This document shows, in pieces, positions 1-64,000 of a DNA stretch of 64,000 nt; within the stretch, counting starts at the first letter, position 1, and every line of letters starts with the position of its first letter. Source of the stretch: Aotearoamyces nothofagi. Taxonomy: Eukaryota; Ascomycota; Leotiomycetes; Leotiales; Tympanidaceae. Under the pieces are notes generated by a model. That model made no database searches and was not told where the DNA came from. It worked only from the letters and a program-made list of their open reading frames with translations. The position numbers and the translations under genes were made by a program. The DNA lies in NCBI GenBank assembly GCA_015345905.1, contig JADDTR010000009.1, forward strand, positions 372,001 to 436,000. The letters run 5' to 3'.

Positions 1-1
1 T

Positions 2-3000
2 CTCTTGGGAGGTTTTAAGCCAGTCAATGTCAGAAGCTTAGCGATACCACTTAAAGAGGAATTCGATGATCTCTTTGCTGCAACTGGCATTTCTGCAACG
101 AGAAATCAGAAGTACCTCGAACAACTTGGCAGATGTGTTGCGAAAGGTCAATGGAGCAAAGCCTCGAAACTATGGCACGAAGCGCCGCGGATGTTCGACC
201 GAATATTATCTGATATTTCGAAGTTGGATACTATTAAGGCAAGAGATACATCTGCACAGCCAACAAAGAGAAGAAAGATGGAGTCAAAGCTGCAATCATT
301 GCTAGTGCTCAAGCCTCGCTGGGTAAGGTTCGCACACAACTTAGATCAATTCGATGTACAACTGTCGGGTGGATCAAAGGGATTTGCTTTCACGTTCGTT
401 GAGGGCAATATTGTGAAAGCAGCACGTAATGGCGAATGGGTACTCCTTGACGAAATCAATCTTGCATCACCAGACACTCTGGAAAGCATTGCCGATCTTC
501 TGCACAGCGGTCCAGGTAGCACACCCTCTATTTTACTCTCCGAGACTGGTGAAATTGAGCGCATTCGGGCGCATCCTGATTTCCGTATCTTCGGTGCCAT
601 GAACCCTGCCACAGATGTTGGCAAAAGAGACTTACCTATGGGTCTTCGTTCGAGGTTTACTGAGATCTATGTTGAAAGCCCTGATAGAAATCTGGACGAC
701 CTTCTCGCTGTGATCAAAGCTTATCTTAAAGGTTCAAGTAGCAACGATGATCGAGCTGCACATGATGTAGCACGCCTCTACATGAATACAAAACGTCTAG
801 CAGACGAGAAGCGCCTGGTCGATGGTGCTAATCAAATCCCCCATTTCAGTCTCCGGACTCTTACTCGGGTTCTGAGCTACGTTACAGAGATTGCACCTTC
901 ATATGGATTGCGAAGAGCTCTTTATGAAGGCTTTGCAATGGGTTTTCTCACGCTTCTTGATCGAGAATCAGAACACATGCTGATGCCACTCATAAACCAT
1001 CATCTACTGGATAGTCATGGCAACCCCCAGGCTCTGTTGGCTCAGACGCCGAGACACCCAGAAGATGGTAGGCAATATGTTCGATTCACCAACAAGAAGC
1101 GAGACCGCCAGTATTGGATGCTTCAGGGCCGTGATGCACCGCAGGAGCAGCCTCACTATATCATTACACCATTTGTTGAACGAAATCTGCTCAACCTGGT
1201 TCGTGCTACATCGACAAGGAGATTTCCAGTCTTAGTACAAGGACCTACATCATCTGGTAAAACTAGTATGATTGAGTATCTTGCAAAGTTTAGCGGCAAC
1301 AGGTTCGTCAGAATTAACAACCACGAGCACACCGACTTGCAGGAGTATTTGGGTACTTATGTTTCTGGAACTGATGGACAACTTCGATTTCAAGAGGGAC
1401 TTTTGGTGCAGGCGCTTCGCGAAGGACATTGGATTGTCTTAGATGAGCTCAATTTGGCACCGACCGACGTACTAGAAGCCTTGAATCGGCTCTTAGATGA
1501 TAATAGGGAGCTTCTAATTCCAGAAACGCAGGAAATTGTTCGGCCACATGAGAACTTCATGCTCTTTGCTACTCAGAATCCTCCTGGATTGTATGGTGGC
1601 CGAAAGACACTCTCACGTGCTTTCAGAAATCGTTTTCTTGAGCTACATTTTGATGATATACCAGAAGATGAGCTTGAGTTCATTCTTCAAAATCGAAGTC
1701 AGAAGACGGCGCCATCTGATTGTAAGAGGATTGTGACAGTCTACAAGGAGCTGTCCCGGCTACGCCAATCTAGTCGGCTCTTTGAGCAAAAAGATAGTTT
1801 TGCGACATTAAGAGACTTGTTCCGGTGGGCACTGCGGGATGCAAATAATCGAGAGCAGCTGGCTGCTAACGGTTACATGCTCCTTGGAGAACGTGTGAGA
1901 AAAACTGAAGAGAGAACAGCCGTTAAGGAGATTATTGAGAGAGTTATGAAGGTCAAGATAGATCCAGGTGTTTTATATGATGCTAGCTTATCGTCCGAGA
2001 TCCAACTCCACAATGATAGTTCGAACAGCCAAGGTGTCGTTTGGACCCAGGCTATGCGAAGACTATATGTTCTTGTCTCTCACGCACTCAGAAATAATGA
2101 GCCTGTATTGCTTGTCGGAGAAACTGGTTGTGGCAAGACTACTGTCTGTCAGATGCTCGCAGAAGCATTCGGCACGAAATTACACATTGTTAATGCCCAT
2201 CAGAACACTGAAACCGGAGATCTCATCGGTGCGCAGCGACCAGTACGAAACCGGGCAGCCGTCGTAACGCAGCTCGAGGATGATCTCATAGCCGCACTGG
2301 GAGGAGAGAATGGACATGGCCTTGAGTCCTTGCTTGCTTCCTACGGCGAACTTGATGATGCACAACTGTCAGCGATTCCCGACGAGTTACGCCAACGTAT
2401 AGATCAAGGCCAAGCAAAGGCAAAGGCTCTATTTGAATGGTCTGATGGAAGCCTTGTGCAAGCTATGAAGCAAAGCGAATATTTCCTGCTTGATGAGATC
2501 TCACTGGCCGATGATTCTGTTCTTGAGCGTCTTAACTCGGTGTTAGAGCCTCAGCGAACACTCCTGCTCGCAGAGAAGGGCGTCACAGACTCTTTCGTTG
2601 AAGCAGCTGACGGCTTTCAATTCTTCGCAACAATGAATCCCGGAGGAGATTATGGAAAGAGGGAGCTGTCTCCAGCCCTCCGCAATCGTTTCACGGAGAT
2701 CTGGGTCCCATCTCTTTCTGAACTCGAGGATGTCTTGCAGATCGTGGAATCAAAGCTCGCCAACGGCAATAAGCAGTTTGCCAAAGCCATGGTTGCATTT
2801 GCAGAGTGGTTTGGACAGACTTACCGCTCAACATCATCACAGTCTATCTCAATACGGGATGTACTTGCATGGATCACATTTATTAATCGATGCAGCTCAT
2901 CTGATGCCTTCTTTGGAGTCATCCATGGAGCCGCAATGGTCTACATTGATACATTGGGTGCCAATCCCGCTGCACTGCTTGCAATCAATCCGGAAAGTAT

Positions 3001-6000
3001 TCTCGAAGAACGAAGAAAGTGTCTGGAGCAGCTCAGCATCTTCTTAGGCCGCGATGTTGCTTCCACCTACTATCAAACTGTTGACGTCGTTAATACTGAC
3101 ACATCCCTGGCTTTTGGAGACTTCTCTATCAAGAAGTATGCTCCAGCAAGTTTAGATACTGGATTTTCATTCGAGGCTCCCACCACGAAGCTTAATGCAA
3201 TGAGAGTAGTCCGCGCGCTCCAGGTGCAGAAGCCAATTCTTATCGAAGGAAGTCCTGGAGTTGGAAAGACCACTTTGATTGCAGCGCTTGCTCGTGCTGT
3301 AGGAAAGCCTTTGACTCGGATCAACCTCTCCGAGCAGACAGATCTTATGGATTTATTTGGCTCCGATGTTCCAATCGAAGGAGCCGAGGCTGGCAATTTT
3401 GCATGGCGCGATGCTCCTTTCCTCCAGGCCATGCAAAATGGCGACTGGGTGCTCCTTGACGAAATGAACTTAGCTTCCCAGTCAGTTCTTGAAGGTCTGA
3501 ATGCATGCCTCGATCATAGAGGAGAGGTTTACATCTCAGAACTCGATCAGACCTTTAAACGCCATCCAAACTTTTCTGTCTTCGCTGCTCAAAATCCTCA
3601 CCACCAGGGCGGTGGTAGGAAGGGTCTCCCTGCCTCCTTTGTAAATAGATTTACTGTGGTTTATGCTGACGTGTTTAGAAATGTCGATTTAACGCTGATA
3701 TGCAAGCACAACTTTCCGGAAATGAACGAAACGATAATGTCTAAAGTAATAATATTTGTCTCCACTCTTGAACAAGAAGTGGTGTACCGGCGTAGATTTG
3801 GATCCCAAGGCGGGCCTTGGGAATTCAATCTTCGTGATACTCTAAGATGGCTGCAACTGCTTGCATCATCAGACCCTCTGCTAGGTGCTGGCACCCCTGC
3901 TGACTTTCTCGACCTGATCTTCCGCCAACGCTTTAGGACTGTAAAGGACCGCCAAGAGGTTAATAAGGTCTTCTCGCAAGTCTTTAGTTCTGAACTCTCA
4001 TCCCGTCACCTCTTTCACAACCTAGATTCCGATGCGTATCAGGTCGGAATGGGCTATTTACCACGACACCAATTGATACGACGGTTGCCGTTTCCTGAAA
4101 AAGGCATGGTCCCATGTTTGGCAGAATTAGAATCTGTAATGATTTGCATTCAACAAAATCTACCTTGCATTTTGGTTGGTCCATCAGGCTCCGGAAAGAG
4201 CTCTCTCATACAGCATTTAGCAGCTGCCACCGGGGCCGACCTTGTTGTGTTCCCGCTCAATTCGGATATTGATACAATGGACCTTGTTGGTGGGTTTGAG
4301 CAAGTGGACCCACAACGGGCTTCTGAGGCCTTCTTACAGAAGCTTTCAAACTTTCTCGAAACTCGTGTTCTCTCATCAATTCCAGGTCCAGTTCCCTCTG
4401 AAGCCATCGAGCTCCTGGGCCTTTGCCAAGATTCTCATGTAATCTCTGCACAATACTTTTCCAAACTAAAGCAGAGCCTTATTTCATTGCGGCAGAAGAC
4501 ATCTTTGGCAGAACTAGATGAGTTCTTACAAATTTGTCAGAACTTTGTCGATTCACCGAACAAGATTCGAAGCGCTCGTTTTGAATGGGTCGACGGTGTT
4601 TTGGTTAAAGCACTAGAAGAAGGGAAATGGCTCGTCCTTGATAATGCTAATCTCTGCAGTTCTTCCGTCTTAGATCGCCTAAATTCCCTCCTTGAGCCTA
4701 ACGGGTTCTTGAGCATCAATGAACACTGTGGACCTAATGGAGAGCCAAAGCTAGTCAAGCCCCATACCAACTTTAGACTTTTTCTTACCATGGACTCAAG
4801 ATTTGGTGAGCTGTCAAGAGCTATGAGGAATCGAGCTGTTGAGATTTACCTTGATATACCAAATAACCAGACGATTTTACCCCTGGCGAATGCCACTGTG
4901 GCAGCAAACTGCGAGTCATCGCAGCAGAGATATAGCAAAATTGTTCAAGCATTAGAGGATGCTAGCACTTCTACAGATCAATTAGATCTCATTACACATG
5001 TGTCTCTGGATCAATTATCCGGGGCTGATATAATCTTGCTACCTAGATTCGCCGAATCTATCCAAAATGGTCTAGTTGCTAAGGAAATACTGGATTTGTT
5101 ATCACCACAAATATTTCGACATTACTCCGAGGCTCTAAGATCAGGAAGCGACCAGAATTTGGGAAAAGCTATTGGTCAGATGTACGAGGTGCTCACAACA
5201 TCAATGAAGCTCCCCGAGAGTTTTAAAGACGCACAGGTTAGTGACCGCGCAGTCCCTTTTATTTACGTCCTATGTACTGATAGTATAATGAAATATGTAG
5301 ACAATTCACCCACTTTTCAACTCACCTCTAGTGCCCCTACTACAACAATCGTCCGGTACAACTCAAAGCTTCTGGCTTGGCGCTATTTTCGAACTTATGC
5401 TGGACGTGCTGGAGGGGCGTGATTCATATCAATCCGAATCATTGTCACTTCCCACTCTAAAACCTTCGCAGATGAATCGGCTTCAGCGTTCGATGGTCCG
5501 TGATCGTGTTCCTGCGGTAGCGAAAGACTCTACAGTTGGCGTGGCAGGATTTCTTGTTGATACTCTGGATGCTTTGAATACACATTTACAAGAAAACCTG
5601 TCAGGCTCCGATAATTGGAAGGTAAGAACAAATCCTACCGTCATCATTTCTTCGTACTACTTTAACACATTGCAGGTTCATAAGAAGACACTACGAGAAA
5701 TTATGCAGTACTGGAGGGAAACATATAATCTAGTGCTGAGCAGGACATTTGAAGATGCTACCTTCCAAGCACACCTCGTTATTGGTAGTGATCTACTAAC
5801 AGTGCTGGCAGAAAAGGCTACTGGCTTTAGTGCGCCTATGAAGGCTATTGATACGTTCCGTACAAGACTACTGGCGGACTTTGATTCTGGATTCAGACTT
5901 ACCACTGGTCTTAGAATGGAAGTCCTGTGGCTGCGGTTTAGACCACATCCGTTCTCGCAGAAAGAGACACTGGAGATCCTGATCGAAATGGAAGAGCTGG

Positions 6001-9000
6001 CAGCCCGATTTGACTCTTTGCGATGGAGAATCTCAATTTCCGTATCTGAGCTTGCCAACATTATGGTTGCACTGGTTAAAGCGTATCAGCTTGTGTTAGC
6101 ATCCGATGTGGATGGCCGTTCTCTCGTTAAGACACTGCGCCTGGAATTAGACAATCTCGAGGCTGGGACAGCTACAGAAGCCGCCGAAGTCTCCCCATTC
6201 CTGTCAACGCAATTTGAGGCCTTAAGACAATACAAAGCTCTAGAAGTCATGCAGCTTAGCATTTCATACGAGCAAGACCTTCCAACTGCGATGGGACCGG
6301 ACACTGTCGTTCTTGCAAGCTACCCTACGAGTTCTCTTATGCACTTGATGGCTGCAAGCAAGCACTCCCGAGGTCTTTCTGGTATTGACTACCTGTGGGG
6401 AAAAGGCGATGGATTGCACTTCATAAACGATTCATTCTCCGCAGTGCTGCTCCAAAAGTTGGCTAATACCGGCGATGTCAGTCTCAAATCTTTGAGGTTA
6501 TTAGAGGCCGAATTGCCCATTCTGGGGCAACAAGTTGTCCAAGCAAGCGGCTCATTGTGCGAGAACCAACTTTTCAGAATGAATAGTGTGCTTCTTGACT
6601 TGGCATTTCAGGTTCTCGCTGCTCATGATGAAAACGCTGCACAGGAGTTCAAGGAAGTGGCTGATCGGCTTCAAACAACCCAGATCGATGACGCTCGTAT
6701 TGCCTACAGCGACGTCCTAACTGGACTTTCCATTGCAAGTGTCAGCAAAGACGCTACCCCTCAAGAAATTGTTCGAAATCACTTCATGCCTATCGCCGTT
6801 AGTATTGCTGGTGCTAGAAACTGTCTAGAATATGAGCTCAAATATTCGGCCCTCGCATGGATTTATTTCGCAATTGGATGCATTGCCCTCTACGTCCCCG
6901 ATCGCTCATTTGATCCTGATAAGAGACAGCGGCTGCAAAGACAACGACATGACAATGTGAAACAATCTCTAGAGAGCAAGATATCCGCACTTCAACAATT
7001 CGAAAGCACTTTCACAGGCCAGAAGTCGAATCTCCGATGCAAATTACTAGAAGAGGAACTTGCAGAGTTGGGACAGCCAGCGGAATTACTCGAAGAAGTC
7101 TTCCGCCCGGAAGTATCCGAACTCGACCAATTGCAAGGAGAATTCAACAATGTCCTGAGCATCGTCTTGAGGGCAAACCCTCAACAACAGGTCCTGGAAA
7201 TATTGTCTAATGGGTCGGAGGATGCTACCCAAGCCCTGAAGCTCCTACAAAGCAACCTTGTTCAGAGCATTCGACGATTATCCGAAAGATTCCGGGCATA
7301 TGGCGATATGACAGTGCCTCTGGTTAGCATGCTTCGATGCTTACAGATTGGCCTTTCGATGGTTGGAATGGTAGCTGTAGATGAGTCAGCAAATACTGCC
7401 AACATTGTGGCTTTGAGCAAAATGACGCCATTCTTAGGTGGCAGCCCCTTTCACAATGAATCAGAAACTGCAGACCAACCGCTGGAGGTTCTAGCGAAAG
7501 TAGCTACCATTGTAACCGTGGAAGGCGTAACAACATTTGACGCCGACCGACGAAGATCTCTTTTCAATGTCTTCCACTCGTGTTTCGAGCAGTGGAGCAA
7601 GCGTCTTGAAGCTGATCGTGTGGAAGCTGAATCTAGGACTGGTCTTTATCACTTTAAAGGAAGTGCTGAAGATGAGGAGGAAGAAGATCAGGAGCAATTT
7701 AATGAGCTCTTCCCAGCGTTCGATGAAGAAGCTTCTCGCCCTGTCGGTGGAGTAATCCATCATACAGCCCGTGACACTGCAATTGCGCTTGCGAAACTCC
7801 ATGCAGAGATCTTTTTGAAGAATGGTAAGCCAAAGGAGAGTATTACGTCTCTTCTTAGGCAGATTGCAACTCGGATCGGATCTTTTTCGAAAGACAATAT
7901 GATTTTCACGGAAGGTGGAATGACCCGTACACTCCTTCCAGGAGCTTTGCTACTTCTAGATGATAAGCTCGAGGCCTTGAAATCCACATCAAGTGTAGCA
8001 GAAACGTACAATTTCTACGTAGATGCGAACCTGCCAGAAGCACGCCAGTTGGTAGAGCTGATCCATCAAATCCAGCACCGTTTCCGAGAGCTCCAGAACG
8101 TGGATGAGATTAGTCATATGCAGCCTCTTGAAGACGTCATGATCTCCTCCAGCGAGCTTCTGGAGTTGCGCCATACTGAGCCAATCGCGAAGATCATCAC
8201 TAAGGTCGAGAAAGTCCACGCTTATATGCATGAATGGCAGTTCGGTGGATGGGCTAGTCGCGCGAACTCAGCTCTTACGCTTTATGACAGACTCACACAA
8301 ACAATTGTGAGCTGGCGGCGCCTGGAATTGTCAACTTGGGCAAGACTGTTTGAGATGGAGAACCAGAAATGTGACGACGATGCGAAATCTTGGTTCTTCA
8401 TGGCATACCAGGTCGTGATTGCGGCACCACTATCAATGTCAGAATCAGAAGCGGAACTGAAGAAGTATGCACAAAAGTTGTTGCAAGATCTTGAGACTTA
8501 CTTCGCTTCGGCTATTCAAGGACAGTATGCACAACGTCTACAGATGCTCAAGCAGCTACAGAAACATCTCGAGTTGCTAGTGTTAGATGTTCCACTTCTG
8601 TCAATAATTGCCACCGCTATAACCAACTTCGTTCAGCTGTACTCGCGCTATGAGAAGCCTGTCACGGAGAACCTACGCAAAGGTCGTCAAACTCTGGAAA
8701 AAGCTATGAAGGATGTTATTCTTCTGGCAAGCTGGAAGGATACGAATATTGTAGCTCTCAAGGACAGTGCTCGCAGGTCACATCACAAACTATTTAAGCT
8801 GGTTCGTAAATATCGGGCACTTTTGGGTCAGCCAATGGATTTTGTGCTGAAGCAGGGGTTGCCGGAAGATGCAGACGCTACAGGAACTGCCTCTATTTAC
8901 TCTCCACCGAAGCCTCTTCCAACTGTTGATAGCGCTGCATTGGCATTGTGCGAGACTCACGTCCCTCGCTGGTCAGAGAAGAGCAAAAGATTTTTGAATG

Positions 9001-12000
9001 TCTCTAAAACGGTCAGTATGATGGATGATATGTCCCAGATACCAGTATCAGCAGTGGAAGGACCGGTCTATCTTGAGTCCTTCCTGGAAAATATAATAAC
9101 CACAACGGCCGAGTTACAAAAGGCAACACCATCAGTCCTCACAGATGAGAACAAATTCACAGTCAAAAATTTGAAATCAAGGAAGCGCAAGCTTTTCGCC
9201 GACACCATCAAAGAGCTACGCCAGATGGGGATCAACCATAACCTTGACACAACTGCTCTGTCGAAACAGGAGTCTCTCTCCATAATACTGGCAAACGTGG
9301 AATACTTACCATCGTCAACCGTGCGAATTTCCCAGGGTCTCGAATATTATTTCCACCTAACGTTAGATCTTATTCCTCGTGCTAGAGCGTCCACAAGACA
9401 ACACTCAGAAGACCTCAGCAGTGCAGAGGTAGCAAGAAGCTTAGGCCTTCTTGAAAGATTACTACAGGTTGTTATCAACCAGCGTAACATGCTGTCTAAG
9501 GCAGTATCGGATACGAACAGGCTAAACGAAGCTATTGACCAGGCTCAAGCTCTCTGGGCTCCTGGATCTTTGGATACTCTAAATCTAGTCCAGCCTGTGA
9601 TACGAGAGACTGCGGTAAAATGGCTCCCAAGCATTCTCCGTGTCGGAGTGGACTTGGTTAGAATTCATTGCAAACTTGGAAAGGTTGAACGGGTGTCCGT
9701 AAGAGATAATTTATTATCTCACATCGAATCTTTCGACCACCTTGCCCTGAAATTCAAAGAGCTGTCCACTATGCCGGAAGGCATCATGTCAACGGCGGAG
9801 AGAAACTTGGCAGAGAATGCCGTCCACGAAATAGAAATCCTTAAGGTCGATCTGGTGGCCATGGGTCAACAATATCCAGATTTGCGTTATATTACAGACC
9901 AACTTTATCCATGGACAAAGATGCAGTACCAACCGATTCCTCATGTTCGTGGTGATACCAATATTTCACCTCTCGACCATAAGCTTTCTAAGATCTGCGA
10001 CTCAATACTCGTTGCTATGGAGAAGCATACAAAATCGCTTGCTAATCTACCAAGCTCAACCGAAGATCCAGGATGGCTTCTAAAAGACGACTCGTGTCTC
10101 TTTGGCAATATCGCCAGCCTCCATAGCTCTGACATCGCTACGCAGATTAACGAATCATTCGAAATCCTCAGATCCATTGATCTGGAAGACGAAGACCTCA
10201 GCAAAGCAGCAGGAGCTGTCTTTGCTGTTACACTGCCTATCATCCAGCAATATTTTAATGTGCTCCAACGATCCATTCAACGCTATGCGCAGCTTCACCG
10301 TACCACTTGCAAGATGACCTATATCCTTGCAAAGACCTTTGAGCAGATTGCATCTCAAGGATTCTGCACGCCTTCTGAGAAAAGCGATGCTCAGGATGGG
10401 AAAACTGAGAAGCTCGAAGGCGGTACTGGTCTTGGAGATGGTGAGGGTGCGGAAGATATCAGTAAAGATATTCAGGATGATGAGGACCTGTCTGAGCTTG
10501 CCCAAGAACCTAATAAAGGCGATAAAGAGGAAATAGAAGACGAGAAAGATGCAGTGGACATGGCAGATGGCGACATGGAAGGTGAAATGGGAGATGCAGA
10601 AGAAAAGGGAGAAGATGAGGAGGGATCCGGCGACGAGGAGGAGGACGGGGATGAGATGGATGAAGAGACCGGGGATATCGATGATCTGGATCCAAATGCT
10701 GTCGATGAGAAGATGTGGGATGGGGACGGCGAGGAAGCAGATAAGGACCAGGAGGGAGACGAATCAAAGGGAAAGGAGAGCAAAGATGAGCAAGTTGCTG
10801 CGCAAGAGAATGACAAGAAAGGCGAAGAACAAGATGAAGGTGGAGAGGAGGAAGAAGAAGAAACTGCTGGTGCTGAGCAAAGCGAAGAAGTAAAGCAGGA
10901 GGATGAAGCTGAGAAACATGATCCTCACGCTCAGGAAGGAGAAACACTCGAATTACCGGAGGAGATGGAGCTTGATGGTAAAGATGATGGAGGAAGTATT
11001 GATGGCAGTGACGATGGGATAGATGATTTATCTGATGTGGGCGAAGATGTCAAGGAGGAAGATCAGCAGATTGATGAAAGTGATGACAAACCGGCAGAAG
11101 GCGAAGATGTCGAAGGCCAGGAAGACCAAGACATGGGCTCCGAACTTGATGTCATTGACCTTGATGAAAAGGACGAGGAGAATCAAGGGGAGGACACAGA
11201 AGAAGCTGGCGAGAAGACAGAAGATGACAAGGCTGAAGAACAACAAGAGGAGCAAGACAGTCTTCTTCGTGACCATATGGATGACGCAATAGCAGATCCA
11301 GAAAACACTGTGCCAAGTGATGCATTGGGCATAGGCGAAGACCAGGATGACAATAAAGCTGAAGACAACGAGGCGTCAACAAGTAAGGCTCAGCGAGAAG
11401 ATGGTGGAAAGGGAGGTGACTCCTCAGAACAGAGAGAAGCTGCCGCTGAGGATGGCGATAAAGGCCGACAAGCGAATGGCGAAGCGCCTCAGGACCAGAG
11501 CGATGAGACTCAAAACAGTGCCGATGCTAAACCATTTAAGAAACTCGGTGACGCTTTGGAAAAATGGCATCGGCAACAGACCAAGATACGAGAGGCACCC
11601 GAACCGCAAGACAAAGGACAGGATCAGCCAGAGGCCAAGGAAGACAATTCAGAATTTCAACATCTTCAAGATGAGGATGCTGAAGCTGATACTCAAGCGC
11701 TGGGAACAGCCACAGAAGAGCAGGCACAAGCTTTAGACGAATCCATGGCTGTTGATACGGAAAGCAAAGACATGCCCGAGACCTTCCAGCCTGATGAGGT
11801 CGAGCAAGATAACATCGATAAAGACAATGCCATGGATATTGAAGATGAAAGCGAGCCACAGGACCCAGAATCCAATGATGCATACGAGGGTCGTGCTGGT
11901 GCTATGATCAAACAAGCAAATCAAGATCGCGATCTGGAACCTGAAGCTACTCGAGCCCAAGAAGCCGTAGACCTCGAAGAAAATGTTGAGGAGGTTGATA

Positions 12001-12947
12001 GTCAACTCTCGACTACACACCTCGATGATGCAAACGCACTCACAATATCCCGTTCTGCTATAGACTCACGCCAACTGTGGACACACTTCGAATCTTTGAC
12101 CCGTGACCTGTCACTATCTCTCACCGAACAACTCCGTCTTATCCTCGCCCCGACACTCGCAACCAAAATGCGCGGCGACTTCCGCACGGGCAAGCGACTA
12201 AACATCAAGCGCATTATTCCCTATATCGCATCGCAATACAAACGTGATAAAATCTGGATGCGTCGTAGCGTGCCCTCCAAACGTAGCTATCAGATCATGC
12301 TCGCCGTCGACGATAGCAAGAGTATGGGAGAGTCCGGAAGCGGCTCACTAGCTTTTGAGACTCTCGTCATGGTCTCTAAGAGTCTTAGCATGCTTGAAGT
12401 CGGGGAGATTTGCGTTGTCGGATTCGGAGAGAATGTTCGAGTCGCTCACGATTTTGAGACTCCATTCTCCTCTGATGCAGGGCCGAAGGTGTTCCAGAAC
12501 TTCGGCTTTGAGCAGAGTCGTACGGATGTGACAAAATTGGTCAGGGAGAGCATTGAGCTCTTCCGCGCCGCACGAGCCAAGGCGTCAAGCAGCCCTGCTG
12601 ATCTGTGGCAGTTGGAACTCATCATCTCAGACGGAGTGTGCGACTCCTCTGAGCACGAACCTATTCGACGACTGCTGCGAGAGGCGATCGAAGAGCGCAT
12701 CATGATGGTATTTGTCATTGTGGATGACGTAAAGAACAAGAAGAAGGGGGAGAGCGTAATGGATCTGAAGGAGGCAAAGTTTGTAAAAGATGAAGCTACC
12801 GGAGCTTCGAATGTTAAGATCGAGAGGTATCTGGATACTTTCCCGTTCCAATACTACCTTATTGTTAGCGATGTTAAGGAGTTACCGGGTGTTTTGGCAA
12901 CGCTCCTCAGGCAATGGTTTTCCGAGGTCGCGGATTCGACGGGTTAA
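2..12947 (+). CDS. MDN1: Midasin, giant AAA+ ATPase of 60S ribosome assembly (5' truncated by window edge)
   Basis: Midasin (Rea1) is a dynein-like AAA+ machine that strips assembly factors such as Rsa4 and Ytm1 from pre-60S particles in the nucleolus and nucleoplasm. The window opens inside AAA2, just after its Walker A. Four further P-loops are visible: GPTSSGKTS near 1241, GETGCGKTT near 2117, GSPGVGKTT near 3247 and GPSGSGKSS near 4178 (AAA3 to AAA6). A long linker follows, then a very Asp/Glu-rich segment (about 10430-11990), and a C-terminal VWA domain with the MIDAS motif DDSKSMGES near 12310. I read three exons: 2-5236, 5301-5621 and 5676-12947. Intron 1 (64 nt) has a TACTGAT branch site and intron 2 is 54 nt and in frame. 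The visible part is about 4275 residues, against about 4900 for the whole yeast protein, so the N-terminus and AAA1 lie upstream. The identification is firm. Confidence 0.98.
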
Positions 12948-14498
12948 CATGTTTGAGGACATTCGCATTCGCATCGCATAGTTTAGGAGTTATTGTTAGC
13001 ATTTTATTGGCGTTTTGTAAAAAGTAGCTTAGCAATAGATATTTGTTCACATGAATTAGATAACTGAAATTCTAAAGAGATGTTGACTACATATCAGAAA
13101 TATCTTAAAATACTGAGCAAGTATAATGATAAGGCGAAGGTAGTGCAAGTGATAAATGATAAGAATATTGGTGTTTTGAAGCAAATGCTACAACTCTACC
13201 CGCTCTTGAGTACAAGTCTCTCATAGAGATTAACGAGGCCTCCCCTATCATTATCAATACAGACCCATCCACTTACACTTGCACTTGCCATCAACAGAAT
13301 TCCATATTTACACGCAGAACAATCGGAGATGACCCGAAAGTCATTAAACACTAGAATATACTTTAGAGAGATAACGGATATAACTCGGGCACCCGGATAT
13401 AATCTCGAGGACATACGAGGAAAATGTAGTCTTCACAACAAGGATCAAGGAGGGAGAGAGATTTCGATAAGAGGGACCAATCCAGGGACATCATCATCAA
13501 CCGGTATCGATACCCGCCTACGGAATCTCTGCAGCAAGTTGATTCTTTTCCTTGTCGAGCTGAACGTTGCGACCTCATCATATTCTCGTTCGGATGATAC
13601 GTGGCGACGTGCTAGATCGTGCGGTAGATAAGTATGTTGTGAGACGGGTATGTATTGTACCTGTACGTACAGTATCGACACGTCAAATAATCGCGGCTTC
13701 TTTCCGCTATGCTAAACAGTCAGGTCGTTGATCTGGATCTGGATCTAGATGATGTATAATGCGAATTGCGAAATGGCAGGTTGATGATAGCTCGTAGCAT
13801 CGGTAAATGGATTCGGCGGTATCTCATCGGTGAGGCCAAGAATTAGAACGACTTAGGAATAAGTGCTGTATAGAAAGAGAAAATGGTAGATGGATTTACT
13901 TCAAGCGGTTAGATCCTGTGCCAAGATATCCTTCATAACGTTTGTTTGATGACAGTAAGGAGTAACAGTATGCAGTACAGCAGGCTTGGACTAGGACGAG
14001 TTATAATGAGCAGTGTACCGTGCGGCAGGGAATTTGAGCTTCACGTTAGAAGTCGTAATCTACAGCAATAGTCACTTCAAGTAGAATCGGACGCCAATTC
14101 TTGTAGAGACTCAGGGCCTGCATTGGAAGTGACCGCAGTGCGACACACCGGAGGGCACTCTGAACTCTTCCTCTGCTGGCCAGCTTATCAACCCTTGCAA
14201 TAACATTTAGCTGACCAGTTTTCGTCGTTCACGTTAAGTCCAGTTCTTTGATTTCCCTGATCCCGATCGACAGCGTCATATGGACTTTTGTGCTCCTGTT
14301 GTAACTGGCCGTGTGTCTTTGATGGAGATATTCAACTAGTAGCTCATGCTGCGTCACCGATAGACCTCTGGCCCAGTGCTCGAGTCAAAAGAAATAGCTC
14401 CATTGTGTCGATATAGCATCTCATACTCTCCGAATTGTGGCTGCCTTGTCCCAATTCAAGGTTGATATCAGTTGATGTATCCACCATCGTTAACAACT

Positions 14499-15012
14499 TT
14501 ATCCCAACGTGATATCATTAGGTGTATAGCGTCTCGTACACCATGCTCTTGGCTGGATGTCTCGAATCGCTTCCGAATCAACACGGCCTTCTTGCTGTGG
14601 TTGCTTGTGAATTTTCTGTGTGTGTCTACAGGCTGCGACTGCAACGATGATGCCAATACATGAGCCGATGGCCGCCCAGACTGCAATAAGCATGTTGGCC
14701 TGCGTCACATTTGCCACCATCATTCCGATTCATCAGGGCATCTTGAGTAGTTCCTAAAGCGCTACGACACCATCAGCCCGAAGTCACATCTGAGTACACA
14801 ACGCTTGTGCAGACCTGTGAGGTTGCACAAGTCATGGTGTCGAGCTTTCGGACAATGTCGCAGCGACGGGTGCTATAACCCAATTCTTCAAGACAAATGC
14901 CCCGAAGCTATACCCGCCCAGCAGGAAGACAAGAATGTCAAATACGGCGACAAGGTAGGGTAGGCATAATCCTCGATGAGCATTGCGAATTATATTGAAT
15001 ACAGTAAGGATT
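14499..15012 (-). pseudogene. Possible small membrane protein gene, fragmentary
   Basis: Two nearby minus-strand frames encode hydrophobic segments in the order a small multi-span membrane protein would have. The first (about 15012 to 14832) is open for about 60 codons and includes VAVFDILVFLLGGYSFGAF. The second (14723 to 14499) begins with Met and carries ANMLIAVWAAIGSCIGIIVA followed by a basic, Gln-rich tail. They do not join simply: stops and frame changes lie between them, and no clean start was found upstream. This could be a decayed gene, an intron-rich gene I could not splice, or chance. No family was recognised. Confidence 0.22.
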
Positions 15013-18000
15013 TATTAAAGAGAGGAGGACGAAGCCATAGGCAAGATAATTAGCTTACATAGCGACAATGAAAGGAGTTAGAGGCAGACTACAGAGAGAA
15101 TCCTGGAGAGGTCTAGAACTCCAGGTGCGTTGCTGAGAGACGGAAAGAGCCATTCCCGTCAACCACACTCGCGGGCGGCCGCCACTGAAGTCATCACCGA
15201 GCACAGCATAGCTCAGCCGTTTCCGTCAACGAAGACCTGAAATTAGACGTTTACAGTGACTCTTCTTATCTGTAACTGCCTTTGCTTTTACGGACGGGAT
15301 GAAGTGCTCTGTAGAAGGAGGGATTTACTCGGCCTCAGTTCGGTTTAGAATAGGTAAATGGTTCTTCGGGGAAGGTAGAAATGAGGCGAGCAGTCCCTTG
15401 CACACTTACAGTAGCTGGCTGCCGGGACCAGGTATTCACCACAGTGCAGTCTTGGACGTCCACTACCTTGCCAGGCAAGTGTTCATGCCGCACTCAGCCC
15501 TGCAACCCAGAAATAGTGCTCCCTGTTAATGCCATTCCCACGCCCAAGTCTCAGGTTGCACGCTCCATCTCCGAGAGCTCCACCGAAGGCGATGTGCCCC
15601 GTAGCCGCACCCACACACTCGTTGATGGCGGAGAGGTCTTGCTCCCTGTGTCGTCGTGTACTGTCGCGTCTTGCCGTGTATTGCAGACACAAGTCGCCAC
15701 TGATGCGACGGTGAGGCTGCCGGCTACCGGCTGGGGACTGGGAGCTGGTGCTGAGGCGACACTATGGATACTGTGATGGATAGATAGATACCTAAAACGG
15801 AAAGCGCCTTGTGTTACACACTTCCCATCACCCGTGTGCTCGGTGAGTGAGGCGTACTGTCATAGCAGCCGGGCAGGGCAACTTGGCAAGGATGGAATCA
15901 TCAACCGTCCATTGATTGATACCCTGATACTGTCTGTGTCTGTACCCTTTCCCGCCTCCATACTTGCGTTCGCTACGAGTACCTATAGGAGATGCACCGA
16001 TAACTATTCTTCTATTCTTAACGCACCGCTTGTATGAGTACAGCGTACGTAAACCCGACCTCTACCGCAGTTCTGGTTTGGAGGGGGGCCTGCAAGCCAC
16101 AGCGGCCTTGGATAACCTTAATACTCGATTCCAATTCCAACCAAATCTCAAACGGCATCGCATACTGTGCACTCGTTCACCATCTGAAGCTGGCATCCGC
16201 CATTGACGCTGCATAGCACCCATCACATAGTATTAAATGGCATAGCATATGGTAGGATACAATTGCTATCATTGGTATGGTAGTCGTGGCAGTTTACCCA
16301 ACAGGTAGTAATATTGAAGTTGGTAGTAGTTCAGTGGCAATTTAGTGGAAGTTCACTGGTGGTTCAGTGATGCTTAGGTAGGTTGCGGTACTCCGTTGGC
16401 GATTCACCGCCAGTCCAAGTTTAGTCGCTCTGGTGAGGGATGGTGGAGTGTATTGCACTTGCGCTGAGGCTGGACCTAGACCGCTCGATTAGGGAGGAAG
16501 GCCAAGACTCTTTTTGCGTCGAGAGAAGATCGCTAGAAAGGTGCGAGGGTGCTGAGATCGCGACAATAATGGGCGTTCCCGCCGTCCCAGATCGTCACAT
16601 CACTCACATCGACGGGCAGCCGGCATGCCACCCAGGGCATGGGCCCTGTATATGCGGCCGTACGGAGCAAAGGGACTGACTGTATGGTCGTTAATAACCG
16701 CAGCTTAACTAGACAGTGTGACAGCCAGAGACGGGAACAGAACAGACACCCGGGACAGGCCTCGACCCTCCATTATCAGCCCTCAACCATCGACTCTCGA
16801 CCGCCATCATACCTACCTCCTCCCTTAACGTACTACTGTGCGTAAGTAAGGAGAAAGGGCAGAACGACCCGACAACCGGAGCCCGGGTATCCCCGTCCAT
16901 TTCCGTTTCTACTCTGAAACCAACCGGCTGCCAATAGACTGCACTTGCCGCATAGTGAGAACGGTAGCGCACCTTTGTGAACCTGGTCGGTGGGAGCGCC
17001 ATTCCATACTCGGGCGAAGGAGAAAAAGCCATGGGACACATGGGCAAAACTTCGCTTGGATATTTGAGCAACGAATATTTTCGGATCTGCTCGCCGCAAA
17101 CCGTCAGACCCAGTCCTGCTTGTCCCTTTGTCACACCTTGATGAGGTTAGTGATCGAAACGTCCAGTAAAGTAAGAAGTATACTAGATTGCCCCTTATGC
17201 GACGCTTTTGGATCCTTCACCCAACGCAGCGCTGGGGATGTCCCGTGAAGACCGAAGACCCATTACGCCTTTGCAAGGTTGGTTATATCGAGATATCTAT
17301 ATGCATACAGGTATACCGTAGCCTTCACTGCTAACCAGGTACTATCAAAGCCCGCCTGCTGACCGAATTCTTCTTCATGAGGCTTGATCCCTTTCGTTAG
17401 GGCCGATCTATGAGATCGTGTCCAAGGTGTAGTGGCGGAAGATGCAGCAGACACCCCATCCCGACAATCGTGAGTCTGTACGGAGTAGAATGTGCTCTGA
17501 ATATATCTCTATCACCTGTCAACCTGTTAGTCTGCTACCCCAAGCAGTCCGAATGCAGAGAGATCAACAGGATCTACAAGACAACGTTGAATGGGTGTCA
17601 CCATCTGTACAAGGTGTCTTATGAGTTTGTACGGAATAGTCTTGATTAACACAACACGACACATGAATTCGCTCAGCCTCATGGGATGCTTCCTAGTATT
17701 TGACGCCTCATCTCCAGGGCTAACGAAACTACTGGCCCCAGAGTGATTCCGAAAGCCGGCTCCGTCATTCTGGTAACCCTTCCAAGATTATTTTATGCGG
17801 GAGATCTTCATGACCATCATGCTTGATTGTCTAGGATCGTAAATCCTGCAGCTGAAGTTTGACATCTATCCGCTACCGTGACGGAAATCCGAATCTTGGC
17901 ACTATGGCCGTGTCCATGGATCATGGCTGCAAGCCTTTTGATTTTGATGTGAAAAATCTTGGAAGACTTGCTGAATGCTTGCTAGATGCTTGCTGAGATG

Positions 18001-18348
18001 GAGGACTTAGATCCCCACGGGTGGCTTCTCTGAGTCTGAAATCACCAGAGCTCACGTCTCACGGACTGAATAGAGATATATAAGATGTCTCAGTAGCCCG
18101 TTCATCTCTCACTTGATACCAAGGTCACCGTAACTTCCCGCTCATATATTGCTCGCCAGCTTGCCCAAATTCCCTCCCTTAATGTTAACCATCTATCGAA
18201 TGTTAGAAATATTAAGTTTAGGTTTGATGATTTGCAGCGATAATCCGAGGCTTGTGCATTAGTTACCCGAATATTCTCACGGTACGCTAGACCCTCGTGG
18301 CGTATAGCAATGGCGCCTACTCACAGCCTATTTTCATAGGTCCACCCA

Positions 18349-18354
18349 TATAAA
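18349..18354 (+). promoter_or_regulatory. TATA-like element upstream of velvet gene
   Basis: TATAAA within CCATATAAAGG lies about 260 nt upstream of the velvet ATG at 18612. The spacing would allow a long leader. Its function is inferred from motif and position only. Confidence 0.3.
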
Positions 18355-18611
18355 GGTCTTCTGATATCTGTTGCCAACAAAGTCCTGCGTCATACCGAGC
18401 ACCTCTATACCCTTTTGCCTGTTTTTTGGAACAGAACGTCTGAAAAATCGAAGATCAGGTACCTATGCCGAACCTATAAGCTGCACATATACAGAACTCA
18501 CAATGATGTAGTTCGGCGTGGAGCACAACGAGACATCCAGGATTGCCGTATCAAGCCGTAGTGACAGATCCGATTACCAGTCATTAGAGAGGGTCAAACC
18601 CTGACTTTAAC

Positions 18612-19172
18612 ATGTCCAGCACCACTCTGACGATCGCAGTACAGCCCCCGACTGCGGCTCGCCTGGGTACTGTCCTCTATCCTCCTCTCGCCGTTAAAGT
18701 TAGAACACAGATAGTAACCAACGGGAGCGACACCCTTTCTGAAGATCTTAGTCGGAACTGGGCCTTTGTTACATTGCTTAATGATAGCGGAGAGGTGGTG
18801 CCAAATGCTCTAGGGGGCGATCTTGTCGATTCGGCTCATGCTCTTACGAACGGGGAGTCTCTCACCAGCCTTGTTGATGGTTACTTCCTCTTCAGGAACT
18901 TGGCTATTCAAAACGTGGGCCGTTACAAAATAAGAGTTACTTTGATGCGTATGGATGCACCAACAGTTAGCAATGGAATTGCAACTGTGAATGCTGCTGG
19001 AGTTTCTAGCGTCGAGCAGGTCGAAAGCCGTTTCATAAATGTCGATGACTGTCAAGTCTTACCACGCGGTCCAAGTAATGTCCCATCCCCTACCGTCGAA
19101 TATCGTCCTGCTAACAGTATTGCTACAGGCACTGAAGAACAAACCTTCCTTAATTCATTACCGGACCATTAA
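18612..19172 (+). CDS. Small velvet-family protein
   Basis: A single uninterrupted frame of 186 residues. The N-terminus has the velvet-domain opening, LTIAVQPPTAARLG followed by YPPLAVKVR. A variable stretch follows, then the second hallmark GYFLFRNLAIQNVGRYKIRV (about residues 90-110), matching the Y-x-F-x-x-L-x-I...G-x-Y/R-x-R-x pattern of VeA, VelB and VosA. Velvet proteins are NF-kB-fold DNA-binding regulators that couple development and secondary metabolism. This copy is compact: it lacks the long CG..DRR.IDPPP insert of canonical members and has only about 50 residues after the core, with no clear nuclear-localisation cluster. It resembles the short, divergent velvet paralogs of some ascomycetes. 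It has no obvious operon-like partner. The start is the first ATG of the frame. The family call is from motifs and the function is inferred. Confidence 0.8.
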   Translation: MSSTTLTIAVQPPTAARLGTVLYPPLAVKVRTQIVTNGSDTLSEDLSRNWAFVTLLNDSGEVVPNALGGDLVDSAHALTNGESLTSLVDGYFLFRNLAIQNVGRYKIRVTLMRMDAPTVSNGIATVNAAGVSSVEQVESRFINVDDCQVLPRGPSNVPSPTVEYRPANSIATGTEEQTFLNSLPDH

Positions 19173-20268
19173 GCGACATCAACAACCACTCGACTGTTCT
19201 TCCTAGGGAGCAAGACCGTAAGATTAGAACGTGGCTGGAATCTCTAGCAGTCGGTGAAGCAACAACACGGATATTAGGTTCAGAGAGTGTTTAGAAGGCA
19301 GGATCATCTGATCCCAAATGACATGGAATGGGCGTTCATGGAAGTAGACGAAAGAATGCAGAGCAGACTCATCATGGAAGAAGGAGACAGTATTATACCC
19401 AGAAGCAATAGGCGCTGAGGAATGAAAATGTTTACCGGTTGACTTGTTCCTCCTCGACTGGAGATATAGCATGCCATCGCAATGGGATCGTGATAAGTTG
19501 AGTGCCTCATGCCCAGAGCCTTCGACTTGGTCATCGACTACAGCTAGTCCAAATGGGCCTGCAGGGCTGACCTAGACACCTGACAATGGCAGTCATATGT
19601 GCTTCTGACGCTGCAAGACCAAGTCACATCTGTTGGGTATATGTGCCCAAAAGAGACGATGTCGGGGGTGTCTTGCAGAGCATCCTGATTCAGTCTAATA
19701 TCATCAAGTCACTCCGGGTGTGTAAGCTTACCACTGGCAAGACTTATGAGCCTGGCTATTTTATGGATCAGCTAGCCAGCCTGCAATGGGGCAAGGAGAG
19801 TCCCACAGAAAGTGCCTTTCAACTTCTGGCTCATCTGGAGACCTTGTACTGCTTGAAACTGAGTCGACTGTCAAGGCACACGGTCATTATCGCGGTGGTA
19901 TTTGATACGAGCGGTAGTGGCTTTCAGTTCGGAGGCTAACCAGCAAGCAAGATAGATAATAGGTCTAAGGCAACTCCAAAGTCTTAAAACCCCCTTCATT
20001 TAATAAACGGATATAAACAACCGCAGAGGGGAAACTAAGTACTAGTTCGCGAATAGAACTGCCAATATTCAATGCTAGTATAAGAAAATAGTGGGGTGTA
20101 CCTGATCGTGGTCCTGAAGACTAGCTCGGCCAAGTAGATATTCTTGCACGTGACGCGGGGCGCGGATCTTTAATTGAGGTTTATCGCGAATTTTATATTC
20201 GACTTTGACTCACCAACTAGATGCGAATTCGTGATTCATACGCCACATAACCTCTCTCGTCGTACTTG
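19173..20268. other. Intergenic stretch with one unassigned frame
   Basis: The only notable frame is 19586-19939 (plus, 117 codons), which begins MAVICASDAARPSHICWVYV and ends at a stop. It has no recognised motif, signal peptide or membrane span, and may be chance or a remnant. The last 200 nt before 20269 should hold the promoter of the arginyl-tRNA synthetase gene. Confidence 0.5.
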
Positions 20269-22487
20269 ATGCACAGTTTCTCACACTCTATTTTAAGCGC
20301 ATCAAGAATTCCTCTTGCCACGTCACGAATCAGCTACTTGGTGAATGCCCATAGCAAACTTGCCGCAGGAATCTTCAACCGCCCACGGTATTTTACAACA
20401 GCTGCAAAACCCAACATGGCGGAGCTATCCAGCAAGCTCAAGTCTCTTGGCTTGAATGACTCTTTACAGAGTTTTCCCAATTGCTACCCTGACGTCAATC
20501 CCGTCGACATCTATCGCGCCCATCTCACATCGATCCTCACTGAAGTCACTGGCGTTGATGCATCCATTATATACCCAGCGCTAGCATGGACACAAACGCT
20601 AGAGAAGGGTGACCTGGTGCTACCAGTACCTGCACTGCGAGTTAAGGGAAAGAAACCCACAGAATTGGCAGCTGAGTGGGCTGAGAAGGTTTGTCTTAAA
20701 CTCGCACGTCTCCCCACAGATACAGATACTGACCGAGGGAGTTGTAGTTTCCTGAATCAGCGCTCGTAGGCAAACCTACAGCTGCAGGTACCTTCTTACA
20801 ATTCTACTTCAAACCCGATAAGCTGGCAGATCTACTTATTCCAACCATCTTGAAGCGAAAACAAGCCTTCGGCCAGAACAAATACATTGGCCTGAAAGAC
20901 CCAAATGATGAATCAAAGGGAAAGAAAAAGATAGTCATCGAGTTTTCGTCGCCAAATATAGCAAAGCCCTTCCATGCTGGCCATCTCCGAAGCACTATTA
21001 TTGGCGGTTTCCTGTCCCATTTGTACGAAGGTGCTGGATGGGAAGTTGTCCGTGTCAATTATCTAGGAGACTGGGGAAAACAGTATGGACTACTAGGTCT
21101 TGGATTCGAAAAATATGGTGACGAAAAGGCTTTAACGGCAGATCCAATCAACCATCTTTATGAGATATATGTCCACATCAATAAGGACCTGACGGCCGAA
21201 AAGGAACAAATCAAGGCTCTTGAAGATGCAGGGCAACCTGAGGAAGCTACTAAACTCAAAGATAAGGGACTAGATGAGCAGGCTCGCCAATACTTCAAAG
21301 CTATGGTGGACAACGATGAGAAGGCAATAGCACAATGGGCTAGATTTAGGGAGTTGAGTATTACGAAGTACAAGGCCACTTACGCTAGGCTAAATATTCA
21401 TTTCGATGACTATTCAGGAGAGAGCCAGGTCAAGGAAGAGCGCATGGCTGCCACTGCAAAACGAATGGCTGATATGGGTATATCAGAAGAGTCCGAGGGA
21501 GCAGTCATAGTCGATTTCTCAAAGCATGTCCCAGGAAAGGCGGGCAAGAGTTTAGAAAGGCCTGTTATCCAAAAGAAAGATGGAACAGCGCTTTATCTGA
21601 CCCGAGACATCAGTGAGATTCTCCAGCGAGAAGACAAATATCACTTTGACCAGATGATTTACGTTATTGCTTCGGCGCAGGACCTCCACATGAAGCAATT
21701 GTTCAAAATTATTGAGTTGATCGGTTATCAGAACATCCGGGAGAAAGTCCAGCACATCAACTTTGGCTTAGTTTTGGGTATGAGCACTCGTAGAGGCACG
21801 GTTAAGTTCTTGGATGACATCCTCCGAGATGTCGGTGAGAAAATGCATGAGGTTATGCGGAAAAACCAGGCAAAGTACGATCAGGTCGAAAATCCGGACG
21901 CAGTTGCCGACATCCTCGGCATCAGCAGTGTAATGGTCCAAGATATGAGTGGAAAGAGGTGCGTTAACCATGCCGTCTTAGTATACTTCAGTCCTTCTCA
22001 TTGCTAATTGCCCTCTAGAATTAACAACTATACTTTCGACATGAATGCTATGACCTCCTTCGAAGGTGATACTGGTCCATACCTCCAATATGCACATGCT
22101 CGACTGTGCTCCATAACCAGAAAGGCAGCCCTTAGTGAAGAAGACATCGCATCTGCAGATCTAACTCTTCTCACCGAATCCCACGCCGTGAACCTGATCC
22201 GTGTGATCTCACAATACCCTGATGTCGTCATCAACGCTTTGAAGACTCTAGAGCCTACAACCATCTTGACATATCTTTTCAAAATGACACACACCCTCAG
22301 CTCTAGCTATGATCACCTCCGGATCGTCGGAAGCGAAAGGGAATTGATGAAGGCCCGAATGGCGCTTTATGACGCGGCTAGAACTGTACTGAATAATGGA
22401 ATGAAGTTACTCGGACTGAGTCCCGTGGAGAGGTAAGCGAACCCTTTGTTGATAGTTTTATATGGCTAACTCCTTTTTAGGATGTAA
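20269..22487 (+). CDS. Arginyl-tRNA synthetase, probable dual cytosolic/mitochondrial enzyme
   Basis: This class I synthetase charges tRNA-Arg with arginine using ATP. Exons are 20269-20688, 20748-21958, 22019-22432 and 22481-22487, giving 683 residues. The frame runs through the N-terminal domain into the class I signature SPNIAKPFHAGHLRSTIIGG (HAGH replaces HIGH), then NYLGDWGKQYG, and ends in the family's typical LLGLSPVERM. The final Arg-Met-stop needs a 7-nt last exon. The first in-frame ATG (20269) precedes about 49 residues rich in Ser, Arg and Ala with almost no acidic residues (MHSFSHSILSASRIPLA... RPRYFTTAAKP), which reads as a mitochondrial presequence. A second ATG at 20416 (MAELSSKLKSL) is where a cytosolic form would start. 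One gene making both forms by alternative initiation is known for several fungal synthetases. Identity is firm and dual targeting is inferred. Confidence 0.97.
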
Positions 22488-23134
22488 AAAGTGATTTTGG
22501 GTTGCAAGGATTGCATAAATATGGATTATCATGGTGGCGTCTAATGTCAAACGGATTTGATAAACTTGTTTCAGCTGTGATGGTGTCTCCAGAACTTTTT
22601 GAAGGCGAAATATTAGCTCTGTTCAAAGTCGAGATAATCACCGCGCATTCTAAATGTCTAATCTCTACCCGGTATCCAACTCAAAAGCTATAGCAACGAA
22701 TTGCTCTGATACTTGAAGTCTTTCCCTGCTAGAAATAAACCAAAATTTTGTTGTGTTCAAATTTGCAGATCACATAGTCCATTCAGGCGGGTTGTCTCAC
22801 TATTTCAAGTATTTCGTAGCGATGTGATACATGTTTTGAATCCTCAAGGGAGGGTCAATGTTAATTGCAATGCAGGGCAAAACATTACTTTTATCAGAAA
22901 TCGTTGAGTAGTAGAGACATGGCGATTGAGAGCTAGAAGTCAACAATGTGGCGGATATTTTGGTGTGAGTGCGCATTCTCAATAGTAAGGAGCAGCCCCC
23001 CTTAGAACCAGCGCGACACCAGACGCGTTAATGAACACATGTATTGTTCTGAGTGGCTCTCCATTTGATATGATCTCTTAGGTTTATGGACTTCAACTTT
23101 GACGTTAGAGATTTTCTAGTGCCAGCCTTTCCCT
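22488..23134. other. Intergenic stretch, no gene seen
   Basis: About 650 nt, moderately AT-rich, between the arginyl-tRNA synthetase stop and the acyltransferase start. It holds only short frames without motifs. It should contain the synthetase 3' end and the acyltransferase promoter. Confidence 0.5.
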
Positions 23135-24709
23135 ATGATGGCCCACCCTCAAGAAGCTCGAGTAGGACTACTATCAGACTTCAGCGATGATGCACCCTTA
23201 ACAACACCTGCAGCAGAAAACGAAAAGCAAAACTATCCTTCTCAAGAACTCGCCTTTACACTGTCGTGCATGCGGAGCTTCCTTTCTTCGTTTTTGATTA
23301 CGTTGGTTCCCAGCTTCTTGCGCAGACCGGCGTATGCATCTACATCTAAGAAACTTCACCCAACGGCCTATCTTGACGGCCTCAGGGGTACGGCAGCATT
23401 CATCGTTTTCATACACCACTCTATCATTGACTGGTATCCGGCTCTCAGCCATGGCTATAGAAGTGGGAGCGTCGAGACGACGTCCTATATTCTGCAGATT
23501 CCCATTGTACGCATCATATACTCTGGACGAGGCATGGTTTCAATATTCTTCATAATATCAGGTTATGTTTTGAGCTATAAAGCTCTGCGGTTGATGCGTG
23601 CTGGTCAATACTCATCTCTGCTTGACTCGTTGGCCTCTTCGACTTTTCGACGAAGCATACGCCTTTTTCTTCCCATCACGATATCAACCTTCATCTCCTT
23701 CATCATGTGTCGACTTGACTGGTACATCCAGGATCCTCTTAGACGAAACATCATTCCACCCCGCACTAATAGCTTCTATACGCAGCTCCATGACTGGTGG
23801 CTTCATACCCTCTATATGACGAACCCGTTCAACAACGTTGATGGCGTACAACTTTACTCACCTCCCTACGATGGGCATCTCTGGACCATACCTCTCGAGT
23901 ATCATGGCTCTTTCATTGTCTTTATAACACTACTTTGCGTGTCGAAGATTAAGCCTTCGCTCAGACTACTCTTTCTGGCCGTAGTTGTCTGGTACACGAT
24001 GTGGATGGGCCGCTGGGAAATATTTTTGTTTCTTTCCGGCACTCTGTTCTGCGAGCTGCAGTTCACCCGTGCTGCATACCTCGAACCTTCTAACCAGCTC
24101 CCATCAGCAACCAGCCTCCCCTCCCCGGACACTTTTGAGCACTCACCAGCGGTCTCCTCACGGATCCCAACAATGTCCAAATCCCGGGCGGCTTTACTGC
24201 TCCAGATCACCACAATTGCAGCCTTCATTCTCTCGCTCCACATCCTCTGTTTCCCGGACGAAGACGCCGCAACCTCGCCAGGTTACCTAACCATGATTCA
24301 CTGGACGCCAGGGGGCCTCCACAATTTAATACAACGTTTCTGGCTGGCCATCGGAGCCTTCCTGCTCGTGCTCTCGATGAACTTCTCGCCGTTCCTACAG
24401 AGCATCTTCAACATGCCGTTCCCGCAATACCTAGGCAAAATTTCCTATGCGCTATATATCGTACATGGCCCGGTTCTGTATACGTTAGGAATGAAGATGC
24501 TCGGACCAGCATTCCATGGCCTTGAAGTGGCTGCCGCGGCGGGAACGCCGGATGCCCCCCGTGGGGCTTATTTTACGAGCTTCGTGTTTGCAGTCGTAGT
24601 GAATACGGTGGTGTGCTTCTGGGCAGCGGACCTCTTCTGGAGGGAGGTAGATGTGAGGAGTGTAGCTTTGGCTGGCTTGGTAGCGAAGAAGTGTTGGGTT
24701 AAGGAGTGA
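23135..24709 (+). CDS. Acyltransferase-3 family integral membrane protein (OafA/YrhL-like)
   Basis: A single-exon gene of 524 residues. After an N-terminal cytosolic stretch of about 70 residues comes the family signature YLDGLRGTAAFIVFIHHSI (about residues 78-96), with the His pair that serves the acyl transfer. Then follows SGRGMVSIFFIISGYVLSY and a series of hydrophobic spans up to KISYALYIVHGPVLYTLG near the C-terminus. This arrangement of about ten membrane spans is that of acyltransferase-3 proteins, which move acetyl or other acyl groups onto sugars, polysaccharides or metabolites across a membrane. Fungal substrates are mostly unknown. Downstream genes encode sugar-activating and nucleotide-sugar-transport functions, so a glycan O-acylation role is possible but inferred. 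ATG codons at 23135 and 23138 are equivalent choices. No break is seen. Confidence 0.9.
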   Translation: MMAHPQEARVGLLSDFSDDAPLTTPAAENEKQNYPSQELAFTLSCMRSFLSSFLITLVPSFLRRPAYASTSKKLHPTAYLDGLRGTAAFIVFIHHSIIDWYPALSHGYRSGSVETTSYILQIPIVRIIYSGRGMVSIFFIISGYVLSYKALRLMRAGQYSSLLDSLASSTFRRSIRLFLPITISTFISFIMCRLDWYIQDPLRRNIIPPRTNSFYTQLHDWWLHTLYMTNPFNNVDGVQLYSPPYDGHLWTIPLEYHGSFIVFITLLCVSKIKPSLRLLFLAVVVWYTMWMGRWEIFLFLSGTLFCELQFTRAAYLEPSNQLPSATSLPSPDTFEHSPAVSSRIPTMSKSRAALLLQITTIAAFILSLHILCFPDEDAATSPGYLTMIHWTPGGLHNLIQRFWLAIGAFLLVLSMNFSPFLQSIFNMPFPQYLGKISYALYIVHGPVLYTLGMKMLGPAFHGLEVAAAAGTPDAPRGAYFTSFVFAVVVNTVVCFWAADLFWREVDVRSVALAGLVAKKCWVKE

Positions 24710-25058
24710 AGTTACTGAAGTGTGAGAGAAATGTCTCAAGGTATTTTATTACGATATTACTGGGGATATTGGACGTATGTTTTATTTATCATTTTGACTG
24801 GCAGGGAGGAGTTAGCATTTTCAGAGTTTAGCATCTTGTAGCTGTATTTAATGTGATTTAATGCTTTATAACGCCCTATATTACAAATTAAAGAGGTTTT
24901 AGTCCAGTTGTGATCAATGGAAACCTTCTGTAGGCCCATTTGGGTATTTTGTACTTGCTGATAAATATACTAGGGCTGAATCATCCTATAACAGCCCATA
25001 TTCCGTGCTCATATCATACATCTTGTACATAATTGTGAGGTCGAAATAGCGCTGTCCA
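24710..25058. other. Convergent intergenic stretch
   Basis: This 350-nt AT-rich stretch lies between two convergent genes and should hold both 3' ends. No gene or structured RNA was seen. Confidence 0.5.
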
Positions 25059-25680
25059 TCATGGCGTCCTTGTCTTAAGCTGCACCCCATGCCATCCCTT
25101 GATCTCCTCGCCTAATATTTTGTTGACCAATCTCTGCTGCTTCAACATTGACAGCCCTTTGAATTTATTGCTTACGATCTCAATCCCGTACATCGAACCG
25201 CAGCCGCCGGAGATATCTTGGACCTGCAGAACAGCGGAGTTAGCACTTTCTCTAGAACCCGAGCCAAAGATGAGGAACGTATACCTCTAGTTTCACAGGC
25301 GAGAGCTCGGAGCTCAGTTTATTGTAGATCCCAAGCTCTGCCTCATTCAAGTGTTCCGGTGCCATCAGCATCTCCTCGGTCCGAGACGACTCGGATTCCA
25401 CACCTTCTGCGCCTGCGCCAATCATGCCCTGTATCGTGCTTTCATTGGTCCTGCCCCAGGTTGATACTGAAAATGATCGATGTGCATTGCTTTGAGTAAT
25501 AAATGAGTGTGAAGGTCGGGTTAGGCGTAAAGATAATATCCGCGAGGTGGTAGAAAGCTGTCGTATGCGAAAAGGCGCTGAAGGTGTGCAATGCCTATAG
25601 CTCAATCGTGGAGAGATTTTAGCAACGAGAATATATCTCTCAAATGCCCTTGTTGTTGGACGTATTATTGCTGTCGCCAT
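25059..25680 (-). CDS. BOL3: Mitochondrial BolA-like protein (BOL3/AIM1 family)
   Basis: Two exons on the minus strand, 25680-25285 and 25223-25059, separated by a 61-nt intron (GTATAC..CTGCAG), give 186 residues. The first 75 or so residues are rich in Arg and Ser and poor in acid, as expected for a mitochondrial presequence. The BolA domain fills the C-terminal half: an N-terminal helix region (LNEAELGIYNKLSSEL), then SGGCGSMYGIEIVS with Cys140, and IKGWHGVQLKT with His178. The Cys in the loop and the C-terminal His are the [2Fe-2S] ligand positions of the BOLA3/Bol3 type. With glutaredoxin 5 and Nfu1, these proteins deliver Fe-S clusters to lipoate synthase and succinate dehydrogenase. The start is the only ATG giving a targeting sequence. 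This is a housekeeping gene embedded among sugar-related genes. Confidence 0.94.
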
Positions 25681-26800
25681 TGAGTGAATCAGTCGCTCTT
25701 TGCGAGTCCCCGGGGGCTCTTGTGGAATGCACTTTCTTTTCTGGACGTTAGGTTCAGCAATGTACGCAGTGGAATAAACCAGTGCGCAAGCCTTCCTCTC
25801 CGTACTCAGATATATACTGAAGAAGCTTGTGAGTTCAGCAATCTATCAATCTCCCAAATCTACGGCGTCATAAAAACATCCCGCTGTTGGACCTCCGCCA
25901 TCCGCCATCCGCCCCGCCGAAACGCTGCGCCCGGGGATCCGCTCCGCTCACACTTCCAGCCACAACACCGATTCTATTTCCAAGCAAGACCACCTCAGGC
26001 AGGTATCATGGCATGCCGTTTTGGCCAAGCAGGAATCTGCGCTCCAATAAACAAACATGACCTCTACTAGAATTGACAGCAGACTTCTCATCATATCCAA
26101 TGGCTTAGGCATTTTTCGCGGCTTGAGACATGCGCGTCTCGTCTGGTGGGATACATATGTACCTCCGCACAAATACTTGTATTTGACGCGTCTATTCTGT
26201 GTAACAATTACCTTACTTGGATGTCCGGAGGCATTCAGCTTCTAAAAGACAGAGCACAATATGTCTTACATACATCTCGGCCTCCTTGCCTTCTATTCAA
26301 GAATCTTGGTCCGAGGACTCTGTGGTCCCTGTGGAATTTTCTGGGATAAAATGCAGTTTAATGGCCTACACCAATCGAACAAATCTCTTTACATATTTGA
26401 GCGTTATCTCTAGGGATCGTTTCAATCATTTCAACCATTTAATGGCCAGATACTCTGATGCATGTAAGGGCCATTTTGACGCGTCTGAGTATAGCGACCA
26501 TTTTCTACAAGTGACGAGTCAGCTATACGACCCCACATCATGCCAGGGATGGATAAATGCTCACCTCAGTCTTCTACTGTTGCATTGTGCTGAAATATGA
26601 TGATCTTTCCTATGTCAGCCTCAGTATTTCTTGAAGGACGGTTCCAAAGGGGTGCTGCAATGTTCTGGACCAGTCGTATCGTCCCTCAGTTTCATGTTTG
26701 GAATGCCCTACACCGAGTGGCTCTATTATACTCAGACACGCAATTCGCTATCCCATTATTAACCTGACTATTCTCTGAATCTGCTTTCTACCAAGAAATC
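25681..26800. other. Intergenic stretch, 1.1 kb, no gene seen
   Basis: Several overlapping short frames of 60-128 codons on both strands show no shared motif, signal peptide or splice logic. The 25680 end is the BOL3 promoter and the 26800 end the promoter of the transporter fusion. Confidence 0.5.
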
Positions 26801-29585
26801 ATGCGTCCACTTGGGTTCCAACGACTATCCTGGCTAGCAGGGCCGCGAAGTGCTCCGTACTTTGCGGCCTTGGGCCTCATCGCCATACAAGTCAGCATAG
26901 GTATCATTATGAAGGCATCCCAGACCGCTGGTGGGCAATATGCTTTTTCGGTGTCTGCTTCAGTTACCATATCGGAGTTTCTCAAGACGCTACTGTCTAC
27001 TCTCTTCTTCTACCGTGAATGTCGAAAACGAGGAACGAATGCATTTCATGTTGCCCTACCGTCTTCAGAACGTTCCTCTGCAGAAATTGACAGTCTTACT
27101 GAAGAAAGAGGCACTTCGAATCCCCCTTCATCGAATTCTAGCGGTGTTATATACCAAGAGAAACCGCGATCTCTTGAACAGCATCTTGGCTGGCGGTCTT
27201 TTTTGTCTTTTTGTATAAAAGAGGTCTCCGTGGATACGAGATATGGGTTTGCGCAACTTTCTCTCCTTTACGCACTAATTAATAATACGGTAAGGACAGA
27301 CTCTTCTATATTTGAATTGAAGATGACTTACACTGCTCCAAATAGATTTTCGTGTCGTATAAACTTGCAGATCCAGGGACTATCGTACTTACAAGATCTG
27401 GGGTAACACTTATCACCGCAGTCGTAATGATGGCTACACTTGGCACGAGACTCTCCAGGATTCAATGGCTGGCAATAATTGTACAGGTATGATGATCAAG
27501 CTATGACTGTCATTACATATCTTTTAACATCAAAGTCAGATCATGGGACTGGTTGTCACGCAATATCGGCCAGATACAGGGAGCTCCTACCCGATCTCTA
27601 CATATATGATCCTTATGTTTCAGGTGTTTTTGACTGCACTTGCTGGCGTCTATAATCAAGCTTTGTTGAAACGCGAGGACGCCTCCCTTCACGCAGAGAA
27701 CGCGATTCTCTATGCTTCAGGTGTTGTCATAAACCTCACACTTCATGTCACCATCAGCATCCTTAAAGTCGACGAGCCTTCTTTCTTTACTGGCTTCAAC
27801 AGCATTGGTGCTGTCTTGGTAATCACCAGTAATGTCTGCATTGGACTTGCCATTACAGCTGTTTATAGGTGTCAGTAACCATTCCTAGATTTCCCTAGCA
27901 CAGATCCTTTGGCTTAGAGATATATTTATAGCTGACTATATTTAGACGCCGATGCGGTGGTAAAGTGTCTGGCAACGGCCTTATCGACAGGCATCCTATT
28001 ATACGTATCTCCTATCTTTTTTGGGACGGATCTTAGCTTCTTAGTTCTTCCTGGTACGGTGGTTGTGTTGATATCGTCATGGTTATACATGGAGGCAGCT
28101 ATACCCACCCTTGCAGCTCCGCCGAAAGATGATTGCAACACTGGTAATTCTGGTGACGGATCATTGTTGGCCAAGATATTAGCAGCATCGAAGGTATGCT
28201 ATCCCAATCTTTTAACACCGTCTATGATGGAAGATGGGAGTCTAAGCTAACATTTCCCCCCAAAGAAACGGCAAAACTCTGTTCTTGCAATTGCGGCGAC
28301 GTTAACTATCATTATTGTGACATTTCTGGAAATGTCTCGCTCGTCAATGCCTGATCAAATTTATTCGGACAAAATTCCAATTCACGACGAGCAGATTGAC
28401 GCCGCTCCTCCAGTTTCTCAATCTGAAGTATTCGAGTCACCTTTTAAGAATACATTAGGCTTTGTTCGTTGGAATAGTGAGCACCCCGAACGCATGCCAC
28501 TGATTCAAAAATATGCGCCATTCTTTCACGACATGCATTTTAGCATGCCTCACTATATCAAGGACCCACTCCTTGGACCGCTCTATCATAATATTACTCA
28601 TGATTCTTGGGAAAATGGTTTGACTATATATTTAGCAGTGGCGAACAGTATGCAACTTATCCTTGATGCTAGCCCACATATGCCCGAATCCAACATCACC
28701 GGCGTGCTATATTACCACTTCGATACGTGGGTCGACCCACTGGACTTTACCGGAGAAAACTTCAAAAATATCTGGCTTCCTGATATTCGAGACGAAGGTA
28801 GTCGTGGTCCAATTTTCGAATGCATGACCGATCGAGGAAAGTACCCGACATGGTGGCCCTTCTTCCCGGGAACGAACTGGCAAGGGCCGGCACTCGCATC
28901 GGCACGGGCAGTCGCAGCCTTCGAGCTCGATTACGTCGTCAACCCAGAAGAATGGTGTGTTGGCTGGATGGATTTCTACTACATCCCAAGACAGTTCTTT
29001 TCGGATTTCATTTTCCTAAGTCAAATATACGCCGGATATGAAACATTCCAAGAAATCGCGATACCAAGTATAATGCATATCATCGATCAGACCCGCCGAC
29101 GGAACCCAAAAAGATCAGTCCTTTCCCGATTCGGGGACTGCTGGGGTAGCTGCTGTGAGGTGAATGATGGACCGGACCTACACGACCTATTTTTCCATCG
29201 CTGTGGACACAAACTCAACTATATGGCCCCCAACCAGTCTGTTAATGATGCTCACTACGACCGTCTTGACCGAGACGCCAAATTGCTTGGAGAGCCAATT
29301 CCGAAATCACAGTGGGTAATGAAAGAAGACAATGCCACGGCATTCGGTAAGTTTAGTGCCACTGAACTTGCTGTCCTCGGTGGTACTGTTAGGGTTGACT
29401 CTGATGTACCTGATGCATCTGTGGATGCTGAGGATGGAATTTCAGTTGAGGAAATTGAGGTAACTCAGAGCGAGGTGGATGAGGCAGCGGCAGAGATGGA
29501 TCGATTGGCAGCTGAAATGCTGTCCAACTTGGGCAAAACGGATGAGGAAAATGTAGAGTTGGATCCTAGCGAAAGCATAGAGTGA
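26801..29585 (+). CDS. Nucleotide-sugar transporter fused to a large C-terminal lumenal-type domain
   Basis: Five exons (26801-27289, 27346-27486, 27540-27870, 27946-28193, 28266-29585) give 842 residues. Residues 1 to about 400 form an SLC35A-type Golgi nucleotide-sugar transporter: SAPYFAALGLIAIQVSIGII, the spans VLTRSGVTLITAVVMM and LAIIVQIMGLVVTQYRP, and the diagnostic YADAVVKCLATALSTG before the last spans. A further span (about 407-426) leads into about 415 extra residues with HPERMPLIQKYAPFFHDMHF, YYHFDTWVDPLDF, a WWPFFPGTNW patch, a Cys-rich FGDCWGSCCEV and an acidic tail. I do not recognise that domain. The aromatic and acidic patches and its place after a final membrane span suggest a lumenal enzyme, perhaps a glycosyltransferase. 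The fusion is supported by the last junction (28193/28266): same phase, GTATGC..AAAG ends and no stop. Ordinary transporters of this family are about 320-420 residues. Confidence 0.88.
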
Positions 29586-30434
29586 TAGTGAGACAGGATA
29601 CTCAATATTAATATCATATCAACTCAGAAGGCGATTGCATGCTCCATTTACTCTGGGACTTTTGGATAATCGCCTTGAAGCCAAAACAGTTGGTGCCTGA
29701 CAGTGCCTGAAGTATTCCCCAAGCAATCATCGTAAATCCTCATTCACTCAGCTAATCTAGGATATAAATACCGCTGATGCTTCCTTGGCTTCACCTGTTC
29801 ATGTACAACATAGCATCGCAGATCATATCTGCAAAATGCCTGCTTGTTCTGCGTTGGAACAGTAGCACTCTATTTATATCTCTCTTTCTAGCTGGAGGAA
29901 GCAGGAATTATAGTAAATATAATTCTACCGTCAATCAAGCTCTTGCCGCCATCTTCGATGCTGTTGTCATCACTCCCACCTGTCACCATTAAACTCTCTG
30001 TCGCACTGCACTATACTGTACTGTGCATTCTATCGCGTAGACTCTGTATTCCCTAGCGAACAATCCGGGGTCCCCAGTATGTGCGGTTGTTATTTTTCCA
30101 GGTAGTTAATTTAGAAAGAAAGCAAGGCTGGATAATTAGTATTTGCTTTTTAAGCTTATACAGAGCCAGATAAATAATAAGATAGAAAACATATTTCAAC
30201 ATGTTAATAATAATGATAGAGTACTAAGCATATATTATCCTTAAACTTTAGATGAATATTTAATATTAAATAACTATTTCTTTTTTCAATTCATGTTGAG
30301 CCAACGAAAGGCATAATCCAACATTGGCGGACATAAAATTGCTCCTGGTTGCTATCAAATCTCCAAGGCCCATGATACCGAAAATTCCAATAAAGCTAAC
30401 AGGTGCTCGAAGAAACCGGCTCCCAAAAAGCCCC
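29586..30434. other. Convergent intergenic stretch with AT-rich patch
   Basis: The 850 nt between two convergent genes hold an AT-rich patch at about 30110-30300 (runs of AATATTAAAT type) that stands out from its surroundings. A TATAAATA-like element occurs near 29763 in front of a 71-codon frame without recognisable features. No gene is claimed. Confidence 0.5.
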
Positions 30435-32970
30435 TTAATGACTAGCTACAGCTGTCTGTTCCAACATCTGTGCATTTAAGCTCTCATCCTCCTCGAATGA
30501 ATACCAGCTTCCTTTCCTCAACACGCTAGGCACCCACTCCGTCAACCTCCTCATATCCATCCACTCGCTCCACGAACCCATCGACTCTGACCTCACTCTA
30601 TCCTTACCAGCATGCGCCGCCCACGCCATCTCACTGCCCCAATCCTCAAACTCGCTAACCTTGGCGCCGAAGAACAGATGGCCATCACACACAAGCTGCC
30701 AAAGCACGTCTTGAACCTTGAGGTTGCCTCGCGGACCAGCGTGTCCGAGCTCACTGGAGGCTAGATCGGCGCTTTCGATGCTTCCGCGCAACTTTGCTGC
30801 GGCAGCGAGGAACTCAGATGCAGACTCGAAGGACCACCCGCCGCAGCAGAATTGGCTCGAGACGAAAGATCCGTAGGCGATATTGCTGATGATGTTGTCG
30901 TAGCTGAACGAGACGTACGACTTCTTCGTGGCATCGATGAGATCTGGCCGGTGATGGTGATTTGGCGAATCCTCGTCCTTGACGATCGATAAATAGGTGA
31001 GGTAGTTTCCTATATCGATGACGTGCGAGAAGTCGTTATTTGCATCCTTGATGAAGACGGGGCCAGATATGTTGAGATCATTGATCACAGTGGTGACTGT
31101 CTGCACTGCATCCCTTGTTGAGTGGCCGATGTAGTAGAACCGGAGCATGCTTCGCTTTGCCTTTGGGAGAACATCGAAAAGCCGTTCGAATATTTGGGTG
31201 CTGCCGCAATGTTGGCCAACAAGGCTTTTGCTAACTGCGATTACGATGGAGGAGGCATGTTGGACATCTAGACTGAAGATGCAATCGACGATTAATGGGT
31301 TACCGCTTGACTAGGATGCTTTATTTAGTAGGGGCGCGTCCATTCGTGGAATCAACTTACGTTAATTGCAAGCAACTTGATCCGTCCATTAAAAGATGGA
31401 TCTCCGAGGTCCCTTGCCAATGCTGGCACGATGACTGTAGTCAAATCTCTCGTGGTCGGTTCCGTCATCAATACCATATCGAGGCTACCGTCGACATCCC
31501 TTCCCCTGAAACTCTTTTCTGGCAGGGCAGTCTTATCTGTTGAGCAGTCCAATTGCAGGTCATTGCATATTCTTTGCATTCCGTTCATGACGCAGGCTCT
31601 CTCAGTTGGCGTCGTCATATACGGTAGAATCCTCGCAAGACAGAAGAATTCAAAAATCGGAAGCACGTCCCAGAATGAATATCTGTAATACGCAGCGTAT
31701 ATGCGGTCATAGAAGAAGCCGAGAGTAGTGACGGCACGAGCAACGCTGCGATCCGGGACTTGCACTTGCGTAAGGAACCAATGGTGGCGGCAGTCCTGAA
31801 GAAGTTTGGCGATATCCTGAAGCGGTGACTCCTGGCAGGGATTAGTCCAATTTGGCAGCCATTGAAAGCGTATAGGATAGATTATGGGAGTAGCAACTCA
31901 CGAGAAAAGAATCTAGGAAGTCAAAGACACAGAGTTCTCGGTGCACAGGGTCAACGAGCATATTTTGAAAAGTGAGATCCCCATGACAGCTTCCGACAGG
32001 CACTTGTATATCAGGCTGAGCTTTGAAATGTTCCATTATCTGATCAATCTGCTGAGTGATGATCTCGATGCTTTGATTCCCTAGGAAAGCCGACTGCGGA
32101 AGAGCCTTCTTGATGCTTTTGGCCTTTGCTTCGAATTCGGGCAACGCATCCTTGAGGGACATCGTGGTGCTCTGGTTCAATTCGTAGTCTACCACCGAAA
32201 TAGCACTCTCGATCAGCCATTCATGCATTACCTTGTCATGCTCCATCATGATGTGAAAAACATCGTGGAATGGGATATATTCCATATCGACAACGATATC
32301 ATTCCCAGTTTCTCCAGCCTTCGGCACCCGAAGTCCGTATATTTCTGGAGTGCTAATGGTAGCATTCATCGAGTTCTTGCGGCAGATGGCAGAAAAGATA
32401 ATCTGCTTTCGGATCTGCTTGGTCAACCTTGAGCCGTCTTGTTTTCCTCCCGCAAATGCTGTCTTCCGAACGGCCCATAGATTCGATGTCAGCCGTCGGA
32501 TGGTGGCATCGTTGACATACTGGCATGGTGAACTGCATTGTAATTTCCGGTTTACCAGCGTCTCGGATATGATGCGGCGAGGGAGGCCTGGTCTGCGTAG
32601 AGTCTTTTGGATCTGTGCGGCGCGGGAGCTGGTGAGGGAGAGAAGTTTCTCATATGATGGGTCTAGTGATGGAGATCTTGCATCAGCGAGCACCTGCTGC
32701 ATTTCTGCAACATCAACCGCTACAAAAGTCAACACTGGAAAAATGATAAAGATAGCTCAATGACCCACCAGATTTTTCATCAAAAAGGACGTCCAGTGGT
32801 ACCCGATTTTCACAGCTAGTAATACTGACAATCTCTACTGTGCAATCTGATTTACCGACACCCTTGAGCTTAGGGCGGTGAGATTCGGCGAGACTGGTGT
32901 TTCTTTGATGGGAAGAACGATTAACGGTCTGGCTGCGAGTATGGTCATCTCGACCGGCCGACGGAGACAT
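30435..32970 (-). CDS. Kinase (APH/choline-kinase fold) fused to a nucleotidyltransferase-like domain
   Basis: Four exons on the minus strand (32970-32769, 32719-31902, 31831-31361, 31310-30435) give 788 residues. The middle of the protein carries the phosphotransferase loop CHGDLTFQNMLVDP (H313, G, D, then N320) and the metal-binding VFDFLDS about 20 residues on, as in aminoglycoside and choline kinases. The part from about 474 to the end aligns by eye with the nucleotidyltransferase domain of the divergent neighbour at 33666: FIKDANNDF against FIKDCDNSF, CCGGWSFESA against CVGGYSFASA, and EFEDWGSEMAW against RYEDWGTLAAW. Its N-terminal nucleotide-binding loop lacks the GxxxRF pattern and one metal Asp is Asn, so it may have lost or changed activity. 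Bacterial LicA/LicC-like pathways pair a small-molecule kinase with a nucleotidyltransferase. The substrate is unknown. The start is the first ATG of the frame. Intron 3 (50 nt) uses the TAG at 31311, which keeps phase. Confidence 0.8.
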
Positions 32971-33665
32971 GATTGATTCCGTATACCGAAAGCCAAAGCA
33001 AGCAGGCAAGCTAAATAATTACAGAAAAGACCGGAGTGGCTTTGACTACCAAACCCTTCAGTGCTCAAGGGCAACGCTGAAGCCTCAGGAGCCTGTATTC
33101 AGGATACCGCTGCTATCGTAAAACGGGTTCCTAGAATCTCCGCAAAGGGAAGAATGCTAGCACCATTTCGAGCCGTTGAGACAGACGTAGCAGCATCTCA
33201 ATTCACCTCCAAAAAACAATAAACAACCATGTGCCCCTTACATTGTATCACCGTTTACTGTAGCGATGGTGACAATGTCTCACTAACCCCTCGGAAAATG
33301 AAGCACATATTTAGCGAATAGACGCAGCCGCTACAAGTCAAAACATATCATTTCTAAATGTCTCTTGGAAGCTGTATTATACTAATATTCGACTCCTTGT
33401 CCGCTACCATTCCGGTAACATCATTGATGTGACCGCGTGCATATTTGAGCGGTCAAGGGTTAAACGGAGGGAAAGGGGAAGCGTCGTTCCCGTCCCTCGC
33501 AGCTATGATATCTACTTAGCACCTATTGGCCTCAGATGTTACATCTAGATGGTAGTTGAAAGAGCCGTGGAAAATCTTAGAAGACCCCTTCGATGAGAAT
33601 CATTCTACAGTAGCGTTTCTTATTTAGGCAGCCCTCTAATCTCAAATCCTGGAGTATCATTCACG
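32971..33665. promoter_or_regulatory. Shared divergent promoter region of the two nucleotidyltransferase-domain genes
   Basis: The 695 nt separate the two divergent starts (32970 minus, 33666 plus), so both 5' regions lie here. A head-to-head arrangement of genes with related domains suggests co-regulation, but no operator motif could be assigned with confidence. Confidence 0.5.
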
Positions 33666-35435
33666 ATGCCGCATGGTCTGATGTCTGCCTTTTATACCTT
33701 CCCCAGACATCGAGAGAACCTCGAGTTCTTCACAACATGCAGCATCGAGGAGCTGAAATGGTTTGTCGAAGCAATGGCGGCACATTTCGAGTCACTCGCA
33801 GCGACTCCAGATCTCGCGTTCGAGAGGTTCGCAGACAATCTAGGGAACCTCGACATCGACCGGCAGAACCGCGTTATTCGTTTCCCGACTCCGGTTTCCC
33901 CTGAGGACCTGAAGGATGCATGCGAGATCGATCTCGTTTCTGACGCGCTGGAGCGCTTCGTCATGACTTCCCATCCGCTCCATTTTGACAGCTGGAATGA
34001 TCACGACTATCCGGTGAGGTCTAGGCGTATTCGATGCAGGAACACGATCAAAGTCGCGACGGGACTTCTGGTTGAAGCATTGATGGGTCTGGAGACGACT
34101 CCACTGGTGCAAGAGTGGGCTCGGAAGATCAAAGAGGGCCGCTGGGAGATGGCAGAAGATTATCGGACGGGGTCAACCAGCCTTCGGTTGGCAAGGCGAA
34201 ATAGTCCGCTCGACCTGTATATACCGGTCAGCCAGAGCATAATACTGCCCGAGAAGTCGCTGCCCGAAACGGCGTTGTTCACACGGGAGCCAGTTGCAAA
34301 GCAGAGCATAGAGACCAATATTATACCGGCCTCGGAGCAGGTCACGCTCATTCTTCCCTGTGCTGGCCGCTCCTCTCGATTCCCAGGCCACAAGCCCAAG
34401 TGGCTTCTCACGCAGCCCAGCGGACGGCTCATGATCATAGAGGCGATCCTTGACCTCGACTTCAGCCATGTCAGACGTGTTGTCGTCGGCGTTCTTCGCG
34501 AACATCTCGACCGATACTGCGGCGGAAGTCCCGATGCTCTCTTAGCCACATTTGGCCACGACCTCCTGTCCACCATACCGGTTGACCTCGTAGTCATCGA
34601 GTCCTCGACGGTCGACCAGGCCCAGACCATCGAGTGCATCCTCGCTTCCAGCAAGACCACGGGGCCGATCTTCATCAAGGACTGCGACAACTCGTTCGCC
34701 TGCGCGGTCCGCGCCTGCAACGGCGTGGCGTCGCTGCAGATCACGCCCGAGATGCAGAGCGTCTCCGTGCCGGCCTCGAAGTCCTACATCACGGCGTCGG
34801 CAGCCGGCCGCGTCAACAACATCGTCGAGAAGGCGGTGCTGGGCGACACGTTCTGCGTCGGCGGCTACTCCTTCGCGTCGGCGGGCGCCCTCCTGCGCAG
34901 CGTCAGGGCGTGCCGCGCCATGCAGGCCGACACGGCGTGCGGCGACGTCGAGCTCGCCGTCTCGGACGTCATCTGGATGAAGCTCCTGACGGCCGGCGAG
35001 GACTTCGTCGCGATCCCGGCGCGGCGGTACGAGGACTGGGGCACGCTGGCGGCCTGGCAGGCCTACGCGCGGACCTTCTCGACGCTCTTCGTCGACATCG
35101 ACGGCACGCTGTTCAGGAACGGCGGCGAGTTCTTCGCGCCCCGCTGGGGCAGCCAGCCCGCCCTCGCCGACAACGTGGCGTACCTGAGGTCGCTGCACGC
35201 GGCGGGCAGGACGCGCATCGTCCTCACCACGTCGCGCCCGGAGCCCTTCAGGGAGCGCACCGAGGCCCAGCTGCGCGAGTCGGGCGTGCCGCATCACCAC
35301 CTGCTCATGGGGATGCTGCACGCGCAGCGCATCGTGGTGAACGACTATGCGGGCACGAACCCCTTCCCCAGCGCCCGGGCGGTGAACTTGAAGAGGGATG
35401 CGGACGACTTGAGGGAGCATCTCAGAATCGGCTGA
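33666..35435 (+). CDS. Nucleotidyltransferase fused to a HAD-type phosphatase, with a novel N-terminal domain
   Basis: A single-exon gene of 589 residues. Residues 1 to about 225 form a domain I do not recognise (FFTTCSIEELKWFVEAMAAH; aromatic- and Arg-rich). A sugar-nucleotidyltransferase domain follows: LPCAGRSSRFPGHKPKWLL near 230, with the G-x-x-x-R-F and P-K residues that bind the NTP and sugar phosphate, then FIKDCDNSF near 335 with the metal-binding Asp, and RYEDWGTLAAW near 455. The C-terminus (about 473-589) opens with LFVDIDGTLF, the DxDGT nucleophile motif of HAD phosphatases, and has TTSRPEPFRE and the acidic VVNDYAGTNP. Such bacterial fusions dephosphorylate and activate sugars or polyols for capsule or LPS. 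It is divergent from the kinase fusion, from which its middle domain looks paralogous. GC content climbs steeply from about 34560 to the stop, unlike the first half. Confidence 0.85.
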   Translation: MPHGLMSAFYTFPRHRENLEFFTTCSIEELKWFVEAMAAHFESLAATPDLAFERFADNLGNLDIDRQNRVIRFPTPVSPEDLKDACEIDLVSDALERFVMTSHPLHFDSWNDHDYPVRSRRIRCRNTIKVATGLLVEALMGLETTPLVQEWARKIKEGRWEMAEDYRTGSTSLRLARRNSPLDLYIPVSQSIILPEKSLPETALFTREPVAKQSIETNIIPASEQVTLILPCAGRSSRFPGHKPKWLLTQPSGRLMIIEAILDLDFSHVRRVVVGVLREHLDRYCGGSPDALLATFGHDLLSTIPVDLVVIESSTVDQAQTIECILASSKTTGPIFIKDCDNSFACAVRACNGVASLQITPEMQSVSVPASKSYITASAAGRVNNIVEKAVLGDTFCVGGYSFASAGALLRSVRACRAMQADTACGDVELAVSDVIWMKLLTAGEDFVAIPARRYEDWGTLAAWQAYARTFSTLFVDIDGTLFRNGGEFFAPRWGSQPALADNVAYLRSLHAAGRTRIVLTTSRPEPFRERTEAQLRESGVPHHHLLMGMLHAQRIVVNDYAGTNPFPSARAVNLKRDADDLREHLRIG

Positions 35436-36925
35436 GGGGAGTGAGGCGGCTGGGATCTGGCAGGGCGAAGGGGGGGGGGTGAATGATTATTCTAGATCTT
35501 AAATGGCAATTTGCAGTATTTAGCTTCTCCACACCCATCTCATCCCATCACGCCCAGAATACCATGATCTGTATGCAACAGCAGAAGAGTAGTCGCATGT
35601 AACACTCGAAGCAGACCAATTACAGCTATAGAAATAACACATTGCAGATAGGGGTAGGCGAGTGGACCTATGCGTCCAGGCACGAGAGAGAGAGAGTGAT
35701 AACACGACGACAGAAACAATACACATCTCATCATACATAACCTGGCATGATTCGCTATCGCTTCCAAAGCCGTGAAGAAGGAAGAGGAGAGAGAAGAAGA
35801 AGAAGAAGGGGGATCTGTTGCTCGACAAGGCTCTTCAACTCCTTTGCGCTGCGGCTATACTATCACCGCCATGCCACCGCCGGCATCTCCCAGCACGGGG
35901 GAGGATATTTCCATGCCGGATTCGTCAGTCCTGCACGCACACGACACGCTCACATGGCCACTCTCCAAAGCTACGTTTCCCAGCCCTTCCTGGCGTGCCC
36001 AGCCTCCGCAAGCATGACAGCAGCAGCAGCAGCAGCAGTGATGGCGAGAGAGCGATATAGCAGATTGATTACCCCTCAGCGCACATCCATCTCGCTTGCA
36101 GGTTTCCATGTGCGACGTTGGGCGCCCGTGCTGTTGCGAGAATGTAGATATAGCCTCTTCTATACTTCCCCCAAGAGGGTCTGTGGAGATATATGGCCCC
36201 GTCAACCAGAGCTCCGATCTCACGACGCCGCCATGGGTTCCCACAGACAGCTTGCGGAAGCGAGGAGGGGTTTGGGAGCGGAGTTTAGGCAGATGAGGGA
36301 CAGTCCGTTCATCGTGCAGGCGAGGTGCTGTGAGCTGTGCTGGATACATATCGACGCGCAGGCCGGGCCGGGCCAGGCCTTTTGCGCATCTGAACCCCCG
36401 CTGCGTCTTCTCTCACAATAGCTTGGTTGCTTGCCATCTTGGCTCTGTTGCGCCATACTATCCTATCCCATGAGATCAGCCGTGACTTGTCGATGGCCCG
36501 CAATCCCCGCATCCGGCACTTTGGATAAAGTGATAAGTATCTAACTGTATGGAGGCTCACCTTCTCCGTCCTCGAGATGGCGCTGAGATATGGATGTGGC
36601 GCACGGAGCGAGCAGGCCCCTCGCCGCCTGGTGGTCCAAGGTATATATCACCGCACACTATCGCAAAGCTTCGTGATGGCGCTCCAATAGGAGGACCCAG
36701 TTGGCGGAATCGGTGGGGATCGATGGAAAATTCTCCTCCCAACCAATCCCCGTTGCCACCGCCTGTGGACGGGATTGGGGAGAGGGCGACGTCGTATTCA
36801 TATGTTCGTGCTGCAGCTACGCCACACGGCTATAGGTCCGGAGGGACAGCGGACGCTGCTAAGGAGCCCCTGTAGAGGCTGGAGCTCCTGGGTGTGGCGG
36901 AGGTGCAGTGCGGAGCTTCTTCGAG

Positions 36926-36955
36926 GCACTCACCGCACTCACCGCACTCAACTGC
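36926..36955. repeat. ACTCACCGC short tandem repeat
   Basis: About three near-perfect copies of a 9-nt unit (CACTCACCG), the last diverged. Confidence 0.7.
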
Positions 36956-39263
36956 ACTAGAGTGATGGTTCCCTTCGTCCCTTGATCACTCCCTCCTACC
37001 CGTCGACTCATCATAATGAGCACTCGGCACCACCAGCGACGCTGCAAGCAACCTCGTCACATCAGAGGCATTCCAGGGCGATGTCCGTGGGATGGATGAA
37101 GGTCTCTCGGGCCTCGCCTCGCCATCCTTCGTACGCATCTCTATATTGTCCAGGCGTAATCTCCATATTGTCCAGGCATGGGATCCCGCGGAAACGCTGC
37201 AGAGGAGGTTGAGATGGCTAAATGGCCGAGAGCGCCTGCCGTCGCACGACGCAACGGCAAGCGTATCCGAGGGAGAGAAGCGTTTGCGGGATGGAAATGA
37301 CAGGTCACATACCTGCCTGGTGCTCCCCAACGCTTTCTGAGCGGTCCTGCCATGCCGGTGTGTGCCGTGTCGCGGTACTCCTCGAGCAATGTACGGGTAC
37401 ATTTGACCGCCGTCCAGGGATCCGCGAGCAAGTCCGCAGCCAAGCAGCCAGCAGCCAGCAGTCCCGGCTCGCAGCGTGCAGCTGGCGGCTTGCAGCTCCC
37501 TCGATAACGTGCTTCTGTGTCACGTTATCCCTTCCGCGCTTCCCGAGTTTTTTTAATCCAGTCGTGCAGACGGCGTCAGCGAGGCCGTTAAAGTTGCATG
37601 GCATACGGGGAATCAGCTGCTGAGGAGGGGACCGCGGCCACATGCACCCCGCACTGGCAAGCCAGAAGAGCGTTGCATTGCATGAACCGCCAGCTGGTTT
37701 TGCACCTCGCGCCTGTCTGATTCATGCACAGGCCGAAGCTGCACCACGGCGTATCAGCTCGTCGAAGTCCTCTTCAAGCCTTTGATTTCTGTTCGCCGAT
37801 AGCCCCCTGGATGGGGCAAGGACAGGAACATGAAAAGGACCAGTCGTTTTAGAACGAGGCTACCTCAGGGCATTATAGTATAGGATGCGATGTGCCAGAA
37901 ACCTATCGCGACACTCTGTCTGGCCCTGTCGTGTGGTCTTACTGGATCTGTATTTCAGCATACTGACCGACATGCGACAGCTAGCATGGGCCTTTGATCC
38001 CCACGCGATCTCCACTGCGAGAATCGGCGAGGCTGGCGACACTCGGGGTCTGGCCTCTGCTACACAGCATACGCCACGAACAAGCCCGCGCCATGAAAAC
38101 GTTGCTGCAGATTCTCGGCCTGCTTTGGAGGGCGCACAGCGTCTTCCGCTGCTGAAGATCTTGCCCACATGGCGACGCCGTTGACCTCAGGATGACGAGC
38201 GATATGGCCCCCAAGAGTCCCCTCTCAGCCTGCAGTGCCAGGTCGGGCAGGAGAACACCCGTGCCGGGCCCGAGGGCTCTGGGGAAGGCTCTGGCAGTAT
38301 GGGTGAGACGGCCGAGCAACGCGGAATCTTGGGTGCTTCACACTCCAGACGGCACGACGGCTCGTCCCAGCCGCGCGCGACATGTCAGGCAGAGCAAGTG
38401 TATCGTTTTGAAGTCTGGAGCCGAGGAGAAGCCCGGGAGATCTGCGCTGGACCCTAAATGCGTCCGTCCGGTGTCATGTCTGCATCTGTAGCACAGCAGC
38501 CGTTGAAGCTTGACATGTAGCATATATCCTACACGGCCATCATTCAGGATACACAGAGAGGCGCTGCTGGACAGGGCCAGGAATCTGCTGCTCTTGGCAT
38601 GGGGAGGGAATAGGGGAGTGGGGAGGAGGGGAAGGGAGCGAATCCGTCACTCCTCGACGAGTCATCCTGCGCGGCCGCTGGCCCAGATCTAGATCCTGAC
38701 AGGTTATATGGCCCGGAGATGGGATCGAGATGGCTCGTTCGCGACTCCTTCTACACCGGCGTCAAGTGATCTAATCCAAAAAATTCCACCTGCAGTCGTG
38801 TCGAGTCAGTGTATGATCAGACCAGCCCAGCCGAGACGTCCGCCCCGCTGATATAGCCAGCATGTCAGAGATATAGGCCGCGCTCTGTGTTGCTGTGCTG
38901 GATGTTCACGGACGATCAGCAGGCGCCATGCCCCATCCAAACGCACAACACCAAGCGCTGATCAGGGTTGTCGATGCCGCCGTAAAAGAGAGTGTACAGG
39001 ACTGTAGGTTTCTGCCCTGTTCCGCCCTGTTCTGTTCTGCAGAAGTGAGTCCTCGCCCAGACCTGCTCGCTGCAGACCCCTACAGACCCCGCCCAGACAC
39101 CAGCCAACCTGTGCGCCCGCCGGCCCCCAGCACTGTGCGCATCGCCACACAAGAAAGAGGTAATTTGTTGGGAGCGACAGCGATGCGACGCGATGCAGCA
39201 GCACTGCCAGTCTGACAGATTAACCGCCATACCTCCACCACAACCATCTCCTCCCGCAGTCCG

Positions 39264-39289
39264 CTGCGCTGCGCTGCGCTGCGCTGCGA
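39264..39289. repeat. GCTGC pentanucleotide repeat
   Basis: Five tandem copies of a GCTGC/CTGCG unit. Confidence 0.8.
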
Positions 39290-39501
39290 CGTGACGGGAA
39301 AAGCGGGCACGGCACGCAACGCACGCTCGGCCTGTCTGGGGCGGGAACCCCCAGGTCTGTTTCGGGCGGACAGGATGGGGGCTGCTTGGGAGCTGGAAGC
39401 TGGATTCGCTGAAACTCGCAAACTGGACTTTGTATATAGATGCCGAGAGAGGAGAGAGTTGCATGCGTGCGTACATCCCGTCTACCCCGGACTCTCCTCT
39501 G

Positions 39502-39522
39502 CCCTGCCCTGCCCTGCCCTGC
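39502..39522. repeat. CCCTG pentanucleotide repeat
   Basis: About four tandem copies of CCCTG. Confidence 0.8.
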
Positions 39523-39728
39523 CCACCTTCCATTTCCATCTGCTGCTCTGCAGGATGTATATATATATTATATATAATGGTATGTATGCATTGCAGTGTA
39601 TATATACAGTATAGGTACAGGTACAAGTACAAGTACATGCACAGCATATCGCGTATGGGCACTGCTGCGACTCTACAGCTCTAGATAGATATCACCCACT
39701 ACGTACTGTACATGTCTGTCCGTCTGTC

Positions 39729-39797
39729 TGCATATCTGTATATCTGTATATCTGCATATCTGCATATCTGTATATCTGTATATCTGTATATCTGTAT
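39729..39797. repeat. TATATCTG octanucleotide repeat
   Basis: About eight tandem copies of an 8-nt unit alternating TATATCTG and CATATCTG. Frames through it give artificial Ile-Tyr-Arg-Tyr-Thr-Asp proteins on the minus strand. Confidence 0.85.
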
Positions 39798-40139
39798 ATA
39801 GATATACAGTACACCCTCCCACCAACACCAACACCCAGCCCCCCTCGCCGCCCCTCCCCCCTCCCACCTCCCCCCTCCCACCCCACACAGGACAGGAAGA
39901 GCAGCCAGCCAACAACAAACAACGAGGTCTGCGGGGAAGACCTCCTCCTCCTCCTCCTCCTCACCCACCACCCACCTCCCATCCCATCCCATCCCCGCGC
40001 ACAAGCAAGCAAGCACCCATCCCCGCCCGCGCACAAGCAAGCACGCGCGCGCGCGCGAGCGAGTAGCGGTGTGCAGGACTCTTCGCAGCAGGCCTCGACG
40101 ACCAAGGCTCTGGGAGTTACGCGGCCGCCTCTGGAGGTG

Positions 40140-40164
40140 CGTTTTTTTTTTTTTTTTTTTTTTT
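40140..40164. repeat. Poly-T tract
   Basis: A homopolymer of more than 20 T, followed shortly by T-rich and GA-rich runs. Length is prone to sequencing error. Confidence 0.8.
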
Positions 40165-40348
40165 GCGGGGTAAGGCAGGTGTGTGCTCTTTGCAGAGGGC
40201 GATTTTCTTTCTTTTTTTGGGAGAGAGAGAGAGAGGGTCTGGCCTGCCTGCCTCGCTGACTGATGCGGCTGCCCACGAGTCGGTTTGCGTGGACGCGACG
40301 GGATGGGTCTAAAGGGGGAAGGAGATGCGGTTGTTAGCGATGTGTGTG

Positions 40349-40382
40349 TATATATATGTATATGTATATGTATATGTATATG
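40349..40382. repeat. TATATG hexanucleotide repeat
   Basis: A TA run passing into about four copies of GTATAT. Confidence 0.8.
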
Positions 40383-40880
40383 AAACGACCCCCGGCTCTA
40401 ATGAACATAACGAGAGCGGCCGAAACCTTACTACATCTCCTTCCTAGCTTTACAGGTTTGGAGTCGCGGAGGTTGCAAGCGAACTTGGATTGGATTGGAT
40501 TCGACGCATATGGGAACGGCGGGCGCATTTTAGGTTCGCGGCAGCAGCAGCAGCAGCAGCAGCAGCGCGCCTCTCTGTACCGATACGTACAGCGCGTGAT
40601 GATTCGCTCGTCTCGTCGCGCAGAGAGCGTCTGGGGGATGGAGGATGGAGGATGGAGGATGGGGGGCGTCGGGGAAGGGGATCCTGCCTCTCTGCTCTCT
40701 CTGCTCTGCTCTTTTTTCTTCTTCTATATATATATATATACTTGTCGTTTCTGCGGGGAGCGGTGGCGGGGAGTCAGGGTCGGCTGGGGACATCTATCTA
40801 TCTTAGCTGCCCGAGGCGAGCAGGTCGGCTGGGGCTGGCTCCCTCCTTTTTTCGCATCTGGAAGAGGAGAGAGGAGAGAG

Positions 40881-40999
40881 GATGGGAGGGGATGCGTTTT
40901 GTCTGTCTGTTTTCTCTCTTCGGTGGCACGGCGGCGGATGAGGATGGGAGGGGATGTATTTGTCTGTCTGTTTTCTCTCTTCGGTGGCACGGCAGCGGA
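40881..40999. repeat. Tandem duplication of about 62 bp
   Basis: A unit beginning GATGGGAGGGGATG and ending TTCGGTGGCACGGC occurs twice in direct orientation, at 40881 and 40943, with a few differences. The high identity implies a fairly recent duplication. Confidence 0.85.
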
Positions 41000-41120
41000 C
41001 GTAGAAGGGAGGGAGAGAAGGGTGCAGCCGAGCTGGGGACCCTGAAGAAGGGGAGGGAAGGCTGAATAGGAAGGTCGAGGACGGTTGTGAGTGATTGGAG
41101 CTATGTATATCGGCCGGCTG

Positions 41121-41156
41121 TACTGTACTGTACTGTACTGTACTGTGCTGTGCTGT
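41121..41156. repeat. TGTAC/TGTGC pentanucleotide repeat
   Basis: About five copies of GTACT followed by GTGCT variants, made of the same TACTGTAC word that is common across this region. Confidence 0.8.
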
Positions 41157-41573
41157 AGATAGAGATAGAGATAGAGATACTATTCCGGACTACCACTGAA
41201 GCATCACGCAATCCACATCTACACAGACCGAGTCCAAGCAGCTTATCCGCAAGGACACCAGACCTGCTCCAGCCCCAGATCCTGCACAGTACAGCACATC
41301 CAGCAACAACGCGCCGTCCGCATCTCCTCCTCTCTGATGGATGGATGGATGGCAGTCCCCGCCGCCGCTTGCGTTGGCACTCGCCATGCACCCCTCACCC
41401 TCACCCCACCCCATCCCGTGATGTCGCGAGTTTTAAGGTTTTTTTTTGGGGGGGGGGGGGCCTGGGGACGGACTTGGCTGCGCGCGAGGAGATGCCGGCC
41501 GGCCTGCTGCGCGCGGCTTGTGGGAGCCGAGGAGGGGGGAGAAGGGGAGATGGCGAGCTCGGGGTTGAGAGAG

Positions 41574-41613
<40 letters not shown>

Positions 41614-43277
41614 GCAAGATGCAAGACGCGAGTTGTATACAGGCAGGGCAGGGCAGGGCAAGTTTCGATCTCTGCTGGCCGGCCTGTCTGTCGTCTGCAG
41701 TCTACAGCATCCGACGGGAGTTTTTCTTCCCCGAGCCAGCTTTTCCTTCTCCTCCTCCTCTCCTTCTATATACTATATACTATACTATATACCACATACT
41801 ATACCATACCAAGACCTGACCTGATCTAATCTCCACAACAAGCAAGTGAGCAGGTACACAGAGGAAGGAGGATAGCTAGAGGCAGGGCAGGCGAGAGCGG
41901 CGCATCATCCCATCCCATCCCATCCATCTATTCCCATCTATCCATCCCAGACCTCGAGAATTAATATAATATACAGCAGCATACTCCTCCTCCTCCTCCT
42001 CCTCCTGCTGTTACTCGCTCACCTCTCTACGCGTCCTACAATATAAGCTACATCGCTGCGTACAGAGAGATATCTAGACATACAGAGTCCTATACATAGA
42101 GTTTAAAGCCAGTCTGCGGGCCGGGGCTGTGGGCCGTCTACTCGGCGCCGCGCGCAGTCCTTTCTCTCTTTCTCTTCTCTCGACCCGTCGCGTTCGCGTC
42201 GCTAAGGTGGTGCTCTGCTGCGCTATAATTATATCGCGTCCGCTGTGCTGTCCAGCAGGGCCGGAGTAGGGGGGGACGTGCGGAGACGGGGGGGGGCCTG
42301 CGCTCTGATTACGGTACGGGACAGGAGTTGGGGAGAGGGAGGATATATATATACTGTAAGTAAGAGAGCTATAGACGGAACAGCGACTGCACACATCCTT
42401 CCAGGCGTCATCGCAGTGTCTTTGTCTCCCATCGCAGTTCCGGGTCGCGACCAGCTCGCTCTACAGCTTATTTTCATCTCTGAGAGTTTCATATATATAT
42501 ATGCATACGCTGCGGAAAAGAATCGCAGCGCATCGCGGGTACGAGTAGCGCCGCGGGCGATGGGCCGATGCCTGTCTGCCTGTCTGTCTCGTCGCGTCGC
42601 GATGCTTCTGAGAAGACGGGCAGGCCAGCAAGGAGGCCCTGGACAGGACAGGCGCTTTCTGGCATTCTGAAAGAAGGAGCAGGGCGGGAGGGGAGGGAGA
42701 GAGAGAGATCCTTCCTTGGCGGCCCCGATATAGCACTGTATACAGCAGCCAGGAGCAGGCGAGACAGGACATGTATGCTATATACATACTATACTGTACA
42801 TGCAGTAAGTATACTATATATATACATATACATATACAGTACATCCAGCACCACATACACACACATACTCTATATAATCGCGCTGCATCTCTTTCATCTC
42901 CGCGCGATCCTGGCCGAGCCCGGTATATGCAACTCTCGACAGCGAACATTTTAATAATGCTCCTAGCTTTGCGAGAGATGGGGTCGCGCCCCCCCCCCCC
43001 CGTTGACTGCGCTGCGCTGATGGGATTTTTCAAATGCCCATTTCCCACTTCCGCACGCCTGCAACGCCCCACTTCCCAAGATACTGCGGTTGGGGAGAGT
43101 GCGCAGACAGGCGACGACAGGGACAGTGGTGACAGACAGTGACAGCGACAGCGGGCTTGAAGGGCTTATCTTATAGGCTGCCCGCGCCGGAGGAGACAAG
43201 CGACCTTGGCCCCCCTGGGCGGGCGTGTGAAGCGCCGCGGCGGAGCTGAGCGAGCGAGCGCACGGCTTCTTGGCGTG

Positions 43278-43317
43278 GACTCGACCACTCGACCACTCGA
43301 CCACTCGACCACTCGAG
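43278..43317. repeat. CTCGACCA decamer repeat
   Basis: Four tandem copies of a 10-nt unit (CGACCACTCG) near 43278. Confidence 0.85.
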
Positions 43318-46300
43318 AATGCAGCAGCGTAGGGGGGTGCACGGGGGGAGGCTGGCGAGAATGAATGGAACGGAATGCTCTCTCGGAAGAGTGCATCGAA
43401 CCCGGCTCGTATCAAAAGCCCGGCTCATCTCATCTCATCTCTACAGCCGCGCCCTGGCTGGCTTCTAATGTATTGTACTTGTACCATCTACAGTATACAT
43501 ACTTAGTAATAGTAGTGGCATCCGCCGTGCGCCAGCACAGCAGCAGCCAGTGCAGCACTAAGTGAATGAAATGAATGAAATGAATGAACCATCTCATCCA
43601 CCAGCAAGGAAGCAGACGAAGACGAAAAAAAAAAAAACATGCGGAATTCGAATAAAAAATGTTGGGCGTGCTGCAGCTGCCAGGCCAGGCCTCTCTCTCT
43701 CCCTCACTCACCGCTTCTATTCCGTCCGTTCCTCGTTCGATACGGCGACGCGACGCGACGTATGGGATGGGACGGCGGGGGGGGGGGGGTCCGGCCGGTC
43801 GGCCGCCGCTGCGCTACTACTGGCATTCTTACAGCATCCTATACATGTTACGGTATAGGTGTTGTAGTTGTAATTGTATTTGCACTGTATGATACAGAGC
43901 AGGCTGTAAAGCAAGAGAGAAAGAGACAAAGACGTCATCGGCACTGCAGCTGTGCAAGAGAAAAGGAAAAGAAAAAGCTGGGGGGAAGAAGTGAAAGAAG
44001 TGACGAGTGCATACTTATACAGCGACGCGCGACTGACTGGACGAAGATACTGTACGTGCCAGTCTGGTCGGTCGGCCGGCCAGTCAGTCAGTCAGTCGCT
44101 GGGGGGCAAGAGACGAGACGAGACACTTCGCTGCAAGGTGCCGGTTTTCTCTCGACGCAGTACCCGGTGCTCTGCGCGAACGAGCCGTGCCACGCCTGCC
44201 GATTGGCGAGATCAGGGAGCAGAGAGGGAGAGGGAGGATGGATGGATGGACGGACGGGCCTGGAGAATAAGGTATAATGATAATGGGGGCGCGTCTTCCC
44301 TTTTTTTAATTATTTTTACGGGTGCGGTGCGGTATGCGTTGGGACGGTACGGTACTTGTATTTACGGGCTCGCGACGACGGGCTGGGAGATTATACAACC
44401 GATCGGCCCTGGTCTGTCTGCTGATGTTGTATATTGTATATTGTATATGCTAGCAGTGGCTAGTTGGAGGGAGGGGATGGGTGATAAGAGTTGGAAAGAC
44501 CAAGTAAGAGTATCTAGACGCCCAACGTACGGGAGTGGATATGTCCCAACATACACCGCAGTCGTCGGTGCTTTGGCTGTACCCTTCGAAAGTGCCGTGG
44601 TGTACTAGTCGATTAGTCATTAATTTAATTACAATTTAATTACAATTCAATCAATCATATTTCTTGATGTGGCGCTGGCGCTCGAGCGAGCAGGACCTCC
44701 GGGGGTTCTCTATAGTACTGTACAGTAGAGTCGAGGACCGGGTACCCCTTCCACCCTCGTCGATCGCGTACGTGGTGCCGTGTATGCGGAAGTGTGGCAA
44801 TGGCAATCCCCATGCCCGCATCTCGACTTCGCCATGTTTCGCGAGTCGCTTGCTGTAGAGAGAATCGTTGACGTGAGCGGAGTGAGTTGGGAGGGGGAGG
44901 AGGAGGGGGAGGGGATTCCCTTCCTGCCTGCCCACCCCGGCCCCGTCCTGCCCATCCATCCGGCCCTCTCATCTACATCCGGCGCCTGGCATGCTGGCCT
45001 ACCTTATCCGCACAGCAACTGTAGACCTCCGTGTGTCGACGAGAATGAGTCGAGTCGACCGTTGCCGTGCATGCGTCTCCCGCGTCTGTATCGTAGATGC
45101 CGAGTGATCATGGCTTAATCCAGTTATTGCAGACGCATACTTTGCTCCAGTATGATTTTACGTAGACGGATACGGTAGGTACAGGCCGGTTCGGGCATGC
45201 TTGTATAGCAAGGACTGTACAGAGCAGTACAAGATCAGAACCTCATCAGCGATTGCGGACGAGTATATACAGTACGTGCCTTCACCCTCTGACTGGGCGC
45301 GTGGCAAACGCCGCGCACGGCGCAGCGCGCACGCTCCGACACCGCATTGGAGGCTGATACCTGCAGGCGAGACGGCAGTGTCGAGCAGGGCAGGGCAGGC
45401 AGCAGCCGTTGTAACACGGTCGGATAATCGGAATCTAAAATGGAGCAGGAAGGTCGTGCTGCATGCGCAGATACAGTAAGTATGCTGTGTGACTGATCGC
45501 CGACCTTCGTGATGCGATGCGATAAGACAGGCAGGAAGAAGCTGCTTCCTCGTGGTTTATTAATACAGATATAGAGAGGGAGGGAGGGAGAGAGAGAGAG
45601 AAAGAGGATGTAAAATCCCAGCATGGACTCGAGGAATACATATATCTCAGTCGCCAAGCGAGAGAGACATCTCCATCTCTCTGCCATTGTCCTCATGCAT
45701 GCGCATTGTCTGTACAGGACTTCCTCTACGTTATCCGGGATGTGCACTCGCTCTTGCGCTTCGTCGGTACTCGCTCGTACCGCTCTGGAGTCTTGGTCCT
45801 TGAGTGGCTGCACCGCCCTCCAGCCCCATCTTAAGTATGACAGGCATCAGATAACGACAGCGCGGATGCAGCGGCCTAATAGGACATGTCTACCGTAGAT
45901 ACTGTAGATAGGTAGATATACCTCGTACCGTCCACGGGGCATCCATGGCTTCGCATCGCATCCATGGCATCTCTGGCTGGTCTGCTCCCATCATCATCCC
46001 AGGCTGGCTGACTTCGTACCCTACCTTACGGAGCATACTCGCCGACCGCCCGTATGCCGTTCCATGTCCTTCCGTCGTGAACCAGGGCCGCCAACTCTGT
46101 CGAGACCGCGTGGGCTACCAGGCGAGTATGTGTACGGTACATATAATCTGCAGAGCGCGGGCGTGGGATGTCCCTTTTACTGCGAATTCGCGATAGCTTA
46201 CCCCAGCACCGGTAGGAGCATGGCTGCGCGGAGTGCGGATGTACAGTACTGTACGAGTATGCGTATGCCACCTTTGATGCACTGTTGAAATTGGCTGTCC

Positions 46301-47723
46301 AGACCCCGAACCCGGAAGCAGCATGCCCTCCTTATCATCCCGGATGGCCCTGAGTGGCTACTCCACAAGATGAGATGTCGTACCCCATGTCCGCCGTCTC
46401 CAGATTTGTCGAACAGACTGCGCAGGATCATCATGCCACCCTATTATCATCACTGCCCGCGGTTTTATTATTCTACTTTTTATGTTTTGGCAAATATTAT
46501 TCAATATCGGATGTCCTCTGCTCCCGGCTCGCAGGCCAGAGCCTACTTCTAGATCCGACGCCGAGAGATCAGATCAGACTCCACGTTCCAGATTAGTTGT
46601 GCGTGCACGTCTAGGGATACGGGCACGAGCATGACGAGACCACTCCAGAAAGCTCCGGTTCTGCCGACAACGTTACTGTAGAATCCGATGATTAATTGAC
46701 ATGCACATGGCGGTGGCCATGACGCGTGGAATACCGAGAAGTCAAATGCCGAGGAGAGCAGGCTTGAGGCGAGTACATCCGGCTGGCAGTTGTAGTCATT
46801 GAGAATGTACTGTAGACTCGTCGTCGTCGTCATTATCGGAGAATATGTATGCCTATAGGTTTCCATGCAGCAAAGTATGGCGTACATAGAAATCCTCAAC
46901 GGCTTTCCTTGCATGTCGACGAGGAGTCGAGAAGGCCGGGAACCGAGGCAGGTGTACTACATGCCTGGGCGGCATACAGAGAGCACCTAGTGCCTACGCC
47001 AAACCCTAAGGGACCCTGACCGTATACCTGAGCATAGAGCGTGTGGTGCACCATCATGGTGCACCATCAGCGTGTTTCAAACAAGGGAAGGACGCTTCCC
47101 GAGGAACAGTACCATACACGCCCAAAACCCACGTTGGCCAGTGCTCCGTCAGTGCTCCGCATGCCAGTTAATCAATACAGCACGGTATAGTGTAATGATA
47201 GACCGTATAGTGTAATGATAGATACAGCATGCGGCGACTGAGAGCACGGCCTCGCCATTCCTACTGCCACTGGTCTCCTGACTATGGGTGCGTTGCTCTC
47301 ATACCCCCATACTCTAACACAACACACCCTCTCCTTCTGCATTCAGCAACAACGGGCTCCCGATCAGATAGGGACGTGTAGCTGTCGTGACTCGCCCACG
47401 ACAGCTCCCGGCCTACCCGGCTCTGCCCGCCTGCTGCGACCTGTTCTGAGCGTCTCTTCGAGGCTGCTCCTGCTGTGCCCGGAGTACAGACAACATTCGA
47501 TGCTCCTGCCTGCCGTGCTTGAGAGGTTGCCCGTGTACGCACCGCAATGCTATCCGCGCCAGCCTACCTGAATCTGACAGTAACATCCGGCCGCCGATGC
47601 TCAACTGCTGCGCTAGAGCCGAGCCTAGAATAGCGGCAGCGGTAGCGCAGCTGGCCAGCCAGCGTTAACGACTTCGGTACAGGGCGCTAGGGTCCGTAAC
47701 TGATAGAGATAGGACGGGGGGCA

Positions 47724-47796
47724 TTTACAGTATGCGTGTACTGTATGTGTGTACTGTATGTGTGGACTGTATGCACTGTATGTACTGTATGTATGC
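47724..47796. repeat. TACTGTATG(TG) repeat
   Basis: About six imperfect copies of a 9-13-nt unit built on ACTGTATG, in the GC-rich desert. Confidence 0.8.
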
Positions 47797-48122
47797 AGCT
47801 GCGGCCCCGGCGAATGTGCCAGATCAGGGCCTGGCGCAGCCTGTCCGGGCAAGCTGATCGATGGCCATCTCATCTGCGTCGAGGGTGTCGGTTGTCGAGG
47901 GCGTCAATGGGGTCGACGGGGTCGATGGGGCCAGGGCGGTCGAGGCTGGCAGTGGGCAGGAGCCTGGCGCGGCCAGCAGTGGCTTGGGTGCTTGGCTCAA
48001 GACGGTCCAGGCTGCCCGCAAGGCGCAGGGCAGGGATGCCGCCCGGGTGTCTGTGTACGTCTGTGTACGTCTGTGTGTGTACTGTACTGGACAGGCGAGC
48101 GGTCGGTGTACGGTGTAGCAGT

Positions 48123-48174
48123 TAGCGCAGCACCGCAGCACCGCAGCACCGCAGCACCGCAGCACCGCACCGCC
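48123..48174. repeat. GCAGCACC decamer repeat
   Basis: About five copies of a 9-nt unit CAGCACCGC in direct tandem. Confidence 0.85.
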
Positions 48175-48408
48175 CACCAACATCAGTTCGTGCAGGTCGT
48201 TCGTGCTTGCGAGCTTGCAGGGGCGCATGTCGCTAGCACTGGCTGGCCCGCTGAGGCGAGGCCGGACAGGGCAGGGCATTTCGCAGGTTGCAGGCTACGC
48301 TGCGCTACCACGGCCAACCTGGCCACAGCCTCCCTCCACTGCTGCCCCCCCCCCAGGACGCGGGAGATCAGGGCACCGCAGCGCTGACTACGCTACAGAT
48401 ACACTGGT

Positions 48409-48608
48409 AACCACTGTCCACTGGCCACTAACCACTGTCAATTGTCCACTAACCACTGTCCATTGTCCACTAACCACAGTCAACTGTCCACTAACCACCC
48501 TCCACTGTCCACTGTCCACCCTCCACTGTCCACTAACCACTGTCCACCCTCCACTGTCCACTAACCACTGTCCACTAACCACCCTCCACTGACCACCCTC
48601 CACCCACT
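48409..48608. repeat. CCACTGTCCACTAA minisatellite, about 200 bp
   Basis: Interspersed short units CCACTAACCA, CTGTCCA, CCTCCACTGTCCA and CTGTCAATTG in direct orientation, forming a higher-order tandem array. Its ends lie in unrelated GC-rich DNA. It gives an artificial Val-Ser-Gly-Gln-Trp protein on the minus strand. Confidence 0.85.
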
Positions 48609-49563
48609 ATGCACCGAGTCAAGTCGTCGCTGCACGGAGTGTCGGTCCAGCGCTGCCTACTGCTACTGTACTGTACCCTACGGCGTACGCACTTTGCTGC
48701 TGTATGGCGACTTTGTACTAACGAGCTGATGAACCCACCAGATTCTTCTTCAGCCTTTGCCATCCGTCCCTCCTCCCCCCAGCAGCCCCTCCCCCTACCA
48801 AATTCCCCGTAACCCCCCCAATCGAGCCTGCTGGGGGCGTGCATGCGCGCACTCGTGCATTGGCGCATTGGGCAACCGTCTGGGCGTTTCCCACCCATCT
48901 CCCTCCCTCGTACCACTCCCTCCACTGCCGCAACACCAATGCTCGACACCAAGTCTGCGGCGTGCGGCGTGCGGCTTGCTTTCTTGATGCTTGCCAACCC
49001 AGCCCAACCCTACCACTCACTACTCTCCTCATCTCCTCCTCGATCCAACCCTTCTTCCATCCTCCACACTTTTTTTTCTCTAGGCCATTGCCAGCCTTTG
49101 GATTCAATCGTATAAATTGCTTCCTTCCTGCCATCCACGCAAGGCTCAGTCGATTCTGCAGATACGGCTGCCGACGCCGTTCTCTCCCAGACGTCATTCC
49201 AAAGAATCTCGCCTCCCCCCAACGCTTCTCGCCGACGACGGAACAGCAGGAACAGGTTGATAAGTCCGATTTGACTTTGTCCTGGCACCTCTTTCCTCGA
49301 CACCTCCAGCAAGCACTCTTCGAGTTGATTCATCCTCGAGGCAGTCACTCCTTATCGAGAGAAGAAGGCTCACGTTGCTGGAATACGCCGTGCTCCATCC
49401 TTCCGTAATCACCACCCTGGTCTGCCTTGCCCTCCCACAGGGTCAGCATCTGCCACCCAGCAACTTGTGAGTGAATTATTAAGCTTCCATCTACATCTCC
49501 ACCGCCATCTTCACCACTTGACATCATCCCTATCGAACCACTCCGGACCATTGTCTCTATCGC

Positions 49564-49584
49564 ATGAAGATCGAGTATAACTGA
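49564..49584 (+). promoter_or_regulatory. Short upstream ORF in the leader of the PP1 subunit gene
   Basis: ATG AAG ATC GAG TAT AAC TGA, a 6-codon frame, lies about 170 nt upstream of the predicted ATG at 49755. If the leader is not spliced out here, it could lower translation of the main frame. Confidence 0.35.
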
Positions 49585-49754
49585 CTGGGCGGTTCTCCGC
49601 TATCAGCAGCTGAGTGCATAGGTTCACCAGATCACTTCACTTCGGAAGCGTCAATGCACCCCCAGAGTTAGATTTATCTCCTCGACACGCACTGTTAGCT
49701 TTACCACACGAACTACCTACAACCCCCTCAGCGTCCACGGTGACTATCGTACGG

Positions 49755-52151
49755 ATGCCTTACACACCCCCGAGCCAGCGATCTCCTGCTGCGTCCAGTC
49801 CTTCCTCTCCCAACGCCAGCCGGCGATCCTCACATGGTGCTGATCAATCCTCTGCTATAGCTCCTTCCAGTAGGCCAGAGCTACCGAGATCCACTTCATA
49901 TCTAACCCGCCATCGCCGAACGCCCTCTGTCAAGACTACGTCGTTTACAGCAGCACCGGAGACAGCCGAGCCAACACCCCCAAGCACAGCTGACGGCGAG
50001 AACCATGAATCAAACGGTCTGACAATAAATACTAGTCTTCGACAGTCGCCTCCGCCCGTCACAGACGAGTCGAAAATGCCATCGGGAGCTGTTATTTCTC
50101 CTCCGGAGTCTGCGCAGAACTCAAGCGACGATGAGGACGAAAAGCAAAGAGGAAGGGAATTGGAGAATTTGGCAGAGCTTCAGACCGCCATTCGCATTAT
50201 AGAACAGCACCGAGGGAGCTCACCAAATCGACAAGCTGCTGATGTGGCCAAGGCGAACCAGGCCTTGTCCCTCATCATGCCGCTGCATGATAAGACGTTG
50301 TATGACATGAGTGCTACCTCTCAACAAATTGAAAGACTGTTATCAGATACCGCACGCAAGATTGCACACTCTCGATCGAATACGGACTCGGAGCTCTTCG
50401 TTAATCTAAGGCATATGGATAACCTTGACAATACCACAACACCCTGCGAAACCCCTCTTAGTGGCTCCGAAGAAGATGATAGCGACGAAGAGTTAGGCCG
50501 TTCTCGGCGGAAGCCTCCCATGTTACGAAAGAAGTCTGGCGAACTTGTTCGGCCAGCCCTTCGAGACAAGTCAGCTCGGCGACGACCGTCAAGTATGCCA
50601 GGCACGCCTACCTTTTCCAAGGCTGTCCACTTTGACTCTCACCTCGAACACGTGCGACATTTCTTACAAGTAGACAGACCATTAGCCGTCAGTGCAAGCT
50701 CGTCGCCGGTTGAATCATATGACAGTGATACAGAATTTCCATTCGGCGATGATGGCAATGCCCACGGTCGTAGGGAACCGCCATTCGAATGGGAGATAGT
50801 CGTATCTAACTTTCCTGCTGAGACTCCTGATCGTCTTCGCCTACCTGTCAGAGTGGAACGGGTATTCCTGTCTGCAGATAACAAGACTCTGATTGGTAGT
50901 GTTGCCGTAGCCAATCTGGCTTTTAATAAGACCGTCGTCGCTAGATTTACCTTGGATTACTGGAAGACAACTTCAGAAGTCGTCGCTGAATTTACCAATG
51001 ACATACGTCGGAAGCAATCCAACGACGGCTATGACCGGTTCAGCTTCAACATCAAGCTCGCCGACCAAGCAAATTTGGAGTCGAAGACGATGTTCTTCTG
51101 CGTCAAATATGCCGTTAACGGGGTTGAATATTGGGATAATAACAATTCCACAAACTTCCAGGTTGACTTTAGAAAGAAGCCGAAGCCAATGAATGGTAAG
51201 AAGGGGACACCAGGAGCTGCGTCTCGACCGGCCAACGGTCTTCCACGGAGCACCAAAAAATCCCCACAAGGAGGACGACCTCGAACACTGCCTGCAACAT
51301 TCGACGACTTTGCAGATGGCTTTGATACCTCGTCCAAGTTTGATTTCAAAAACTTTGGCCAATCCGTCAGTAGTTATATGGGAGAATCGCCAAACTCTTC
51401 GGTCAGACTTAAGGGTGTTAAGTCTGCTGTTAGCATAGCCTCAGATAATCTTACCAGACGAGTGCCAAACCCCAATGGTCAGGCATTTGCCAATCGTTAC
51501 GATTTCGGTGCCTCACTGACGGCTGCCATCCAAGCAGCCAATAATGCGTTAGGCGACCGAAGTGGGCTCCCCCCTAAGCCATCTACGAAGAAGCAGACTG
51601 TACAGGTGTCTGCTCCAGCAGCTAGTATCACTCAGGATACCGTCAAGAAGGCCGGTCCTCCACCCATGATCGGTTCATCCGCCCATGGGTCAGACTCGCC
51701 GCGACCTGCTGGCACCGAGCAGCCTGTCCTAGCTTCCCAATCCTATAACGAACTATTAGATAAATATTGTTTCGTGCGTAGCCCACATTCTAACCCACGT
51801 AAGGTCTCGTACTAACTGTTGGCTTAGTTTGGCTCTGCCAAGAGCTCGCCACAGCTCAGGGATGGCACCATTGGATCACGACCTGCACAGTATGATGGCA
51901 GCGATGATAGCTATGTTGTCCGGTCGGAGTCACCATCGCCAACAGATTCCGGCTCCCCGCTTACGATGCAAATCGAGAGAAATCCTTCGTCGACACGGAT
52001 GGACTCTTCTCCGTCAAAGGCAGGGCGGTCCCGTTCACCGGCCCCTATGACAGGTTTCGCTACGGGTACGTCAGCACCGCTGTATCCATACCATTCGAAT
52101 GGTGGTATTTCGTTCAACGAAGCTTATTCAGCAACAGCAATTCGTGGATAG
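49755..52151 (+). CDS. Protein phosphatase 1 glycogen-targeting subunit (GAC1/PIG family, CBM21)
   Basis: Two exons, 49755-51773 and 51828-52151, give 780 residues. The intron (54 nt) has a perfect TACTAAC branch site and splices KYCF to FGSAKSS, a junction typical of fungal family members. The N-terminal half is Ser/Pro-rich. SKAVHFD near residue 289 fits the PP1-docking RVxF motif ([RK]-x-V-x-F). A CBM21 carbohydrate-binding domain lies at about 344-472, shown by FEWEIVVSNFP, VRVERVFLSADNKTLIGSV, VARFTLDYWKTTSEV and YAVNGVEYWDNNNSTNFQV. Such subunits bring the PP1 catalytic subunit Glc7 to glycogen and glycogen synthase. The frame is open further upstream but only from a GTG at 49614, and 49755 is the first ATG (MPYTPPSQRSP). 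Identity is firm; the exact paralog (GAC1, PIG1, PIG2 or GIP2) is not resolved. Confidence 0.92.
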
Positions 52152-54951
52152 TCATCCCCATAAGGCAAGAAAACGACGAATGAAATCTCAATAGTCAGAA
52201 TCTTTTACGATGTCTACGAACCTTCTGGCGTTTTGGTCTAGCTTCTACGAGCTGCATGAGATCCAGATGAACGAAGATTACGGTAGATGGCTTACTCTTC
52301 ACCCATGCTGGTTACGCTGGTTACGCTGGAAGCGGATGAACGACGCTCGAGATTTCGATTGGTGGGCTACCCGTAATGGGCGAGAGCTTTTTTATATTGA
52401 TGAACTTCGGGGGACATTCAGCGTTTCTACGAGGAGATTGACCTACATCTTCTACGCGCCTCCTTTTAATGATTCGTTCACCTTGCTTTGTTGTAAATTT
52501 TGAGCGTTCTTGCATGTTGTTTTTTCCTCGATTGGCTTTCATTTCCACTGCTCGGCAGGGAATTAGCTTCTCTACTCATTTGCACATAGACCGTTGTTTT
52601 CTTCATATGGGGTTACTTTTAATTTTGCTCTTTCGAGCGCGGCGTTTACTAAGGATTTGCTGAGCCTTCTCCCGGGTTCTTTCCAAATTGTGTCCTTTCG
52701 GATTGGAAAAAAGTTTGGGACGATGCGTGCTTGCGCGGTATAAGATGGAAAGCAGGAAAGAAATGGGAAGCCGTTCCGTTGGACGACTGGCCCGGGCTGG
52801 ATGCCTCCTTGCTATAATCCCTGATGGAAGTGAACACGAGAAGGCCGTGTTTACGACTTCCTGAGGGACATTAGTGATCAGGACCTACTAGGTAGCTATG
52901 GAGATAGGAGACATGTCATCGGCGTTAGGAACTCATGAGCTCGATTGTCTGATCAGTGAGGCAGCTACAGATTGACGGCGAAGGACAGAATGAATGAATC
53001 CATTTGAGACACTCTTGTGCATAACTGACTGTGGCAATGGGCAAAGCTTTGTGATCCTACTACTTTATATCTGCAGATTCCCGAGGCCTTTCTAACGAAG
53101 ATGATTACACCTTTCTTTCCTTCAAACAAACGATGGTGAGAATCGGTGATTTCTTGCATTTAGTTCCGTGCAACCTCGGCAGTCATGGAGCCTACGTGCA
53201 TTCAAGATAGGGATCATGAGGTATCAAGCGACACCCGCACTATTTATTGTGAGGTCGGCATGATGAATGGGATGAGGCCCAAGAGATATTGCAAGGTTCC
53301 CAGGATCTCCCGTATACTGTACAGCAGTGGAGTGCAGTAGGTGAGTGGGTATCGGATCCGCAAGTCGAGCTAAAGCCCGCGAATGAAACAACAATGCAAG
53401 GAATACTTTATCTCGACCCACATGGACGATAAAAAGACGAGGGAAGAGATGATAATGATATGCTCGAACAGACCCTCTTTCGGCCGTGTCTCCGACGAGG
53501 CATGAGCGGCATATGCAGAGTCGCTACTCGACGTATACATGTAAGTAGTGTGCGCAATGGGATCGTGCGATGACTTCAGGGTTCGATACAATTGTTGTAC
53601 AGGCTACTGCGGACGAGAGGATTATCACGTTGCTACAGACAGCGTTGCCGGCTTGGTTCTGTTTTGCCACAGTGCTGTCATTGTAGTTGTACAGTCCAGC
53701 ATACAGTCGAAATAAGCAGCGAAGGGGAAGGATCCTGTGGCGGCACTTTGACGTCGCGAAGTACGTCGTCGAGTACGAAGACATGCACGTTGGTGCGCAC
53801 GGCACTCTGTATGGCGTCCACGGCGCTGGAACAGCGAGTGGGGGTTCGCGCCCGCACTGCTGCTGCATTTGACCTGTCGATGCTGAAAATGCCGGAACGA
53901 ACGGGGCTCGCGTGCTGTCGTGCTCGGGGCGAAATCACGAGCCGCACCACGAGCCGGGGGAGGGGCGCTCTTGCTACTTCCGTCCAGCTCTATCTATCTG
54001 CGGCTCGGACACGCATGCTACGTCGAGTAAGCACAGTCAAGCACCCCGTATGGTTGGCCGACAGCGTCTGGTATGGCAATAGCACAGCACAGCATGGCTC
54101 ATCCCTGCTCTGCTCTGCTCTGCTCTGCTCTGCTCTGCTCCGCGAGTGCGGCTGCCCCGGGAGGTGCAGGAGAAGAAAAAAGTTGGGGGGGGCGTGGAGT
54201 TTGCCGAGTTTGCCCTTTTGCACAACTACGGGTAGCATACAGACAGACAGACAGTAGTAGCAGGGCGAGCGAGCGAAAGCGTTCCGTCGTAAATACCCTC
54301 TCTTTCCACAGCGATAAAGGATAGGACGGGATGGGCAAGGAACGAAAACAAAATTAAAAAAAAAATTAGTTGATTAATTAGCGCACGTACGGCCAAGCAC
54401 CCCCCACCCCACCACACGGGGGCCACGGAGAACCGGCGACCCGCGAGGCCGCGAGGCCGCGAGGACGGAGCACGGAGGGATGCAGGGTCCTGCCGTGATC
54501 GCCGATCTGTGCTTTTTCTGCTTCGCCTGGCGTTTCGGGGCAGCGAGCGAGGAAGACTGTCGAGAGCGGAGGCCCCGGTGCATCATACGATGCTTGGGAT
54601 CTCTGTCACGGTGGCGTGAGTTGGGCGGGTGTCGTGCGTCTGGGGCGGGTGTACGTGCGTTTAAGGTTGTGGGGTCAGGTCAGGTTAGCTGATGAGACAT
54701 ATGGGCTGGGCTGGGGTTGGGCTATAAGATTATTACAGGCGTGGCCTGGGTGCCTGGGCCGTAGTATCGTGAAGGTGGGATGAGATGATACATCCAGGAA
54801 TGTCGGTGGTGTTTATTTAATTTCTTGTCGGTTTTATTATATATCGCTGTACTTTTCACTTGCAATGTCAGATCTTGTGCTGACAGATTGCCGATACGAT
54901 AGGGTATTCATGAATAATAGCATTCTGTGTGTATCGAGACAGGGTAATCAA
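52152..54951. other. Convergent intergenic stretch, 2.8 kb, no gene seen
   Basis: A 97-codon frame (52210-52503, plus) starting MSTNLLAFWSSF follows the PP1 subunit gene and has no recognised feature; it is probably in its 3' UTR. Other frames overlap on both strands and look random. A TCTGC run lies at 54106-54140 (listed). GC content rises again at about 53.6-54.7 kb, as in the desert. Confidence 0.5.
54106..54140. repeat. CTCTG pentanucleotide repeat
   Basis: Seven tandem copies of CTCTG/TGCTC. Confidence 0.85.
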
Positions 54952-57900
54952 TCATCCGTGCAGGGCAACACCGGGGCTAAGCCGCAGTGTCGACATCGCA
55001 GGAACAAGGTCATCATCAGCTGCTGAAATCATATTACGGACATCTGCAAATGGGTTCCCCTGACCGACTCCCAGGGTCTCGCTTAGCAAAGGGGTCGGTG
55101 GGCTCTCGTCGACGACTGATAGAGGCTCCAGCATCTCTTCCACCAGAGGAAGTGACGGGACCGGGAAACGAACAGTCTGAGCATCCAGGGTCTCTGCGAT
55201 ATCCTTCAGCATGATATCCATTGGGCAGATGTAAGCGACCTTCTTCTTCGAGCTCCAGGCCAAGATGTGTCCACATGCCAGCCCTTTCTCATCATCAATA
55301 ACCCATGCTCCGGAATCACCTGGTACACCTAAATGGCCATACACTTGATAGCTTTGCGACGGGGTCTGTCTCCCGAATATCTTTACAACGGTCATACCTG
55401 GTGAGATATATCCAGTCTGTAGACCGCTAGTCCGTGCCATGCAATGAACCTCTAGATCGTGTAGTTTTGCCAACGGTACACAGCTAACTGGGTATGGTAG
55501 CTTTGATTGACAGTGCCCACTCCCATCTCTGATGTAGTTCCCTGGCGGCAAACGAGCTTCGTCAAATTCGAATAATGCCCAGTCGATCTCATGTGCAATT
55601 CCATCCTCATATCGCCTGCGAATACCAGAAGACGCATAAACTTCACCTAGTGAGAATGATTCAAGATGATCGTCTTCGCGGCCTTCTTCAGATGGCAGAA
55701 AGCTCTCATCCACATCATCATAAGCCGGCTGTGTTACAATATACCCTTCTCCGCAGTCTTTTTCTATCCCATCAATATCCCCAGGTTCCTTGCTTTCAGC
55801 ATTATCAAGTTCCTCATCGTCATAGATGCTGCTTGCTACAGAATAAGTATCCGAGTCAGGCTCTGAGATTTGATATCCTAAGTCATCACTTTCTGGAATA
55901 GCATTGTCGATGCCAGTACCACTGGACCGTATTGCAGAAGGTTGGATGTCATCTTCTTCATCGTCGCTTGGGGGATCTAGCATGTGATGGACTGTCAGGC
56001 CATAAGTCTTGTCATCAACCGTGACCAGACCGCCAAATGATACTGGCATCAAGTGCTGGCCCTCTGAATACGCCCCAATGGATGCGCCGTTCAGCGGGCG
56101 CGGTTGATACTGCGGATTCAACGGTGTTAGATCGCTTTCATCAAGCATGCCAGCCATCGATCGTTTTAGCTTATTTTTGCGCGACCGTAGAATCTTGCCG
56201 CGGCATACGATCAATCCATATATAGAAGAATCATAAGTAAAGCGTTTCTTTAAGATACTTCGAACCTTTCCAACACTGGTGCAGATTACGAGAATCGTTG
56301 GTCTTGTCGTCTGAAACGATTCTCCTATACTCTCAAGGCTAATCTCCACCGACTCCGGATATTTACGATAGAATCCACGAAGTGCATGATTTATTTGAGG
56401 CATCAGCGTAGTATGCCAATCATATAGATGCTCCTGACTAATTTTGATGAGCGAAAAGCGACGTAATTTCGCCCTTGGTTTGGTGATATTTTGTAACTCG
56501 GAAACTGCGAATAAATCGTTAGGGAGCATTCCCAGAATATTGTCTACGCGTACTGACCTTGGGACGATGAGGTAATATCAGAGAGAAAGTCTCCTTGATG
56601 TAAGCCAGTCTTCGTTTTGACATCAAGAGAAGACTGCTCAGAAATGATGGAATCTGCACTCTTGTCTCTCCCTTTCGCCTGGTCCATATGCACAGGTGGT
56701 CCAGTTTTGTGGCTATCTATATCGTCTCTGGTATTCTCAGCTTTAGGCAAGTCAAGATAAGTCTTACTGAGTTCCTGTGTCTTGTCGGTATTGGCAGACG
56801 CATCCAATAGGAGTCCCTCCTGAGTCTTGCTATACTTAGCAACGCGGAGAAAATCAGGTTGAGCATAACTTACGATGGTGCTCCCAGCCTCTTCGAGTTC
56901 GCCACTTATCGAGCAACAGCGTTCGAGAGCTCGCAAAACACGGCCATACAATTTCTGCAAGGCGACGTCAGGTCTCGAATGGTTAGCCATCTCATCATCG
57001 ATCGCATGTAGGCAGACCCGAACAACTCCGACATACGAAGTACCACACCGAGCGGCTAGTTGATTATATATGCTAGTAGGATCAACTGCCGCGGCTGGTT
57101 CCTCGGATACTATATTTCTTGCAGGACTCCAAAGCCCGATCTCTACAAGTAGCATAGCTAAACTGTAGAGGTCAAGGGAGCGGCTTTCGTGATTGAGTGT
57201 TGTATTTGGAGTAAGTCGAGGATCAAGTAAATTCCTATACCATAATGTATCAAACTCAATGTCAACGTTGCTTATCTGTAATGTTGCATTCTCGGGGAAC
57301 AGGTCGAACGAGGTAAGGAAAGGTCGGCAGATATCGACGCTGGAGACATCATCAATGCCCTTAGATCCTCTGGACTGCTGTTCAAAGAATACAACTGTGG
57401 TAGCGCTGAGGTTGCCATGAACCATGCCTTTTGAATGCAAATCAAATATGCTGGTAGCAAGATTATATGCAAGGCGATACTTCAGCTCCAGAGCTGGCCC
57501 ATGGCTTCCAAGGTTAGAAAGTACGTCAGCGAGCGTAGTAATAGATGGTATGGAATGAGTTCCGAGTGTGTCGATGTCCAAGGGACCAAACTGCCTAGGC
57601 AAATTGTACAGTAGACCAACTCGAGAATGCAAGGCATCTTCAAAGTAGCCAATAAGATTAAGAGATCCAAATCCTGGCTTTTCGGTATCGTCAGAATTAT
57701 TTTGCAAGCCGGCAAAAAGCTTTTCGAATTTGCCCATCGATGGAGTAATTCCCGTGATAGAGTAAATAGGATCATATGATGCATACTCTAGCAGTATTGG
57801 AACAATAGGAGGTGGGCCATCCAGCTTCCATGGATTCGTCGATGAGATCTGGCGACGCATATACATGACTTTACTGGTACTGCAAGTATCCGCAGGAAAT

Positions 57901-58559
57901 AGATTTGATGTGTCTGCCCGTTGAGTAGTAGTGATTAGTGTTGCTGGATCGATGAGAGACGAGGGGTCGATCTGCTGTGGTGTACGCATGCGAGTCGATT
58001 CGAAAAGTCTCCCTTCATCTACACTCATCGCTTTCGGCGGCTGCGAAGTTGGAGAACCATCATGCTTCAAACCTGGTGGCTGTCGTATATTCTGTCGAGT
58101 CCGTGAGAGATCGAAGAGCGTATCAATGGAAATTGTCAGGTCTCGGACTAGGTCTTCGAACCTTGACCGATCCCACACCACTAGGGCTATCTTCTCTCCG
58201 GATTTCTCAGAAGATCTGCTACTCTGATCCTGGCTGCTTCTTGAAGTTTGCCATAACGGTTCTGCCTCTGCGAGAATGTCTTTGATGGTCGACATAACGC
58301 TACCTACGACATCACCGAGGCCCGCCTTGGATAACGACTCATCGATATCTGCTGATTGCGAAGAATCAGACCAGCTTAGTCCCCACGATATTAGTCTGTC
58401 CTTCTGTATTCGAAGTTTCCGGTGTAATGATATAATCTGGGGGTCTTCAGCAGCTTGAATGGGCTCCTTTACGAAGTCGTAGGAGCTTTTCGTGTCCGTA
58501 TACATCTGGGTTAAGCGCCGCTGAAACGGCAGCTGAAAGCCACCTAAGAGCGACGACAT
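54952..58559 (-). CDS. HeLo-like domain + pseudokinase + trypsin-like protease, single 1184-residue protein
   Basis: Two exons on the minus strand, 58559-56558 and 56504-54952, are joined by a 53-nt intron (GTCAGT..CCCTAACGATTTATTCGCAG). The phases match. Residues 1-130 look like a HeLo (prion-inhibition) domain: KLRIQKDRLISWGLSWS, then SVMSTIKDILAEAEPLW. A kinase-like fold follows (about 240-560), with YASYDPIY, RLAYNLATSIFDLHSKGMVH and HGNLSATTV at the catalytic loop, where HRD is replaced by HGN and no DFG is seen, so it is probably inactive. After a helical region with RPTILVICTSVGKV, the C-terminus has the chymotrypsin-fold triad: His in LTVHHML (about 837), Asp in EIDWALFEFD (about 973) and Ser in GDSGAW (about 1064), with an acidic insert between His and Asp. 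HeLo domains mediate membrane-directed cell death in fungal incompatibility. The whole build is my inference; each part is seen in the translation. Confidence 0.78.
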
Positions 58560-59253
58560 TGTTGTGACGGTGCATGCAACTCAAGTTAATATCAATGGGA
58601 AGTGAGTGTGAGGGGATTATGGCTCATTTCATGATGGGAAGTGTATAAATAAAGACTCCGGTACGGAAATGGATACCTACAGCGTCGTGGAGGTCCAAAA
58701 GTGGTTGCCTTGTCGTGGCGGAGCGGAGCTGGAGCTGCTATTGGTGGAATATGCGCTTTGCGGTGATGTTCAAAGTTGGCAGCCGTAGGATGAAACAGTC
58801 ACGTGATACATCAAATCACGTGCGAAAGACTCTAACTATCCCCCCATTTAACAGTAGACCAACCGGGCAGCACCAGTCAATCTGTATCTTCTAATTCCAG
58901 CTATTTACACTACCATTGTACCATTACTCTGCGTGCCGCTAGCATTTTGAGCTTCTTAAGACATAAGTAATTACAATTATTTCTAAGATTTACATCCTAT
59001 CAGAGATTCAAACTACGAATACGACGTCATTAAATATCCCATTCTAAAGTTATTGTCGAAACTATACTATTGAAGTTTTGAATTTATTAGAAACAAACCA
59101 ACGAAGATAACATAACTAAAGTCAATCGATCGAAAGAGATAAATAAACTTCGAACAAACAAAATTATAAATCTTCTGTTCAAAAAAAAGAATTTCTAAAT
59201 TGCATAGAGATAAAAGATTTACTTTTATTAGAACTTCGCTCCTTGAAAGCGCC
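58560..59253. other. AT-rich intergenic stretch between two minus-strand genes
   Basis: This holds the promoter of the HeLo gene (58560 onward) and, at 58960-59250, strongly AT-rich sequence, the 3' flank of the chitinase gene. No gene was seen. Confidence 0.5.
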
Positions 59254-60875
59254 TCAAAGTCTACCAGCTCCTGTTGCATATGGCAGCCGTCCGTAACCTC
59301 CGTAACCTCCGTAACCTCCGTAACCTGGATCTGGACAGAGTGACTTTGTCCCTCCAGCGCCAGTGATCTTCTTCACACCATCCTGGATTGCAAGCAGATG
59401 GCTATTATCATAAGAATCCTCCGCCAAACTCCAGGCCATGACGCCTCCCAAGCCACGCGCCTCGATGATCTTTGTGAATTTCTCGGCGATGAATCTCGTC
59501 GTGTCCCAGGTCCAGAATATATTCGCAGATGCATCCCAGTAGTACTCACCGCCTCTCACGGTATCAGAAATGCTATTTGCGCGAGCCTTCGCCCAGGAAG
59601 TGGTGATCGAAACGCCGCTGCACCGGCCGTAGCCAGCGACGCAGCCAGTGCCGCAGTGGGCTTCAGTAGAGCCGCTTTGAAGATGTTAGCATTGCCGAAT
59701 TTGAAATCCCGATATGGAAGACGAACCAGAAGCCAAACTGGCTGCAGCAATCTCCGGTTTTACATTTATAGCCTACAGCCGCACCGCAAGAGCCGTCGGG
59801 ACTCTCTGTCAAATTGGTCGACGTTGAATTAACCATATTTGCGGTTTCAAATGTAATGGAACCAGATTTGCCATTATCATTTCCCTCTGCGTCTTCCATT
59901 GGAACAGTAGCACAGCCGATAGGACGAGTAGCGCAATCGGATGCTGGATCTGTTGTGAACCATTTGGCATAAAATGCGATGCCTAAGATGGCCTTGCATG
60001 GCTCGAGACCCATAGAGAGATATTCATCGATGGCTTGGAGTGAGCCGACTACGTCGGTGTGATGGTTGGTAAAGTTATCACGTCGGTTCATCAGGTCATA
60101 TGTCATGATCTTCCTTGTTTAGCGATTATTGATGCAGTGGAAAGCTGCGAACTTACGTTGAAGTGATCAACTAGAGGTCTAATTCTGGGCATAGTAGCAT
60201 TTGTGTATGCCATCATATCCCTCTTTAATCCAGGAACGGAAATGTTAAGCAATTTATGAGGGCCAATTGCTTTCCTAATAGCCGCGAGGAGGAGTATATG
60301 CGTCTCGATCTCAGAAACCTTTCTTGAATTTGAAATCTTCCTCACATTGGCGCCGTTACCTCCCACGTATTCCCAATCAAGTTCTTCTCATCAATTAGCG
60401 AAGCTGTGCGAGTATTTTGATGAGGCTTATCCTTACCACAGCCGTCAGCGCCTGTTTGATTGACCATAGTAGCTACATTTCTTGCGAACAAATCACGAGA
60501 GGTAGAATTTGCAGCGGCAGATGCAAAAGGTTCTGACCAACCCCAGCCTCCAATAACAAGCACAACCTTCGTGGCCGATCCAAATCTCCCCTTAATCGAA
60601 TCGACTGATACGAAAGGTGTATAATTCCCAATCGGGTCTGTGATCAGTACACTTGGGTTGATAAAGGCTAGATAGACTTGGTTGATACCGGCGGTGATGT
60701 TGGGCCCTGGAACATTGGTAGTATGCCATCTTTGAGCGCCCATTAGTATGATGCATTAGAGATTGGGATTATGGAAGGGTGAGAGATCTTACTGATCGTA
60801 GTAAACGGCGTTAACAAACTCCGCAGCAGCGGTATGAGCAGCTAGTAGCCCAATGACATAAGAAAGCACCTTCAT
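59254..60875 (-). CDS. Secreted GH18 chitinase with inserted CBM18 domain
   Basis: Five exons on the minus strand (60875-60793, 60729-60437, 60383-60157, 60109-59727, 59674-59254) give 468 residues. The start MKVLSYVIGLLAAHTAAA is a signal peptide. The mature protein opens EFVNAVYYDQWHTTNVPGP. The catalytic motif is DGCELDWEY (residues 123-131, general acid E130); the second Asp of DxxDxDxE is Glu. MTYDLMNRRDN (203-213) supplies the substrate-binding Tyr. A hevein-type CBM18 (Cys-rich, CKTGDCCSQFGFCGSTEAHC) is inserted at about 307-345, before the last barrel strand (VMAWSLAED). The C-terminus is a YGG repeat. The CBM18 reading depends on the 52-nt intron with a GTTCGT donor that completes Cys329. 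The enzyme would hydrolyse beta-1,4-GlcNAc polymers outside the cell. The chitinase identity is firm. Confidence 0.94.
59283..59324. repeat. GTAACCTCC tandem repeat coding YGG
   Basis: Four copies of a 9-nt unit inside the chitinase C-terminus, giving Gly-Tyr-Gly repeats. Confidence 0.8.
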
Positions 60876-62004
60876 TTTCAAAAAGAAGAAAAGAAAAAGG
60901 TTCTATATATTTTAGCAAATAGTGTGTCGAGCACCAAAGGATGCCGATGGTGATGATAAGTATTGATAGAAGAGAGGCGAAGGTTCAATAAACGAAATTC
61001 AAGGGGATGTTGGGACTGAAGAAACAGCTATAGATATACCTTATATCTGTACTCTGATCGCTGTGACGTAGATGAATATAGCGCTGCACCATTGGATGCT
61101 TTCATCTGAACCCTTGGCCATACCGTATTCTGGAGTTCTTATTCGTGCGTACAGTTCTCCTGTCCAGCCTCGTATACACGTGCCTAGACATGGCCTTGGC
61201 CTGTTCCAATACTGCTAGTACTGGGGAGGATCTTCACTTGGCTCCAGGTAATGGGAACTGACGGAGCTTTGATATGTGGGGTATAATAACGGCACTTTTA
61301 GCTAAACCGATACCTGCCAGCACCCCCCATCTTTTCGCCACTCCGCTATAACCCATGCCCATCTGAGAAGTCCCGTGAATTCGGGCAAAAATGCGGTATA
61401 GAGACAAGATGATTACAACAGCATTGAAAGCTTGCCTCGACATCCGAGGAACGTATTTTCTAGAATTGCGAGGCGTTTATACTCGTGTTTAAAGGACAGG
61501 TCACGGAAGCACGGGAGAATACGTCCTCCTGAACACAGTGAACCGTTCAGCAGAAAGGACGGAGTCCGTGAAGAGCCGTGAAGAAGTGAGCTATACCAGG
61601 GTAAAAGGCGGGCTGTGGTCGGTACCTGAGGCTGTAGATTAAACTTTCAATCACCGATAAATCTAATCTGAAGCCCCACTTTAACTGGCCAGTGTGCATC
61701 ATGACAGGTTGGGATTATCTGTACAGCCCAGAATTTATGCGCCAGCAATTCTCGGACCAATTTACGGAGCACGGGGTCCGTAGGAACCGGTAGGGATGAT
61801 CCGGCAATTGACGGCAGTCGCTACTGGGCGCCTCCCGTATTTGGCTTTGCTTGCTACAATAACGAGTCCTAGACAACTTGACAAGATTTTTCAAGTTCAT
61901 GATAAAAACAATACTTTATCTATAGATGCAGTAGGTTACGTTTTGAGTCTTGATAAAATTATATATAATGCTATCCACGATATTGCAGCCAATGCTACGT
62001 TATC
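60876..62004. other. Intergenic stretch, 1.1 kb, no gene seen
   Basis: Between the chitinase start and the dehydratase stop (both minus). It should hold the chitinase promoter. The longest frames (61234-61443, minus; 61796-62086, plus) have no recognised motif, and the latter runs into the final exon of the dehydratase. Confidence 0.5.
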
Positions 62005-63322
62005 CTATATCTTAGAACTTCCCGTGTATTTTCTGTTATATTCAGCAAGCGTCTCCTGGTCAACATTTGAGCCTACAGTAGAATAATATTAGCCTCAGTT
62101 CGAGCTCCTCACGTTCAAGCCATTGGAATACTTGACTTACCACCGCATATAATAACGACCACCTTCATCTCGGGATGGAAGTTTGGTATAATATCACTCA
62201 ACATGCCATTGTAACAAGGAGCAACCGATACTCCACACGCCGGCTCAACCATTATCCGTTCATCGAGTGCCAACCGGACACAAGCCATGGCAGCTTCAGA
62301 ATCACGAAGAGCCAAACTCTGCACATTAGGTTGTTGCGCAAGCTCCCATGTCTTATCCGACACCCGTCTAACACCCAGCGATTTTGCGATGCTCGTGATC
62401 TCAGGAAGCGTAATTAATTCCCCTGCTAGCACCGACTGTCGAAGAGAATCGGCGCCCATGGTCTCCATGCCTACTACGGCTACGCTATTGTTCCATCCAT
62501 ATCGCTCAAGTCCCATCATGATGCCGTTGAGAAGACCGCCTCCTCCAACACTGCATATGATTGCATCCGGTGCACATCCGTCAAGTTGTTGGTATAGCTC
62601 GTCGACAATAGTGGAGTTTCCTAACTTTAGCTTAGCACTCAGACCATCGGAGAACTTGCTTGTTCTTCATCAGCATGAGATATAGATCATACCCTGCCAT
62701 ATCAATTCGTGATCAAATGGTGGCACATATACGCCGTTGGGGTCGGCAGCAACCAGAATTCTTGCTAAATCATCTGCATCCTGTATTGAGCGACCATGTA
62801 CAACCACAGCACCGCCTGCTGCTGTTATCTTGTCCCGCATTCGTTGTTCCGTGTTCACAGGCACGACAACAGTCACCCTCTGGTCAAGGGCCCTGGCAGC
62901 AGTTGTGGCTCCCAGTCCTGCGTTTCCCCCAGAGCTCGAGTAGAAATGTATCGGGTATTCGGATTGTACGGATAGCTTTTTTCGCATCTGAACTGTCTGC
63001 CAGACCAGATTCCCGACTCCTCTATGTTCAGCAAAACCATTAGCACTGTTTGCCGTCCTTTAAATATCCCTTTGCTCTTTTCCGATCCTAAACCTACCTC
63101 GATTTAAAGGAGCCTGACGGCTGGAGGTTGTCTAGTTTCAAAGAAATATGACTGCAGGTCCAACCTTTAGCCCATTGCTCACATGGATGCCAGATATGCC
63201 AAGGAGGACAATAGAACTCACCAGCCTGCTGCCACTGATAGAGATGTAGAATTAATGCATGGCGTTCTGACCCATGGCGGGATTGTAAGGTCAGTCTCGT
63301 GCTGTGTAATGAAAACCGCCAT
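62005..63322 (-). CDS. PLP-dependent L-serine/threonine dehydratase
   Basis: Five exons on the minus strand (63322-63222, 63151-63098, 63021-62693, 62620-62141, 62072-62005) give 343 residues. This fold-type II PLP enzyme deaminates Ser or Thr to pyruvate or 2-oxobutyrate plus ammonia. Exon 1 gives MAVFITQHETDLTIPPWVRT. PSGSFKSRG follows, with the PLP-binding Lys50, then SSSGGNAG (80-87), which grips the substrate carboxylate, and SVGGGGLLNG (185-194), the phosphate-binding loop. Near the end is VVVIICGGSNV, completed across the last intron. The 343 residues fit catabolic serine dehydratases (CHA1-like, usually 320-360) and exclude the two-domain biosynthetic ILV1 type. The ATG sits in a favourable CAAAATGG context. 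Every intron has GT..AG ends and consistent phase. Ser versus Thr preference is not decided. Confidence 0.95.
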
Positions 63323-64000
63323 TTTGATAGAATATTATCAGAGCATAAGAAAGGTCAGGTAGGTTAGGTAGGTCAGATGTGTATGCTGATGGGAGACAGA
63401 AAGAACAGCTAGAAGTTTAAGATCTCTTTGCAGCTGTGCTGGTAGGCTATATATGTCTTCTTAGAAGCAAGAAGGTAAGGGAGGTCGTTTCTTCCCCTCT
63501 CACGTTACTAAGACAGAAGGTGCAATAAATAGCCCATGGCTCCATCTCATGACCTCATGATGAGCGCGCGAGGCACGAACTGCCGCCCATTTGGGCTTTC
63601 CGTTACCATCAAGCATCAGAATAGATTTGCCGTTTACGCCGTTTATCACGTTAACAGGGCCGCAGGCTCTTCTGATTATGCACGCAATTGGCCTCATTTT
63701 TGTCAAGAGCGTGCATTATTGCATAAGGCTGAGGAATAGCGGGAAGCCATTGGTGGCAAACCTTGCTGAGGCGCCATTTGGCTGGCATGCTAGAGGCGCG
63801 GAGTTGGATGCCCAGTTGGCGGGCATCCAACTCCGCGCGGCTAGTAGCAGAGAGATGCGTATCATGGCCACTGCAGGCCTCGAAGCAGCGAGGACATTGT
63901 TGTTGTTGTAGCTTTCTGCAACCAAGTGTACGCGTACTGAGCTCATATTGCACACCTGGGATCCGCTGTGTCCGGTTCGAGCACTTGCTCTCTATAATGT
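63323..64000. other. Terminal intergenic stretch with inverted repeat
   Basis: The 5' flank of the dehydratase gene. Frames on both strands around 63500-63955 overlap and have no recognised motif. A perfect inverted repeat at 63796-63838 is listed separately. Confidence 0.5.
63796..63838. repeat. Perfect 18-bp inverted repeat (hairpin)
   Basis: Arms 63796-63813 and 63821-63838 (GCGCGGAGTTGGATGCCC and its exact reverse complement) flank a 7-nt loop. It could be a stable stem-loop, a dimeric binding site or a relic of an inserted element. Confidence 0.85.

Follow-up and report, generated by a model that had tools for sequence, protein, structure and literature searches.

Two divergent neighboring genes of the fungus Aotearoamyces nothofagi, referred to here as K and H, are homologous to a single uncurated module in which a kinase gene lies directly upstream of a gene that fuses a nucleotidyltransferase (NT) to a HAD phosphatase. 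With a probability of roughly 0.6 we take K and H to be the fungal version of this cytosolic viral and bacterial module, which would yield an NDP-activated sugar, and the sequences suggest that an unusual activated sugar is produced in this fungus. The comparison defines a conserved but uncurated module of three activities, found in glycan clusters of viruses and bacteria, and places it in a eukaryote; the fungal pair offers a case for studying both pseudoenzyme formation and the domain-wise splitting of a multifunctional enzyme.

Results

Layout of the window. The window is a stretch of 64,000 nucleotides of contig JADDTR010000009.1, in which the genes of the original prediction were found where it had placed them (Table 1). 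Its sequence motifs were recovered as well, in K and H as listed in the table and as YADAVVK in the transporter, where the motif appears only once the intron 27871-27945 is spliced out. K and H lie on opposite strands as divergent neighbors, unlike the same-strand, kinase-upstream order of the viral and bacterial module.

Table 1. Features of the window, with positions counted from its first nucleotide
Feature	Position	Strand	Basis
Acyltransferase-3 integral membrane protein, 524 aa, single exon	23135..24709	+	PF01757, E 6.3e-23, 81.8 bits, cut-off 31
Gene called BOL3 in the original prediction, first exon only; outside the module	25252..25842	-	ORF
Nucleotide-sugar transporter with extra hydrophobic segment and C-terminal domain, five exons, 842 aa	26801..29585	+	Splice model, PF04142
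Last transporter exon: hydrophobic segment (aa 408-426) and ~400-aa C-terminal domain with four N-glycosylation sequons	28266..29585	+	Hydropathy, sequons
K: APH-type kinase fused to pseudo-NT	30435..32970, 5' end uncertain	-	Splice model, homology
K kinase domain, 5' part, limits approximate; catalytic loop CHGDLTFQN and DFLD	31902..32570	-	Homology, conserved columns
K pseudo-NT domain, limits approximate	30435..31440	-	Likeness to H NT
H: N-terminal region, NT and HAD phosphatase, 589 aa, single exon	33666..35435	+	ORF, homology
H kinase-like segment, aa 14-47	33705..33806	+	Profile match, 9.6 bits
H NT domain, limits approximate, loop GRSSRFPGHKPKW intact	34341..35063	+	Conserved columns, Foldseek
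H HAD phosphatase domain with intact DIDGT and ND motifs	35085..35435	+	Homology, conserved columns
Abrupt GC island within H	34566..35435	+	Third-position GC

The viral and bacterial module. Members of the module occur in viral contigs and scattered bacteria, including Marine virus AG-345-E15, Marinobacter, Geminocystis and Rhizobium. The kinase gene directly precedes the NT-HAD gene in 44 of 49 loci after dereplication, in 76 of 82 full-length loci and in each of the nine new loci obtained from genome draws (9/9), and in Marine virus AG-345-E15 the two genes overlap by 41 bp. By pattern count an SDR-type gene overlaps the NT-HAD gene by 4 bp in 20 of the 49 loci, making an NDP-sugar the likeliest product; the Epimerase family PF01370 accounts for one of these 20 genes and for two other SDR neighbors, and there is no SDR among the fungal window genes scanned. 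The selection of neighbors scanned by family includes WavE, GT families, acyltransferase-3 and pyruvyltransferase, so that the comparison with bacterial capsule and LPS sugar activation made in the original prediction is borne out and sharpened to one kinase|NT-HAD module amid glycan genes. Three viral or bacterial loci pair the module kinase with a pseudo-NT that lacks the NT loop. In four closely related viral loci (L109-L112, the family having been checked on L109 only) a gene of the aminotransferase type overlaps that of the kinase and the NT gene is without HAD, a combination that could point to an amino compound.

Matches from the genome draws include no one-gene kinase-NT-HAD fusion (longest open frame 504 aa). 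Searches of plasmids with tblastn returned nothing for whole H at E <= 0.01, for a pseudo-NT at E <= 1e-3 or for the Marinobacter NT-HAD protein at E <= 1e-5, while the HAD domain alone gave 45 records, the best 20 of these 45 all at E 0.7 or worse. NT-HAD was matched across 80% or more of its length in only 1 of 50,697 named phage records and to any extent in 4, and a single-sequence viral scan with HAD found no relative. Full-text searching of the literature turned up nothing on the kinase|NT-HAD module among the matches listed.

Gene H. H shares 41% identity with the Marinobacter NT-HAD protein over 359 columns (1e-92), and its HAD domain is 50% identical to that of Marine virus AG-345-E15 (5e-33). 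Measured against 32 relatives, H itself being excluded from the count, the NT domain keeps all 14 columns that are invariant and 34 of the 36 that are near-invariant; for the HAD domain these figures are 10 of 10 and 20 of 21. An intact-loop NT fused to a HAD with DxDGT, as in the module, is therefore what H contains. The best PDB match to the NT fold found by Foldseek is 4evw (2.4e-11); sugar nucleotidyltransferases are the closest solved structures, with inositol-1-phosphate cytidylyltransferases also among the fold matches. Both halves of the predicted NT-HAD fusion are thus present, and the prediction needs amending only by an additional N-terminal region of ~220 aa.

Within this region the kinase-like segment of 34 aa aligns to positions 75-108 of the kinase family profile with a score that none of 1000 shuffles reaches; the hhalign probability is only 44.5, and with the K kinase as profile the segment is not found (-2.7 bits, 621 of 1000 shuffles equally high). 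The remainder of the N-terminus aligns to the kinase at chance level (z 1.2; one shuffle scores better). To judge from its sequence, the segment is possibly the relic of a decayed kinase. Third-position GC is 0.90-1.00 in the island, 0.58-0.72 in the 5' part of H and 0.44-0.58 in the remaining genes or frames measured in the window; no phylogenetic break accompanies the island, identity to relatives showing no one-way shift across H.

Gene K. Two introns of K are clear (31901-31832 and 31360-31311), and the start is either an ATG at 32970, which calls for an additional intron, or M at 32702, with many 5' splice options; domain analyses were accordingly carried out on the portion from MQQVL onward or on one selected gene model. 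A GKSDC stretch far upstream can be aligned tentatively to the kinase glycine loop, with an insertion of ~100 aa after it. The kinase domain is 30% identical to a Paenibacillus kinase (1.7e-25), matches the kinase set with an hhalign probability of 99.9 and keeps 12 of the 12 columns invariant in 60 kinases. Against PF01636 (APH) an exon piece of K scores 22.3 bits for a cut-off of 23.2, and the five bacterial kinases scanned all lie above it, at 33.5 to 43.5 bits. By its hhalign match and its conserved columns the K domain is an APH-type kinase of the module's own subfamily, encoded adjacent to an NT-HAD gene but divergent from it.

The second domain of K is 26% identical to the NT of H (2e-25) and keeps only 6 of the 14 columns that are invariant in 32 relatives, a figure that is the same with H among the rows (33) or excluded (32); the residues replaced include A233, G234, R238, D341 and E388 (H numbering). 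The predicted kinase-nucleotidyltransferase fusion holds insofar as both a kinase and an NT-family domain are there, but the latter lacks the loop residues found in active NTs and is probably inactive, to judge from these losses. Since K has an intact kinase, an apparently dead NT and no HAD domain, and H an intact NT and HAD, the pair carries one intact copy each of kinase, NT and HAD. The "make" part of the pathway originally proposed is well supported by this homology and residue conservation.

Origin of K and H. The weak kinase-like segment at the N-terminus of H suggests that both genes derive from an ancestral kinase-NT-HAD fusion that was duplicated and then decayed reciprocally. The divergent pair would most likely have arisen by such duplication and reciprocal loss, K retaining the kinase and a dead NT, and H the NT, the HAD and a relic of the kinase. 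H and K group together in the tree at 94/86, below the starred threshold, and the K branch is very long. The AU test was run on a tree without the viral rows L074, L075 and L078, three long branches that a separate tree did include. Grouping of K with all three pseudo-NTs was not rejected (p 0.106); placement with the pseudo-NT of L098 alone, or of L079 alone, was (p 0.010 each).

Transporter, acyltransferase and BOL3. With introns at 27290-27345, 27487-27539, 27871-27945 and 28194-28265 removed, the transporter passes PF04142 (E 3.3e-28, 99.2 bits, cut-off 27) and matches CMP-sialic acid transporters in the PDB at 7e-19 to 1.6e-14, so that a nucleotide-sugar transporter fused to a large extra domain is indeed present, as is the acyltransferase-3 gene (Table 1). 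The extra domain falls in no Pfam family, its best NCBIfam and PDB matches are not significant (E 0.1 and 0.52), phage matches are at E 1 or worse only, and a single-sequence viral scan found no relative; fold prediction from the single sequence gives no confident fold (pLDDT 33.8). It is a putative lumenal transferase. A search of the ORFs of 92 module loci found nothing similar to the window acyltransferase or to the extra domain. The BOL3 candidate frame (25255-25842, 196 aa, first exon only) has no Pfam match at E <= 1, and a 31-aa piece has a poor, unrelated Pfam match only.

Discussion

In the pathway that we favor the kinase of K would phosphorylate a sugar or sugar-like phosphate, the HAD of H would take off the second phosphate, or clean up, and the NT domain of H would couple the sugar phosphate with a nucleotide. 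The dead NT of K is probably a non-catalytic partner with a binding or allosteric role, and the same may hold at other loci that couple the kinase to a pseudo-NT. The NDP-sugar would then enter the Golgi through the neighboring transporter for use by the domain fused to it, a link that is plausible, although the adjacency is seen in one genome only, and that, if true, would point to fungal glycans carrying an unknown sugar. The "move, transfer, acylate" steps are likewise proposed from linkage, and the four-gene pathway as a whole is hypothetical. A fuller scenario is rather unlikely as a whole: the fungus would have acquired the module from a phage or bacterial source and then fused and duplicated it, the dead NT would tether the kinase to NT-HAD, and the Golgi protein would both import and transfer the sugar. 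Were all this true, a sugar of bacterial type would have a complete Golgi route in a eukaryote.

It could well be, at somewhat less than even odds, that K and H function as proposed while transporter, acyltransferase and BOL3 are merely unrelated neighbors and there is no local pathway. The unrelated-looking gene in between, linkage from a single genome and the lack of similarity of acyltransferase and extra domain to ORFs of the 92 loci all speak for this. However, a nucleotide-sugar transporter is just what would be expected beside a nucleotide-sugar module, the viral and bacterial relatives likewise sit amid glycan genes, and an acyltransferase-3 type gene lies one gene downstream in L084 (by Pfam) and L093 (by sequence only), of a cyanobacterial group. 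We consider it doubtful that what the module activates, with a LicA/LicC-like kinase and cytidylyltransferase, is an amino alcohol or a choline-like compound rather than a sugar. The kinase is APH/choline-kinase-like, there are weak homoserine kinase matches and an aminotransferase-type gene overlaps the kinase in L109-L112, but the SDR-type gene is coupled to NT-HAD in 20 of 49 loci, the nearest PDB relatives of the NT are sugar nucleotidyltransferases (inositol-1-phosphate cytidylyltransferases being also present) and LicD is not among the selection of neighbors scanned.

The invariant residues lost from the NT of K, the possibly decayed kinase at the N-terminus of H and the odd GC island might also be taken to mean that both genes are functionless, decaying remnants of transferred bacterial genes. 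This is improbable given that H has an open frame of 589 codons and every invariant NT and HAD column in place, that K retains those of the kinase over several exons, and that loop-less NT-family partners recur in viral and bacterial loci. Least probable is a PNKP-like nucleic-acid repair kinase-phosphatase: although the HAD matches polynucleotide kinase/phosphatase families (PHROG 2.7e-8, Pfam weakly, and Pnkp1 at 6.4e-6 with the family profile), the kinase is APH-like and not P-loop, an NT domain is fused and the neighbors scanned are mostly glycan genes.

Comparison with Known Systems

Phosphocholine activation by LicA/LicC, for which LicC-LicA fusions occur, also combines an APH-type kinase with an NT, but its substrate is choline and it has no HAD, which the K/H pair does. 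The GMPPA/GMPPB system, encountered here only as Foldseek matches to the NT fold, pairs a live NT with a regulatory paralogue and so resembles K and H in having paralogous NT domains of which one is inactive, without kinase or HAD. The kinases of NDP-heptose activation are of the HldE or HddA type, whereas that of the K/H module is APH-like, and family searches gave no heptose enzyme match for K or H. In combining a kinase with a phosphatase and an NT the module nonetheless shares its chemical logic with NDP-heptose activation, which, as outlined in PMC11573728, employs isomerase, kinase, phosphatase and nucleotidyltransferase and is reported there from viruses, archaea and some eukaryotes as well. 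With the viral and bacterial kinase|NT-HAD pair K and H have in common the three domains, the fusion of NT to HAD and the conserved catalytic residues, in a module surrounded by glycan genes; the fungal version differs in its divergent genes, its introns, the extra N-terminal region of H and the fusion of its kinase to another NT that is apparently dead.

A Kinase and NT-HAD Pair Shared with Viral Contigs and Bacteria

The original prediction read this gene set as a candidate pathway that makes, moves, transfers and acylates an activated sugar or polyol, and all of the motifs it named are found in the window sequence. At its center are gene K, an APH-type kinase fused to a pseudo-nucleotidyltransferase (NT), and the divergent gene H, where an N-terminal region precedes NT and HAD phosphatase domains. 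The comparison with bacterial sugar-activation genes that it proposed was fruitful, as the same domains occur paired in viral contigs and bacteria. The spliced genes, along with the HeLo, CBM21 and sub-threshold Velvet matches around the set, would suit an ascomycete.

Coordinates of the gene set and of other features in the window
Feature	Coordinates	Strand	Observation
Open frame	5301-12947	+	2548 codons; no Pfam match
Composition	10-12 kb		Strong GC and AT skew
Velvet factor match	18588-19169	+	Slightly below cut-off
Acyltransferase-3 gene	23135-24709	+	
Gene named BOL3 in the original prediction			
Nucleotide-sugar transporter	26801-29585	+	Spliced; long C-terminal extension
K	3' end at 30435	minus	
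H	33666-35435	+	
Composition inside H	34566-35435		Third-position GC jumps from ~0.6 to 0.90-1.00; GC falls past the H stop codon; other window genes and frames measured, 0.44-0.58
Region downstream of H	36000-49000		GC-rich (55-58%), many short tandem repeats; no Pfam match in four long ORFs
HeLo domain match	56547-58580	minus	29.1 bits (cut-off 23.2); sub-threshold DUF7580
CBM21 match			Near the gene set

In a tblastn search of phage records the HAD domain of H matches Marine virus AG-345-E15 (50% identity, 98% of query, 5e-33), in which a kinase gene and a 352-aa NT-HAD gene, which match K and H in domain content, overlap by 41 bp. Searches with a two-row alignment gave 228 relatives in viral contigs, the best 80 of which were taken on, and 9 loci in bacterial genomes: Geminocystis, Paenibacillus, Halieaceae, Pelagibacteraceae, Xaviernesmea, Rhizobium and Marinobacter, a Sphingobacteriaceae MAG obtained from lichen material and a 4.4 kb 'Rhodopirellula' MAG contig (L086) that may be mis-binned, its NT-HAD matching that of Marinobacter (L092) at 357/358 positions. 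With the Marinobacter protein H shares 41% identity (359 columns, 1e-92), and the K kinase shares 30% with that of Paenibacillus (2e-25). The NT-HAD protein as a whole is covered by no curated family, all NCBIfam matches lying below their cut-offs, and with Pfam one of five such proteins passes (viral L004, HAD family, by 0.5 bit).

Adjacency was counted over the 82 of 92 loci whose NT-HAD frame spans 300 aa or more, or 49 after removal of near-duplicates, with the kinase recognised by its profile and taken as immediately upstream if the gene ends within 130 bp. This is the case at 76 of the 82 loci and 44 of the 49, with gaps (43 dereplicated loci measured) of -116 to +33 bp, mostly -41 to -4. 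Among the five exceptions, the kinase lies elsewhere within 4 kb in L084 and L088, L086 begins at the contig edge, and the kinase profile found no kinase in L067 and L068. Genome draws yielded nine new loci, all with the kinase immediately upstream as judged by coordinates, apart from another six that were seeds recovered again. The module is rare, being found in 3/339, 1/398, 2/395, 2/398, 5/247 and 2/151 genomes per draw (E ≤ 1e-40, seeds counted). The L063-L066 clusters share a separate HAD-type neighbor; L063 and L065 contain two NTs, the second of which (loop GEGSRF..PKPL) is encoded close upstream of the kinase.

Division of Labor and Origin of K and H

Conserved columns were defined from 32 relatives excluding H, with near-invariant set at 90%. 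H keeps 14/14 invariant and 34/36 near-invariant columns in its NT and 10/10 and 20/21 in its HAD domain; the K NT keeps 6/14 and 19/36, with replacements that include A233, G234, R238, D341 and E388 (H numbering), and HAD is missing from K. Against 60 kinases the K kinase retains all 12 invariant columns, including HGD, N and D, and 35 of 42 at 85%. An alignment-based model of H is mostly confident over NT-HAD (ten-residue blocks mostly 88-97, dips of 66-82) and poor over residues ~1-215. All 50 Foldseek matches listed for it are nucleotidyltransferases, nearly all for sugars, the best being 4evw, which the family profile search also matched (3.5e-15).

On their sequences the two fungal NT domains are paralogues (26% identity, 2e-25). 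They group in both trees with support of 89/75 and 94/86, below the starred threshold, and on a very long K branch. H residues 14-47 score 9.6 bits with the kinase profile, above all of 1000 shuffles (maxima of 3.9 and 4.2 in the two runs) and all of 960 non-kinase control proteins (maximum 8.5); one more protein, the 961st, scores 53 bits but turned out to be a kinase gene overlooked by the first search and stands outside the 960. The segment ranks fourth among 720 six-frame windows of the stretch, behind three from the K kinase and ahead of a next best at 7.6. All 22 blastp matches listed for the H N-terminal region are kinase ORFs, although weak (best E 0.033), and the spacing in H fits a kinase domain ending where the NT starts. 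Counting against a kinase relic are the hhalign comparison of the segment with the kinase family (probability 44.5), the score of -2.7 when the K kinase alone serves as profile for the segment, and the lack of significance elsewhere in the region (z 1.2). We hold with moderate confidence that K and H would derive from a single kinase-NT-HAD fusion gene, duplicated and then split through loss of different parts.

Kinases of this family are also coupled to NT-family proteins lacking the loop at three other loci: L079, on a 376 kb viral contig, and L098 and L100, which come from the genome draws around Sphingobacteriaceae and Paenibacillus, respectively. HAD is absent in two of these and has lost DxDGT in one, and they keep 7, 8 and 9 of the 14 invariant NT columns, more than K. 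Both L079 and L098 carry a different HAD-like gene, judged by sequence only, and L079 a separate NT with intact loop. Since the tree joins L079 to L098 (100/99), groups L100 alongside rhizobia (95/91) and pairs K with H, the loop seems to have been lost about three times, the placement of K being unsure. Such repeated coupling suggests that the NT fold serves as a non-catalytic partner of the kinase.

Substrate, Transport and Known Parallels

Neighboring genes point to an NDP-sugar as product. By sequence pattern, 20 of the 49 loci have an SDR-type gene that shares 4 bp with NT-HAD, and Pfam assigns Epimerase (PF01370) to the SDR neighbors of L001 (in the count), L088 and L095 (outside the count). 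The neighbors scanned include WavE (L091, L092, L029), glycosyltransferase families, a pyruvyltransferase and an acyltransferase-3; some match no family. Counting against this product are four related viral loci, L109-L112, in which an aminotransferase-type gene accompanies the kinase and an NT without HAD; the L109 protein is of class I/II by Pfam and NCBIfam, nearest to HisC and CobD, below their cut-offs. These loci form a third arrangement of the kinase and NT genes, and L109 has a NeuB-family gene upstream, as does L110 judging by sequence.

The fungal transporter belongs to PF04142, and the three solved structures matched by sequence are all CMP-sialic acid transporters. A hydrophobic segment (aa 408-426) past the transporter part, followed by four sequons, fits a predicted lumenal C-terminal domain, with the topology unsure because a crude hydropathy count gives 9 segments in all. 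Linkage of the transporter and acyltransferase-3 to K and H is seen in one genome.

While the kinase and NT-HAD module itself is not described in the portions available of three papers on related pathways (PMC10918830, PMC11573728, PMC7901785), these same portions offer parallels in CDP-6-glucitol, the NDP-heptoses and fructose branches.
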